Below, one piece after another: positions 1-64,000 of a stretch of 64,000 bases of DNA. Position 1 is the stretch's first letter; each line of letters starts with the position of its first letter. This DNA is from Phytophthora colocasiae (taxonomy: Eukaryota > Oomycota > Peronosporomycetes > Peronosporales > Peronosporaceae). The notes under the pieces are model-generated. The model made no database searches. It was not told where the DNA came from and was given only the letters and a program-made list of their open reading frames with translations. A program made the position numbers and the translations under genes. Location: NCBI GenBank assembly GCA_018806915.1, contig JAGKQI010000095.1, positions 62,001-126,000 on the forward strand. The letters are read 5' to 3'.

Positions 1-1034
1 GTCCGAGTTCGACACGCGAGACTGCATTACCAGTAGGACGCCCCGCGCCTACTGGTCCTTGGCGTTTTTTGAACGCCCGCCTGCTGTGCACTTGCGTGCA
101 TAGTGACCGATGTTACCACACAGGTAACATCGAACCTTGACGTTCTTACGCTACTGTTGACCAGCAGTCGTAGCACTCGAGAGGTCCATAGGCTCAGGAC
201 CTCCCGTCTTCGCAACAGGACGCGCCGGCTTCGGCGCGTTCGCATGGAGTTTAGCCTGGCGCCGGCTAAACTCCTCTTGCATCGCAAGGCTGATCGCCTG
301 CTCGAGAGTATTCGAATACTCTCGGAAGAGATACGTCTTGACGGGACCATCTCTCAGTCCCTTCATGAACGTGACGACCTTGGTCGCCTCGTCGACCGGG
401 TTGGCCACTATGTTCGATACCAAGTATCGAGCACGCTGGGCAAAGGTGTGAACATCATCCTTGCCCTACTGCAGATCGAGAAACTCCGCTCTCGATCTGA
501 ACTCGTTCTTCGGAGGCTCAAACGCAAGTTTGAGTTCCTCCTTGAACTCCTCGTACGTGCTGAAGCACGTAGGATCCGAGAGTCGGCGCCCATAGGCCCA
601 ACTCCTCGCACGTCCGCCAAGACATGACATGGCGAACGCGACCTTCGACATCGGGTCGACGATACGTCGAGCCGCAACGGCTGTGTCGAGTTCGACAAGC
701 CAACGAAGGAGGGTCTCGTCCTCCTTCCCCGTGTAGGTACTCACGTGGAGTTTCAACGACTCCACGCGTGGCTTCGGAGAAGCCACCGAGGCAGCAACAT
801 CTCGTTGCTCCTTAACAATGTCCCCCAGAGCAACACCATGTTGCTCTGTCGGCGATAGCGTACGAAGCATCGTCGCTACCGCTGCCTCTCCAATGACTTG
901 CGAAAGTCTTTGGAGACTTCTCACTCTGGGTCCGACAGGTGGGCACAGTCCGTGCGCGTCACGGACATGTGTGGGGTCCCAGTGGATCCCTGATCCATTG
1001 GGGAGTTCTCGACCCCGCGTTCGTATGACTCCAT
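1..1034 (-). pseudogene. Gypsy gag fragment, family H copy 1
   Basis: Capsid-type gag of a Ty3/Gypsy chromovirus, read leftwards from the ATG at 1034 and cut by the window edge. It matches the gag at 5885-6871 along its length, including the slippery A-run (complement of 64-70) and the zinc-knuckle segment. Relative to that copy it has a one-base loss near 915-925 and a second frame change between about 465 and 423, so no single frame covers it. The short hairpins typical of the family are present, for example the arms gagtttagcc and ggctaaactc (complement, about 246-275). It is a dead copy whose LTR lies just upstream at 1084-1537. Confidence 0.85.
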
Positions 1035-1083
1035 ACGAACGAACTGCAGTCGGTCGTGGGACGGACTACAAAGTGCTACCAGG

Positions 1084-1537
1084 TGTAATGGATCTGCTTA
1101 GACCTATTAGGTGGCGTACACGTGCTACGTGTATGAGGAAGCGTGCAAGTAGAATAGACTTAATTTAAGTATACTTGTTAATAAGTATAATTAAATCAAA
1201 TATAACTAAATTAACTGCAAAATACCGTAAAATGAGAACTGTTATTGAATTTTGCACAAGCCAATTATGGACCTCCTAAAACTGTTTGTTATCTATTTCT
1301 AAAGGGTCTGCCAACGTGTGGTTGGCAGAAACTCTACTCCGTGATTGGTAGAAATCCATTGCTTTCTACCAATAACATGCACAAATGCACACGAACCACC
1401 CAATAATGTGGTTCGCCCATGTAGCCATTGGTGTGTACAGCACACCAAGGTTTGAGGTCCCTTTCCAACCTCTAACAGTTATCGCAACTGTTAGAGTTAC
1501 AAGTGGTGTAGCCACTTGTACGTGTAACCCCGTTACA
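1084..1537 (-). repeat. 5' LTR of family H copy 1
   Basis: This 454-bp segment is the reverse complement of the LTR at 5377-5835, with many substitutions. On the minus strand it starts TGTAACGGGGTTACA and ends TTACA. It lies directly upstream of the gag on the same strand. It is more diverged than the other three LTR copies in the window, which suggests an older insertion. Confidence 0.85.
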
Positions 1538-1740
1538 ACAAGAAGTCATGTATACGCATATGATGGTGAGCTTGAAGGTCCACCGGCCAATTCCCCCTTC
1601 CACGCCTCCGCTGTCATGGCGTCCAGGACCAGTGGGTGGGCTCGCGTGCAGCTTGTACCAGTACTGCCCGCCGATTTCCACAAAATTCTTCGCCTTCCAC
1701 TGAAATCGCCGAACTAGCAAACGCCCCAACCGGACTATTT
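1538..1740. other. Unassigned sequence flanking the LTR
   Basis: A minus-strand reading frame runs from about 1804 into the LTR and is cut by it. It contains an unusual W/G-rich stretch (QYWYKL around 1650-1670), but I recognise no family. It may be a gene remnant truncated by the retrotransposon. Confidence 0.3.
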
Positions 1741-2042
1741 TTATTGATAAATTGTTTCTGTGGTAGTATTCGTCAGTATAAATAACGTTGGTGGCGATCG
1801 GCAATGTACAATGTTAACCTCATCGCTGACTGACATCGTCAACAAGAAGTATGGCTGTGATTCAAAGTTTATAAGCAACATACCCATTACAAAAACAGAC
1901 CCACTTGCGTTTGAATAGAAACGTTTGTTTGAGCTCAGTTTGAACGTCAGCGAATCCAATTCAGGGTACTCTGTAATTAATATCCACTTATGATATCCAT
2001 TCATATTTTCTCGAACATACGTACCAACGACTTCGTTTGGTA
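1741..2042 (-). pseudogene. Cadherin-repeat fragment, minus strand
   Basis: On the minus strand the translation shows the spacing of one extracellular cadherin repeat. There is a start resembling PNEVVGTYVREN, then LDSLTFKLSSN, a central SGSVFV, then LLINFES and YFLLTMSVSDE. These fit the family pattern D-sLtY-l, G-i-v, LdyE, Y-l-v-v-D. Cadherin repeats bind calcium in cell-surface adhesion proteins and have been reported in stramenopiles, oomycetes included. No start, signal peptide or neighbouring repeat in the same orientation is visible, so this is one repeat from a destroyed gene. Identification is by pattern only. Confidence 0.55.
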
Positions 2043-2169
2043 GTGCCTGTCTGAGACTTGAGCTTTATGGACCCGGTTCAGGTATGCTCTAACGCTTAAA
2101 CCCGTAGTACGTCTACAAAGCACTTAGCACTAACAAGCCGTTTCGAGCATTCCGGGGCCACTCCTTGCA

Positions 2170-2412
2170 GTTAATGGTGACGCTATTGACACTCTCTTCG
2201 CGATAGAGATCGGTTCTCGGGGACGCTATCACTGGTTTTCTTACTGCACTCCTGCGTTGGATTGACTTTGAAGTTGACTCACTGTTACGTTTGACTGTCA
2301 ACGTTTACGATAAATTTGGACTGAACGACAGCATCACAGCAGTAATTGCTATTCTCGATAATAATGACGCTCCATCGTACGAGCAAAAGTCATATGCAGT
2401 GCCGAAAATCCA
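2170..2412 (+). pseudogene. Cadherin-repeat fragment, plus strand
   Basis: The plus strand encodes a second cadherin repeat, GDAIDTLFAIE then LDFEVDSLLRLTVNVYDKFG, ending in the diagnostic calcium-binding linker DNNDAPSYE. A small insertion near 2260-2266 shifts the frame between the LD and DFE parts. It lies 128 bp from the minus-strand repeat and points the opposite way. The simplest reading is one cadherin gene broken by an inversion. The DxNDxxP-type linker makes this fragment the more secure of the two. Confidence 0.65.
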
Positions 2413-2431
2413 GCGCTAAGTTTAACTCTAT

Positions 2432-3024
2432 GATGTGCACCGACTATGTATATACGTATACCACCTGTTTGCAGCACGAAACCGAGCATGTATGCTGCGT
2501 GTATTCCGTGTCGTGCTTTCTATCCGTGAGTGTACTAGTAGCCACTGTAATGTTGTTGCAGGCTGCTTCTATCCGCTGATTGGCTACGAACTTGACATAA
2601 AACGGCTGTCTGTGGTTTGTAGTCGGATTCGGTATGGTCAAACAGACACCCTTGCGAAATTTCAGGCCCGCCAGGTCTGTAGTTGCTGCAGTATTACAAT
2701 CTAATCGCTGATTGGTTATTGCGTGTATACACGCCCTTCTATGTCCATTCTCATAGTGAACCATGTAGACATCGACATCTTACGAGTGGCTGTTTTTTTT
2801 TCGCGCGAATTTTGCACCAACTTGGCCCTCCTGAGCTTCTTCTGTCTGGCGAAGGAGTTCAAAACCCCAAACTAGTGATATCGAGGTGCCCAAAACTGTT
2901 AACTTTGGGTTGGGGGACCCCACGATACAGGGCAAAGGGGACCCCCGACAGAGGGGCAAAACCGGTTGAGGGGGACCCCCGGACCCCGCCGATACACGTG
3001 TATCGGCTGAAACATATATATAGG
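2432..3024. repeat. 593-bp direct repeat, copy 1
   Basis: Starts gatgtgcaccgactatg and ends at tatatatagg. It recurs at 3265-3857 with a constant offset of 833 bp and only about three or four substitutions. It holds CCAAT-like motifs (ctgattggc, ctgattggtt), repeated ggggaccccc blocks, an 18-bp palindrome and a TATA motif near its right end. It could be a partial tandem duplication of an 833-bp unit, or the two LTRs of a very short non-autonomous element. No coding potential is convincing. Confidence 0.9.
2989..3023 (+). promoter_or_regulatory. Palindrome plus TATA motif (copy 1)
   Basis: A perfect 18-bp palindrome, ccgatacacgtgtatcgg, is followed 5 bp later by acatatatatag. An E-box-like CACGTG forms its centre. 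The same arrangement recurs at 3822-3856. It resembles a core promoter with a dimeric factor site, but no transcript can be assigned. Confidence 0.4.
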
Positions 3025-3264
3025 GTTGCGCCGGATCGTGGGGCCGGAGGACAAACTTTGAGACGAGACTGTGTGCGTTGTAGTTGGCGGTAGCGGGCAA
3101 GTCGCGGCGCAAATCGTATCTACGGATCAAGGCGCGTCGAGTGGTACCGGTGGCGGGTCATGTATGTGCACAACCATTCCGCCCCGTCTATGTAAAGATG
3201 GCGTATACAATGCACGCGAACACGCACGTGGGAAGAAACAAACGACACACTTTTCCGCTTCTAG

Positions 3265-3857
3265 GATGTGCACCGACTATGTATATACGTATACCACCTG
3301 TTTGCAGCACGAAACCGAGCATGTATGCTGCGTGTATTCCGTGTCGTGCTTTCTATCCGTGAGTGTACTAGTAGCCACTGTAATGTTGTTGCAGGCTGCT
3401 TCTATCCGCTGATTGGCTACGAACTTGACATAAAACGGCTGTCTGTGGTTTGTAGTCGGATTCGGTATGGTCAAACAGACACCCTTGCGAAATTTCAGGC
3501 CCGCCAGGTCTGTAGTTGCTGCAGTATTACAATCTAATCGCTGATTGGTTATTGCGTGTATACACGCCCTTCTATGTCCATTCTCATAGTGAACCATGTA
3601 GACATCGATATCTTACGAGTGGCTGTTTTTTTTTCGCGCGAATTTTGCACCAACTTGGCCCTCCTGAGCTTCTTCTGTCTGGCGAAGGAGTTCAAAACCC
3701 CAAACTAGTGATATCGAGGTGCCCAAAACTGTTAACTTTGGGTTGGGGGACCCCACGATACAGGTCAAAGGGGACCCCCGACAGAGGGGCAAAACCGGTT
3801 GAGGGGGACCCCCGGACCCCGCCGATACACGTGTATCGGCTAAAACATATATATAGG
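3265..3857. repeat. 593-bp direct repeat, copy 2
   Basis: Second copy of the 2432-3024 repeat. It differs at a few sites, such as gatatc for gacatc, ggtcaaagg for gggcaaagg and ggctaaaac for ggctgaaac. The 240 bp between the copies (3025-3264) are G/C-rich and have no recognisable gene. The copy runs straight into the 13-bp tandem repeat. Confidence 0.9.
3822..3856 (+). promoter_or_regulatory. Palindrome plus TATA motif (copy 2)
   Basis: The same 18-bp palindrome and TATA motif as at 2989-3023, in the second direct-repeat copy. The palindrome is unchanged even though other bases in the repeat differ. Confidence 0.4.
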
Positions 3858-3899
3858 CCAAAACCCTAGGCCAAAACCCTAGGCCAAAACCCTAGGCCA
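3856..3899. repeat. 13-bp tandem repeat
   Basis: Three perfect copies of ggccaaaacccta followed by ggcca. The aaaccctagg core resembles a telomere-type CCCTAAA motif but is not the exact repeat. It abuts the end of the second 593-bp repeat. Confidence 0.9.
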
Positions 3900-4973
3900 G
3901 TCGCGCCACTGCTTCAGCACCGTCGCAACCGGTTTGTTGCTATTTTGCGTTTTTTGTTTCTCTGCTATAGAGATGTTTGTACCGTACGAACATCTTGTAG
4001 TTTCCACCGTCTATCTAAAACAAAAGCAGCAGATTTATGGGTCGGTTGGGCGTGTACGACACAATACACCTTTCGACTTTCTACACACGCACTGACTGTA
4101 CATATGTGTAGGTTACCTGCTTTTTGTGCACATAACAGGTCCTTTTAGCGCGCATCTACGTGGTGTATATCACGGGAAAGTGTGTACCTGTATTGTTTGG
4201 TAGTGTGTCTACTACGCGTGTTTCTCTTCTAAAGTTTCACTTTTTCCGCTCTAAGTTCAGCTAATTTTTACGGTTGACGGTGCTACTTAGATGTCCGTAA
4301 CGTAGGTTCTGGCGCCCAACACAATGGTACTTGGTAGCACTCTCAAATCTTAGTTTTGAAAAAGTTATTAAATGTCAAAGTGAATTTTCAAAATTTCGCC
4401 TTTGAGTGACCATAACTATACTTCGACTTAAAGTCTCCTCGTTCTACTTAGATGGATTCAATGTAGAATTAACGTGCTATGCGATTGTACTAAGAAGCAT
4501 CTGCAAATGTTAAGTCTTCGCATAGCTATTCAAATTTAAAGGCAAACTCACTCAAACTTACTACACATTAAAATCGCCAAAACGCCCACTAATAAAGTTT
4601 AGCTATGCTTACACGCTACCAAAATTTATTAGTTGGATTTAACGTACTTTTCATGCTCTTTCCGATGGTACTTCGTTTGTCTGCCAGATTTAATATCTCA
4701 AGTCATTTTTTGCTTATACAAGGAGTTTTTAACACGGACAAGTTGTACAGGTGTTCGGCCTGTATATGCTACATGGGGGTCTTACCATCGTATTCGCTGT
4801 GTCGAAATGCCCCATCTTTCCAATTTTCATGTAATGAAGTGAAGTATTAAGAAAATTAAAAACACGGCTGATTGGCCAGTCTATATCACATATGAATCCC
4901 ACCATCATCTTCTTCGTCTGAGATAGGGGTTGTCAATACTCGCAGCAACCCACGACACTTACATTCCTGCGCC
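3900..4973. other. Gene-free, partly A/T-rich stretch
   Basis: No reading frame here resembles a known protein and the longest frames look random. The sequence becomes A/T-rich after 4200. I see no tRNA, terminal repeats or clear promoter. Confidence 0.6.
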
Positions 4974-5376
4974 ATGCCTCGCCTAAGCTCGCGTCAAAAA
5001 GCTCTACGTACATTGGAGGCTGTCATAGCTGTGAGAACGGAAGCAGCAGCTTTGCGTTTTTTGGTTGATGAGAAAGACACTACCGAAGACGATTTGGATG
5101 AGCTGCACGTAGCAGCATACATATGTACAGGAGTGTGCTAGCATATCGGTACTTTGATCGATCATCATTATATCGCCGGCGTGGGGACCGATGAAAGAAG
5201 CTTCTATATGACGACGTATACTTGAACGATACCGAGTTCTTGGAACACTTTCGAATGGACCGGGAGACCTTCTTACGTCTTGTGCAACTTGTTCGGACTC
5301 AGCCAGCCTTGACATCTAGCGGGTACTGCTGTGGTGAAGTGGACGAAGATCTTTCCCGGAGAGACGATATCAGCCA
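4974..5376 (+). pseudogene. Harbinger-like transposase N-terminal relic
   Basis: A frame opening at the ATG at 4974 (MPRLSSRQKALRTLEAV) is followed, in another frame, by RYFDRSSLYRRRG, a TGA, and then LLYDDVYLNDTEFLEHFRMD and ETFLRLVQLV. The FxxxFRMxxxxFxxLxxLv pattern resembles the N-terminal region of PIF/Harbinger (HARBI1-type) DDE transposases. The coding sequence stops dead at 5376, where the family H LTR begins, so the catalytic domain is missing. It has at least one frameshift and one internal stop. Assignment rests on a short motif and is tentative. Confidence 0.45.
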
Positions 5377-5835
5377 TGTAACGGGGTTACACGTACAAGT
5401 GGTTGTACCACTTGTAACTCTAACAGTTAGGATAACTGTTAGAGGTTGGAAATGGGCCTCAGACCTTGGTGTGCTGTACACACCAATGGATACATGGGCG
5501 AACCACATTATTGGATGGTTCGTGTGCATTTGTGCATATTATTGGTAGAAAGTAACGGATTTCTACCAATCACTGAGCAGAGTTTCTGTCAACCACACGT
5601 TGGCAGACCCTTTAGAAATAGATAACAAACAGTTTTAGGAGGTCCAAATTGGCTTATGCCAAATTCAATAACAGTTCTCATTTTACGGTATTTGCAGTAT
5701 TAATTTAGTTATATTTGATTTAATTAAACTTATTTAAATAAGTATACTTAAATTAAGTCTATTCTAATTGCACGCTTCCTCATACACGTAAGCGCACGTG
5801 TACGCCACCTAATAGGTCTAAGCAGACCCATTACA
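5377..5835 (+). repeat. 5' LTR of family H copy A
   Basis: 459-bp LTR, TGTAACGGGG...TTACA, nearly identical to 10095-10555 and 30830-31289. Its first 68 bp are three consecutive hairpins: tgtaac/gttaca, then a 10-bp stem (5394-5403 with 5407-5416, loop tgt), then an 11-bp stem (5418-5428 with 5434-5444). The left flank is the Harbinger-like relic. No matching target duplication is found at any right-hand LTR, so the A/B array is not one clean insertion. Confidence 0.9.
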
Positions 5836-5884
5836 CCTGGTAGTACTTTGTAGTCCGTCCCACGACCGACTGCTGTTCGTTCGT

Positions 5885-6871
5885 ATGGAGTCATACGAAC
5901 GCGGGGTCGAGAACTCCCCAATGGATGAGGGATCCACTGGGACCCCTCACATGTCCCTGACGCGCACGGACTGTGCCCACCTGTCAGATCCAGAGTGGGA
6001 AGCTCTCCAAAGACTTTCACAAGTCATTGGAGAGGCAGCGGTAGCGACGATGCTTCGTACGCTATCGCCGACAGAGCAACACGATGTTGCTCTGGGGTAC
6101 ATCGTTAAGGAGCAACGAGATGTTGCTGCCTCGGTGGCTTCCCCGAAGCCACGCGTGGAGTCGTTGAAACTCCACGTGAGTACCTACACGGGGAAGGAGG
6201 ACGAGACCCTCCTTCGTTGGCTTGTCGAACTTGACACAGCCGTTGCGGCTCGACGTATCGTCGATCCGATGTCGAAGGTCGCGTTCGCCATGTCATGTCT
6301 TGGCGGACGTGCGAGGAGTTGGGCCTATGGGCGCCGACTCTCGGATCCTACGTGCTTCGGCACGTACGAGGTGTTCAAAGAGGAGCTCAAGCTTGCGTTT
6401 GAACCCCCGAAGAACGAGTTCAGATCGAGAGCGGAGTTTCTCGATCTGCAGCAGGGCAAGGATGATGTTCACACCGTTGCCCAGTGTGCTCGATACTTGG
6501 TATCGAACATAGTGGCCAACCCGATCGACGAGGCGACCAAGGTCGTCACGTTCATGAAGGGACTAAGAGATGGTCCCGTCAAAACATATCTCTTCCGAGA
6601 GTATCCGAATACTCTCGAAGAGGCGATCAGCCTTGCGATGCAAGAGGAGTTTAGCCGACGTCAAGCTAAACTCCATGCGAACGCGCCGAAGCCGGCGCGT
6701 CCTGTTGTGAAGACGGGAGGTCCGGAACCTATGGACCTCTCGAGTGCTACGACTGCTGGTCAACAGTAGCGTAAGAACGTCAAGGTTCGATGTTACCTGT
6801 GTGGTAACATCGGTCACTATGCACGCAAGTGCACAGCAGGCGGGCGTTCAAAAAACGCCAAGGACCAGTAG
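5885..6871 (+). pseudogene. Gag of family H copy A
   Basis: Structural gag protein that would form the virus-like particle and bind the element's RNA. The frame opens at the ATG at 5885 (MESYERGVENSPM), 50 bp after the LTR, and ends with TAG at 6869-6871, 329 codons including the stop as in copy B. A retrotransposon capsid region spans about residues 60-240. A C-x2-C-x4-H-x4-C zinc knuckle (CYLCGNIGHYARKC) is encoded at about 6793-6834. A single nonsense change, CAG to TAG at 6767-6769 compared with copy B, cuts it before the knuckle. The slippery heptamer for pol lies 13 bases before the gag stop. Confidence 0.9.
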
Positions 6872-9800
6872 GCGCGGGGCGTCCTACTGGTAATGCAGTC
6901 TCGCGTGTCGAACTCGGACACGCGACATTGAAGGCTGCTGCCCCCAGCGAGAAGGTTTCTCGCTGCGAGATGCAAGATGATAAGTCAGGCCTTGTCATCC
7001 TGAACGTGATGTCGAAGAGAGTGAACTCTCTTCGTGCCCTAGTGGACTCGGGCGCGTCGAACAACTTTGTTCGACAGGGAAGTCTTCGAAGGCTTGACTT
7101 CGAAGAGACCGACACGCCGCTAGGCGTGTTGGAGGTGCGGTTGGCAACAGGTGCCACCGTGAGGACTGAGAAGCGCGTAGTCCGTGTGCGCTTCTCTTAC
7201 AAACGAAGGACGTTTGTGGAAGACCTTATCGTCTTGGATCTAGACGATAAGTTCGACTTGGTATTAGGCATGCCGTGGCTTGCACGGCATGACCCGGTGA
7301 TCAACTGGGAAGCGTACGCTCGTACGCTTCAACAACGCATGCGCGACAGAGAGCGATGGCCCTGTCAGTGCTGCACATGCACCAGGCGATGCATGTGAAT
7401 CCCCAGTTGAGGCAGCAGCGTCCGCCGCTGCCCCCGATCGCCGCCGGCGACCGCCAGCGACTCAGCGAGTCGTTGGGAGAAAATGTGTGTCGACTCAGAA
7501 ATCTGAGCCGAAGGGTCGCGGTCACATGAGTGATGGTCAGGTGAATCGCATTCACCTGAGAGAAGGTAAAATACCGGTATTACCGGTATCCTTGGAGGTA
7601 CTTCAAGCCCCCAAGGGTCGCGCCGACGACGTCGCGTCAACTCTGGGAGTTGACGAAATAAATAAAATACGGGGAACCGAAAGGCGTGCGTCAGCCCTGG
7701 GAGCTGACGCCACTGTCGCGTCGTTGCTAGTTCCGGGAACTAGCGATCGGTCATCAGCTCCGGGAGCTGATGAGACGTGTATAGGCGAACAGTCGCTGCT
7801 AGTTCCGGGAACTAGCGATCGTACATTCGCTCTGGGAACGGATGATATGTGTACAAGCGAACACTCGCTAGCGCAGGAAGCTAGCGAGAGCACGTCGACT
7901 CCGAGAGTCGACGATGCGGTTGCTTCATCCGCTCCGGGAGCGGATGGAGGCGCAGCGGTTCAGGGAACCGACTGCGCGGCAGGAGGTGCTGGCGGTTGCA
8001 AACGCCCAGCACCCGAACAACCTGCGTGCTTACGTGCAGCAGCGCTGCACGCGATGAGCGGCACTCAATCCGGGCTTGATAGTGCGAGTCAGCGGAAGGA
8101 ATCCGCTGACGATTGCGATAACGTCCCGTCCAAGGTGCGATGCCTTGGACGTGGAGCACCTGGAGCCGGGCTCCATGGTAGTAGACCTTCGCGGCGCGAG
8201 CTCAGAGAGCTGCGCGAGTCTCAGTCCGGGACTGAGACGGGTGTGTCTGCAGTGCAGACACCGAGTGTCGAGACGTTGAACGTCTTGACCACGTACTGGT
8301 ACTGGATTACAGTACCAGAGGATGCGGTTGGAGAACCCGCCGACGTGTGCGTCGGTGTTGACCGCACTTCCAACGATGAGTTGGAAGCGCTTCGCGCGGG
8401 ACTTGTACGATGGACGCATCGAACAAATTTGCATTCTCTCGGATATCGAGAGAGTGGATCGCGAAGCCGAGGAGCTGAAGCAGCTCGTCGTCGATGGCAT
8501 CACTGAGGGCGATGACCCCCTCAGTGCGAAGACCAAGAAGCAACGCTTCGAAGAGCAGAGTTGGGACTCGTTGAGGTCGAGTCCCTACCACGAAGTTCTG
8601 CGGGAGTACAAGGGTGTACTCCCGGACGAGATTCCTTCAGAGCTTCCGAAGGACAAGGGCGTACAGCACGAGATTGATCTCGTGCCGGGCACGAAGTACT
8701 GTGTTACACGGCAGTGGCCACTGCCGCGTGAACAAGTGCAAGCGATCGACGACTTCTTTGAAAGTCGTCGTCTTGCAGGTCAAGTGCGGGAGTCAAAGTC
8801 CCCGCACAGTGCTCCAACGTTCTGTGTGAAGAAACCACAGGGCGGCTGGCGCATCGTTCATGCGTATAACAAGCTGAACGATGCGACGATACCGGCGCAG
8901 ACGCCGATACCGCGAAAGATGTTATCATCGATTCGATGGCCTTGAGCACTATCTTCAGTGCTCTAGATCTGCGTGATGGATTCTATCAAATCCTCATGCG
9001 TGAGAGGGACATCCCTCTCACAGCGGTAAGCACTCCAAGCGGTATGCTTTGGGAGTGGCTCGTCATGCCACAGGGGCTTAAGAACGCCCCTGCGACGTTC
9101 AATAGATGCGTGACACATCTATTGCGCTCGGTGCGCGACTTCGCGCCGAGCTACTTCGACGACGTGTTCGTCCACAGCCGGGCTGTGAACGGGAAGACGG
9201 ACATTGAGATGCACAAGGTGCATCTCCGGAAGCTGCTAGAGCTTATGAGGAAACATAAGCTCTATGCGAACCTGAAGAAGTGTATCTTCGGGGCGAGAGA
9301 GATACCCGTGCTGGGGTGTCTCGTGGGGAAAGACGGCGTGCGCCCTGACCCAGAGAAGGTCAGAGTGATCAATGAATGACCCACGCCATCCAATGTGAAG
9401 GAACCGAGGCAGTTCCTTGGGCTTGCCACGTACTTGTGCAAGTACGTGGAGAACTATGCGGGCAAGATTCGCCCGTTGTCACAGCTTCTTAAGAAAGAAG
9501 CTGAGTGGATTTGGACGACCGAGTGCGAGGAGGCATTCGGTGCAGTCAAGCAGGGCTTGACTGAAGCGCCGATCTTGGCCGTGGCGGACCAAGATCGTCC
9601 ATTCCACGTAGTGTGCGATGCATCCGACTTTGCAATCGGATGTGCATTGATGCAACACGATCACGAAGGGCGTGATCGTGCAGTCTATTATCAATCGCGT
9701 CAGCTGAAGCCAGCTGAGCGTAATTATCCCGTACATGACAAGGAGCTCCTTGCCATGAAGTATGCACTCGCAAAGTTCCGAGTGTATCTACTTGGGAGTA

Positions 9801-10094
9801 GACCATTCGTGGTCTATACAGACCACGCATTATTGCGGACGGCGATTAAGTCGCCGCACATCTCGCAACGTATGGCGAGATGGTTGTCCTTCTTCGCGGA
9901 GTACAACTTCCGGGCGGAGTACAAACCCGGAAGACTCAATGTAGTGGCCGACGCGTTATCGCGTCGCCCTGACTATGCGGAGACGGTCGACGCCAACGCT
10001 GTTGGCGTCGTGAGGACAAGTGTGCCGTCGTCAACGTTGATTGACGACGTGAAGAACGCGTATGCAAGAGATGCAGACGCGAAGGGGCTGCTGG
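6829..10094 (+). pseudogene. Pol of family H copy A, truncated
   Basis: Encodes in order: an aspartic protease with DSGASNNFV and LVLGMPWLARHD (about 7040-7300), a long low-complexity linker built of repeated PGTS/PGAD modules (7490-8270), an RT with the catalytic YFDD at 9152-9163, and the start of RNase H (VVCDASDFAIGCALMQ, TDHA). Damage seen against copy B: a 2-bp loss at about 7309, a 1-bp loss at about 8914-8917, and a frame change near 8290. A TGA at 9377-9379, in a position where relatives usually have Trp, is shared with copy B. The gene ends abruptly at 10094, where the next LTR starts, so the integrase is missing. Confidence 0.9.
6850..6890 (+). promoter_or_regulatory. -1 ribosomal frameshift signal, family H (copy A)
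   Basis: The heptamer A AAA AAC (6850-6856) sits in the X XXY YYZ register of the gag frame (tca aaa aac). An 8-nt spacer follows, then a perfect 8-bp stem (ccagtagg 6865-6872, cctactgg 6883-6890) with a 10-nt loop that spans the gag stop. The pol frame is -1 relative to gag and open here. Heptamer and stem also occur in copy B. Confidence 0.8.
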
Positions 10095-10555
10095 TGTAAC
10101 GGGGTTACACGTACAAGTGGTTGTACCACTTGTAACTCTAACAGTTAGGATAACTGTTAGAGGTTGGAAATGGGCCTCAGACCTTGGTGTGCTGTACACA
10201 CCAAAGGATACATGGGCGAACCACATTATTGGGTGGTTCGTGTGCATTTGTGCATATTATTGGTAGAAAGTAACAGGTTTCTACCAATCACTGAGCAGAG
10301 TTTCTGCTAACCACACGTTGGCAGACCCTTTAGAAATAGATAACAAACAGTTTTAGGAGGTCCATAATTGGCTTATGCCAAATTCAATAACAGTTCTCAT
10401 TTTTACGGTATTTGCAGTATTAATTTAGTTATATTTGATTTAATTAAACTTATTTAAATAAGTATACTTAAATTAAGTCTATTCTAATTGCACGCTTCCT
10501 CATACACGTAAGCGCACGTGTACGCCACCTAATAGGTCTAAGCAGACCCATTACA
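10095..10555 (+). repeat. 5' LTR of family H copy B
   Basis: 461-bp LTR with roughly eight small differences from 5377-5835. It follows the truncated RNase H of copy A directly and precedes the copy B gag by 49 bp. Its left flank (gctgg) has no counterpart right of 31289, so B's insertion site has been rearranged. Confidence 0.9.
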
Positions 10556-10604
10556 CCTGGTAGTACTTTGTAGTCCGTCCCACGACCGACTGCAGTTCGT
10601 TCGT

Positions 10605-11045
10605 ATGGAGTCATACGAACGCGGGGTCGAGAACTCCCCAATGGATCAGGGATCCACTGGGACCCCTCACATGTCCGTGACGCGCACAGACTGTGCCCAC
10701 CTGTCGGACCCAGAGTGGGAAGCTCTCCAAAGACTTTCACAAGTCATTGGAGAGGCAGCGGTAGCGACGATGCTTCGTACGCTATCGCCGACAGAGCAAC
10801 ACGATGTTGCTCTGGGGTACATCGTTAAGGAGCAACGAGATGTTGCTGCCTCGGTGGCTTCCCCGAAGCCACGCGTGGAGTCGTTGAAACTCCACGTGAG
10901 TACCTACACGGGGAAGGAGGACGAGACCCTCCTTCGTTGGCTTGTCGAACTTGACACAGCCGTTGCGGCTCGACGTATCGTCGATCCGATGTCGAAGATC
11001 GCGTTCGCCATGTCATGGCTTGGCGGACGTGCGAGGAGTTGGGCC
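10605..11045 (+). CDS. Gag of family H copy B, 5' part
   Basis: First 147 codons of gag, from ATG at 10605 to the point where the family C element is inserted. Sequence is almost identical to copy A. When the inserted element and one copy of the GGCC duplication are left out, the frame continues at 23795 and runs to the stop at 24338-24340. That gives 329 codons including the stop, with no internal stop seen. Copy B gag was therefore intact when it was disrupted. Confidence 0.88.
11042..11045. repeat. Target site duplication (left) of family C element
   Basis: GGCC immediately left of the LTR. The same four bases stand right of the other LTR at 23791-23794. The empty site in copy A (6319-6330) has a single GGCC followed by tatggg, which proves the insertion point. 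Confidence 0.85.
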
Positions 11046-12282
11046 TGTGGTGTAGTGGATCCGCTGGAATGAGCAGGGATCCAACGTTCACACACGGCGC
11101 CCAGACACTGACTAACGGAGGGGGTACTCCGATAACCGTGGGGTTGCTGAGGCTCACCTTGTGTACCCGTCAGTGGGCGGGATCTGCTCTCTCAGGAACG
11201 GGAGACTGTACACAGGCGTGAGGGCTTGAACGTCCTTGGCGGGGACTTGGGAGGTTGGACTTGCGTGGGTATTCCTGCACACAGGTCCTGGTTGGGGGGA
11301 TCTTGGTCTTGGACTCGAAGATCTTGTGGATCCTTGGATCCGGGGTTGCCTTGATGGGTGTGGGGTCCTTTTCCTTTCCTTTACTGTCTTGCTTGCCGCC
11401 TCCTGTAGCGGTTGGTCTTGAGGGTGTTGAGAGGTCGAGGGATCCTACGGTTAAGCAATCAACACCGTTGGATCCGGGGTCTTCACTTAGCGTAAGGTAA
11501 GCCGGCCAAATCGGGGATCCGGTCTTAGCTGTAGCTAGGTGTGCGAAGAAACTTGCAGGTAGACTAAGGGGAGACCAATACACTATCCTCTTCCCTTGTC
11601 TGAGGTCCTGAAGAAAACCACTTGCGCACTAGAAGGTAAATTCGACTCTCTGATTTATGGCTATCCAGTTTCTCATCCTGTACCCTATCTTTCCCATAGC
11701 AAATCTCTATCTTAGATCATGCTGGCTCTCTTCCAACTGCTTCGCCACGTTGATGTCATAAACCTTGAGGATCCGGGTTTGGATCCGAGGATCTAGCTTC
11801 GGGATCCGAGGATCCGGCTTCGGGATCTCTGGATCTTGGATCTTGGGGATCCGGCTTCAGGATCCGAGGATCTTGGATCTGGATCTCTGGATCTTGGATC
11901 TTGGGGATCTGGCTTCAGGATCCGAGGATCTTGGATCTGGATCTCTGGCATCTGGATCCGAGGATCTTGGATCTGGATCTCTGGCATCTGGATCTTGGGG
12001 ATCCGACATCAGGATCCGAGGATCTTGGATCTGGATCTCTGGATCTTGGATCTGGATCCCTGGCATCTGGATCCAAGGATCTTGGATCTGAAGGATCCGC
12101 ACTCAGGACTGCCGGATCCGAACTTAAGTCAGCCAGGCCAAGTGGATCCTAACTTAGGGTCCGCCCTAGAGTAGGTACCAGTTCCAGGGATCTGCCCTTA
12201 TCGTAGCACCACTGTCGCACGTCACCCATCATCGTGGTCGTTCTGCGTCCTGTCCGGCTTGATTTGAATCCACTTCACCACA
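11046..12282 (-). repeat. 3' LTR of family C element
   Basis: 1237-bp LTR, matching 22685-23790 apart from a longer GATC-rich array (11763-12110) and about two substitutions (for example actgtcgc against actatcgc). By element polarity this is the 3' copy. Confidence 0.92.
11763..12110. repeat. GATC-rich minisatellite in 3' LTR
   Basis: Degenerate tandem units built from ggatcttggatctggatctctgg and variants, with GATC roughly every 6-12 bp. The same array is about 130 bp shorter in the other LTR (23402-23620), so units have been lost or gained since insertion. Confidence 0.9.
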
Positions 12283-12293
12283 ATCGCCCCTGG
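12283..12293 (-). other. Candidate polypurine tract of family C element
   Basis: On the minus strand CCAGGGGCGAT directly precedes the 3' LTR start TGTGGTG. It is the right place for the second-strand primer but is short and only partly purine. Confidence 0.4.
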
Positions 12294-12383
12294 GACGAGG
12301 TTGTTGCCGCACAACGGCATCACGTCGTTCCCATACAAAATTCCAATTTGGCTCGTCATTCCTCAAATTGCGACCTCTGCAAA

Positions 12384-15300
12384 ATGGATCGGCCTGCCGA
12401 CGACTGTTCCTCTGCGTACACCACCGTGTTCTTCGGCCAAGATCCCTCTGCGGCTCAGCCTCCATGTCCCCATTGTGACCACGCTCCTTCCGATCCCGCT
12501 GTAGCCGCGACTCCAACGGTCCCGGATCTGGATCCTGTGTATGCTGCCGTCACTTCCCTCCAGTCTCTCTCCGATGGATACGCTGAGATGCAGGCCAGCT
12601 ACCAACAAGTGCTCCGGGATCTCACTTCGGCGCGGCGACACAATGAAGAACTCCATGGTCTGTTGCAGCCTCGTCTGAACCTTGCTCAAGCATTCATTGA
12701 CTTCGCGCAGCATCGGTATAATGTTTCTCAAGGTGCTCTCCGGCTGGCGAAGCAAAAGGAAGCGGAAGCGGTGCAAGATCTGGATCGGCTCAAGGATCAC
12801 TTGCGTGAGCTCGACGTCCTCAAGGCCCAATACTCGGATCTAGAGGTCTCTTCAGCAGAAGCCTATGCTGACTTACAGGACTATGCAGTCGGACTTGAGC
12901 GGCAGATTGCTGGGGAAGACATCTCGGCGGAGGATCCATCCGTGGTACGGTTGGCTCAAGAGCTTGAGCATCAGCGTGAAGAATCTTCGGAACTGTTAGA
13001 GCGTTCAACGGAATTGGAGGAGAAGTTGAAAGACGCGGAGACCGCGCGAGATGCGGCCTAACTCGAGCAAAATCGTACCAGCGTCCAACTCGCGGAGTCC
13101 GCTATCCGTTGCGACCAACAAGCACGCAAGATTGAAGATCTTCGGGCCCACCGTGACCAGCTACGTGAATCGCTCAAGCAGCTCCCCAATCAAAATCTCA
13201 TCAAGACTGTCGAGTCGCTCAAACTGGATCTTCATGTTCGGAACGAGAGGGTCCATGAGCTGGAGAGTCTTCTCGCCAAATCAGAACGTCGACGTGGGGA
13301 ACTCCATCGAGTTCATACGCATACTGTCCAGAAACTCGACCGGGCCAGCGAAAACCTGGCGCGTCTGACGCAAGAGAACCTCAACGCCCGTGAAGAGATC
13401 GAGCATCAACAGAGACGGTCTGAGAAGAACGTATCCAAGCGTCAGAGCGCCGAGAAGAGTCTCCAGAGGGCCGAAGATGATCTGCTGAAAGTAAAACGTC
13501 AACGCGATCGGGCGGACCAAGCCAGAGAGAAGGCCGAACGTGAGATCGATCGGATCCGGAACAAGTCGTCAGAACAGAGGAAGATACGTGCGGATCTGGA
13601 TCGGATCCGCCTCGAGCGCGACGAGGCTGCCCGGGCGTCTACAGCAGCGATGCAAGAGCTGGACAAGGCCATGCAGAAGATCTCCACAGTAACCCTCGAA
13701 CGCGATCAGGCCAGGCAGATCTTCGCCGGGAAGGATCAAGTGATTCGTCACCAAGGGATGGAGATCCAGCGCTTGAAGAGTGAATCGGAGCAGCTGGCTG
13801 CGTCGTTGACACGGGCAGTGACCAGCGAAGAAGACCTCAAGCGTCTCCGCCACGACCATCAAGATCTCAAAACGAAGTATGACGCGCTCGAGCAGGAGCA
13901 CCTCGCCCTGGAAGAAGAGCATCGCAGTGTAATTGACGAGCGTACGTCGGCCCTTCGTAATTTGGCCTCGATCGCCTCTATGGCTATGCGCAGTTCCTCG
14001 AATGCCCCAAGCGCGCAGTCTGAGTCTTCTACTTCCCAAGAAGGTTCTTCCGCCAAGCGTCGTCGACGCGAAACTTCTGTCCCGACAGAAGAGCCGCCGC
14101 ACAAGATATCGCGTCAGGTCGATCCTGCAGATCCTTCCACTGTCGTGTCCCAGCCTGCGCCTGTTCCCGTTTCCAAAACAGCAGGTGATGCGACTGACGA
14201 TCCGGATCTCGACTTCGGGGACGCGGCGCAAGAGCGACTGGGGAAGGATCAAGACTCGGCGGATCCCAAGCGTGTTCCAACTCCGGACAAGTCTGCTGAG
14301 GCACCCCTGCCGAGTGCACCCTCAGAGATCCCGGATCCGACGGCTTCCGCGAAGTCTTCCGCTACCGCTGCCAAGCCCCCTGAGGGATCACAGGGTTCCG
14401 GTGAGGGAGGTCCAGCTGGATCTGGTGCGGGAGGCGACCCAGGATTCGGCTCGGGCAGCGAGTCGGAGGAATTTGATGAAGAACAGTTGAAGGCCGTCAT
14501 GTCGCGCTCTCGGTCGGAACTGCGTCGGCGTTCGTCGGGGGACGGGTCGGCGTCTGCTCCCATTGAGATCCGAGACGCCCCCACTACCCACTCCAGTGTT
14601 GCATCCAGCCCTTCACGTTCTGCGTCCCCCGAGGTTCACCCGACGGATTCTCTCGAAAGGAGTGTTGGGCTTCAGTTCGAGGCGTACGGCCCACTAGAAG
14701 AGTTCGTTCCGGCTGTTCGGGATCCACGCGAGATGTCTCCCGAAGACGTGGCCCCTTGGATCGCAGACCAAGTCAGCCTTCTGAGTCTGCAAACACTCTC
14801 TGCCAGTGGCCTGACCGCTTGTTATCGCCCAGGGTGGCTGTTTCCCCTTCGTGTCGGTCGTGGTGCTATGGATCCATCCAGCTACGCTCCAGATCTAATC
14901 TCCAAGGCGCAAATTACCGAGTTGTACGCGACGGAGCCATGGAAGGGTCTGGGGCCCCAGTCTCCGCCTCCTTACACTTTTCAAGCCGGCTTGTCACCCC
15001 ATCTCGCGGAGATCCTGAGCTGGTATGACGCATTCGAGGCTGCCAACTTGCAAGCGATCTGGGAATGCACGCACTCGTTCCCCATCTCTATAGAGCTTCG
15101 GAAGGCGGACCATTGGTTCACCAGCTTCTATCGCCGCCGAAAGAATCGCGGGTCCCATGCCCGGAGCAACTACCGCAAGCTTCAGAGCAAGATCTTCGAG
15201 AGGATGCGACTGACCGGGTGTTGCGACTTGGATCTGTGGTTAGATCCACACTTCGTCCACTTCCCCTTACCGGCGGAAGACGTCACTTGGTATCCTGGGG

Positions 15301-15500
15301 CTGAGGCTGTCGACACTGGAGCAGATCCTCCACGGAGCCTCTTAGCTGCCCTCGAAGATTGTGATCGTCAAGATCCTTGGCGTACTCACTACCGGTCTGG
15401 ATCTTCTCACCCCAGCCTTGGCACTAGTCGACTCTCCATGAAGTTCGTCCGATCGCTACCTGATTCCGATGCTGAAGCTGCCAGGGCCAGAACTTTGTAA
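12384..15500 (+). pseudogene. Antisense coiled-coil ORF of family C element
   Basis: A frame of about 1040 codons on the strand opposite gag-pol, between pol and the 3' LTR. From the ATG at 12384 (an in-frame ATG at 12234 lies in the LTR) it is open to 15500 except for one TAA at 13059-13061. The first half is a long charged coiled coil rich in E, R, Q and L heptads (about 12560-13960). A basic cluster KRRRR (about 14055-14070), a Pro/Ser/Asp-rich region, an acidic SESEEFDEEQ stretch and an RS-rich patch follow. A more ordered C-terminal part contains WYDAFEA, IWECTHSFPISIE and WFTSFYRRRK. I recognise no known domain. Such length without stops suggests a real gene; extra antisense ORFs are known in some plant Gypsy elements, Grande for example. 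Confidence 0.75.
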
Positions 15501-15599
15501 GCGGCATTGCGTAACTTCTTATATTTTCTTGCCCGTCTTCTGTCTCCTTCACCTGGTATCCATGTCCTCCATCTTCAGTTTTGCTAAGATGTATTTCGA

Positions 15600-16015
15600 G
15601 ATCCAGTATCCAAAACTGGGGATCCAGCCTTTGGATCCTACAAATCCGACTCAGAGCTCTGAGGATCCAGCCTCGGGATCCGGAGATCCGACTTCCAAGA
15701 TGGATCCATTTCGAAAATCCGGGGATCCGGCCTCGGGATCCGAAGATCCAGCTCTCAAAATCGAGGATCCGAGGATCCGGCCTCGGGATCCAGAGATCCA
15801 ACTTCCAAACTCGAGGATCCGGCCTCGGGATCCGGAGATCCAACTTCCAAACTCGAGGATCCGGCCTCGGGATCCGGAGATCCAACTTCCAAACTCGAGG
15901 ATCCGGCCTCGGGATCCGGAGATCCAACTTCCAGAATGGATCCGTTTCGAGGATCCAGGGATCCGGCCTCGGGATCCGAAGATCCAACTTCCGAGACATA
16001 TTCCCTTATGAGCCC
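15600..16015. repeat. 42-bp tandem repeat between convergent genes
   Basis: Units of 42 bp built on ctcgaggatccggcctcggg and gatccggagatccaacttcc, with about four near-perfect copies at 15770-15940 and degenerate units on both sides. It lies between the ends of the antisense ORF (15500) and the chromodomain ORF (16222). Units are a multiple of three, so spurious repeat proteins appear in several frames. Confidence 0.9.
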
Positions 16016-16221
16016 CGAGGATCCAGGTAGAAAATTCGTCCCAAACTCGAGCTCTAGACGGGATTCGAGCGTAGGTTCTGATCCCGCTTTCCAGCCCTCT
16101 CCAGAAATCGGTCTTCTTTTCTTCATATACAAGCATACATCGCGTCCACTCGCAGTAAACTGCCAGTCTTCTCTCTCCACACTGACGAGCGCCCTCACCA
16201 GTGAAGATCCAATCCCGTCGC

Positions 16222-16782
16222 CTACTCTTCTTCGTGCGACTGCATCGCTTGGAACCGGTTCTTTTTGCTTCGTTCTTGGAGGAATTCATGCAGTAACGCG
16301 CCGCAGTTCAAATCCGCTTCGTCCACCCAAGTGGGATTCTCATACCCTTTCCAGAAAACTTGGAATTCTCGTCGGATCCGGCCGTATCGAGTGGGTCGTC
16401 CTGTCCGGACGTCCGCGATCCGCTCGACTTCGAACTCGTCGTCCTCCAGATCACGATCCCAGCTGTCCTCCGGTAACAAAGCTTCGTCGAAGTCTAAGCG
16501 ATCCGCTTCGTCCACTGTCAACTGGGTCTTCGGTCGGTCTGGGAATGTCCTGACTGGCTTCAACTTGGAAATGTGTACCACCGGAAACAAGTGGTAGTCT
16601 GTACCAACGATCTCCAAGCGGGCTGCGTACTCATTCGTCATCTCCGCCACACGGAATGGTCCATGCCACAGGTGGGCCAGTTTCTTGGCGTATCCCTCCT
16701 TAACTCTGTCTAAGAACAGCCACACTTGGGAATCCGGCCTCGATAGAGTGTTGAGTCGCCGTCTCGTTCTGCCGGTCTGCAC
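16222..16782 (-). pseudogene. Integrase C-terminus and chromodomain, family C
   Basis: The last part of pol, one frame off from the integrase core. It starts with QVWLFLDRVKEGY and LWHGPFRVAEMTNEYAARLE, the GPY/F-type module that helps integrase bind DNA. It ends with a chromodomain, FEVERIADVRTGR then REFQVFWKGYENPTWV, of the kind that steers insertion to modified histones. The frame change from the integrase ORF falls near 16750. Terminal sequence is rich in E, K and R. Confidence 0.85.
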
Positions 16783-17872
16783 GATCCGAAATCGCCCGCT
16801 TCAGGCGGTCATTCACCTCAGCCCTGGCTAGTTGGTAGTGTCGCTGGATCCGATACCTCCAGCGTCGTGGATCTGTATCTCGACGTCCGGTATTCCCCAC
16901 AGAGAGCGTTGCTTCCAGAGTCGTCTTGGGGTCCCAACCGTGTGCGAGGTAGAATGGTGTGTCGCCCCTAGTCCGATCTTGCGCAGTATTCAAGGCGAAA
17001 GTCAATCGTTCGGCATACTCGTCCCAATCGCGCTGGTCGGGATCCTGGACATACATCTTGATCGCTCGGGTAATTGTCTGCACCATCCGCTCAGCCGTGC
17101 CATTTGACTGTGGTCGGTAAGCCATAGTGGCTCTCTGGCGCTGGCCTAGGATCCGGTTGAAAGCACGAAAGAAGTCGGACATAAACCCAGGTTCTCGGTC
17201 GTGACGGATCACCTGGCTGGCGCCGAAACGAAGAAACACACAGATCTCATAGGACTCCGCGATGGCCTGGGCCGTTCGCGAGTTATTCGCATTGACAATC
17301 ACATAACCAGTGAAGAGATCCACCCATACCAAGAGTTCAGTGTTCCCTTTCTCGGATCGTGGTAGCGAGGGTATGTGATCCATGGCGATCACTTGGAACG
17401 GGTAGGTGGCTTGAATGTTGCCTGGCGATACACCACGAATGGTGGGTCGCCCCTTGCCTGTCTCGCAGTCCACGCATTCTCCCACAAACCGCTGTACAGA
17501 TTTGAAAAGTCCTCTCCAGTAGAAGTGATCCTTGATCCTCTGGTACGTACGGCCGATCCCTTGATGTTCTCCTTCTAGACTGTTGTGATAGTGGTGCAAC
17601 AAGTCGGCCTGAAGCGTCTCAGGTATAACCAGTCGTAGCAATCCATCTCGATCGGCTTCGGCCCTTCGTGAAGGTGCGCAATAGAACAACAGCTCATCCT
17701 CGTCCAACTCGAAGTTGTCTGCCAGCAGGCGGCACGTCTTGGCTTCAGCCGCAGTCAGATCTGTCAGCTGTCCCCGCAGGAACGACTTCAGGTTGAAGAT
17801 CCATGTCTCTTCGTCCTGGGCTTGTCGGATCCGGTCGATCCTCAACCGTTGCACGGACTCCTCGTCGAGTAC
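16700..17872 (-). pseudogene. Integrase core, family C
   Basis: DDE integrase that joins the element's cDNA to the genome. The HHCC zinc finger is seen as H...H (HHYHNSLEGEHQGIGRTYQR) and C-x2-C (CVDC). The catalytic acidic residues lie in AMDHIPSLP, RHDREPGF and NGTAERMVQ. It is in the same frame as the RT/RNase H part and separated from it only by a TGA at 17873-17875, where CGA (Arg) is a likely ancestor. It runs out of frame after about 16750, where the chromodomain frame takes over. Confidence 0.88.
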
Positions 17873-20800
17873 TCAGGGTCGCCCCTCTCTAGCTTGTCTT
17901 CGAGTAGCAACTGCACAGATCCGTGGTGTCGGATCCTCGGATCCCGATGTCAGAATCTCATCCAACCGATTCAAAGTGACGAGATCCTCGCGATCCGTCC
18001 CCTGGTCGATTGTAATCCCGCTCTCTCGTTGCAATGCTGCACTGGCCAAGCTGTCGGCGCTTGCGTTCCACGCTCGCTTCACATGTAGCAGGTCGTGATC
18101 CGGCCAATCCCGAAGCCGCATTAGCGCCTTCTGTCTCAGTAACGTCAGGGCCGGCGCTTTACAGTCGATCTCGCCGCGCATCTGGCGGATCACCAGATTC
18201 GAATCTCCGCAGATAACAAGTCGCCCCTTAGCCAGATCCTCGAGTAACTCGAAGCATAATAGAAGTCCGTTATACTCTGCTTCGTTGACTGTCAGGTTCT
18301 CTGCGTATCGAGATGCGGCCTTAATCACCCTCCATTCAGGTAACTTCCAGACGATCGCGCTGAAGGATCCTCCGCCACGTTTCACCCTGGCGGATCCGTC
18401 GAAACTAACCACCCACAACTCTTCCTCCGGTCCTACGGTCGGTACTGGCATCTGGATCGCTCGGCGTGGCTCTTTCCTCGGGGCGATGTTCACTAGAGCT
18501 TGATCCACCTCGGATCTCGGGGTGATACTTGCGGCAAGGGATCCGAGGATCTCGTCCTCCCCTTTCGTACACTTCGTGATCTCCAAAGCCCAAGGCGATA
18601 ACAGCGCTGCCCATTGGCCCAATCTTCCCTGCAATCCAGTGGAGCGGAATAGCCATCCGAGGGTAGAGTGCCTGGTCAGGATCCGGATCCGTCGTCCAAC
18701 CAACATGGAATACCCGAGATCCAGGATCCTTAGCAGGGCTAGCACTTCTTTCTCCACGATCCCGTAGTTTATTTCGTTCGGCTTCAGAGATCTGCTGGCG
18801 AACATCAGCGGCATGTAGACTCCATCGTGATCCTGTGTCAGGGAAGCTGAAATGGCCCATTCGCTGGCGTAGACAATCACCACCGGTTGCTTGTCGGGAT
18901 CGAAATGCCGAAGCGTAGGAGTCATAGCGATCTTCCTCTTCAGGGCCTCGAAGGCGGCTGAAGCACGGATCCACTTCTCATCCGGATCTCTCGGGCTCGA
19001 TGGATCCTCGGGATCCTTGATCACAGAGTCGGTTGGCTGCAGGGTCTTGCGGCTGGATCTCAACTCCGCGAAGTCGACCTCCCTCAGTTCGTAGAGTACC
19101 GACGCGTAGACCGCCATGTCCTCGATGAATCGAGCGTAGTAGTTTAGGCTACCCAGGAAAGATTGCATAGCGCGCAGCGATCTCGGGAACGCAAGATCCA
19201 CCAGCGCTTCTCGGTCCTTCGGATGTGCCTCTAGCCCTTCGCTAGACACTCGGTGTCCCAGGTAATCGACCTTCTTCAGACCCCAGAAACTCTTGGCCAC
19301 GCTAATCGACAGGTTCCACTTGTCACAGGCTTCCAGCAGCAAATGTACTCGCTCACACAGGTGATCCCAGGATCCGGCGGTCACTAAGATGTCGTCGATG
19401 TACGATCTTCGTCCAAGCACGGACGGTTCACCATTCGTCTCCGGGATCCCATCTCGGAAAAGATCCAATGCGGATCCGGATCCGGTCGTGGGCGGGATCC
19501 GTAGGAACCCATAGAGGGCGTTGTCCAACAAACGCTGGTAGATCTGCGGAGCATTCTTGAGACCAAACGGCATCCGGTTCCACTCAAACAATCCGAACGG
19601 GGTGATAAATGCCGAGATGGCTCTTGCGCGATCCGTCATAAAGACGACCCAAAAACCACTAGCCATATCGAGAGAACAGTACCACAACACGGCGTCGAGA
19701 TCCTCCAGTAGATCATTGATGAGAGGCATGGGATATACCATCAGCCTTGTCAAGCTATTCACCAACCTGTAATCGATGCAGAGCCTGATGTCAACGCCAT
19801 TCTTCTTGATGATCACGACAATTGGCGAGGCCCATGGTGACGTAGAGACTTGGATGATCTTTGCTTGCAACAATCCCTTGATCAGATCCGAGAGCTTCTC
19901 GCGATACTGCGGTGCCACTTTGCGTACTCGCTGGGCGATCGGCTTGGCGTCTCCCACATCGATGTCACAGATCGCGCCTACGGCAGGAGGTGGTAAGGCA
20001 TTACCCTTCCCGATCAGTAGGTGCTTGTACTTCCAAATCTCATTCGCCAGTCGTCGGATCTCCTCAGGCGTGTTGGAGGCTGGATCCCCCACTTGGAGAT
20101 CCTCGATCTTCACTTCGGCCGTTGCCGTCACGACTTCTGGTAGCACCGCCATCTCCTTCTCAAGATCCTCCGCGTAGGATCCACCATTCTCGTGGACAAA
20201 AACTCCATCGTCGACGTGATCTTCCGCGTTACTGGGATCCGGCCGAGATTTCACGACAAGATCCGATGATCCGACTGTAGCGTGTGACCGGGCAAAGGAT
20301 CCAGGATCCGGCTGGGCACTGACCTCGAGATCCGGCTGGGACTCAGCCACGGGATCCGGTCGGGATCCAACCACGAGATCCTGACCGAAGACTTCTTCAC
20401 GATCTCCACACCCTGGATCGAGTAACAGATCTCCACTTATCCCAGTTACTGGCTGATCACTGGACGTCAGGCGATGCACAGGATCCAGCTTCCTCGTGGC
20501 TGGATCCGATACCTGAGCGGCACCTCCTTCGGTACGTCCTTCAACCTCACTCCCCGCTTCCAAACCGGTTCCAATAGCAGGATCACCCTTCGGCGCACCA
20601 CATCCAGCTCTCAGATCGTCCTCTGAGGTCCTCGTCGCTTCCACGCACGTCGTCGTCCCTTGGTCCAGATCTTCTTGTGCCGTCACGCCTTGATCCGGAT
20701 CCCCTATCGCCCTTGAGTCTTCAATCTTGCCTTGGCGCACACCATTGTCTTCGCCTCGGCGAGGCGCATCTGTAGCACCCTTGGTACACGCGTAGATCGC

Positions 20801-21370
20801 CCTGGATGCCTCGCAATCGGCGGCGCCCTTCCTGCAGGCCGTCTCCGCCGCTCGCTCATATTTGTGTGAATATGAGGAGCTCAGATCCCCACTAAGTGCG
20901 GAATCAGACGACTGTTCGGACCTGCCCCGTCCGTGACCCATGTCGCATGTGCGACACCGATCTTCAAGCTGTGTCAGGTAAGGATCCGACTTTGCTTGTA
21001 GATGGAGTTGGGAGGCGTGAGGCACCTCATTTGAAAGGTCTTGATCGGGCGCGTATAATGGTAGCGCTCCGAGTTCCTGGGCATTCCTGTGAGCTCCGGG
21101 GCACCCCAAAACCTTGGATCCGACTGTGCCATCTGAATGATGGTCACCTGTCCCATGATTATGGGGCGACCCTTCGGCATCATTGTCCCGGCTCTGTGCA
21201 GAGACAGGGCAGCCCTCCGGATCTTCAAGGAGGCGTGTCGACATGCCCCCTTCGGCTTCTAGAGCTCCGTTGGAGGCGTGTGATGGCTCGTTAGACGCGC
21301 CTTGCATCGCGCTGCATGCCCATACCAACTTCGGCAGTGGGGCATGCATATTCGCCCCAGGGCACGTCAA
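17873..21370 (-). pseudogene. RT and double RNase H polyprotein, family C
   Basis: 1165 codons in the -1 frame relative to gag, overlapping the gag end. The first 400 residues are Asp/Pro/Ser-rich with no protease motif that I can recognise. RT follows, with DIRLCIDYRLVN, PFGLFEWNRMPFGLKNAP and catalytic YIDD at 19391-19402. The connection and first RNase H contain YASEWAISASL and LTRHSTLGWL. A second RNase H-like domain starts at SFDGSARVKRGGGSFSAIVW and includes NEAEYNGLLL and CGDSNLVIRQ. This architecture is common in oomycete Gypsy polyproteins. The frame is intact to the TGA at 17873-17875 that separates it from integrase. Confidence 0.9.
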
Positions 21371-22314
21371 AACGTCATCTCCGACTGATTTGTCGGAGTG
21401 ATGGCCGTCGCCCGTCGCACGGACATGCTGCCGATCCTCAACGGTGTCGTGCTGGATCCTGCCGTAACGGATGCAGCGGTAGTCGTCGCCGTACGCCGTG
21501 GAGCTAATCCGTCAAGGTCGTCAGGGTCATACTCCCAGTTCTCAGGGTGTGATCCTACTGACTCCATCTCGACATCCCGGTACGCAGGATCCGCAGTGTG
21601 CGTTGTAGCCCGTGGAACCGCAGTCATCTGCTGTTCCTTCAAGAATTTGTCCATGGCCGATTGGAAATAGGTTTGCAGCCTGTTGGTGGATGCATGCGGC
21701 GGATCCATGGCACGGGGCTGATCACGCGAGGTGTCCCGCGTTCGGGCTGGCTTGATCTCCGGGACATCCGTCGGCATACGGGCTGCCAGCATCGCAGCAC
21801 CTGTAGGCCCGAGCGCCATACGTCGGGGTTCAGACGGACTGTCGGATCCTGCCTCAGACTCCGCCGAGGCGTATCGGGAGGATCCAGTCTGATACTCTGG
21901 GGACTGCGCTAGCTTGGACACCAGATCCCGGGTCGCTCGTCGTTCACCAACGAGGGGCTTCAGTCGGTTGAATAATGAAGCCGCTGCGATACGGATCCTG
22001 TCGTGGTCCAAGCGGAAAAGTGAGTCCCCATCGAAAGCTCCTGCCGCGAAACCAGCTTCCTCTAACAGGCGGAGGAGGTCCAAGGCGCTGTCTAGACTGT
22101 TCATAGACTGCGCCGGCGCCGTGATCGGGCCGGTGAGGGATCCAACCAACTGGGGTTGTAGGATCCTCATCACGGGGTCTTCTCGGAGGAAGTCTTCGAG
22201 CGCGATCCGGCGATACGAAGCCTCCAGCTGGGTCGACGACCACTCCGATTTCACCACCGGCTTCTCGTCGACATCAGATCCTGGTGCCCTCAGCTTCTTC
22301 CGCGCAGTCTTCAT
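21367..22314 (-). CDS. Gag-like protein of family C element
   Basis: A 315-residue frame from ATG at 22314 to TGA at 21367-21369. It is upstream of pol on the same strand and overlaps its frame by a few bases, which is the position of gag. The N-terminal half is basic then helical (ALDLLRLLEEAGFAAG, ASLFNRLKPLVGE); the C-terminal half is acidic and Ser/Thr-rich. I see no zinc knuckle inside it; a Cys/His cluster (CRTCDMGHG) occurs later, in the N-terminal part of the pol frame. Function is inferred from position more than from motif. Confidence 0.65.
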   Translation of the reverse strand: MKTARKKLRAPGSDVDEKPVVKSEWSSTQLEASYRRIALEDFLREDPVMRILQPQLVGSLTGPITAPAQSMNSLDSALDLLRLLEEAGFAAGAFDGDSLFRLDHDRIRIAAASLFNRLKPLVGERRATRDLVSKLAQSPEYQTGSSRYASAESEAGSDSPSEPRRMALGPTGAAMLAARMPTDVPEIKPARTRDTSRDQPRAMDPPHASTNRLQTYFQSAMDKFLKEQQMTAVPRATTHTADPAYRDVEMESVGSHPENWEYDPDDLDGLAPRRTATTTAASVTAGSSTTPLRIGSMSVRRATAITPTNQSEMTF

Positions 22315-22411
22315 CTTCTTCTTCGACGTTTTACCACCTGAGATCTGCGCGGGGGTGGTGGTGGTGGATGAAGATCCAACAGCTTTCGCTGATGAGTCCC
22401 CACCCGGCGGA

Positions 22412-22684
22412 TCAGAACTCGCGTTCCGATCCGCGGGGTTCCCCGAAGGGACCTGGGGAGGAGGGAGAGGTTTTTCTTCCGAGTCTGTTGCCAGACTCGC
22501 CTCCTTCCTGTCGGCAGAGCTCCTTCCCAGGGCTCCGCCGATCCGTGGATCTAGCGTTTAGCGGTGCTGACGGCGATCCAACGACCGTCGGCACTTCTTC
22601 TCCCGGTTCTTCCTTCACTTGTACAGTCTCTTCGGACTCACGGTGATATCCGCCGTCCCCAAAAGATCCGGGCACGCGCACCAT
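22412..22684 (-). other. Short ORF next to 5' LTR, family C
   Basis: The minus strand opens with ATG at 22684, the first base after the 5' LTR and overlapping the primer site. It runs about 90 codons to 22412, rich in Glu, Gly, Pro and Ser (ETVQVKEEPGEE). It could be a leader peptide or an out-of-frame start of gag. No family is recognised. Confidence 0.35.
22667..22683 (-). other. Primer-binding site of family C element
   Basis: On the minus strand TGGTGCGCGTGCCCGGA lies one base from the 5' LTR. Its complement ends ...GCGCACCA and divides well into a T-stem, 7-nt acceptor strand, discriminator base and CCA, as expected of a tRNA 3' end. The tRNA identity cannot be told here. Confidence 0.7.
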
Positions 22685-23790
22685 TGTGGTGTAGTGGATC
22701 CGCTGGAATGAGCAGGGATCCAACGTTCACACACGGCGCCCAGACACTGACTAACGGAGGGGGTACTCCGATAACCGTGGGGTTGCTGAGGCTCACCTTG
22801 TGTACCCGTCAGTGGGCGGGATCTGCTCTCTCAGGAACGGGAGACTGTACACAGGCGTGAGGGCTTGAACGTCCTTGGCGGGGACTTGGGAGGTTGGACT
22901 TGCGTGGGTATTCCTGCACACAGGTCCTGGTTGGGGGGATCTTGGTCTTGGACTCGAAGATCTTGTGGATCCTTGGATCCGGGGTTGCCTTGATGGGTGT
23001 GGGGTCCTTTTCCTTTCCTTTACTGTCTTGCTTGCCGCCTCCTGTAGCGGTTGGTCTTGAGGGTGTTGAGAGGTCGAGGGATCCTACGGTTAAGCAATCA
23101 ACACCGTTGGATCCGGGGTCTTCACTTAGCGTAAGGTAAGCCGGCCAAATCGGGGATCCGGTCTTAGCTGTAGCTAGGTGTGCGAAGAAACTTGCAGGTA
23201 GACTAAGGGGAGACCAATACACTATCCTCTTCCCTTGTCTGAGGTCCTGAAGAAAACCACTTGCGCACTAGAAGGTAAATTCGACTCTCTGATTTATGGC
23301 TATCCAGTTTCTCATCCTGTACCCTATCTTTCCCATAGCAAATCTCTATCTTAGATCATGCTGGCTCTCTTCCAACTGCTTCGCCACGTTGATGTCATAA
23401 ACCTTGAGGATCCGGGTTTGGATCCGAGGATCTAGCTTCGGGATCCGAGGATCCGGCTTCGGGATCTCTGGATCTTGGATCTTGGGGATCTGGCTTCAGG
23501 ATCCGAGGATCTTGGATCTGGATCTCTGGCATCTGGATCCGAGGATCTTGGATCTGGATCTCTGGATCTTGGATCTGGATCCAAGGATCTTGGGTCTGAA
23601 GGATCCGCACTTAGGACTGCCGGATCCGAACTTAAGTCAGCCAGGCCAAGTGGATCCTAACTTAGGGTCCGCCCTAGAGTAGGTACCAGTTCCAGGGATC
23701 TGCCCTTATCGTAGCACCACTATCGCACGTCACCCATCATCGTGGTCGTTCTGCGTCCTGTCCGGCTTGATTTGAATCCACTTCACCACA
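22685..23790 (-). repeat. 5' LTR of family C element
   Basis: 1106-bp LTR, the shorter of the pair because its internal GATC array has fewer units. Termini TGTGGTGTAGTGG and CCACTTCACCACA form an imperfect inverted repeat. Confidence 0.92.
23402..23620. repeat. GATC-rich minisatellite in 5' LTR
   Basis: Shorter version of the array at 11763-12110, made of the same ggatcttggatctggatctc units. Confidence 0.9.
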
Positions 23791-23794
23791 GGCC
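23791..23794. repeat. Target site duplication (right) of family C element
   Basis: GGCC, identical to 11042-11045. The gag sequence tatgggcgcc resumes directly after it. Confidence 0.85.
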
Positions 23795-24340
23795 TATGGG
23801 CGCCGACTCTCGGATCCTACGTGCTTCAGCACGTACGAGGAGTTCAAGGAGGAACTCAAGCTTGCGTTTGAGCCTCCGATGAACGAGTTCAGATCGAGAG
23901 CGGAGTTTCTCGATCTGCAGCAGGGCAAGGATGATGTTCACACCTTTGCCCAGCGTGCTCGATACTTGGTATCGAACATAGTGGCCAACCCGATCGACGA
24001 GGCGACCAAGGTTGTCACGTTCATGAAGGGACTAAGAGATGGTCCCGTCAAGACGTATCTCTTCCGAGAGTATCCGAATACTCTCGAAGAGGCGATCAGC
24101 CTTGCGATGCAAGAGGAGTTTAGCCGACGTCAAGCTAAACTCCATGCGAACGCGCCGAAGCCGGCGCGTCCTGTTGTGAAGACGGGAGGTCCGGAACCTA
24201 TGGACCTCTCGAGTGCTACGACTGCTGGTCAACAGCAGCGTAGGAACAGCAAGGTTCGATGTTACAAGTGTAGTAACATCGGTCACTATGCACGCAAGTG
24301 CACAGCGGGCGGGCGTTCAAAAAACGCCAAGGACCAGTAG
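23795..24340 (+). CDS. Gag of family H copy B, 3' part
   Basis: Continuation of the gag begun at 10605, in frame once the nested element is removed. It contains the C-terminal capsid region, a PEPMDLSSA motif seen in many Gypsy gags, and an intact zinc knuckle CYKCSNIGHYARKC. It ends at TAG 24338-24340. Where copy A has TAG this copy has CAG, so the gag of B has no visible defect other than the insertion. Confidence 0.88.
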   Translation, partial: YGRRLSDPTCFSTYEEFKEELKLAFEPPMNEFRSRAEFLDLQQGKDDVHTFAQRARYLVSNIVANPIDEATKVVTFMKGLRDGPVKTYLFREYPNTLEEAISLAMQEEFSRRQAKLHANAPKPARPVVKTGGPEPMDLSSATTAGQQQRRNSKVRCYKCSNIGHYARKCTAGGRSKNAKDQ

Positions 24341-27065
24341 GCGCGGGGCGTCCTACTGGTAATGCAGTCTCGCGTGTCGAACTCGGACACGCGACGTTGA
24401 AGGCTGCTGCCCCCAGCGAGAAGGTTTCTCGCTGTGAGATGCAAGATGACAAGCCAGGCCTTGTCATCCTGAACGTGACGTCGAAGAGAGTGAACTCTCT
24501 TCGTGCCCTAGTGGACTCGGGCGCGTCGAACAACTTTGTTCGACAGGGAAGTCTTCGAAGGCTTGACTTCGAAGAGACCGACACACCTCGCGGTGTGTTG
24601 GAGGTGCGGTTGGCAACAGGTGCCACCGTAAGGAGTGAGAAGCGCGTGGTCCGTGTGCGCTTCTCTTACAAACGAAGGACGTTTGTAGAAGACCTTATCG
24701 TCTTGGATCTAGACGATAAGTTCGACTTGGTATTAGGCATGCCGTGGCTTGCACGGCATGACCCGGTGATCAACTGGGAGAAGCGTACGCTCGTACGCTT
24801 CAACAACGCATGCGCGACAGAGAGCGATGGCCCTGTCAGTGCTGCACATGCACCAGGCGGTGCATGTGATTCCCCAGTTGAGGCAGCAGCGTCCGCCGCT
24901 GCCCCCGATCGCCGCCGGCGACCGCCAGCGACTCAGGGAGTCGTTGGGAGAAATGTGTGTCGACTCAGAAATCTGAGCCGAAGGGTCGCGGTCACATGAG
25001 TGATGGTCAGGTGAATGTGAATCACCTGACGCATAAACATCTGAATGATGTTTGTCACATGAGTGATGGTCAGGTGAATCGCATTCACCTGAGAGAAGGT
25101 AAAATACCGGTATTACCGGTATCCTTGGAGGTACTTCAAGCCCCCAAGGGTCGCGCCGACGACGTCGCGTCAACTCTGAGAGTTGACGAAATAAACAAAA
25201 TTCGGGGAACCGAAAGGCGTGCGTCAGCTCTTGGAGCTGACGCCACTGGCGCTTCGCTGCTAGTTCCGGGAACTAGCGATCGGTCATCAGCTCCGGGAGC
25301 TGATGAGACGTGTATAGGCGAACAGTCGCTGCTAGTTTCGGGAACTAGCGATCGTACATCCGCTCTGGGAACGGATGATGTGTGTATAAGCGAACACTCG
25401 CTAGCGCAGGAAGCTAGCGAGAGCACGTCGACTCCGGGAGTCGACGATGCGGTTGCTTCATCCGTAGTAGCGGGTGAAGTTGCTCCATCCGTTGTAGCGG
25501 ATGGAGGCGCAGCGGTTCAGGGAACCGACTGCGCGGCAGGAGGTGCTGGCGGTTGCAAACGTCCAGCACCCGAAGAACCTGCGTGCTCACGTGCAGCGGT
25601 GCTGCACGCGATGAGCGGCACACAAGCAGTGCTTGAATGTGCGAGTCAGCGGAAGGAATCCGCTGACGATTGCGATAAAGTCCCGTCCAAGGTAGGATGC
25701 CTTGGACGTGGAGCGCCTGGAGCTGAGCTCCATGGCAGACCTTCGCGGCGCAAGCTCAGGGAGCTTTGCGAGTCCCAGTCCGTGACTGTGGATGGTGTGT
25801 CTGCGGTGCAGACACCGAGTGTCAAGGCGTTGGACGTCTTGACACGAACTGATACTGCGGTACAGTATCAGAGCGCGCGGCACCAGCTCAGTGAGCTGTG
25901 TGAGTCTCAGTCCGGGACTGAGGAGGGTGTATCTGCAGGGCAGACACCGAGTGTCGAGACGTTGAACGTCTTGACACGAACTGGTACTGGGTTACAGTAC
26001 CAGAGGATGCGGTTGGAGAATCCGCCGACGTGTGCGTCGGCGTTGACCGCACTTCCAACGATGAGTTGGAAGCGCTTCGCGCGGGACTTGTACGATGGAC
26101 GCATCGAACAAATTTGCATTCTCTCGGATATCGAGAGAGTGGATCGCGAAGCCGAGGAGCTGAAGCAGCTCGTCGTCGATGGCATCACTGAGGGCGATGA
26201 CCCCCTCAGTGCGAAGACCAAGAAGCAACGCTTCGAAGAGCAGAGTTGGGACTCGTTGAGGTCGAGTCCCTACTACGAAGTTCTGCGGGAGTACAAGGGT
26301 GTACTCCCGGACGAGATTCCTTCAGAGCTTCCGAAGGACAAGGGCGTACAGCACGAGATTGATCTCGTGCCGGGCACGAAGTACTGTGTTACACGGCAGT
26401 GGCCACTGCCGCGTGAACAAGTGCAAGCGATCGACGACTTCTTTGAAAGTCGTCGTCTTGCAGGTCAAGTGCGGGAGTCAAAGTCCCCGCACAGTGCTCC
26501 AACGTTCTGTGTGAAGAAACCACAGGGCGGCTGGCGCATCGTTCATGCGTATAACAAGCTGAACGATGCGACGATACCGGCGCAGACGCCGATACCGCGA
26601 AAAGATGTTATCATCGATTCGATGGCCTTGAGCACTATCTTCAGTGCTCTAGATCTGCGTGATGGATTCTATCAAATCCTCATGCGTGAGAGGGACATCC
26701 CTCTCACAGCGGTAAGCACTCCAAGCGGTATGCTTTGGGAGTGGCTCGTCATGCCACAGGGGCTTAAGAACGCCCCTGCGACGTTCAATAGATGCGTGAC
26801 ACATCTATTGCGCTCGGTGCGCGACTTCGCGCCGAGTTACTTCGACGACGTGTTCGTCCACAGCCGGGCTGTGAACGGGAAGACGGACATTGAGATGCAC
26901 AAGGTGCATCTCCGGAAGCTGCTAGAGCTTATGAGGAAACATAAGCTCTATGCGAACCTGAAGAAGTGTATCTTCGGGGCGAGCGAGATACCCGTGCTGG
27001 GGTGTCTCGTGGGGAAAGCCGGCGTGCGCCCTGACCCAGAGAAGGTCAGAGTGATCAATGAATGA
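24298..27065 (+). pseudogene. Protease, linker and RT of family H copy B
   Basis: Same order as copy A: protease DSGASNNFV and LVLGMPWLARHD, a repetitive linker, and RT with catalytic YFDD at 26838-26849. The 2-bp and 1-bp losses of copy A are absent; instead B has its own 1-bp loss in an A-run at about 24949-24953. The linker carries an extra tandem module (25766-26010) with two diverged QTPSV...LTRT units. It ends at a TGA (27063-27065) shared with copy A, after which the frame continues through NVKEPRQFLGLATYL. Codons are chosen so that the DNA folds into about 25 short hairpins per kilobase. Confidence 0.9.
24319..24359 (+). promoter_or_regulatory. -1 ribosomal frameshift signal, family H (copy B)
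   Basis: A AAA AAC at 24319-24325 in the gag register, 8-nt spacer, then the stem 24334-24341 with 24352-24359. It is identical in layout to copy A, and the heptamer is also present in the minus-strand copy at 64-70. Confidence 0.8.
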
Positions 27066-28598
27066 CCCACGCCATCCAATGTGAAGGAACCGAGGCAGTT
27101 CCTTGGGCTTGCCACGTACTTGTGCAAGTACGTGGAGAACTATGCGGGCAAGATTCGCCCGTTGTCACAGCTTCTTAAGAAAGAAGCTGAGTGGATTTGG
27201 ACGACCGAGTGCGAGGAGGCATTCGGTGCAGTCAAGCAGGGCTTGACTGAAGCGCCGATCTTGGCCGTGGCGGACCAAGATCGTCCATTCCACGTAGTGT
27301 GCGATGCATCCGACTTTGCAATCGGATGTGCATTGATGCAACACGATCACGAAGGGCGTGATCGTGTAGTCTACTATCAATCGCGTCAGCTGAAGCCAGC
27401 TGAGCGTAACTATCCCGTACATGACAAGGAGCTCCTTGCCATGAAGTATGCACTCGCAAAGTTCCGAGTGTATCTACTTGGGAGTAGACCGTTCGTGGTC
27501 TATACAGACCACGCATCATTGCGTACGGCGATTAAGTCACCGCACATCTCGCAACGAATGGCGAGATGGTTGTCCTTCTTCGCGGAGTACAACTTCCGGG
27601 TGGAGTACAAACCCGGAAGACTCAATGTAGTGGCCGACGCGTTATCGCGTCGACCTGACTATGCGGAGACGGTCGACGCCAACGCTGTTGGCGTCGTGAG
27701 GACAAGTGTGCCGTCGTCAACGTTGATTGACGACGTGAAGAACGCGTATGCAAGGGATGCAGACGCGAAGGGGCTGCTGGAGTTCCTCGCAGCACCTTCC
27801 GACGTGGCACGTCGGAAGCTAACCCCTCATCTTCGAGCTCGTGTACACCGCTATCGTGTACACGAAGGCCTACTGTTGTACAGTGCAGTAGACGACAATG
27901 CGGATCGCATTGTCGTTCCGAATGATCATGACCTCCGGTTGAGGATCATGTTCGAGTATCACGATGCCCCCACGGCAGGGCATCCGGGTCGTGAGAAGAC
28001 ATACACTCTTCTCACGCGTGACTTCTACTGGCACCACCAGTACAAGTGGGTGCGCAAGTACGTACGTGCTTGCGAGGTATGTCAACGCGTGAAGCCTGCG
28101 CAGTTCTCGCAGGCTCCTCTTCAATCACTACCGACTCCATCGGAGTGTTGGCAGTCCATGTCCATGGACTTTGTCTTCGGTCTTCCGCCTGACAGCAAGC
28201 GGAGGACGGGCATCGTTGTCTTTGTGGACCGATTCAGCAAGATGGTTCATCTTGCTGCCGTCCCGGCTACTGTTACAGCCGCGCAGACTGCGCGACTGTT
28301 TGTTGACATGGTGTTCAAACACCATGGCATGCCGCTCGACATTGTGTCGGACCGTGATCCACGCTTCACAGCGCGGTTCTGGCAAGAAGTGTTTACACTT
28401 CTTGGTTCACAGTTATCAATGTCGACTGCGGATCATCCGCAGACGGACGGACAGACCGAACGTGTCAACCGTGTATTGGGTGACACGTTGAAGAGCTACG
28501 CTCACTCGTTCCCGCATTGGAGCGAGTGCTTGCCGATGACAGAGTTTGCCATCGCAACTCGGTGCATGCCTCGACAGGGCATACACCGTTCTACGTGA
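27066..28598 (+). pseudogene. RNase H and integrase of family H copy B
   Basis: In frame with the RT apart from the TGA. RNase H shows VVCDASDFAIGCALMQ, NYPVHDKELLAM and VYTDHASL. The integrase zinc finger (GHPGREKTYTLLTRDFYWH and CEVCQ) and the catalytic core follow, with SMDFVFGLP, VSDRDPRF and DGQTERVNR providing D, D and E. A small deletion near 28555 changes frame just after the core; the remainder continues in the frame of the next entry. Confidence 0.88.
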
Positions 28599-29691
28599 AC
28601 GCCATGAGGCATCCACGATTGCCGAGCATGCTCGGTCTGGTAGCTTCCTCCTTAAGTGGGGGAGGATCTACGGTTGCGTCCGAACAACCGCAGAATGCAA
28701 CTGATAGCAGCACACTATCAGCTGCGGTGACGCGTGCGACGTCTCGTTCGAGCAGGAACGAGCGCGCGATGTCTGTGCCGGGCACAGACATGAGAGATGA
28801 TAGCGAGCAGGCAGGGCCTGCTGCTGACAAGGGCGACAAGCTGAATGGATTCAGCTCGGGTGCGCTAGACTTTGTCCAGCGAAGACAAGCCGTCATACGG
28901 TTTGTCCAGGATGCTATCGCAGCTTCTGTCGATCGACAGAAGCTGAACGCTGATAATGTTGGTAGGGGCAACATAAATGAATTCAAAGTGGGTTCATTAG
29001 TTTTGTTAGCTACACAAAACCTGCCTAAACATGCAGTGTCTGACTTTGGAGCAAGCTTGCTTGCTCCAAGATTCATTGGGCCGTTCAAAGTACTTGAACG
29101 GCATGGTAACGCGTACCGGCTGGACATACCGTCCAGCATGAGGCTCCACCCGACCTTCTACGTCGGGCGGTTGAAGCCGTACGTGCAGCACGGACTACCT
29201 AGGGTTGGTAGTCCGACTGAGGAGTGCGAGAGGCCTGGAAGGCCTTCTCGAGACCGTCGACACGGTCGATCAACCGGTTCACTCTCGTCCCAAGACCGGA
29301 CGAGAGGTTCGAGGCAGTCTGAGCTGCCTCGCAGACCTCAGCACGAGGACACGAACCTCCTGCTTCAGAGCAGCTATCTCAGCGTTCTGTGTCTGCTCCA
29401 GCGCAGCAACTCGATCGTGCAGGGCACGATCGTCATGGTCATAGTGTTGACCATGCGGAGGGAGTGTTCCCACCCCCTCCGCCGCCGTTGCGCGACGCGC
29501 GTGGAGCGATCCGCTGGATTGTTGAGCGGGTTGTGGCTCATAAGAGAACGAACTCTCAAGGGGTTCGTTTTCGTATTCGTTGGAGAGGATTTCCTCCCCA
29601 TCGAGATACATGGGAGCCGCGGAACGTCCTGATGGAGGACGTTCCGGAAATGGTGAGGGCGTACGAAGCCCACCATAACTTGCAGGGGTAA
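28517..29691 (+). pseudogene. Integrase C-terminus and chromodomain, family H copy B
   Basis: Continues integrase with STGHTPFYVNAMRHPRLPS and a GPY/F-type module (LLAPRFIGPFKVLERHGNAYRL, LHPTFYVGRLKPY). A frame change between about 29340 and 29480 leads into a chromodomain, RWIVERVVAHKRT then RFRIRWRGFPPHRDTWEP, ending at TAA 29689-29691. This makes family H a chromovirus. The far 3' end overlaps an open frame on the opposite strand. Confidence 0.85.
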
Positions 29692-30735
29692 ACCCTGCAC
29701 GAGGAGTGCTGCGGTCAGCCACAGCACTCGGAGCTTCGCGTGGCACAATACGACCACGGAGCTCCTTGATGTGATCGGGTACACGGACGACCGTGTACCC
29801 CAGGAGATCACTTTCGGTAAGGCGTGTTGCCAAGGGTGGGCAACACGGACAGGGTGTGCCAAAGGGAACGGCACATGGGATCCCCGCTTCCATGGACTGA
29901 TCATGGAGGCGTTCACACTTACCACGTGTAGTGTAAGTGTAGTAGCGATCGCGAGCCGCAACAACGCGATCGCGATATGCCTTCGGGTCTTTGTTGAAGT
30001 TTTCAACAAAGGCGTTCCACGACTGACAAAGTGCCTGCCACTCTGGCACTTTGCTCTTGCGCGAGGTCTTCTTCGCTGCATAGTATCGGAGCTCGTGGAA
30101 GAGCCCGATATAGTAGTCGCGTCTTTAAAGCTCACCTTAGCGGCGACGTCGTCGTCGTTGATACTGTTGCATGAGTACAACAGTATCGGGTTCGGTGGTG
30201 AACTAGCACCGAACCGGTCATGGATCTCCGCCTCAGTAGGCATCCATGGCGTGCGCACTGGCGGATCAGTGCGCGGGGCAGTGAGCGCCCTCGACATGGG
30301 GGACGCTTCATCATCACTGCGCGGACGCTTCGAGCTTGAAGCGTCCGAGACCTCAACACGAGGTCGTCGAGATCCCACGGGTGGGTCTGACGTGTCTTCC
30401 GACGAAGACACGGGAGCGGGAGCCTTGACATCAACCTCCCCATCCTCGACATCCTCGCAGTCGAGGATGTCTTCGTAGTCCTCTCCAAAGAGTTCTTTGA
30501 GAGGGACAGCAGGATTCTTAATCTCTGCTAGAGAAGAAGACTTCTTCTTCTTCTCGTGCTTCTCCTTATGGAGAGCATGGTACTTGGTGACAGAGAGCTT
30601 CTCTGTCGGACCGCTGGAAACAGCAGTGTTAGTGGGCACTGCTGAGGTCGTTGTTCCTGCTGCAGAGGCAGCAGGTGAGGCTTGCGCGTCCGCAGAAGCG
30701 GACGGAGACGTGGCGTTGGCGAGTTCATTGCGAAA
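29279..30735 (-). pseudogene. Antisense ORF of family H copy B
   Basis: The minus strand between pol and the 3' LTR is open for about 1.4 kb with one frame change near 30110. The first part is basic then acidic (KEKHEKKKK, EDYEDILDCEDVEDGEVD), has an SKRPRSD nuclear-signal-like motif, and reaches AEIHDRF. The second frame reads LFHELRYYAAKKTSRKSK, VPEWQALCQSWNAFVENF, a Tyr-rich YYTYTTRGKCE segment, a Cys/Pro motif and a terminal coiled coil (HDRVAALEQTQNAEIAALKQ). No ATG is certain for the start. I recognise no family. The end overlaps the chromodomain on the other strand by up to 400 bp, which may be chance. It occupies the same place as the antisense ORF of family C. Confidence 0.6.
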
Positions 30736-30819
30736 TATACTCAGATTTCTCTTGGGAACTTGACGGTCTTGTCAAGTTCTGTTGATTGACGTATCGAGAC
30801 CGATACGTCGAATCTTAAC

Positions 30820-30829
30820 GGGGGGATGG
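30820..30829 (+). other. Polypurine tract of family H copy B
   Basis: GGGGGGATGG lies directly before the 3' LTR start TGTAAC. A similar GGGGGATGG precedes the family D 3' LTR. This is the expected second-strand priming site. Confidence 0.65.
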
Positions 30830-31289
30830 TGTAACAGGGTTACACGTACAAGTGGTTGTACCACTTGTAACTCTAACAGTTAGGATAACTGTTAGAGGTT
30901 GGAAATGGGCCTCAGACCTTGGTGTGCTGTACACACCAAAGGATACATGGGCGAACCACATTATTGGATGGTTCGTGTGCATTTGTGCATATTATTGGTA
31001 GAAAGTAACGGATTTCTACCAATCACTGAGCAGAGTTTCTGTCAACCACACGTTGGCAGACCCTTTAGAAATAGATAACAAACAGTTTTAGGAGGTCCAT
31101 AATTGGCTTATGCTAAATTCAATAACAGTTCTCATTTTACGGTATTTTGCAGTTTAATTTAGTTATATTTGATTTAATTAAACTTATTAAAATAAGTATA
31201 CTTAAATTAAGTCTATTCTAATTGCTCGCTTCCTCATACACGTAAGCGCACGTGTACGCCATCTAATAGGTCTAGGTAGACCCATTACA
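30830..31289 (+). repeat. 3' LTR of family H copy B
   Basis: 460-bp LTR with a handful of differences from 10095-10555 (for example aacagggttac, tattaaaataag). Its right flank is a family C-like pol fragment, not family H pol, so no target duplication links it with 10095 or 5377. Confidence 0.9.
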
Positions 31290-32108
31290 CCGACCCGCTA
31301 GCATATCAAGGCCAAAGAGGAGCCCATTGTATTCTGCCTCGTTAACCGTAAGGCCTTCGGCATAGCCGGATCTAGCCTCGGTTACTTTCCAACCAGGTAG
31401 GTTCTACACGATCGCACTAAAATCGCCCCCACCTCGTTTGACCCGGGCAGATCCGTCGAAACTTAACACCCATAGCTCCTCATCTTGATTCACAGTAGGT
31501 ACCGGGGCTTGGATTCGGCGTTTGGGTTCCTTTCGGGGCGCGATCGCGATCAGAGTTTCATCGATCTCTTCTCTGGGCGTTATGCTGGCTGCGATCGCCC
31601 CCAGTATTTCGTCTTCCCCCTTCGTACATTTCGTGATCTCAAGCGACCATGGAGATAGGAGTGCAGACCATTGACCCAGGCGCCCCTGGAGACCGGCCGA
31701 CTTGAACAACCAGGCAAGGGTAGAATGCCGGGTCAATACGCTGATCCGGCGACCCACCAACATGGTGTAATACAGATCCAGGATCCGTAACAGGGATAAC
31801 ATTTCTTTCTCTGCGACGTTGTAGTTCAGCTCGTTCGTTTTCAGGGTTCGGCTGGCGAACGCGACCGGGTGGTAGATCTGGTCATGTTTTTGCGTCAGCG
31901 CGGCAGAGATCGCCCAGTTACTGGCATACACGATCGCCACTGGCAATTTCGCCGTATCGAAGTGGCGGAGGACCGGAGTCGACGCAATTTTAATCTTCAA
32001 GGCTGTGAACGCCTCGTGCACTCTACTCCATCTTTCATCACCTGTCTTGAATTTCGTGGTGGTTATACTTTCGTTCGATCCGGAGGGAGCTTTCAGGACG
32101 AAGCATAG
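31290..32108 (-). pseudogene. RNase H fragment of a diverged family C-like element
   Basis: Minus-strand frame homologous to part of the family C pol: VLRHFDTAKLPVAIVYASNW, FASRTLKTNELNY, RHSTLAWLFKSAGLQGRLGQ, CTKGEDEILGAIAASITPRE and SFDGSARVKRGGGDFSAIV. It is clearly diverged from the nested copy, so it is a different, older element. It is cut on the left by the family H LTR and ends on the right near 32108, where it meets the Crypton region. It stops within the second RNase H, with internal stops after about 31404. Confidence 0.88.
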
Positions 32109-32231
32109 CTACTTACGAACAAATAAATCGAGTGTTTCACTTGGTGCTGGATCGCTGATGCTTTCAACATTGACACGGGCACGATAGCCGTCAATCAGTC
32201 TGTCGAGGTTACCGTCACGATAGAGCTTGCG

Positions 32232-34189
32232 TTACTGCAAAACAGACGACCCTTTCTTGGTCTTGATACCATGCTCAGCAAAAAACGCATACAAATTTCG
32301 CTCTGCTTCTTGTCCAACATGAAGAACTTGGTCGCAGTATCCTGGTTCCAGGGGGTCTAACACAAAACCATTTGGTAAGAAAAGTTTCATGTAGTTAACA
32401 ACCTGCTTGCAAACTGATTTATTTTGGCGGTCTGCACACACATCCCAAAGTCGTGGCGTCTTGGCATACCACTCGTACCAAATGAAAGCAGGGCCTTTTT
32501 GACTGCGCCTTCGAGCCGCGTGTCTTTGCCGTCGGAGAACTCTGACTTAACCCGCCCTGTAGAATTCCTTCATTCCCTGCGAGAGGGCTTGGACGCTGCT
32601 GGTTGCCATCACCCGAATTGCTCTGCCGTTCGAGCTCGCTAACCCGCTTGGCCAAGCTTTGGTTCATCGCCATCAGCTCGCTTATGACACAGTTCTGGTG
32701 GTTGATTAGCTTCTCTTCTCTCGTGAATTTCTCCTCGCTTTGTTCTGAAATTTCGAGCTCCTTTTCCGTTGCGTGGCGCTGCAATTCTGAACTCCACTTC
32801 AGAACTTGTGACTTTGGTATGGCAAGGGCCATCAGACACTCGCGCATTCTGGCGACGTATGGGCACATGGGGTAGCGGTCAAGCACTTCGGGAAAATGCT
32901 GAATCAATACTGCTGTCAGAACATCAGCAACTCGATCGTTCAGCCTCTTTTCGGAATCTTGAATAGAAACGCTTGTCTGGAACAGGATCCTCCCCAGCGT
33001 CAAAACTTCATGTCTTCCGGTTGAGTCAAACCACGAAAGACTTGGAACTGGCGGCTTCTTCCCTGAACCCCACCCACTTAACACGCGGGAAACTTTCTGA
33101 TCTTCGCTGGTGGTGTTAAACACGTACACGAATGCCTTGTTCGTAGCTGTCATATTCCATGAACCGCGATCAAAAATCCATTGTGCGCTGAGCAATGGGT
33201 CGCTGTTTGCATGCTGAGCGCCACCACGGCGAAACGAGTGTGATGTCAGGTGTGCTGTTGGCTTTGCCTTGGCTTGGGCGTCCGATGCAGACTTGACGAT
33301 GCGGTTCACATACGCATGAATCTTCATATTGTCTTCTGGCTGCTTGATCTTTTTCTTGGGCGGCTCGCTTGCAGCGTGTGGCTCCGAAATTGTTGCGAGG
33401 TCTTCGGCTAGGGGTATGTGGATTGGTGCTATCGTGAAGTCTTCGCTACCAGCCGCAAGATGAGGATGGTCGAGTAACTGTGCGCTTGGGGCGTCTTGCA
33501 TCACCAATGCCATTGCAATCGCGTGAAGCGGGCATGTCACAAATCTGGTTTTGTCTGGGAACAACGAGATTCCTTGTTCTTCGGCAGTCTTCACTCGAAG
33601 CAATCTCACAAACACCACACTCGAAGCAATCTCACAAACACCACACCGTCCGCGCTCAGAGAGAGATTGCCTTTCATTACGAAACCAAGATCTGAGGCTC
33701 GACCAAACGCGTACCACATAAGCGCTAGCAATGGTACATCTTAATAATCCTTTGGGCAAGACGTAGTATAGTCCGTCCATCAAAATACGTAGGTCTTCTT
33801 TGGTGCATGCTGGCGCCTTCTTGATCATTCCACCCTCAATCCTCTTCAGGCAATGACGCTCCAGTGTCTGCGCCATCTTGAGCAACTTCTTCTCAATAGA
33901 GGCCCTGTGCTTCGGGTAGACGTCGAGGAGATGGTTCTTGACATGTCGGTAGTAGCTCATGACGGAGTTGCGCGCCAATGGCTTTTCCCCCTCTCCCCTC
34001 CACGAACACCAAGTGAACAGCGAAACGATCCATCAGCTTTACAAACACGACGCCGCTTTCGTCGCCGAGGAGGGATGCTGCGATGTACTCCATGGAGACG
34101 CCTTCTGCAGCGAGAAAGCGCGTGAACGCATTTATCGCTGTCTGCCGAGCGCGTTGGGAGTTGACTGGGGCGAGATCTTGGGGACTCAT
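32232..34189 (-). pseudogene. Crypton tyrosine recombinase
   Basis: Tyrosine recombinase of a Crypton DNA transposon, which cuts and joins DNA through a tyrosine without terminal inverted repeats. From the ATG at 34189 (MSPQDLAPVNSQRARQTAIN) the N-terminal core-binding part runs to about 33970. A one-base frame change leads to MSYYRHVKNHLLDVYPKHR and the catalytic domain. HSFRRGGA (33220-33240) supplies catalytic His and Arg, and KAFVYVF the probable nucleophilic Tyr (codon at 33124-33126). A Ser/Gln-rich coiled segment and, after another frame change near 32505, a C-terminal W-x-W plus MKLFLPNGF region follow; the latter recalls the GCR1-like DNA-binding tail of Cryptons. Ends at 32232. Two frameshifts make it inactive. 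Confidence 0.8.
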
Positions 34190-34718
34190 AGTGTGTTTAA
34201 GTGTTTTGTCGGCAAAATCGAAAATATGTGGATGATATGCCAAGATCTGGTAGATTCTAAAGCTCTCCTGCATATTTCTGCTCGCTGCCTACATTATACG
34301 TCGGCACAGCGTCGGCAGCCTGTTTACTTACCCCTAATTGTCCTCATTGGTAGATAAATTTCTACTCCGGATTTAGGAGTAGAAATTTATCTTCATCAAT
34401 TGGTCATTAAGCGCATTGCTGCCCAATAAAGCCATAGTTAACCCAAGCCAAAAAGTGTGCGTCGGCAGCTTAACGATATTCATCCTTTCCCACCAATTGC
34501 AGAAACCTTGACTATGGATAGTCTGGCGGGCTGTAGAAGATAGGAGGAGAAGAAGAGGAAGTGTCTAAAGTTTTACTTCAGTCAAGTGTAGCAGCTTTGA
34601 CAGGTTTACAGATGAATGAGCTCTGGGTACACTGTACCATAGTAAAATGCTTCTCATCTCCGCTTAAATACACTCGGAAATTCTCCCTCCCTTCCAGAAT
34701 CCGCTGGCTCGAGGAAAG
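34190..34718. other. Spacer between Crypton and CRN gene
   Basis: No gene seen. It holds the perfect hairpin at 34353-34391 and the upstream region of the CRN gene. No TATA or initiator motif stands out. Confidence 0.6.
34353..34391. other. Perfect 16-bp hairpin
   Basis: gataaatttctactcc, a 7-nt loop ggattta, then ggagtagaaatttatc. It stands alone in non-coding sequence between the Crypton and the CRN gene. It could be a terminator-like element or a tiny palindromic repeat. Confidence 0.9.
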
Positions 34719-36733
34719 ATGGTGAAGCTTTTCTGCGCGATCGTTGGTGCGGCGGGCAGCGCGTTTTCGGTGATAGTAGATGAGCGCGACACGGTGGACG
34801 ACTTGAAGAAGGCAATCAGAGCGGAGCCAGAGTTCGGCTATCACCCGAACAGTAAACTGCAGCTCTTCCTGGCGAGGACGGAGGACGGCGCGTGGCTGCC
34901 GGACGACTCCCCTGCTGCCCTGGAGCTGCTGGAGAAAGGGGAGACTCACGAAGACATTCAAAAGTTGATTGATGGAGAGCAGATGAAGGCCACGTGGCCA
35001 ATTAAGGACATATTAGAAGCCAACAAGATGACTGAAGAGCGTGCTCCAAAGGCGAGACAAATTCACGTGCTGGTAGTGGTTCTGGAGGCTGGTGTTGGTT
35101 CAGCATTATCGCAGCCAGCGAATAGCGCTACTCTTCCGGATATCGTCTGGTATGGCACGTGTGGATCGATTGTGAGCGGAGAAGGCATTAATCTCGCTGA
35201 TCCACGAACACTTTTTCGGACCACTCTCACGGCGGATATCATCCATCGACTCGAAGAGACGCATGTCCTGCTGGTGAAAAGCCCACCAATGACCGGGAAA
35301 ACGTCACTAGCGACGCTTGTGAGCCAATCGTTGGTGGATAGGCATACCAGGGACAATAAGAAGATGGTTCTGTTCAACTTTTCCGCCTTGGCCATACCCG
35401 CCGATTCGACATTTGAGCAAGTTTTCAAGAAGCGTTGTACGATTGACTGGAGCGAAGCAACTTTAAATCTCCCACGCCAGATCGTATCGTGTATTTGGTG
35501 GTGGACGAAGTGCAAGTGATCTACAAAGATGAAACAAATACTCCGAGATGCAAATCCAATGTTTTTGGGAGCTGGTCAAGTACGTTCTCAGCAACGGGAA
35601 CTATAGCATGAGAATCTTGATGTTTGCAGCGTATGGCTCTGGTGTGACGTACACGCGACTCGCTACTCCAATACATTTCGCTGATAGTATTGTGTTGGGT
35701 ACCAATCAGCTGAATTTTGGTCATGCCGAAGCCACCGAGTACGTCCAAAAGTGGTTTGAGGGCATCACGTGCTTTGAAGGGTCGTCATCTGCGATGAAGG
35801 AATTCTGTGCCAAATTGGTAGAGGTGACGGGCGGGCACGTTGGTCTCTGTGCGAGTGCCATTCATGAACTGAATAGAGTCCATGTCTCCCGTAATAGGAG
35901 TGCGAGTCGTCAACCTTAGCCAGCCGAGTGGATCCACATGCTGCAAAGTGGGTCACTGTATCGACCCAACGATAATGCGCTGTTTGAAGCGCTGACATCA
36001 ACACGCGCTGTGAAGGTGTTGATTACCCTTGACGAGGACAAGCTGAATCGGCTAGAACCCATTGCTTATGGTGGCAACTGATTCGGATGATGGCATAGTC
36101 GAGCAATGTGTTCAAAAGGGTATTCTGGTTCAAACTGGGCGGCGTTACGAGTTCTCGTCGCCAGTGATGTGGCGATTCTTCGTCAAGATGCGTGTTGGTC
36201 ACATTGTCCGAGCACTTGATGCCCCCAAAACTCTTCCAGAAATGGTCGCTCGAGTGATGCGATCGATCGATTACAATAGCATCCGCCAGACGCTTGGCAG
36301 AAGTTTGTCGAGCGATATTCCTCTGGAAAGAGCGTGGCAAATGGAATTTTACAAGGCTGCGTACCGCAGCACACCAAGCACTTTTGTGACGTCTGCCGAC
36401 GTGGGTGCGTTGTTCGGGTCCAGTGGGTTCGTTGATTTTACAATTGATGGAGGTGACATCTTTTGGGGCATCGAGTTACTGAGAGAAGCCAGCAACTTGA
36501 AGGAACACATCGAACGATTTTCCCCTGGTGGTAGCTACTCCTCACTTGAGTTGAGTGATTTCTGTCTAATTGACTTGAGGCGTGTTGCTTCGATTGACCA
36601 TGTGCCGATCAAACGTATAACGGCAGATATGCTCGTCTGCAACAAGCTCTTCGTCGTATGTTATGACGCACAAGTGGCAGATGTTGTGGCGTTTAATTCT
36701 GCCATGGATGTCGTCTACAAGAGACGCTTTTGA
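34719..36733 (+). pseudogene. Crinkler (CRN) effector, plus strand
   Basis: CRN proteins are oomycete host-targeted effectors, several of which act in the host nucleus. The ATG at 34719 starts a ubiquitin-like header with LQLFLAR (residues 47-53, variant of LFLAK), DGAWL, and IHVLVVV (115-121, the DWL-end HVLVxxP region). No hydrophobic signal peptide is seen, as in many CRNs. A P-loop NTPase follows, with Walker [11 protein letters not shown] at residues 187-196. The Walker B segment is in another frame near 35490. Later parts lie at 35548-35919 and 36062-36733, with at least three frame changes and an in-frame TAG at 35917-35919. Introns are unlikely explanations because the breaks lack GT-AG signals that I can see. 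Confidence 0.8.
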
Positions 36734-38001
36734 GATTAGTCTGCTTCAACATGAAATGATGATCTTACCAATGTGTTGAAAGCTTGATGCCGTTGATGCA
36801 GAAAATAAAGGTGAACATTTTAAGGCAGCACAGAAGCGCTAATACCAGCGCACACGCGACGCTCGCTTCGCGAGAAGAATAGGATGTCGATCTTCGGCGA
36901 GCCAGGTACGACGCCATCGATAGCTTCGCTAGTTTTTGACTTCTCCGGGTCAATTAACCAATTGACGCTGCTGCTAAAGCTCCCAAACGCCCGGAGTTTC
37001 TGTGATAAAGTTTACGTTGCCGTTAAAGCCGTTGATATTCTGCAGTAGTTATTAGTGATGTTTTAGGATGCTTCTCATGAGCTCATTGGCTTTAGCTTCC
37101 TCTTGGGCTATGGCGTTCTAGTTTCCAATGAGAATCTGTTTGTCACCATAGAGCGCCGCAACACGAAGGAGATAGTGCACACAAAGATAAGGTGGAGAGA
37201 CAGTAGGACCCAAGTGAAAGCCGCAACCAGCTCTTGGCGTCCGCATCTAGAGGCTCTAGCACTTTCAGCAGTCCACAGATGCCCCACGCCACAATAACGA
37301 GTACTACCCACATTGTAGGTTCTACTTCGATCATGTGCGAATCTGGTTGAGCTCGGCTCAAATACTTGGAAAACGAGAACAATTGTGGGAACCCGAAGCG
37401 ACGGAGAAACAGTCGTCGAAGGAGACGAAGCTCCACGAGTCTTTTGCCGTAATTCTTCTTCTTTGCTGCTCGACCACAGCACAGTAGCGTTTGAACGAAA
37501 GAAGGGCCAGAGTTGGTTGATTCCGTGAATTCATTCACCAAATGAACGAGATCTTGCGTCCTCATATGCTCAGCACGTTCAGCTCGGTCGGTCTGGTTAC
37601 GGAGTAGTAGAAACAGCCGTAGACTTGGAGATCAGACGGGAAAGGATGAACATTTTTCCGGTTGGTGAGAAGTGCTGGCGTCTACTTTTAGCCACCGCAG
37701 CAGGATAGTGTTTGTACTGCTCACTTTAGCTTTCTCTTCGCGGCGAAGTCTGCTTTGAGGGTTTACTATTGAGGTAGAAAATTGCGGATTTAATACCTAG
37801 AGTACTAAATCCTAGTCAAAATGCAACCTGTGGCCTAAATGTAACGGATTAAATTGAACTGTATTGTATTGACTTTCTCATTAAATGAGAAAGTCAATAC
37901 AGTTCATTTTATATAATCAGTGTTAGTTCCTTTATTATAGGGACACTGATTCAGTGAGTTCCTATTTAATGGACTACTTGGTTCTTGTAAAGAACCAAAG
38001 G
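36734..38001. other. Region without a recognisable gene between two CRNs
   Basis: A minus-strand frame at 37143-37565 contains a hydrophobic stretch (MWVVLVIVAWGICGLL) and basic segments and might be a membrane-protein remnant, but no family is recognised. A second short minus-strand frame (36765-36953) is no better. Near the right end are small inverted repeats, the largest at 37866-37900. Confidence 0.45.
37866..37900. other. Perfect 16-bp hairpin with 3-nt loop
   Basis: gtattgactttctcat, loop taa, atgagaaagtcaatac. Outside the stem an aactgtattg/caatacagtt pair extends the symmetry with a 5-bp slip. It may be the core of a small palindromic transposable element. Confidence 0.9.
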
Positions 38002-39399
38002 CTAGTGCCTTGCAAGCAGGACTCTACGAGTCAACTGAACTTCCTCTGTGCGGTGCACACCTACGCAGCCCCACTGCAGAAGTAGTCCCCCAACATTAGC
38101 GATGCGAAACGGAATCTCTGGTGAGCCAAAATTCCTTCTAAAAAAACATTTGTCAAGTAAATCCGTGGCGCCATAACCCATACGTTCTAGCCGCTCCGTA
38201 TTGCCTGAATCAAGGGAATTCAACACAACCTCAGCTGATGTTAACCTCAAGGTTGGACGCAGTGAACCATCGTACATCATATGAGTCCACTCAGTAGGTG
38301 GCGGAAGACAACTCGAACGTCGGTGACAGGAGTTAGCAACTTCATTCAGCGCTTTGACTGTTCTCGCAGCCCGACCAACGTGTCCGCAGTAGTTCCAGAC
38401 TGGCATAAAAGAATTCCAACCTAGGTAACGCTTCTTCAAAGGGCGAAAATCCTTTAAACCGCTTGGAAACGTATTCACAGACTACACCATGGGTAAAGTT
38501 TAACTTACGGCTCCTCAATACCAAGCTTTTATCCAGCTTAATTGGCACTTCAGTGGCATGCTGCGAAAACATCAAGATCCGGGTGTTCGAGCTCGGATTA
38601 TTGAGAACAGACTTGACGAACGTCCAAAATGTTGTACAATCGTATCGTGGAGGATCGCCGTAGAGCACTTGAGCTTCATCCAGGACGAAATAAACTACAC
38701 AATTAGGAAGTGTCATCGCTGCATGTCCCAGTCAACCCCGCATGCAAAACTTTTTTCAAACGTATTGAACTCGTCCGGTGTAGAAGCTGAGGCGTTGAAA
38801 ACAATCTTCTTTTGATCGCTCATACTCTGTTTTTCACCAGAGCTTCGCACATTAACAGCGCAATTGATGTCCTTCCTGTCATCCGTGGACTTGGCATGTA
38901 AGACACGAGTTTCTTCCAGTCGGTTAATGATTTCCGTGGTAAGAATATTCCGGAAGAGCGTTCATGGATCTTCTGGAATGATCCCTCCATCAGAACACTT
39001 GTACATGTACGAGGCGATGCTGCTAACTTGAAGCAGTAACGTTGAACCACGATCCGGAAGCACCACTAGTATGTGAATAACGTTGTGTAACGGAAGATCT
39101 TGTTCCTCCTCCAGTGAATTCTCGTTCCGTAGCGTTTTATCTTCTGCAATTCGAGATTTAATCAGAAGGTTCTTGCCATTCTTCACAATGCCAGTATAGT
39201 CCGCCAGCCACAAACCGTTCTCTTTCTTTGCCAGGAAGAGCTGTAACTTGTCGGCAGGCAACTGGAAAATCTTCTTCCACCGGATTGATTCTTTCAAGTG
39301 ACCCACCAACTTGTCCTTTTCAATGTCCACAGTGAACACATTTGTCGGTCCTGGTGTACTTGAATCACTTCCCACGATGACACAGACGAAAGTCACCAT
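38002..39399 (-). pseudogene. Crinkler (CRN) effector, minus strand
   Basis: The ATG at 39399 starts a CRN header with an exact LQLFLAK (residues 52-58), NGLWL and HILVVLP (109-115). The frame ends at 38962, and later parts continue in other frames. They include a degenerate Walker A, PRMTGRTS (about 38860-38890), where the usual GKT lysine is Arg, and a Walker B-like YFVLDEAQVLY near 38690. The last part (38002-38478) is unrecognised. Domain order matches the CRN at 34719, so the two are paralogues arranged tail to tail. At least three frame changes mark it as dead. Confidence 0.78.
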
Positions 39400-39829
39400 T
39401 TTTCCTCAAGGCAGAAGGTTTAAAAAATGTAGAGAAGGAAATATGTTGAAGAAAATGACATCAATCAGTACCACGGAATTTACCGGTAAATGTCTTCATT
39501 GGAATATTCTGACATACACGGAATTTAGCGAGAAATGTCTTCATGGGAGTATTCTAGTTCCTCCTGAACATCCTGTCGTTACACTCCATATAGCTGTGGG
39601 CAACCGAAAAGACGGTTTACATGATGTCGATTTTTAGCACAGTTATGTGCGTGAAAACGGTTTTACATGCTAAAGATTCTTTTGCACAGTTATGTGCGTG
39701 AAAACAGCTTTACAGTTGGCACCTTTCAAATCCGATCCACATAAATTCTCGAAGAATTTCTGTTCGTATTTAAGCGGATAGGAATCTAAGTTTGAACTCA
39801 AGCCGCGCGAAAAGATTTCGCCCGCGACG
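39400..39829. other. Non-coding stretch with short direct repeats
   Basis: Two tandem copies of a roughly 46-bp unit starting cacggaattta (about 39471-39560) and two copies of a roughly 30-bp unit built on gcacagttatgtgcgtgaaa (39637-39715). They may be remnants of the promoters of the divergent CRN genes. No gene is seen. Confidence 0.6.
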
Positions 39830-40654
39830 TTGGCGTTGGTGAACTCCGCAATTACTCCCGGTATGCATCGATTCGAGAATTCAAACGAAAATATTCACCT
39901 TTGGGATACCCTCATCACCGTGCCGCTGATGCATGTGTCTGGTGGGACGTTTCTTCGCAACACGAGTCCGAATACATATACTGGTCTCTACCGACCGGAT
40001 TTGTGCTTCTACTTCGGACACAGCAATTTGTGCGTATTTCGCGGTGAAGAAAAAGCAAGTGGCCTGCTGCAAGTGCCGATTGACGAGTTGCATAAGAAAA
40101 TAACATGGAAAATTGACGATGTGCCATACATTTTTGGCTGCTGTGGGGTCGACAGTGTGCTTGACAGCCATTCGGAAAGACAAGACGATGGAACGTGGCG
40201 TAAAAGCGGAATTCATTGAAGAATACAATCTGGATACGAAGCTTGGCCGGCTATCGTTGCTTCTCGCCATGCTCAACCTTTCGACTCTTTTCAGGCCAGT
40301 TGTCGACCTTGTCAAGCCGCTGGGTATAGTCCAATACGACACTATCACAAGAAGCAATGGAGTGCAGATTTCGTTCGCAGAATATGGTGTGATGAAGACG
40401 TATCCCTCAACCATACCAAGTGGCGCTATCATTTGCAACTTGGAGAAATGGCATGGTAAAATGCAGCAACATTCAGTCCCGAACGTTGTGAAGCTACTGA
40501 AATTTGGAGTGTGGGTTACCTCTTGAAGACATCAATTGTCCCAGATCTTCCGCCTGAACTTGTGGCAATTAAAGTAGAGTGTTTGCAGGAAGAGCCAACG
40601 AAGAGGCCCACGGCAGAATCACTCCTCAACGCAATCGAAGCACTGCTTCCCTGA
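39830..40654 (+). pseudogene. CRN C-terminal nuclease-plus-kinase fragment
   Basis: The plus strand lacks a CRN header. It begins inside a domain with RPDLCFYFGHSNL and CVFRGEEK. The PD...ExK arrangement is that of the restriction-endonuclease-like fold found in many CRN C-termini. A frame change near 40115-40200 leads to a divergent protein-kinase-like region, ending EEPTKRPTAESLLNAIEALL (kinase subdomain XI pattern) at 40654, again one frame off. Two frame changes and the missing N-terminus make it a relic. The kinase label is less sure than the nuclease one. Confidence 0.6.
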
Positions 40655-40914
40655 TGATGTTTCTTGTTAACATTACGTGTAGCTTTCCACGCGCGGGTTT
40701 CTAAGGCGACTGGTTTACAATTGGAATTCATTTTGGGTTCACAAATCCATGTACGTAGAGATATGTATACATCAGGATCGACAGAGACTTGAGATGCAGG
40801 CCCTCCGTGGCCTCCAAAATCTACTACTACCAGATGAAGCCTACAAAAATACAAAGCTTTATGGATAACGCAATTAATGTCGGATTTATTGCAGAAAGGG
40901 AGTCTAAATCTCTT

Positions 40915-41676
40915 CTACCAGACGAATGACAGCGTACGCTGACTTGTACAGTACAAGTTGTACTTGTCGAACAGCTTCTGAAGAGCTTCCACGGACTTCT
41001 GCATATCTTCTTTGGTTGGCTATTGAATATGCGGTAGAATCAACGCTACTTCCCCCACAAATGTGATGAAATCTACATCTGAACGAGGCAGGAAGAAACA
41101 GTGCGGAAGACCGAAGAAGAGAACTCCAGGTATCTTGAATTGATTCAGCTTCAACCGGAGTTTGAGGAAGTAAGTGTAGTAGGCGTATTTTTCACCGAAA
41201 TTGTAGACCGGATGCACCTTGTACCCGTGCTGCATGTTTTCCTCTCTCGTACAAAGTCGCTTCTACGAAGCCACCAGGGATCAAGCACACATTTAACCTG
41301 AGATCATCACCCAGTGGAAAGTGGACTTACTTACAAAGAAACATCAGAAGAGGTTTTCAGCTATGAGCCTGTAAGAACCTCATGGGTTTGGCTTGGCACC
41401 CGCGAATGACTTCGTTGCTTGTAGACGTTGAGTTGCCAGCGCCGGCAAAGTGCAACGGTAGCGCCTGATGGGCCCCATTGAATGCCCAACCGTTGGAGAG
41501 TACCCCGTGCGGATGAAAGGCGAACACGGCGTGGTCGTTGGGTATGGCAAAGGTGAGAGGTCGTTCTCCACGATAGTCTGGCTGGCAATCTTTGGATCAC
41601 ATCTGAATGTTTTTTTTCTTCTCGCGTTCGTCGAAGACTGGCACATAGAGACGGAAGTACGGGTAGTGCAGGAATG
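40915..41676 (-). pseudogene. DGAT2-type acyltransferase
   Basis: Diacylglycerol acyltransferase 2 family enzymes make triacylglycerol in the endoplasmic reticulum membrane. The minus strand shows YPYFRLYVPVF, a TGA, then VFAFHPHGVLSNGWAFNG with the active-site FxPHG motif (41501-41518). Downstream are GGFVEATLY, VHPVYNFGEKYAYYTY, LFFGLPHCFFLP and, after an in-frame TAG, PTKEDMQKSVEALQKLFDKY before the stop at 40915. These match the family order LVPGG, VPVYxFGE, P-fG-P and PTkEdV. Two stops and a frame change make it a pseudogene. A hydrophobic stretch upstream (to about 42000) may be its N-terminus. Confidence 0.75.
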
Positions 41677-42862
41677 ACGATCGAATGAACTTCCTCATGA
41701 ATGTAGTGAAGGTCGAGTCACAAAGTGGTAACTCTCATGAAGCACAATCAAACTGAGGAAAGTCTGGGCGGGAAGTGGAATCGCGTGAGATTTTCCGACT
41801 TCCATCCCCTGTTTCACTATATAATAAGGAGGAGAACGAACATCATCTGCAACTTCCATTTGAAAAGGCACTTTCAAGTACTGGCACAGTTCTCTACGTC
41901 TCTTAACAGTGGATTTAAAGCAGTATCACTGGTCGAGCTTGTACGTCGAGCGGGGAAGGATATTATCCATCATCGACCGGATATTTCCGATGGCCAACTG
42001 ATAACCAGACAGCTCTGGGCCAAATAGGCAGCATTTGTCAACATCTTGAAAAAGGGGGTTACAACGAGACAAACAGCTCCAATTTCATGACCAGAACTGG
42101 TTTATATTATCCGATACAACCAACCGTTAACGACACCGGAGATGTTCCCGACATAAAAACAACTTCCATTTGAAGGTGGAAACACGAAGGACAAGGAAGT
42201 TGCAGAGGTTGTAGTTGGATTGTTGATTCTATTTTGCGATGGATCAGTTGATGTTTGGAACATTGAGAGCTGCAACGCGACTCTAGTACGTTTCTAAACC
42301 GTTGTAGACTTTTGTGATGTACTGATGACAGTTTTCAAGTATCGGTATCTAGGAATCGAGAGCTTCGTCGAGATCGTCCACCCTCAACGGGAAGAAAGGT
42401 TCGTCAGATTCGAATCCGAGACTATTTTATGGTGTGCTGTCACGGGTCATGTGGATTTAGACACAAGTTGGCAGATTTCGAGCTTTGTTTCAAATTTCGG
42501 AAACGAAACTCGCTACGGCATTAGCTGAATCCTATCGACATGTTGGAATGTGCGTCATACCACAAAAACACGCCTCGATAACGAAGAAACGGACATTTAA
42601 CTTTGGAAAAATGAAGATAACGACTGTAGTGGATCTCTCTATTGTTGACGATCTGCGGATTGTTGTTTGGTCCACACTTCCGAATTTGCGACCGGTCGTT
42701 CACTTCGATCTGCCGCACAAGAACAAATCAGTGGTGCGTGGGAGTGCATCACCTAGCAGTATTGAGATCAGCTTTCCAGCGACTCTTCAACGACTCGACC
42801 TTGATTGACTATACGATTCTCTATTTGAAGCATTGCGATCTTCCTGAAAGTCGTAACGCAAC
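41677..42862. other. Unassigned sequence before the LINE
   Basis: The left part may hold the broken N-terminus of the acyltransferase on the minus strand. Plus-strand frames at 42325-42528 and 42485-42808 are open but match nothing I know. The LINE 5' untranslated region probably lies at the right end, its start not visible. Confidence 0.4.
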
Positions 42863-45800
42863 ATGGGGGCTAATGGAGATCCTCATGATCCAGGTGCGCT
42901 GAAAAGCGCTTCTGAAGCTGCTTTAGCAGAGAACCCTCCAAGAGATAAGTCCGGTAAACAAGGAAATACAACCGAAGAGATGAAGGTTGCGAAAAGCGAA
43001 TTGGGGGGAACCAGAGCAGACGAAGAAAATCAACGCTCAGTCTACGACGAAGTCGAAGATGTGTGGGAGACAAAGCATAGTTCCCTGTCATTTGAAGCTA
43101 TGTATGAAAAATTGCTGGAGTGTAGAACACAAGACGCGTGGGAACAAGAGTACCACGAAGAGGGACTGGTGCAGAACATGTTTTCCAGTGTGTTTTTTGC
43201 AAAAGAAGACAGAGTTGCCTGAGGAAAAAGCACACTATCCCAATCTTGAGAATGAGGAGATCATGCAACTGCTGCGACTGTTTGATACGCTGGTTAGTCA
43301 ACACGATGGTACGATCCAACAATGGCAACGGATGCTTCGGGATATTGCAGTATCGGTCTACAATAGCAGAAGTACTTTGTTGGATATTATTCAGTTGAAG
43401 GGAAGTAACCTCAAAGTGCAGCGCGCCCAAACTGAGAATCCCTGGTCGCACAATCCGCTCCTGAGCCCAACCCCAGCGGATACGGACGATCCTATGGAAG
43501 AAAAGCCGTCTACCATTGTCCAGTTCAAAACGGATGTATATTCATCTGAAGAGATCGCAACTATGCGGAGAGAGTTCGAAACCCCCTACGACTTTCCAAC
43601 GGAACTAAGAGCACCTACAGAAGTGGAGAAACGTATTGTACAGGGAATGCTAGAAGGCACTATACTCGCGCAGTCATTACCACAGTTTCTGAAGCGAACG
43701 GCGGATAATACTATGTTGAGGCTAATCCAGAACACCATACATGCTCAAGTGGAGGGTGAGCTGTTGTTCCGTCTACCAAACCAATTCCCGGTGTATGCAG
43801 ACTTCCAAACCCGTGAAAGGCTGTGCAATGCCATGCTACAGGGCGCAAAACGCAGAGACTTTGATTTAGGAGAGCTCACGCAAATGCTGGGAGAGACTAA
43901 ACAGGTATGCTATAACGCTCAACAGCACTCAGTACACCTGATTTTCTGGACTCGAGAAGCAGCTAATAAATGGGAAAGGGTTTATAAATCGGTTCCATTT
44001 CGTAGCAGACGATTCTTGCTCACTAACGCACACCCGGACGATATACTGGAGGATGGGTCAGTGGAGGAACAAGCTGCAAGGGTGTGGAGTCGCCAAGTGG
44101 GTCGAGATGGATTGACGAACGAACGTCAACATGATCGCTACAAAGTGAAGCTTCTCAATGTTTCGCGATTTCTGGACGATGCTGGGTTGGACGCCTACAT
44201 AAGGTCCAAGTTCAACGAAGAATTTACGACATTTCAAGAGCCAAAATGGGGAAGACAGACGTTCCAAACAGGAGCTTGGGAGATTTACTTCAAGTCTCCG
44301 GCTTGCCCAGCGTTTCTGGATGGAATTCGCTTTATCAATTGGGTTGGAACTAAAATATTAGTCCATCACGCAGGAAATAACCCAGCATCACCCTGCTATA
44401 ACTGTGGAAGGCCTGGTCACACTGTTGCGCAATGTAGAGCATCTTCTGATCACTGGAAAGCAGAAAGTAGCTGCCTGACAGTGACAGCAACGGAGCTTAA
44501 GCTACTGAAAAAAGGAAAATCCACAGTAACCAGCTTTGAAGAGCTTCAGCATATGTGGAAGGCATTACAAGAGCGGAAAATGGAGAACGAGGGGGCAGCA
44601 GGTGCTCAGGAAACGCAGGAGTATTCTCAGAAGGAGCGAGACACGGCCGAGGAGAAGAAATCGACGCAGGACGAACAACAAGGAGAGGGATCGAAATGGT
44701 TTTTGCCAAAGTCACAAGGGCGACGAGGCAAAGCAACAAAACCGTTTGTACGTGATTATATGAAAACAAATGCAGAAAACCCAGAAACAAATGTATCAGA
44801 GAACCAGGAAGACATCGATCTAGTTAGTGAGGATGGATCACAGATGGAATCTGCAGAGGAGGACAAGGCGAGCTCGACAGAACCGAGAAACATCAGACGT
44901 CCCCAAGCACTCTCACGACAACAGAGAAAAATCATGGAGGCGCTAGCTCGACGGGACCAACAGCCAAACTGGGAGCTAACGAGTTGTCTTCAAAAGTTGG
45001 ATATTGAGAGCCTAGATCTGTCCACGGAGTCGGGGCAGAGAGTAATAGACGCTTGTGGTCTATTCCCCACTATGACACCAGCAACTGGAAACTGCCAGTA
45101 TTTCGCGATTGCAATGGCCTTGCTATCTGAAACTTTCAGGACGTCTGAAGGAACCGCGGCAATCGAGAGTATTACTGCGAAATTGAAAAAGGGTATGGTG
45201 ATGGCATTATCCCATGGGTATGAAGAAGAGTATCCCCATGAGAATCGAAAGGCACTCCTTCAGAGGTGGGTAGATCAAGCAGCTGAATTGACAGTGGACG
45301 AATCCAAGAGGATTGGAACAGGTAGAGGATATCTGTTCAACTAGCTCAAAACGTACATCTTTCCTAGCGAAAACACTTTGGGGATCCGAGCTAACCTTAT
45401 GGCTTACGTGTAAACTCCTGAAACGACCCATTTACGTTATTGTAGCACGGGATGGTCTACAATGTCCCAGTTTTCAAGTGTTTGAACCACTCAAGCGAAC
45501 AACCGCAGAATTCGAGATTGAAACAGCAGGAGAATTCAACATCGTGCCGAAAGAATGGTTAAAGCGTTTACAGCATCAGTGTAAACAACCGACAGTCACC
45601 CAGCACCTCCCAATTTTTCTCCAATACGGAACACAGCATTACTCCTGGCTAAAATTTGGACAGGAAGAAAACGTACAAATGGAGGATAACGTGGAAACAC
45701 TTCCAATAGCGTTGAGTGAGGGGAGTGAAAAGAAGAAGCGTTCGTTGGCGGATATGGCAGAAGGGTTGCAGAAGTGTACAACAGGAGGATCTATCTCAGG

Positions 45801-47007
45801 AGAAATCGAGCAGAATGAGGTAGCCTCAATGGAATCGCTTCCTAGAAACATGACTGAGCAGCTTGAGAAAGCAATAAATCAACAAGGACTCACGACTCAA
45901 GATCGCCAAGAGCTCCAAAATATTATCGAGAGTGGAGGACCACGGAAGGAAGACCAACTGGAGATTTCAAAACTGGGAGCTACAAGGTTATCCCCAGCGG
46001 TACATAAACTTCTGACCGGACTGGACTGGGACGACCGTCCTCAAGTAGAAATCATGGAGTTCATGGCTGCAACAAAAGTTGAAACGCTGAAAATGTGGCA
46101 GCAGAATCTGCTTGACGAGGACATGGCAAGTGACGCTTCTCCGAACAACAGTGATGTAGAAATGGATGAAACGAAGAGATTCAAGCAATCTTTGAGGATT
46201 ACAAAGGAGAACTGTCCACAAGAACCGGATCCTCCGGACGATAGACCTGTTGCAGACTATCGAAGGCGGTTTGCTCTTCACAGGATATCTAGAAGTGAAA
46301 GGCGTCGAGAGGAACACATTCAAAGGGAGCACTGGAATGGTCTAGCGGGGGAATGGAAAACCTTCAGCAGCTTAATTTTTCCAGCACTACCAGCAGACTC
46401 ACCAGTGTGGAGAAATGCAGTGAAAGCACACACATTCAAGTTGTTGCACAGTTTACAAACAGTCGATTCCCCGGAGTTTGTGCTGCGATCTGTAAATGCG
46501 AGTATTCTACAAGAATGGACCCGAAAAATCCGGATCGACTGCCTACACCATGGACTGGTCATATTACGTGACTTGCAGGGAGATGATTCCAGCAAAGATC
46601 AGTTGAACGAGACTATTAACTATTTGGTGGCTGAGAGAGATGAAATGGTCAACGATTCGTACATCCACGGACGGGACTTATGGGTCCAGCTTCGACAGTA
46701 CAAACCTGAAAGAGAGGGGCTGCTTAAACTCTGCAAGAGAGCACAGGCAGGTCAACTAGCGAGGCTAATAGTTGCAGCATATTCTTATGCACCTGAACTG
46801 GCAGTGATGAACGGACAGCAGCTACCTCAAGGAAGAATTGACGGTCCCTCCTTGGTGAAACGATTACTCCACGCTTTTAAGGAACATGGAGAACTCAAGA
46901 AAGTTTGGTACAGGGCTGATCCAGACGGTAACTTGGCGGCGTTTGAGTCGACAATTGCTACATTGTCTCTAAATCTGCAGGGGCAGGTTGAGACAATGGA
47001 GGAATAG
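42863..47007 (+). pseudogene. LINE ORF1 with zinc knuckle and OTU protease
   Basis: First ORF of a non-LTR retrotransposon. From ATG at 42863 it crosses two frame changes, near 43200 and between 45310 and 45345. The first third is coiled and charged. A nucleic-acid-binding region ends in a zinc knuckle CYNCGRPGHTVAQC (from 44394). After a Glu/Lys-rich linker comes an OTU-like cysteine protease: PATGNCQYFAIAMAL with Cys at 45093-45095, WGSELTLWLTCKLLKRPIYV, and the catalytic HY in GTQHYSWLKF (His 45637-45639). The rest (to 47007) is helical and unrecognised. The second frame change lies inside the OTU domain. OTU domains are known in several retroelements; their role there is unclear. Confidence 0.8.
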
Positions 47008-47009
47008 GT

Positions 47010-49478
47010 ATGGTAAGTCAGCCAACAGAAGATGAAATCACGGACTTTCCAGACCTGTATGCAGACCTGTACAATATTGCAGGACTATTTTACAGTTCGG
47101 ACCGTGAAAAACGAAAACGGAACACGACAAGCACGGATATACAATTCATTTCGCAGAATTTACAAGGATTTACAGAAAAACGAAGAGAAAAATGGTTTCG
47201 AGGATGGAAACAGCACGTCAAAGTTTCCCCGGCGGAGATTATATTTGTTCAAGATACACATTTAACAACAGCAGTAGAAGTTGAGAAGATGACTGAATTA
47301 TGGCATCATGTATGGGGCGTTTGCAGTCCAAAGCCACCACTAAGTTACTGGACTACGACGACAACGAGATCGGGAGGGGTGAGAATTCTATTTCACCCCA
47401 AAATGGCGGGAAAAATTACGCCATGGAAGAAACAGAGTTGGACTGATAGACGGATTGCTGTTGAATTTGAAGGCTGGAGATTAATTAACATTTACGCGCC
47501 ACCGGACAGAAACAAGAGGAAAACCTTCTTTGATAAACTTTGCGGTTGGATGGAGGGAGACCAAATTACGATATTAGGCGCCCGCGTCAGGACAGGTTGA
47601 TCAATGGCAAGCCAAGTCAAGCACCATGTGAAAGTTTGGAGCTTCTTCGACTTATTGACGACTATGAATTACTGGATGCTACAACGCTAACAACCCACGT
47701 TGATGAAGATAGTATACCGGACCCACTGACATATTATACTTTTTGGAGAAAACGATCGGCGAGCAGACTCGATCGGTTCTATGTTAGCAGCAAAATTGCA
47801 GATACGACCCAATGGGTTGAAGCACGAGATCCAGTTTGCTACTCTGACCACCAGGAACTCCGACTTTAGCTAGCTAACAAATCCGCTCCTATTCAGAAGA
47901 CTAAGAGGAAGGCACGGTACCCAATTTACACTTCCCGACCGGAGTGGGTACGCACTCAGATAAAAAAACGGATTAAGAGATTGGTGACACAATTTGAGCA
48001 GAAGAGTTGTCCGACAAAAGCTTGGGATGAGTTAGCCAAGCAACTCTCGGATATGATTAGGGATGTCACGCGGATTCATCGAGAGCGTCTAACCTACCAT
48101 TATGGTCGGCTTGAAGTTGAAAGGCGAGCTTCAGCTAGGACAAGATCGGATCTACAGCGCGTAACCTATGAAGAACGAGTTTCATGGAGTAATAAAAGTT
48201 TTGGAGACATATTACAACCGTCGGCAGCAAATTTGAAGCACTTCTACAAAAAGAATGCGAACTGGCAAAGGGACCAACGAATTTCATCTATCCAGCCATC
48301 AGCAGGGCACTTTTATCCAGACTCAATGCCAACAGCGGAGAGGATGGCGAGTGAATGGAACAACGTATTAGGGTCTACGCATGCCACTGTGGCGTCAGCA
48401 GATCTGCCAAATGCTCTGAAATTATTTCATGAAGTTCCAGTAGAAAATCAATTATATCCCGATGAGCAACAGGAAATAATATGCCCCATCAAAGAGGAGG
48501 AGATCTTACAAGCAATTGATCAACTTCCCCGCGACAAAACAGGGGGGTCTTCAGGTTTATCCCATGATTTTTTCAAGGACTTTAAAGAAGAATTAGTCGG
48601 ATGTTTGGTGGAAGTATATCGAGCTATTCAAAATGGAGATCCAGTACCACCATCTTTCTTGGATGCAGTGATAATTCCTCTCCGAAAAAAAGGGGATTCT
48701 TCTAACGCAATGGACTACAGGCCTATATCATTACTCAATACCGCATACAAGATTTTAGGGAGGGTTTACGCGAATCGTATCCATAAGGTACTTCCACGAT
48801 TGATAAGTGCTGGACAACAAGGGTTTGTTCGTGGGAGACTAATGACGAGAAGTGTGACTATGGTGCAAGCTCTCTTGACAACCCAGATGAAGAATCTTGA
48901 TGTGGACTGGATGGACTCTCCTGCAATACTCTGCTTGGATCTAAGGAAAGCATATGATACTTTGAGCAGGGATTTTATGGCAGCGGCACTAGCCCAGTAC
49001 GGATTTCCTCAACAATTTCTCGATGTAATTCATAGCTTACACAATGGCACTAGAGCTAGCTATCTCATGAATGGTGAAGAATCAACAAAATGGGCGGTGG
49101 AATCTGGAATACGGCAAGGATGTCCATTGGCACCTTTGCTGTTTGTACTAGCAGTCGACTTTCTTGGCAGAGCTATTGAAGCGCATCCTGATATTACTGG
49201 ACTGGAAATACCGGGGTCGGAAGGGCTTCGCCATAGGTTTAACGGGTTTGTCGATGATAGCACTGTTTTCTTGGAATCAACACGACAACTTAAACCGCTG
49301 AATCAAATTTTGAAACGATTTGGGGAACTGTCCGGTTTACATGTGGAGCCGAGTAAAAGTGTAGTCATCCCTCTCAACAAGGCTTGGAACCAGCACAGAC
49401 GTCATGGGTACCCGGTACTTGGAGATGAAGAGTCCACTAGAATACTTGAATATCATTTCGGGACATCGGATACTATTG
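47010..49478 (+). pseudogene. LINE ORF2, 5' part: endonuclease and RT
   Basis: Starts at ATG 47010, two bases after the ORF1 stop (TAGGTATG). An APE-type endonuclease follows (FISQNLQG, FVQDTHL, LINIYAPPDRNKRKTFF, YYTFWRKRSASRLDRFYVSS, YSDHQEL). A deletion with frame change near 47575-47600 removes the segment where GDFN is expected, and TAG at 47867-47869 follows. RT is then open: DAVIIPLRKKG, YRPISLLNTAYKI, GQQGFVRGR, LDLRKAYDT, GIRQGCPLAPLLF and catalytic FVDD (49247-49258). The frame is cut after HFGTSDTI by the family D insertion and resumes at 61562. Confidence 0.85.
49473..49478. repeat. Target site duplication (left), family D
   Basis: CTATTG (five or six bases; the last G may be chance), repeated at 61556-61561. 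Confidence 0.85.
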
Positions 49479-50453
49479 TGGACGATTAGGAATTTACGCT
49501 CCTAAAAAGCAACTTTTCGTGACACAGCCCTACAAGACGGAGATCATCGACCTCACAGATGACGGCGACGGCTACGATGACTAAGGAAGTTAATTTGCAG
49601 TCAATCGGGGACGACAACAGGTTGGACGGTGACTACAAGGCTACGGAGACCGGAAGATACTGAACGACGTTGAAGTTCAAGGCCAATGGCTACGATGGAA
49701 GATCGCAGCAGGAGGAACGACTCGGCGGTGGACTAGCAGCACACAAGTGGAGTACTGGGACGGGCGACGTGAGCACGAGGAAGGGAACGGTGGAGAAGAC
49801 GCGTAAGGAGTCGCCGAAGGAAGATCCTGGCGGTGGCAGACGGCATACTTAGGTTAGGAGTAGTATAGTGGGCGGCGGTAGTTAGGAGAGCTCTTTGGCG
49901 TGCGGACTGGCCGTCGAACCTCTCAGTTACGATTTCGCACGGTTGTGAGGAGTTAAGTAACTAAGACTTACGCGTGGAGTACTGCGGCAACTGGCCGGCT
50001 TCACCCAACAACATTTTGGGGGTTATCTAGGGGAGTGGCCTTGTTCTGCGGTATACTGACCGGCAGGGACCTCTGGGGTAATACGTTCAGGAGGCACGAA
50101 GTTCTGAGGTACGAAGATGAGGATGCATGCGTAGTGTGGCGGGGATCGCGGCTAGCTACCGCGCAGTTGTGGTGCTTATTGATAGCGTCTCGACTAAAGG
50201 GTGTCCACTTCAACTTCAATGTGGTGGTGCATTCGTCTTGTATAATGTATATTGTATTGGGATTAGCACGAGGACAAGCTACTAGTCTACCCAAGGCTGT
50301 AGTTGCTATTAAACGTCTTCTCCCTAGCCGTCTCTACTGGACAATGTCCACCAGGGTCTCTCTGGTGACGTGCTGACTCTAGTTCCTGCTTGCGTGACCA
50401 CTGGCTCCCTCCATGTTGGAATTTCAAGGCGTAAGAAGGAAGCAGTGCCGACA
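49479..50453 (+). repeat. 5' LTR, family D
   Basis: 975 bp, identical as far as I can see to 60581-61555. Open frames of about 60-110 codons inside it occur in both LTRs and are not taken as genes. Confidence 0.95.
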
Positions 50454-50470
50454 TGGTGGTCATTACAGTG
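50454..50470 (+). other. Candidate primer-binding site, family D
   Basis: TGGTGGTCATTACAGTG directly follows the LTR. It starts with the required TGG, but its match to a tRNA 3' end could not be tested. Confidence 0.45.
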
Positions 50471-50767
50471 GCTTTCTGGGCAATGTTTCAGTGGGTGAAC
50501 ATTGCGAGCCTAGTCACAGAGGGCGAGAATCCTACACGGGACATCCTGTACTGGGGATGGTGCAATACGGGCACTAGACAACACTGGTCTATCCAACCGA
50601 AGAAGAATGGGCAATACGGGCCTATGGTAGACACAGACACAGATGAGCACTGTTACTGATATCCCTACACAGCACAGCTTACTGACGTTAGATACTGATG
50701 ACACAGACACTGAACATACGGGTTGGTTTTGTTTTACAGATACGGAAGACTAAGTTCACGGAGAGGA

Positions 50768-51593
50768 ATGGTACAGAGGACGGGAAATAACGCGAGAGAT
50801 GAACGAGCTGAAAGGCGGTCTTCGTTCCATGACGCCATAGCTGAGGCGGCGCATGTGGCGAATCCGGGAATAGCGCAGGGAGCAGACAAGAGGGTTCCCC
50901 AAGCAGACCTGCACAGCACGGGGGGAAGTTTCATGCCAGCAGCGGCAACTGTACGAGTGGCAGCAGGCCATACATTTAGGGCCAGTGGTGGAAGCGGAGG
51001 CACTGTCCTGGTTGAAGTTCCTGGTACCAGTGGAGGATCACAAGGCCCACCGGCAGCACCAGTAGTTCCAGCTCATGCGGCAGCAGTGAACCTCGGTGGC
51101 AATGGTAACGGTGATGGTGATGGCGGTGACAACGGCAATGGTGGTAACGGTAATGAGGACAATGCAGGTGGTTGAAATGGAGGACAAGGCCAAGCAGCAG
51201 CACTACCCGCGGGAGATGGCGGTGGAACAGGACTTGGAATCCATGGAGATCAAGCACCAGCACCTCCAGTACCACCAACGCCTCCAGTACAGATAGCACC
51301 ACAGTACTTTGCAATGCCACAGGCGCCACAGTGGATGTATCAGGCACCGAGTCGTGAGAAGAAGCTTCGGTTGCCAAAGTTCAAGGGTCTGGGAGAGCCA
51401 AAAGTTACGGTGAAGGCCTGGTTAAAAGCGGTCAAGAATGAATTACGCCGACAAACTGCAATCTTACGCACGGATTGGCGAGAACATGAGGTGTTCATTG
51501 AAATGGTTGCGAGCCTGGAAGGTGAAGCCCTCATGTGATACGATACGGTTGAAGACGCATTCAGCAGACGAGAAGATCAGACGGAGATAATTT
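50768..51593 (+). pseudogene. Gag of family D, 5' part
   Basis: From ATG at 50768 the frame encodes an Ala/Gly-rich N-terminus with a Gly-Asn-Asp repeat tract, TGA at 51173-51175, then in the same frame a Pro-rich stretch and KLRLPKFKGLGEPKVTVKAW, the start of a retrotransposon gag domain. A second TGA at 51536-51538 falls just before YDTVEDAF. The Mutator-like element begins at 51594. Both stops are single-base changes in otherwise open sequence, so gag was lost by point mutation as well as insertion. Confidence 0.8.
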
Positions 51594-53509
51594 AATGCAA
51601 CCAGAAAATCGGTCCTGCACCAGAAAAAAGGTCCTGCACATTTCTGGATAAAGTCCTGCAAACAGTCCTGCATTTGGTAGGTAAATCGTTAAAATAACAA
51701 CAATTCATTAAGTTTTAATAAAATGTCACTGGGTTATAAATGGGTTACGAATGGGTTACTTCGGCTACACTTACTTTTTTACTATACAATCTGATGTATA
51801 CTTGAGAGGTGCAACCGCTGGTAACCATCCATTAGCAAGAGAAAACATGGATGTGCCAATGCGCCTTTAGCCACCAGTAATGTCGGATTGCAGCGCTCTT
51901 ATGGCATGTACTTCATTTCTAATTATTCCTTGCACGGCAACTATGAATTTCAATGGCCACAGATACATAGTCAACACGAAACGTGGTCCTACAACCTACT
52001 ACCAGTGTTCTACCTATCGCTCTAGTGGCTGCAAGGGCAAGCTGAACGTCAAGATCCTCGACAGCGGTGAAAGTGAGGTGCGAGAAACTGGTGAACACAG
52101 CTGCAGAGTTGAATCACGCGCTACTGTGCGTGAATGCGGGGAAGAGATGAGGGCAATCCTCGAGACAGAGGCGATAAGTTCGCCTGGGATCCTCCTGGTC
52201 GGATTTGGGATCGGGTGACGCGTGAGCTATCCGCTAAGTACCCGAGCCAAGCCGTAAAGGTGTTGGTTAGGGACGAGGCAATCAATTTCATCAACTACAC
52301 GAGGAGACAGGCCGGAGGCGGCGATGTATACCGCCAAATCGAAGCCCTTCCGGTGGTGGCCGTGTCTGAATCAGACGATCGTTCCTTTGTGCAGTTCAAC
52401 CTTTCTACGACAATTTCGGTAAACGACAGCGCATCTTGGGAATGGGCCATCCAGATTTGATTCGTCTACTGATGTATCCTGGCGCGTCTCTGTTTATCGA
52501 TGCTACGTACAGTATCACTCCCAGGCCATTTCAGCAGACTTTGGTCATTAAGGCGCATGACCCTGCTTACGACGTGTACATTCCAGTGTTGACGATTTTA
52601 TTGGAGGCAAAAGATGAGTGGAGTTACTGGCATGCGCTGCACTGGGTTTGTGTACTTGGTAAAATGAAAATGACACCTGCCAGTGTAACCTGTGATTTTG
52701 AGGCGGCTCTAATTAAGGGCGTTCGGGACCAATTTCCAGGGATTGATGTGATTGGCTGTTTATTCCACTGGAAGCAAGCTATTCGGCGAAAAATGGTGGA
52801 TCTCCGATTTTCAGCCACTCAGATATCAGAAGCAATGGCTCCGGGGGTGTTAGACGTCCTGACTGTTATCCCTCCTGACGAAATTCGTACTAAAGGTATC
52901 CCGTATGCGATGTCGTTGATGTCTACAAAGGGATGCGCGCAGTTGTAGACACAGTTCTGGGACTACTTTACTCGGACATGGATGACCATGTTCCCGCCTA
53001 CCTTCTGGAATGTGAACTCCTACATTGAAAAGGAGATTGCCATGCAAAATCGCACGAACAACCCGATCGAAAGCTATAATCGCCGAGCTAAGGAAGCGTT
53101 TGGCACACATCCAACACTGGTGGTGTTTGTAGAAAGAGCCAAGAGAGAGGCAGCTCGTTTTCTTCAGCAAATGGATGACATTGCCATGCACCGCCGGCCC
53201 CCTCCACCTCATGCAGACCCAGTTACGATGTCAGTACCTGCTGGATATCTGGCGTTTAGAACGCCAAAACGTCGTAAAGCAAAAAAGTAAGGCCTTCTTC
53301 TCGTCAATACACTTCTGTCTTTATATGTTTGTGCTGTTAATGCATCCTACTAAATGACCTACTCCATAAAGCATCCTACAAATTGTCCTGCATTGCATTA
53401 CGTTTATTTTGTCCTGCACCCGGTACAGAACGCACGTAAAGTGTCCTGCACGTGGTCCTGCGTTTGCAGGACATTATGTCTGATGCAGGTGGTGTTTTCT
53501 GGTTGCATT
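51594..53509 (+). mobile_element. Mutator-like element in family D gag
   Basis: 1.9-kb element with 15-bp terminal inverted repeats, aatgcaaccagaaaa (51594-51608) and its complement (53495-53509). It encodes a decayed FLYWCH/MULE transposase. Several copies of GTCCTGCA lie near both ends, all in the same orientation, plus one hairpin gtcctgc/gcaggac near the right end. An 8-11 bp target duplication is not evident in the flanking gag (gataattt left, ccattctc right). Confidence 0.82.
51880..53290 (+). pseudogene. MULE transposase with FLYWCH-type finger
   Basis: From about 51880 the first frame contains a FLYWCH-like Cys/His finger (FNGHRYIVNTKRGPTTYYQC, GCKGKLNVK, GEHSC). The DDE core follows two frame changes later: LFIDATYSITPRPFQQTLV (first Asp), then VTCDFEAALIKGVRDQFPG (second Asp) and GCLFHWKQAIRRKM. 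A TAG at 52946-52948 precedes the last part, RTNNPIESYNRRAKEAFG, typical of MULE C-termini, ending PKRRKAKK. At least two frameshifts and one stop make it inactive. Its decay contrasts with the identical LTRs of the element around it. Confidence 0.85.
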
Positions 53510-54602
53510 CCATTCTCCCATCAGACGTTTGGTAATTTGAGTCGGATGATGCGGGACAGATAGGGTGAAGCGTTCGAACCCGGAGGTAGTCGCGAGACTA
53601 CGACAGCGACGTCAACAACGAGGCGAATCCCTAGTAGAATACGCGCAGAAGCTCCGTGAGATTGCTTCCAGTAACCCGGTCGATGAGGGATGGTTGGTTA
53701 ACTCGTTCCTGTCCGGTATGAACAACACTTGGTGCTCGACGTTGGTTCGTGGACATCGGCCGGTGACTTTGAACGAAGCGGTGAACTCGGCTGTGGATCA
53801 GGTTGGAGAGTATGGTGAAGGTTATGGGGTGGATCTCGCTACAGCGATGCGAGCACACGACGAACGGGCAGCATCAGCAGGCGCCGTCCCAACAGCCTTG
53901 GTCCCAGATTTGACACGGATTCAGCAGATCTCAGTGGCAGGTGGAAACTTGGGGAGTGTCGTGTCAGGATATGACGACGTGGGCTTGGCTACTGGACCTC
54001 CGCCACGGTATGACGTTGAAGGACGACTGATGGTGCCTCAGGGAGGTGCCACACTTCAGAGTGGTGGTCAATGGAATGCGGTCATCCCAGCTGGATACAA
54101 ACTGGTACCGGAAGAGACAGTGACGGTTCAAGCAGCCAGTACGGCAACTCCAGCAGCTACGGCACGGACAGCAGCACATACCCGACAGACGACAACTTCT
54201 AACCAGAGAACGGATGCGAATACTCGACAGAACCAGCGGCAGGGACGTACGCTCCAAATGGAAGCTCGGAGTACTCAGCAGCAGTCGCAGCAGCAACCCC
54301 AACAGCAGCGTTGGAGCAACGGGAGAAACTATGGAAACAATGAGCCACTTCGGACGCGTGAAGACCGTCTACGCAACCACCAGCAGTATTTGAACAGAAG
54401 ATCTCAGCAACAGCAACCAAACCGCACGGCAACAGCGAAACCTGATGACATGTGCTTCTACTGCCACGGATTTGGGCACCAAGCTCACGCGTGTGCGCTT
54501 AAGAAAAAAGACACGGAAGAAACCAGCCCCGTGGTGAATCAGAACAGTGAGACCAACAACCAGAACACGGCTGGCGGTACGGGAAACGGCTCGCGGGTGT
54601 AG
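53510..54602 (+). pseudogene. Gag of family D, 3' part
   Basis: After the Mutator-like element gag resumes (NLSRMMRDR), with TAG at about 53560 and a frame change. From 53565 it is open: VVARLRQRRQQRGESLVEYA, LREIASSNPVDEGWLVNSFL, a Gln/Thr-rich region and a zinc knuckle CFYCHGFGHQAHAC. It stops at TAG 54600-54602. In all, gag carries three stops, one frame change and a 1.9-kb insertion and cannot be made as one protein. Confidence 0.82.
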
Positions 54603-57600
54603 GGGGCCCGGCCCAGCATCACGCGAAGGACCAACGGGGAACGGAGAGCACGGGTGAGCCAAGCGCTAGCCAACTGGAGCCGGAACGACATGTACAGTTC
54701 CAGTATCGGCCGGTAGCGACAGCGGCACCTGGACGAGAGCGGTTGCCAGAAGCGATTCGGGTGACTGGGCGGAAGAGAAGACGGGAACAGAAGAAACGGG
54801 CTTACTGGAGTCGGGGTTCAACCAGGCGGGTAGTGGACCTTGGACCAGTGGAGCTGGAAACGAGAAACAGTAAGGATGATGCGGTGGCACCAGAGAACAG
54901 CAAGGTGACATTGAACCAGACAAGTGAAGAAGGAGTGCGTGGTGCTGACACAGAAGAAGCGGAAGTGTTGGCAGAAAACATTCACGAGAAGAGTCCAAGT
55001 GGTGACGGCAGGCGGAACAAGCGTCGCCGAGTTGATTTCGAAGTTAGCGGGAGTTTGAACACTGGGGATGGCGGATCCTCGGTGGGCATAGAGGGTGACA
55101 TCACGGGTGAAGCGCCTCTGGCAGAGCCCAAGACCCCGGATACAGACCCACCGGACGAAGAAAAGAAGACCGGACCGGATGACACCACCCCAGAATCACG
55201 GACGATATTGACAAGTGGGGATGGCGGAGTCCGTGAACAACTACAGCGGCAATTGACAGGCATACTAGACGGTGAGTTGACGATCTTGGACAGTCCGCGA
55301 GCAAGGGTCCTACAGCTTAAAGCAGCTCAGCGAAGACGCGACATTGGTGATGCTGAGGCAGAACGACGATGGGACCGGAAGGTGTCAGCTCTACAGGCAC
55401 GGCGAGTACGGAAAGGAGCTGTACGTGTAGCTCGAAGACAGGTAGCAACCGTGACGACGACTGAACCGGCTCAAGACACAGCAATTCCAGTGACTACTGA
55501 ACCTCAGACGCCTGTTGTGGAAGAAAGAGCCCAGCTTGATGACGATGCCGTGCAAGTACGCGCCTCGCGAGCACGACGACGACAGCAGAAGCGTCTAGCG
55601 AAAGCATGCGCGAAGGAAAGAAGAGAACTAGAACATCGCAACGCACAGACGAGGTATACGGACGACAGCCTGTACAAGTATGACGAACATCGACGCACCC
55701 ACGGACGAGCAAGTACCTTACCGAGCAGTGCGGTCAAGGATGTACAGTACGCAGAACCTGGAGCTGTCAGAACGGTGAAGACCAGTAAGACACACCGGAC
55801 ACACCGAAGTTACGAGTATCACAGCGGCAGTACTTATCACAGTACAAGTACTCAGTGGAATGAGACGGCAGCACGACATTGTACGACTGGAAAACTACGA
55901 GCAGTGCAAGCACCGACGGTGGATCAACTACCTACAGCGGCGGTGACTGTACGAGGAAAACTGACGGCGGTGAAGCTGGACACAGGGGCTCAATACAGTG
56001 TTGCAGGAAGGAGTTGGCGCGAACACGGTACACGACTTAACGTACCTCCTCCTGTGGACTTTATGGAAGGCTTTAGTGGAGCAGCAGTACGGGTGATCGG
56101 AGTCTATCGTTTCGTCCTTTGGACACAGTATTCGCAGAGTATGACAGTGGATGCCCTTATTGTAGACAGTGATACCGAAGATTTCCTGGTTGGAGAGGAC
56201 TGGATGTACGACCATGGAGTGAAGATAGATTTCGTCTCTAGCGAGATGAAATGGTACGAGGACGACGTAAAGAAGGTCGTGCCTTTCACTGGAATTGGGT
56301 CGCGAGAGAAGCGTGAACGAGTGGCTAAGATACGGCTCCTGAGGAAGACTAAGATCCATACACAAACCTGTCATAACGTGGAGGTATCAGTACCTGAGGA
56401 GGACGGAACAGTTGGCCTCTTCATTCCGAAGAAACGTAAGGAGCCCTACTTGCTTGTGGCACCGACGTTGGTGACCGTGAAGTCGGGTAAAGTGAAGGTA
56501 CCGATCCTAAATCTGGTTGGCAAGACAGCAAAGTTACCGAGCAAGGAAATGCTAGGAACATGGACGCCTCTGGATGACGAGATGGAGATTCTGGATTTGG
56601 GAGGTGATCTCGAACGAGAACGCGTGAGTGAGTGGCTAGATCAGATACGGGTACAGGAGAAGCCGCTTAGCAATGAAGAGACGTTGGATTTCGGGGAGAT
56701 GGATGATAAGGACAAGGAACTTCTGGTGAAGCTGCTCAGGAATTACCCAGAGTTGCTAGAGCCGAAGGAAGGATGTCCTCCAGCAACGACTCTTGGTGTA
56801 GAGCATCACATCAACACTGGAGATGCACCACCGATCAAGATTCGACCCCGACGATATTCTCGAACCGAACAGGAAGTGATCGACGCTGAAGTACAGAAGA
56901 TGTTGCACGACGGAGTCATAGAGGAAGGCACGGGAGCATGGGGATTTCCGGTGGTCTTGGTTCGTAAGAAGGATGGCACTGTTAGATTCTGCATCGACTA
57001 CAGACTACTGAATAACGTCACCAAGAAGGACGTGTACCCGTTACCGAGAATTGACGAAGCTCTGGATACTATGCACGGATCACGGAGATATTCGAGCCTA
57101 GACCTTCATGCGGGCTATTGGCAGGTGCCTGTAGCAGGAACGGGCAAGCCTAAGACAGGGTTTGTTACTCGACAAGGATTGTTCCAGTTTGTTCGAATGC
57201 CTTTCGGCTTAGCTAATGCACCGGGAACGTTCCAGCGGATGATGGATGCAGTTCTTCGAGGACTTACATGGAGAAGCTGTTTGGTATATCTGGACGACGT
57301 GATCATCTTTACTGCGGGATCAGTCTCGCGACACGTGGTTGAACTGGCCTGTGTGTTGGAACGGTTGTCACGGACGGGATTATCACTGAAACCGAAGAAG
57401 TGCAGTTTCGCCAAGACGAGACTGGAGTACCTGGGACACGAACTCGACGAGCAGGGGATACGGCCCTTGGAGTCATTGGTGGACACGGTCAAGCGGTTCC
57501 CGACACCGGAGAACCCTGACGATGTGCGAAGGTTCGTGCACTTGGCCGGCTATTACAGGCGGTTTGTGCCACATTTCGGGACAAAGGCCTCGCCTTTGAC

Positions 57601-60600
57601 GAGGTTGTTGAGTAAGAGTTCAGCATGGGACTGGGGGCCTGAACAACAGGAGGCGTTCGAGGTCCTAAAGGCGGAGCTAACGGAGAGACCTCTGTTGGTG
57701 TATCCAGATTTCACAAAGCCATTCAAGCTAGTGACGGATGCGTCAGTGGTGGGATTAGGTGCTGCACTGATGCAGGACCAAGGTGCTGGTGATCAACCGG
57801 TAGCCTACGCATCTAAAGTGAATTCGCCTACTGTAGCGAAGTACGGGATCACAGACCTGGAGTGTGCGGCTGTCATTTGGGCCGTAAAGCTCTTTCGACC
57901 ATACCTATACGGTAGAAGGTTCGAGTTAGTGACGGATCACTCCGCGCTATCATACTTGATGATGAAGAAGGACCTTACCGGACGGCCATACCGGTGGGCT
58001 CTACAACTGCAGGAGTTCGACTTTCGCATAACCTACCGACCAGGTTCTACTAATGTGGTGGCAGATGCGCTATCACGCGCTCCGGTACGGACCATGGCGG
58101 CGAATCGGCGGAGAAGCAAGCGAGGAAAGCGGCGGCAAGCTAACGCGATGACACCTGAGGACGAACGTACAGTTGGCGGCAACGGGCAACCTACTGGGAG
58201 TACAAAAACTACTGTACCAACCAAGGACGCAACGACCGACACGACTCGTACGGGTACAGTACCGACGGATGGACATCACGATGGAGGAGTAGCTGGAGAT
58301 ACAGCAGATGAAAACCAAGACTCAGATGATGACGATGACGGATCGAGTGACGGACAGCTCACTGACGCCGAGATTCGACGGCACCAGGCAGAGGACAAGT
58401 TGTCACAACGGCTACGAGGACAGCAGCGACTTAAAGGACTAACAGTTGTTGTTCGAGACGGACTGGTGCATTTACGTGAGGCGGATGGATCTTTACGGGT
58501 GGTTTTACCGGCTCCACTCCGAGCGAAGGCACTGCGAGAAGCTCATGACTCGATCTACGCATGTCACTTGGGAACTCCACAGACGTATGGACGGCTAGAG
58601 AAGATTTACTGGTGGCCCGGAATGCGTGACCAAGTCAAGTACTGGGTACGAAGCTGTAGAGATTGTGCAACACTGAAAACGAGACCAAAGGCAGTTATAC
58701 CACCGCTTCGAAGCTTGGGAGTTGGTGCAGTTGGCGACAGATGGGCGCTTGACGTAGCAGGTCCTCTACCGATCACTGCCAGAGGAAATCGCTACGTTAT
58801 CGCGGCTGTCGACTACGCTAGCAGATATGCAGTAATGATTGCAACTCCAAGTCATACAGCAGAAGATATCGCAAGATTTTTGACGGAACGTATCGTGAGT
58901 GTACATTGGCCTATGCGTGAGTTGATCATGGACGGAGCTCCAGAGTTGAATGGACTCGTGGTGACCAGATTAGTCCAGCTAATGCAGGCAAAACAGACCA
59001 AACCTGTACCGTATCGACCTATGTTGCTAGGACTCGTGGAGAGATATCACAAGATCTGGAAGGACATGGTCTCACAGTACGTGGACGAGAAGCAAAACGA
59101 TTGGGACGATTGGATCCCGTGTGCGATGTACGCCTATAACGGATCTCGACATGGAACTACAGGATACTCTCCTAATGAGCTTATGATGGGGAGACGGCTG
59201 CGTGCTCCTAATGAACTACTGAGGGTGAGTCAAGTACAGCAGATCGACGGCTGGCCGGAGTATCACCGAAAGCTGGTGAAGAACATGGCATCAGCAGCGA
59301 AGATTGCAAAAGTGGTGTTAGAACGTGATCAGCTACGACGTGAGCGGTATTACAATCAGAAGGTCAGAAACAACGTACACTTCAAGGTGGGCGATACGGC
59401 GTGGCTCTTTAAGCCTCCTAGAGGAACTGGTGCGACGAAGCTTGCCCATCAGTGGGTCGGTCCCGTGAAATTAACAGCAGACGGAGGCTTTGACAACTGG
59501 ATCGTCCGAAGAGAAGACACAGGCGAGGAGTTGGTTGCTCACTGCAGCTTCCTGATCTCGTACTACAGACCGAGGAGTCAGTTGACAGCGATAGCTGACC
59601 AGATACTGGAAGCCATGGCCAAGGATGAGGAGCTGTTTGGTGACGATGACGTTGAATGCATGGCGAACGGCACTGCGACGACAAAAGAACCAGCATCCGT
59701 AGCAGAAGGTGAACTTGCACCTGAAGCTACGGCACGTACGATTGTCAGTATACAAGATAACGCTACGGCAACGGAGATGGCCACAGTACCGATAAGTGCA
59801 GCGGGTTCGAGAACGGAGGAGAACCACAGAGGACGTGACGACACGGTAGGCCAACTTGGAGATTCCAGAATAGCTACGACGTCTGCAGAAGTTGAAACGG
59901 AGGACCCGGATAAGGCAGCAGGCACCGGACAAGATCAGCGGGTACCAAATGCAATTAATACGCTGTCTACCGAAAACCAAGCAGCGATTACGGTGGCGAA
60001 CAATGGCGTCACAACAACACCGGCGACGAAGCCACGAAAGCGAAAGCGCACTGAAGCTCAAGGACCAGATGAGCAACAGGAGCAGCAGGCCAAACGACGT
60101 GCAGAAACAGAAGCGCGAGAGGCACGAGCAGCTCGACGGAGTGCTCTACGTAACCAGCCGACGGAGACAAACACCAAGGAAATGGGTACAGCTCAGAATC
60201 GCAGGGTATCAAGCCCTTCGACGACCCACAGAGACGACAACACAGCGATTAATGACGGAGACGTCTCAGCAAGCGTCAGTACTGAAGAGAACGGACCTGG
60301 AAATAAAGGTGGTGCCGCTCGAGCTTTGTGTGGACATGGACAAGGACGTTGGCCATCAGCAGCCAAAGTTATTATGGCCGAAGCAGGCGCTGGAACTGAC
60401 ATTGAGCGAGGACAGCGCAAGGTCAAGAACAAGGCAGGCCGCTATGAGACCCAGTATCGAGTTGAATACCAAGATCGACCAGGTGGACCAGTGGTGCCAG
60501 CCTGGCTCACTGCCCAACAGTTCGAGCAGTTATTTGACGAAGGGAAGATCGGGGACGATCTTCAAGCGGGGGATGGCGTGTGGACGATTAGGAATTTACG

Positions 60601-60607
60601 CTCCTAA
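54551..60607 (+). CDS. Pol polyprotein of family D
   Basis: The one long intact gene of the window, reached from gag by a -1 shift; numbering below counts from 54743. After a charged 400-residue N-terminus comes the aspartic protease (LDTGAQYSVAG, Asp at 413). RT follows with FCIDYRLLNNVTKKDVYPLP, FVRMPFGLANAPGTFQRMM and VYLDDVIIF (YLDD 849-852), then RNase H (LVTDASVVGLGAALMQ, TDHSALSYL, ADALSRAP). The integrase HHCC finger starts at His 1275 (HLGTPQTYGRLEKIYWWPGM, CRDC). Catalytic Asp 1337 (LDVAGP), Asp in IMDGAPEL and Glu 1433 (VERYHK) are present. A GPV module and a basic, Gln-rich tail follow, and the stop lies 27 bases inside the 3' LTR. All catalytic residues I can place are intact. 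Confidence 0.93.
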   Translation, partial: DQQPEHGWRYGKRLAGVGGPAQHHAKDQRGTESTGEPSASQLEPERHVQFQYRPVATAAPGRERLPEAIRVTGRKRRREQKKRAYWSRGSTRRVVDLGPVELETRNSKDDAVAPENSKVTLNQTSEEGVRGADTEEAEVLAENIHEKSPSGDGRRNKRRRVDFEVSGSLNTGDGGSSVGIEGDITGEAPLAEPKTPDTDPPDEEKKTGPDDTTPESRTILTSGDGGVREQLQRQLTGILDGELTILDSPRARVLQLKAAQRRRDIGDAEAERRWDRKVSALQARRVRKGAVRVARRQVATVTTTEPAQDTAIPVTTEPQTPVVEERAQLDDDAVQVRASRARRRQQKRLAKACAKERRELEHRNAQTRYTDDSLYKYDEHRRTHGRASTLPSSAVKDVQYAEPGAVRTVKTSKTHRTHRSYEYHSGSTYHSTSTQWNETAARHCTTGKLRAVQAPTVDQLPTAAVTVRGKLTAVKLDTGAQYSVAGRSWREHGTRLNVPPPVDFMEGFSGAAVRVIGVYRFVLWTQYSQSMTVDALIVDSDTEDFLVGEDWMYDHGVKIDFVSSEMKWYEDDVKKVVPFTGIGSREKRERVAKIRLLRKTKIHTQTCHNVEVSVPEEDGTVGLFIPKKRKEPYLLVAPTLVTVKSGKVKVPILNLVGKTAKLPSKEMLGTWTPLDDEMEILDLGGDLERERVSEWLDQIRVQEKPLSNEETLDFGEMDDKDKELLVKLLRNYPELLEPKEGCPPATTLGVEHHINTGDAPPIKIRPRRYSRTEQEVIDAEVQKMLHDGVIEEGTGAWGFPVVLVRKKDGTVRFCIDYRLLNNVTKKDVYPLPRIDEALDTMHGSRRYSSLDLHAGYWQVPVAGTGKPKTGFVTRQGLFQFVRMPFGLANAPGTFQRMMDAVLRGLTWRSCLVYLDDVIIFTAGSVSRHVVELACVLERLSRTGLSLKPKKCSFAKTRLEYLGHELDEQGIRPLESLVDTVKRFPTPENPDDVRRFVHLAGYYRRFVPHFGTKASPLTRLLSKSSAWDWGPEQQEAFEVLKAELTERPLLVYPDFTKPFKLVTDASVVGLGAALMQDQGAGDQPVAYASKVNSPTVAKYGITDLECAAVIWAVKLFRPYLYGRRFELVTDHSALSYLMMKKDLTGRPYRWALQLQEFDFRITYRPGSTNVVADALSRAPVRTMAANRRRSKRGKRRQANAMTPEDERTVGGNGQPTGSTKTTVPTKDATTDTTRTGTVPTDGHHDGGVAGDTADENQDSDDDDDGSSDGQLTDAEIRRHQAEDKLSQRLRGQQRLKGLTVVVRDGLVHLREADGSLRVVLPAPLRAKALREAHDSIYACHLGTPQTYGRLEKIYWWPGMRDQVKYWVRSCRDCATLKTRPKAVIPPLRSLGVGAVGDRWALDVAGPLPITARGNRYVIAAVDYASRYAVMIATPSHTAEDIARFLTERIVSVHWPMRELIMDGAPELNGLVVTRLVQLMQAKQTKPVPYRPMLLGLVERYHKIWKDMVSQYVDEKQNDWDDWIPCAMYAYNGSRHGTTGYSPNELMMGRRLRAPNELLRVSQVQQIDGWPEYHRKLVKNMASAAKIAKVVLERDQLRRERYYNQKVRNNVHFKVGDTAWLFKPPRGTGATKLAHQWVGPVKLTADGGFDNWIVRREDTGEELVAHCSFLISYYRPRSQLTAIADQILEAMAKDEELFGDDDVECMANGTATTKEPASVAEGELAPEATARTIVSIQDNATATEMATVPISAAGSRTEENHRGRDDTVGQLGDSRIATTSAEVETEDPDKAAGTGQDQRVPNAINTLSTENQAAITVANNGVTTTPATKPRKRKRTEAQGPDEQQEQQAKRRAETEAREARAARRSALRNQPTETNTKEMGTAQNRRVSSPSTTHRDDNTAINDGDVSASVSTEENGPGNKGGAARALCGHGQGRWPSAAKVIMAEAGAGTDIERGQRKVKNKAGRYETQYRVEYQDRPGGPVVPAWLTAQQFEQLFDEGKIGDDLQAGDGVWTIRNLRS
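54581..54587 (+). promoter_or_regulatory. -1 frameshift heptamer, family D
   Basis: G GGA AAC in the X XXY YYZ register of the gag frame (acg gga aac), 12 bases before the gag stop. The -1 (pol) frame is open only from 54551, so the heptamer lies inside the 52-base overlap. A very G/C-rich segment (54592-54620) follows and could form the stimulating structure. Confidence 0.75.
60566..60580 (+). other. Polypurine tract, family D
   Basis: gcgggggatggcgtg precedes the 3' LTR and shares GGGGGATGG with the tract of family H. It lies inside the pol reading frame. Confidence 0.55.
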
Positions 60608-61555
60608 AAAGCAACTTTTCGTGACACAGCCCTACAAGACGGAGATCATCGACCTCACAGATGACGGCGACGGCTACGATGACTAAGGAAGTTAATTTGC
60701 AGTCAATCGGGGACGACAACAGGTTGGACGGTGACTACAAGGCTACGGAGACCGGAAGATACTGAACGACGTTGAAGTTCAAGGCCAATGGCTACGATGG
60801 AAGATCGCAGCAGGAGGAACGACTCGGCGGTGGACTAGCAGCACACAAGTGGAGTACTGGGACGGGCGACGTGAGCACGAGGAAGGGAACGGTGGAGAAG
60901 ACGCGTAAGGAGTCGCCGAAGGAAGATCCTGGCGGTGGCAGACGGCATACTTAGGTTAGGAGTAGTATAGTGGGCGGCGGTAGTTAGGAGAGCTCTTTGG
61001 CGTGCGGACTGGCCGTCGAACCTCTCAGTTACGATTTCGCACGGTTGTGAGGAGTTAAGTAACTAAGACTTACGCGTGGAGTACTGCGGCAACTGGCCGG
61101 CTTCACCCAACAACATTTTGGGGGTTATCTAGGGGAGTGGCCTTGTTCTGCGGTATACTGACCGGCAGGGACCTCTGGGGTAATACGTTCAGGAGGCACG
61201 AAGTTCTGAGGTACGAAGATGAGGATGCATGCGTAGTGTGGCGGGGATCGCGGCTAGCTACCGCGCAGTTGTGGTGCTTATTGATAGCGTCTCGACTAAA
61301 GGGTGTCCACTTCAACTTCAATGTGGTGGTGCATTCGTCTTGTATAATGTATATTGTATTGGGATTAGCACGAGGACAAGCTACTAGTCTACCCAAGGCT
61401 GTAGTTGCTATTAAACGTCTTCTCCCTAGCCGTCTCTACTGGACAATGTCCACCAGGGTCTCTCTGGTGACGTGCTGACTCTAGTTCCTGCTTGCGTGAC
61501 CACTGGCTCCCTCCATGTTGGAATTTCAAGGCGTAAGAAGGAAGCAGTGCCGACA
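60581..61555 (+). repeat. 3' LTR, family D
   Basis: 975 bp, identical to 49479-50453 as far as I can see. The pol stop is at 60605-60607, inside it. Confidence 0.95.
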
Positions 61556-61561
61556 CTATTG
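61556..61561. repeat. Target site duplication (right), family D
   Basis: CTATTG, matching 49473-49478. Its removal together with the element restores the LINE RT frame. Confidence 0.85.
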
Positions 61562-63828
61562 AATTAAATTGGGAAATACGAATTCAAAACATTAAACGAC
61601 GGCTTCAAGTAGCAACACAAGTCGCAAATTCGGTCAAGCAGAGAGTTATACTATTCAATACTGTGGTGTTGCCAGCCATTCTGTTCACGGGACAGCATAT
61701 ACCAATAACGCCAAAGGCATTAAGGCAACTGCAACAGCTTCAGAAGAGATTTGTTTGGCGAGGAACGACGAGGGACGTTAGAACCAAGCACAAGATACCA
61801 CCAGGATTAATTTTTGCACCTGAAGATCAGGGAGGACTTGGACTACAGGATATCGAGCTTGCTCTACAATGCACAAGAATGAATCAAGCAGAAAATTGGA
61901 TGCAGTGTGTACCCGACCGCTACACCGCGGCATGGCATCACCTTGCCCACCCAAAACAAAACTATACACCCGATTGCTGTATATTTACGCCAACATCGAA
62001 TGACCAGGTTAGACGAAGTCGCAGGAAGCGGGTAGATGGAAGCTACTCCACTGTCCAAGAGTTGGGGAGACTGGAAATTTGGGCGGATCAAACGAATCGC
62101 CTTGAGCTTCATCCGGAGGATGGAACTCCAGAACGAGTCAACGCTATGACCAAATCTCTCGTTTGTTACTGGCACCACAGTGGGGCTTTGCAGTGCGCAT
62201 TGGAATCTGCAACAAAAGGAGAAATTTCTGTCAATTCAATGGAATTTTATCGGGCTGGAAACTGGTTTAATAACTCATGCATAGTGGATAAATTCGGTAA
62301 ACCGCTCAAGGCTAGTGATTTCCCTGTGATGTACCCGTGCTCACTGATGCATCTCCAGGTATTGAGTCTCGGACCAGGAGAATTTATTTTGAACCCACCA
62401 ATTGCAGTAAGACCCTTTAAGGTACAACACCACCGTCAAATACGAAGATGGTGTGCAAGTGTCTTTGGAAGTATACCAGATCAAGTATGGAGACATGGAA
62501 CAACAGATATCCAGAGGTGGAAATGGCCTTCACTTAAACGGGAATATTTCTGGGTAGTGTCGGGGTTCCATGTAGTTACAGCATTTTCCAAGACAGCGCC
62601 TAGGGGGGAGGTCTTCAGAATGGAACAAAACGGGGATGGATGGACATGGAGAATTGTCTGGCGGAATCCAAACAGAATATTTGATCGGGACTTTGATACA
62701 ATCAAATATCTGGAACGTGTTGTTGGCGCAGCCTTTTGTGCCACTCCTTTACTGCATTCAACACCATGGGAAGCACCACAAGCTACATACGCAAAAAATA
62801 TTCGAGGTGTAATTCGCAAGGCTAGAGCAAAACGAGTTCGACGAAAACCTAAATTCGTTGTGCAGCATGTCCTCGATAAGATGATTGATGCAGCTAATAG
62901 TAACCCATGGGCGGAAGCAGCACAAAGGCAGAAACCTCGGGATATCTGGCGACACGATGGAATACTTACGGACTATCAACGTTGGACGGTTTACCGAATA
63001 TGTACAAGAACTCTCAATCTATTTCATGCTGGTTGGCCGGATGATAGGAAGTGCTCGTATCAAGAATGCACTAGTACACCTGAATCCATCGAGCATATTG
63101 TGTGGGAATGTGAACGTGCTCAAGGTGCTTGGACTAAATGGATAGCGGCATGGCTCGGCCATTATCCAGCTCGAGGGGAACTCAAACGACTACTGCCCTT
63201 TATTGCATCTCGAAGTGCGCCAGAATTATCCCCAGACTTCATGGCTGCCGCTGCGTTGATGATTCCTGAGTGGTCATCAGATCTTTGTGCAGCAATGAAG
63301 GTACTATGGTTAATTTGGACAACATGTACCCAGTGCATGCTATGGAGAATCAGGAACAAAGAAATATTTGACGCAGAGCAAGTGCCCAGTAAAGCCGTTG
63401 CTCAAATAGTCTGGAATGCTGCTCATTTTCAGACGACAGCAATAATTCGAGCGTGGACAGCCAGTGCTGAGTCGTATGTAAAAGGGCACTGCTTAGCACA
63501 ATGCTACAGTGTCTTTCGAGAGGTTCCGCCACAGGAACAACCTATGTTCCTGGAGACATGGATCATTCAATTCCACATGGTAAGAAAACCAACGGAGACT
63601 CGTGGTGCGTGGGTAATATGGAGTTTGAAAGCAGACGGGTGGTACAGAGCTGAAGTGGTAGGAGTACACAAAGCTGCCAGCACAATAGTACGAAGGGAAT
63701 TTGCAGACCTGATCATCTTTGCTGCACTGGACAAGATCCGAGAACAAACTATTCCAAGCACAACCCAATTGGTAATCCAGGGGACCACTCCTCCAGTTCA
63801 TCGTCCAAAGCGGAAAGATCTTTACTAA
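61562..63828 (+). pseudogene. LINE ORF2, 3' part
   Basis: Continues the RT frame exactly when the 12-kb insertion and one target duplication are removed (DTI then ELNWEIRIQNIKRRL). It covers the thumb (FNTMVLPAILFTGQHIPI) and a C-terminal region with a Cys/His zinc finger, CSYQECTSTPESIEHIVWEC (about 63052-63111). It ends at TAA 63826-63828 and is open throughout. Damage to ORF2 is thus confined to the endonuclease part and the insertion itself. Confidence 0.85.
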
Positions 63829-64000
63829 CTCGTACATCTGGGCGACCACGTCCCTGAAACAAGCATCAGCAGCGGCAAAGTTGATCAAACTCTCTCTGTC
63901 CGGTGGCATGCAATTGGGGAGCTTTCTCGTTCAAAACCTCCCCCAAAGACTTCAAGACATGCTCAGTAGACAAAGAATCCTAGATGATAGCCCTTCTTGG
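63829..64000 (+). other. LINE 3' flank
   Basis: 172 bases after the ORF2 stop with no gene and no poly(A) run. Probably 3' untranslated region continuing beyond the window. Confidence 0.5.

What the first reader, a model, noticed from the sequence alone, without database searches (positions are those of the whole stretch)
5377..10094. A retrotransposon family whose whole sequence is a series of short perfect hairpins
Throughout family H (copies at 1-1537, 5377-10094, 10095-11045 plus 23795-31289) inverted repeats with 6-11 bp arms and loops of 0-10 nt follow each other about every 40 bp, inside coding sequence. Examples: 7056-7064 with 7067-7075 (protease active site), 6647-6655 with 6665-6673, 9238-9247 with 9254-9263, 9656-9665 with 9671-9680, and an 18-bp palindrome at 26394-26411. 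In 26041-27064 I count about 25, at least 12 with perfect stems of 7 bp or more; by chance about one is expected for that loop range. Families C and D, the LINE and the CRN genes do not show this. I know of no description of such an element. Possible meanings: a highly folded genomic RNA, hairpin-templated mutation during reverse transcription, or a small-RNA source.
Basis: partly seen in the sequence, partly recalled or inferred. Interest (0 to 1): 0.92.

Follow-up and report, generated by a model that had tools for sequence, protein, structure and literature searches.

The report
Retrotransposon packed with tiny perfect hairpins
One family of jumping genes in a Phytophthora-like genome carries, along most of its length and inside its protein-coding parts, a short perfect hairpin about every 55 letters, which the unrelated jumping genes examined beside it do not, and for which no description was found.

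Summary
Family H, a high-copy Ty3/Gypsy element, has 141 perfect inverted repeats (arm >=7, loop 0-12) in 7.5 kb, 18.8/kb; window 31290-64000 has 0.6/kb. Protein-preserving shuffles give 2.5 where RT has 41. Of 150-nt pieces I chose, 7 of 8 from H fold at z -3.9 to -4.7; four controls at -1.2 to +1.7. The trait marks one clade: 47 H loci 11.8-19.9/kb, 12 loci of three sister subfamilies 5-10/kb, 13 other Gypsy loci 0-0.9/kb. Arms peak at 9 bp and end at 11-12. Within H, variants shared by copies are rarer in stems (8 at 419 sites) than elsewhere (206 at 3593); between subfamilies most hairpins are replaced. Six loops of 2-4 nt are exactly inverted in some copies, a known consequence of perfect repeats. 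I favour selection on locally folded RNA (0.45) over arm-to-arm templated conversion during reverse transcription (0.33); wobble tests do not decide. Related proteins occur in Phytophthora, Peronospora and Globisporangium. New variant of a known kind.

The parts
1..1537 (-). piece of an H copy (LTR and start of gag), 15.6 stems/kb
   Evidence: 95% identical to 5377-6919 on the opposite strand
5377..10094 (+). H copy with 5' LTR, gag, protease, RT and part of RNase H; ends where the next H LTR begins; 18.0 stems/kb
5377..5837 (+). LTR of that copy (repeated at 10095 and 30830-31289)
   Evidence: direct repeats
5885..6769 (+). gag ORF, 294 aa
   Evidence: Retrotrans_gag 8e-11, Ty3_capsid 7e-8; 12 stems against 1.1 in protein-preserving shuffles
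10095..11045 (+). 5' end of a second H copy (LTR, gag start), continued at 23795 after what looks like a nested 12.7-kb insertion
   Evidence: 951 bp here; 23795 aligns to position 950 of the first copy
23795..31289 (+). rest of the second H copy: 137 non-overlapping hairpins, 18.8 stems/kb
24298..24999 (+). protease ORF
   Evidence: RVP_2 6e-9
24957..27065 (+). reverse transcriptase ORF
   Evidence: RVT_1 2e-26; 41 stems against 2.5 +- 1.5
27081..28598 (+). RNase H and integrase ORF
   Evidence: RT_RNaseH, Integrase_H2C2, rve; 27 stems against 1.6
28517..29632 (+). integrase C-terminal part with SH3 domain
   Evidence: SH3_Tf2-1 4e-14
29689..30816 (+). stretch between pol and 3' LTR, hairpin-dense; a 235-aa sense ORF (29771-30478) and a 421-aa antisense ORF have no Pfam match, so coding status is open
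30817..31289 (+). 3' LTR: hairpins up to about 31023, few in 31024-31289
7056..7075 (+). quoted hairpin, 9-bp arms, 2-nt loop
26394..26411 (+). 18-bp perfect palindrome
27642..27645 (+). 4-nt loop of a 7-bp stem, inverted in 1 copy
27684..27686 (+). 3-nt loop of a 10-bp stem, exactly inverted in 3 copies
28245..28247 (+). 3-nt loop of a 10-bp stem, exactly inverted in 1 copy
28393..28394 (+). 2-nt loop of a 10-bp stem, inverted in 1 copy
29057..29058 (+). 2-nt loop of an 11-bp stem, inverted in 5 copies (this window copy among them) that are not each other's nearest relatives
29787..29790 (+). 4-nt loop of a 10-bp stem, inverted in 1 copy

Best explanation
Family H and its sister subfamilies are Ty3/Gypsy retrotransposons whose sequence folds as a string of independent short hairpins (7-11 perfect base pairs, mostly 15-30 nt in all, one per about 55 nt in H). 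Shown: the array, its confinement to one clade among the loci examined, its coexistence with an unaltered integrase, the scarcity of shared variants in stems, and the turnover of hairpins between subfamilies. Inferred: the array is kept by purifying selection on the element's RNA (or on RNA and first-strand cDNA alike), through synonymous and other permitted codon choices, so that copies with broken stems leave fewer descendants. More speculative: the benefit is a compact RNA closed to base-pairing attackers such as small-RNA silencing, while each helix stays too short for double-stranded-RNA enzymes, which would explain the cut-off at 11-12 bp.
For: Stem excess over protein-preserving shuffles in gag, RT and RNase H-IN and in sister J pol (45 against 5.6), none in three control ORFs. 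Folding z -3.9 to -4.7 in 7 of 8 H pieces (the eighth -1.1), -4.5 and -4.0 in two J pieces, -1.2 to +1.7 in 4 controls. Interior stem sites, chosen without regard to their own state, carry fewer variants shared by >=2 rows (8 at 419 sites against 206 at 3593, p 3e-4) and by >=4 rows (2 against 97, p 0.002), while singletons are reduced less (54 against 636); at third codon positions of pol up to 28516 shared variants are 4 at 94 against 87 at 743, p 0.03. Compensatory pair changes at some hairpins kept between I and K. H keeps the common residue at all 65 conserved RNase H-integrase columns lying in stem codons, 28 distant relatives compared. Little sign of a mutational drive: no double change in 210 interior pairs over 45 rows, no multi-base arm rewriting, 49 pair-creating variants against 42 expected. 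Three shared variants turn a stem pair into G-T and none into A-C, where other sites have 57 and 96 of those types (p 0.055). In J, G-T exceeds A-C at stem ends (13 to 5 outer, 12 to 3 inner).
Against: Mismatches fixed in H stems show no wobble preference (G-T 7, A-C 9 of 23), nor do stem ends in H (outer 24 and 25, inner 15 and 24), I (2 and 3, 4 and 12) or K (2 and 7, 2 and 3); the stem-end test is also weak on E. coli rRNA (8 and 6, 8 and 4). Sense and antisense fold almost equally in H and J, and antisense folds better in I and K. Two pieces of subfamily I gave z +0.3 and -2.1. A broader set of stem pairs holds one compensatory double change, in one copy, and three double changes that do not pair. 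A 10-bp hairpin starts at 5878, across the gag start, against the idea that the 5' leader is kept open. One base pair among some 140 hairpins must matter enough for selection to act. Few hairpin positions are kept between subfamilies.
Confidence: 0.45

Rival explanations
1. The hairpins are written and kept by templated conversion: during reverse transcription one arm serves as template for the other (quasipalindrome correction by template switching), at a high rate in this clade, and selection on the protein removes the harmful events.
For: Stems are near-perfect Watson-Crick, with no wobble bias among fixed mismatches in H; the trait follows one clade and not the host genome; parts with and without recognised domains are alike; hairpins turn over between subfamilies; loops of these very hairpins are inverted (6 of 7 variants that change both ends of a 2-4 nt loop, against 7 of 89 elsewhere). 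Single changes that lengthen a local inverted match to >=8 are commoner than mirror controls: 41 against 21 reversed and 8 complemented among 745 in H, 18 against 9 and 2 summed over seven comparisons in I; part of this follows from the stems already there. The 5' arm is slightly better conserved than the 3' arm in all four subfamilies (0.602/0.579, 0.591/0.577, 0.654/0.624, 0.575/0.548), as if it were the source, but each difference is small.
Against: Among 122 multi-base clusters in H copies six gain an inverted match of >=8: five loop inversions and one indel case (controls 3 and 0); none does in I. Position-matched, pair-creating variants are not in excess (49 against 42, a count that includes the loop inversions). 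Conversion should turn some mutations into double pair changes; none in 210 interior pairs, one in the broader set. Loop inversion also occurs in ordinary yeast genes with perfect repeats (PMC8604942, passages seen), so it does not show that this element's polymerase is special.
Confidence: 0.33
2. A host process (replication template switching or cruciform resolution) makes the repeats.
For: Such processes homogenise arms and invert spacers in yeast and are proposed for RNA genes (PMC8604942, PMC8794818).
Against: Other Gypsy loci in the same genome have 0-1.5 stems/kb; three of them together have fewer long stems than codon shuffles. A slight excess exists in window 12-22.6 kb (ratios 0.8-4.7 by loop length), far below H.
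Confidence: 0.07
3. The array is a source of, or decoy for, small RNAs.
For: Hairpins of 15-30 nt throughout the element.
Against: Arms stop at 11-12 bp, short for known Dicer substrates (recalled); no Rfam family reaches its gathering score in 5377-31289; no small-RNA data here.
Confidence: 0.05
4. Chance, base composition or codon usage.
For: None found.
Against: Dinucleotide, codon and protein-preserving shuffles fall far short.
Confidence: 0.01

Closest known systems
[quoted passage not shown] 2019, PMC6649704; passages seen)
   Same: Many perfect inverted repeats inside conserved protein-coding sequence, both arms coding, positions gained and lost between species (at least 48 of 110 species-specific), protein kept.
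   Different: There the repeats counted are at least 15 bp (mean 43, up to 142) in four mitochondrial genomes; here arms are 7-12 bp in a retrotransposon clade, in parts with and without recognised genes, and other elements of the same genome lack them.
Genome-scale ordered RNA structure of RNA viruses (recalled; search listing only)
   Same: Excess folding energy along coding RNA.
   Different: Here a string of local near-perfect hairpins with an arm limit; little excess of 6-bp inverted repeats at spacings beyond about 30 nt (1.0- to 1.3-fold).
Template-switch hairpins and spacer inversion (PMC8794818: abstract, passages, discussion seen; PMC8604942: passages seen)
   Same: Exact inversion of short loops between perfect arms, including an AA-TT flip as in yeast.
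   Different: In yeast spacer inversions were reported only on arms longer than 9 bp and are few; here one stem has 7 bp, and one clade has a hairpin about every 55 nt. Multi-base arm homogenisation was not caught here.
Ty3/Gypsy LTR retrotransposons (SH3_Tf2-1 type) of Peronosporales
   Same: LTRs, gag, PR, RT, RNase H, IN, SH3 order; close protein relatives named in several Phytophthora species.
   Different: The other Gypsy loci examined in this genome show no hairpin array.

Membership tests
Ty3/Gypsy LTR retrotransposon | domain order PR-RT-RNase H-IN with gag upstream | tested here: met
Ty3/Gypsy LTR retrotransposon | LTRs flanking the element | tested here: met
   repeats at 5377, 10095 and 30830-31289
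Ty3/Gypsy LTR retrotransposon | primer binding site, target site duplication | not tested
   not looked for
Nematomorph-type coding palindromes | perfect inverted repeats in conserved coding sequence, protein unchanged | tested here: met
   for integrase and RNase H only
Nematomorph-type coding palindromes | repeats of at least 15 bp (mean 43) in mitochondrial DNA | tested here: not met
   longest arm 12 bp, retrotransposon
Genome-scale ordered RNA structure | folding energy well below sequence-matched shuffles along the genome | tested here: met
   7 of 8 H pieces and 2 of 2 J pieces z -3.9 or lower; subfamily I pieces +0.3 and -2.1; pieces were chosen, not the whole element
Genome-scale ordered RNA structure | sense-strand pairing with G-U tolerance | tested here: inconclusive
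Template-switch (quasipalindrome) mutation | spacer inversion between perfect arms | tested here: met
   six inversions in loops of 2-4 nt; 0 of 19 multi-change alleles in loops of 7-15 nt
Template-switch (quasipalindrome) mutation | multi-base rewriting of one arm to match the other | tested here: not met

The most novel reading that the evidence does not exclude
A retrotransposon clade that palindromises its own genome: its reverse transcription copies one arm of any incipient hairpin onto the other at a rate that outruns point mutation, so that a third of the genome becomes perfect stems of 7-11 bp, and only the protein limits where.
Probability: 0.3. Interest if true: 0.92.

Novelty: new variant of a known kind. 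Interest (0 to 1): 0.8.

Why it matters
Either reading is consequential. If selected, this is an extreme case of a protein-coding genome forced into local RNA hairpins, with sister subfamilies of graded density for comparison, and a natural system for asking what RNA structure buys a mobile element and why helices stop at 11-12 bp. If written by reverse transcription, it is a mutational signature of one polymerase lineage and bears on how perfect stems arise at all. The turnover between subfamilies and at least 85 copies of H in one genome make both readings testable.

Tried and rejected
Chance and composition: rejected. Host-wide process: disfavoured by other Gypsy loci. Multi-base templated rewriting of arms: sought in subfamily I pairs (one search gave no match of any kind, controls included, because its length threshold was too high) and in H copies, with reversed and complemented sequences as controls; among multi-base clusters only loop inversions stood out. 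Wobble: the first count in H (13 G-T, 11 A-C, 8 other) and stem ends showed no G-T preference in H; J does show one at stem ends; a control on E. coli 16S and 23S rRNA showed that the stem-end test has little power. Interior mismatches in single copies (>=8 pairs) are 12 and 9 in H, 7 and 2 in J, 1 and 2 plus 0 and 0 in I, 0 and 0 plus 1 and 1 in K, but include changes after insertion; fixed mismatches in H are 7 and 9. I call the wobble question open. Arm length against GC: rho -0.19, p 0.03 in H, none in J. Frame classes of stems showed nothing decisive. Variant counts contained two genomic copies twice (L001 is the 5377 copy, L006 is L013); one search repeats the main ones without them, and one search corrects codon classes, which were wrong beyond 28516. 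The minus-strand piece 1-1537 was dropped by a strand filter. A pattern search of IMG/VR found no relative. One search failed on a script error and was repeated.
Full report
WHAT IS THERE. The quoted hairpins are exact. Counting perfect inverted repeats with arms of at least 7 and loops of 0-12 nt, family H segments have 13.7-18.8 per kb and the rest of the window 0.6-1.6 (per-kb profile). Six-base inverted repeats are enriched 15- to 39-fold over 20 dinucleotide shuffles at loops of 3-12 nt in 24000-31289, 3.4-fold at 16-20, 2.0-fold at 21-30, and 1.0- to 1.3-fold beyond, so the effect is local. The 23795-31289 copy holds 137 non-overlapping hairpins with arms 7:32, 8:26, 9:43, 10:24, 11:11, 12:1; a chance series would fall about fourfold per step. 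Shuffles that keep the protein and the codon set give 2.5, 1.6 and 1.1 stems where RT, RNase H-IN and gag have 41, 27 and 12; the pol of subfamily J has 45 against 5.6; three control ORFs of the window have 1, 3 and 2 against 1.05, 3.4 and 1.4. RNA folding of 16 pieces of 150 nt that I chose gives z of -3.9 to -4.7 in 7 of 8 H pieces (the eighth -1.1), -4.5 and -4.0 in two J pieces, +0.3 and -2.1 in two I pieces, and -1.2 to +1.7 in four controls.

ANATOMY. H is a Ty3/Gypsy element: gag (5885-6769), protease (24298-24999), RT (24957-27065), RNase H and integrase (27081-28598), SH3_Tf2-1 domain (28517-29632), LTRs of about 460-475 bp. 10095-11045 and 23795-31289 read as two parts of one copy split by an insertion (positions run on); 5377-10094 is a second copy cut inside RNase H; 1-1537 is a piece on the minus strand. 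Hairpins continue through the stretch between pol and LTR (29689-30816, where a 235-aa sense ORF and a 421-aa antisense ORF have no Pfam match) and the first 200 bp of the LTR, and are few in 31024-31289. R and U5 were not mapped. The host genome has 92.5 Mb in 105 contigs. The 85 best matches to the RNase H-IN protein are 88-100% identical, and open frames reach 1753 aa (85 of 4730 candidates scored). Relatives are named in Phytophthora cactorum, fragariae, idaei, rubi, fragariaefolia, palmivora, cinnamomi, megakarya and ramorum, and at 62-69% identity in Globisporangium splendens and Peronospora effusa (the best 120 of 6413 listed). The host is thus probably a Phytophthora or near it; no call names it.

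WHO HAS IT. Of 72 loci fetched by RT, RNase H or integrase matches or by place (L001-L072), 47 are H (45 distinct copies; 11.8-19.9 stems/kb, the lowest, L066, being only partly H), 8 are subfamily I (5.2-8.2), 2 are J (10.0, 9.1), 2 are K (5.7, 6.9) and 13 are other Gypsy loci at 27-42% protein identity (0-0.9), which fall into about four groups on the tree. Four further loci chosen by an integrase profile have 0-1.2, and two window families 0.4 and 1.5 (the four did not align to the tree query). On a midpoint-rooted FastTree tree of 27 rows the hairpin-rich subfamilies form one group, and the neighbouring branch L039 has 0.9/kb; support values were not read.

HOW IT IS KEPT. Over 25976-30050, 45 distinct rows of H were compared (44 cover the start, 30 the end). 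Interior stem sites, chosen only by the pairing of their neighbours, have 8 variants shared by two or more rows at 419 sites against 206 at 3593 others (p 3e-4); 2 against 97 for variants in four or more rows (p 0.002); and 54 against 636 for singletons (p 0.01), many of which should have arisen after insertion. At third codon positions up to 28516 the shared counts are 4 at 94 and 87 at 743 (p 0.03), at first and second positions 1 at 183 and 34 at 1491 (p 0.17), beyond 28516 3 at 142 and 85 at 1359 (p 0.06). None of 210 interior pairs shows a double change; in a broader set that includes end pairs one copy has a compensatory double change, and three other doubles do not pair. Between subfamilies few hairpins survive: 4 of 58, 1 of 49 and 0 of 54 H hairpins are kept in J, I and K, 6 of 36 J hairpins in H, 2 of 17 and 4 of 20 between I and K, against 19 of 25 between two I lineages at 86% identity; registers slid by 1-3 keep 0 or 1. 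Some kept hairpins show clear compensatory changes, for example L047:2254, L056:2255 and L070:3185 on the oriented loci. The integrase and RNase H protein pays no visible price: at 65 columns conserved in 28 relatives and lying in stem codons H never departs, against 3 of 120 outside stems.

LOOP INVERSIONS. In 75 hairpins of H with arms of at least 7, seven variants change both ends of a loop of 2-4 nt; six are the exact reverse complement of the loop, against 7 of 89 such blocks elsewhere (p 1e-5). Counting every loop allele with two or more changes, 6 of 9 in loops of 2-4 nt and 0 of 19 in loops of 7-15 nt are inversions. One (29057-29058) is carried by five copies that are not each other's nearest relatives, so it may have arisen repeatedly or spread by recombination. 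Abraham and Hazkani-Covo (PMC8604942, passages seen) report the same in yeast genes, on arms longer than 9 bp, with repeated flips; one of the six here has a 7-bp stem. I therefore read the inversions as a consequence of perfect arms and not as proof of how the arms arose.

WHY I LEAN TO SELECTION. A conversion process strong enough to keep shared variants out of stems should leave rewritten arms, pair-creating variants or double changes. Multi-base clusters in I and H show none beyond loop inversions and one indel case; position-matched pair-creating variants are 49 against 42 expected; interior doubles are 0. Against this, single changes that lengthen a local inverted match exceed mirror controls (41 against 21 and 8 in H; 18 against 9 and 2 in I), which existing stems partly explain. 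The weak point of the RNA reading is wobble. Shared variants turn three stem pairs into G-T and none into A-C (other sites 57 and 96 of those types; p 0.055), and J has more G-T than A-C at stem ends; but fixed mismatches in H (7 and 9), stem ends in H, I and K and the near-equal folding of both strands do not favour it, and the stem-end test is weak on rRNA. Selection on both RNA and cDNA, or conversion, would each explain strict Watson-Crick pairing.

COMPARISON WITH WHAT IS KNOWN. The nearest precedent found is the nematomorph mitochondrial coding palindromes (PMC6649704, passages seen), whose authors discuss conversion and leave the cause open. Template switching as maker and keeper of hairpins is argued for RNA genes in PMC8794818 (abstract, passages and discussion seen). 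Nine searches of the paper library, read as listings, returned no title or abstract opening on a retrotransposon with an element-wide hairpin array. Most subscription journals are not in that library.

LIMITS. DNA of relatives from other species could not be reached; all element loci are from one genome. Loci were chosen by best score, so the survey of families is not random. The primer binding site, target duplications and the extent of R and U5 were not established. The proposed benefit (shielding of the RNA) is a guess from arm length, with no direct test here.

Noticed in passing
29374-30639 (-): Antisense open frame of 421 aa across the end of pol and the following stretch of H; no Pfam match. 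It may be a by-product of composition or an antisense gene.
   Followed up: partly
25744-25975: Imperfect tandem duplication of about 132 bp between protease and RT in this copy; most other H copies align as if they had one unit. Subfamily J has a similar duplication (L069:2613-2930).
   Followed up: partly
49477-49776 and 60579-60878; 11046-11345 and 22685-22984; 2427-2726 and 3260-3559: Pairs of 100% identical 300-bp stretches, perhaps LTRs of very recent insertions of other elements; the second pair lies inside the insertion that splits the H copy.
   Followed up: no
11789-12110 and 23428-23597: Short tandem repeats with 58-bp and 21-bp spacing near both ends of the nested insertion.
   Followed up: no
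24886-25873: The stretch between protease and RT is only 84-92% identical in most H copies aligned, whereas the rest of pol is 94-98%.
   Followed up: no
28235-28257; L047:2581 (oriented): One integrase hairpin has nearly the same arms in subfamilies H and I (L047) and, with one mismatch, K; one of few kept across the clade.
   Followed up: partly
5878 onwards: A hairpin with 10-bp arms spans the start of the gag ORF at 5885, where it could affect translation.
   Followed up: no
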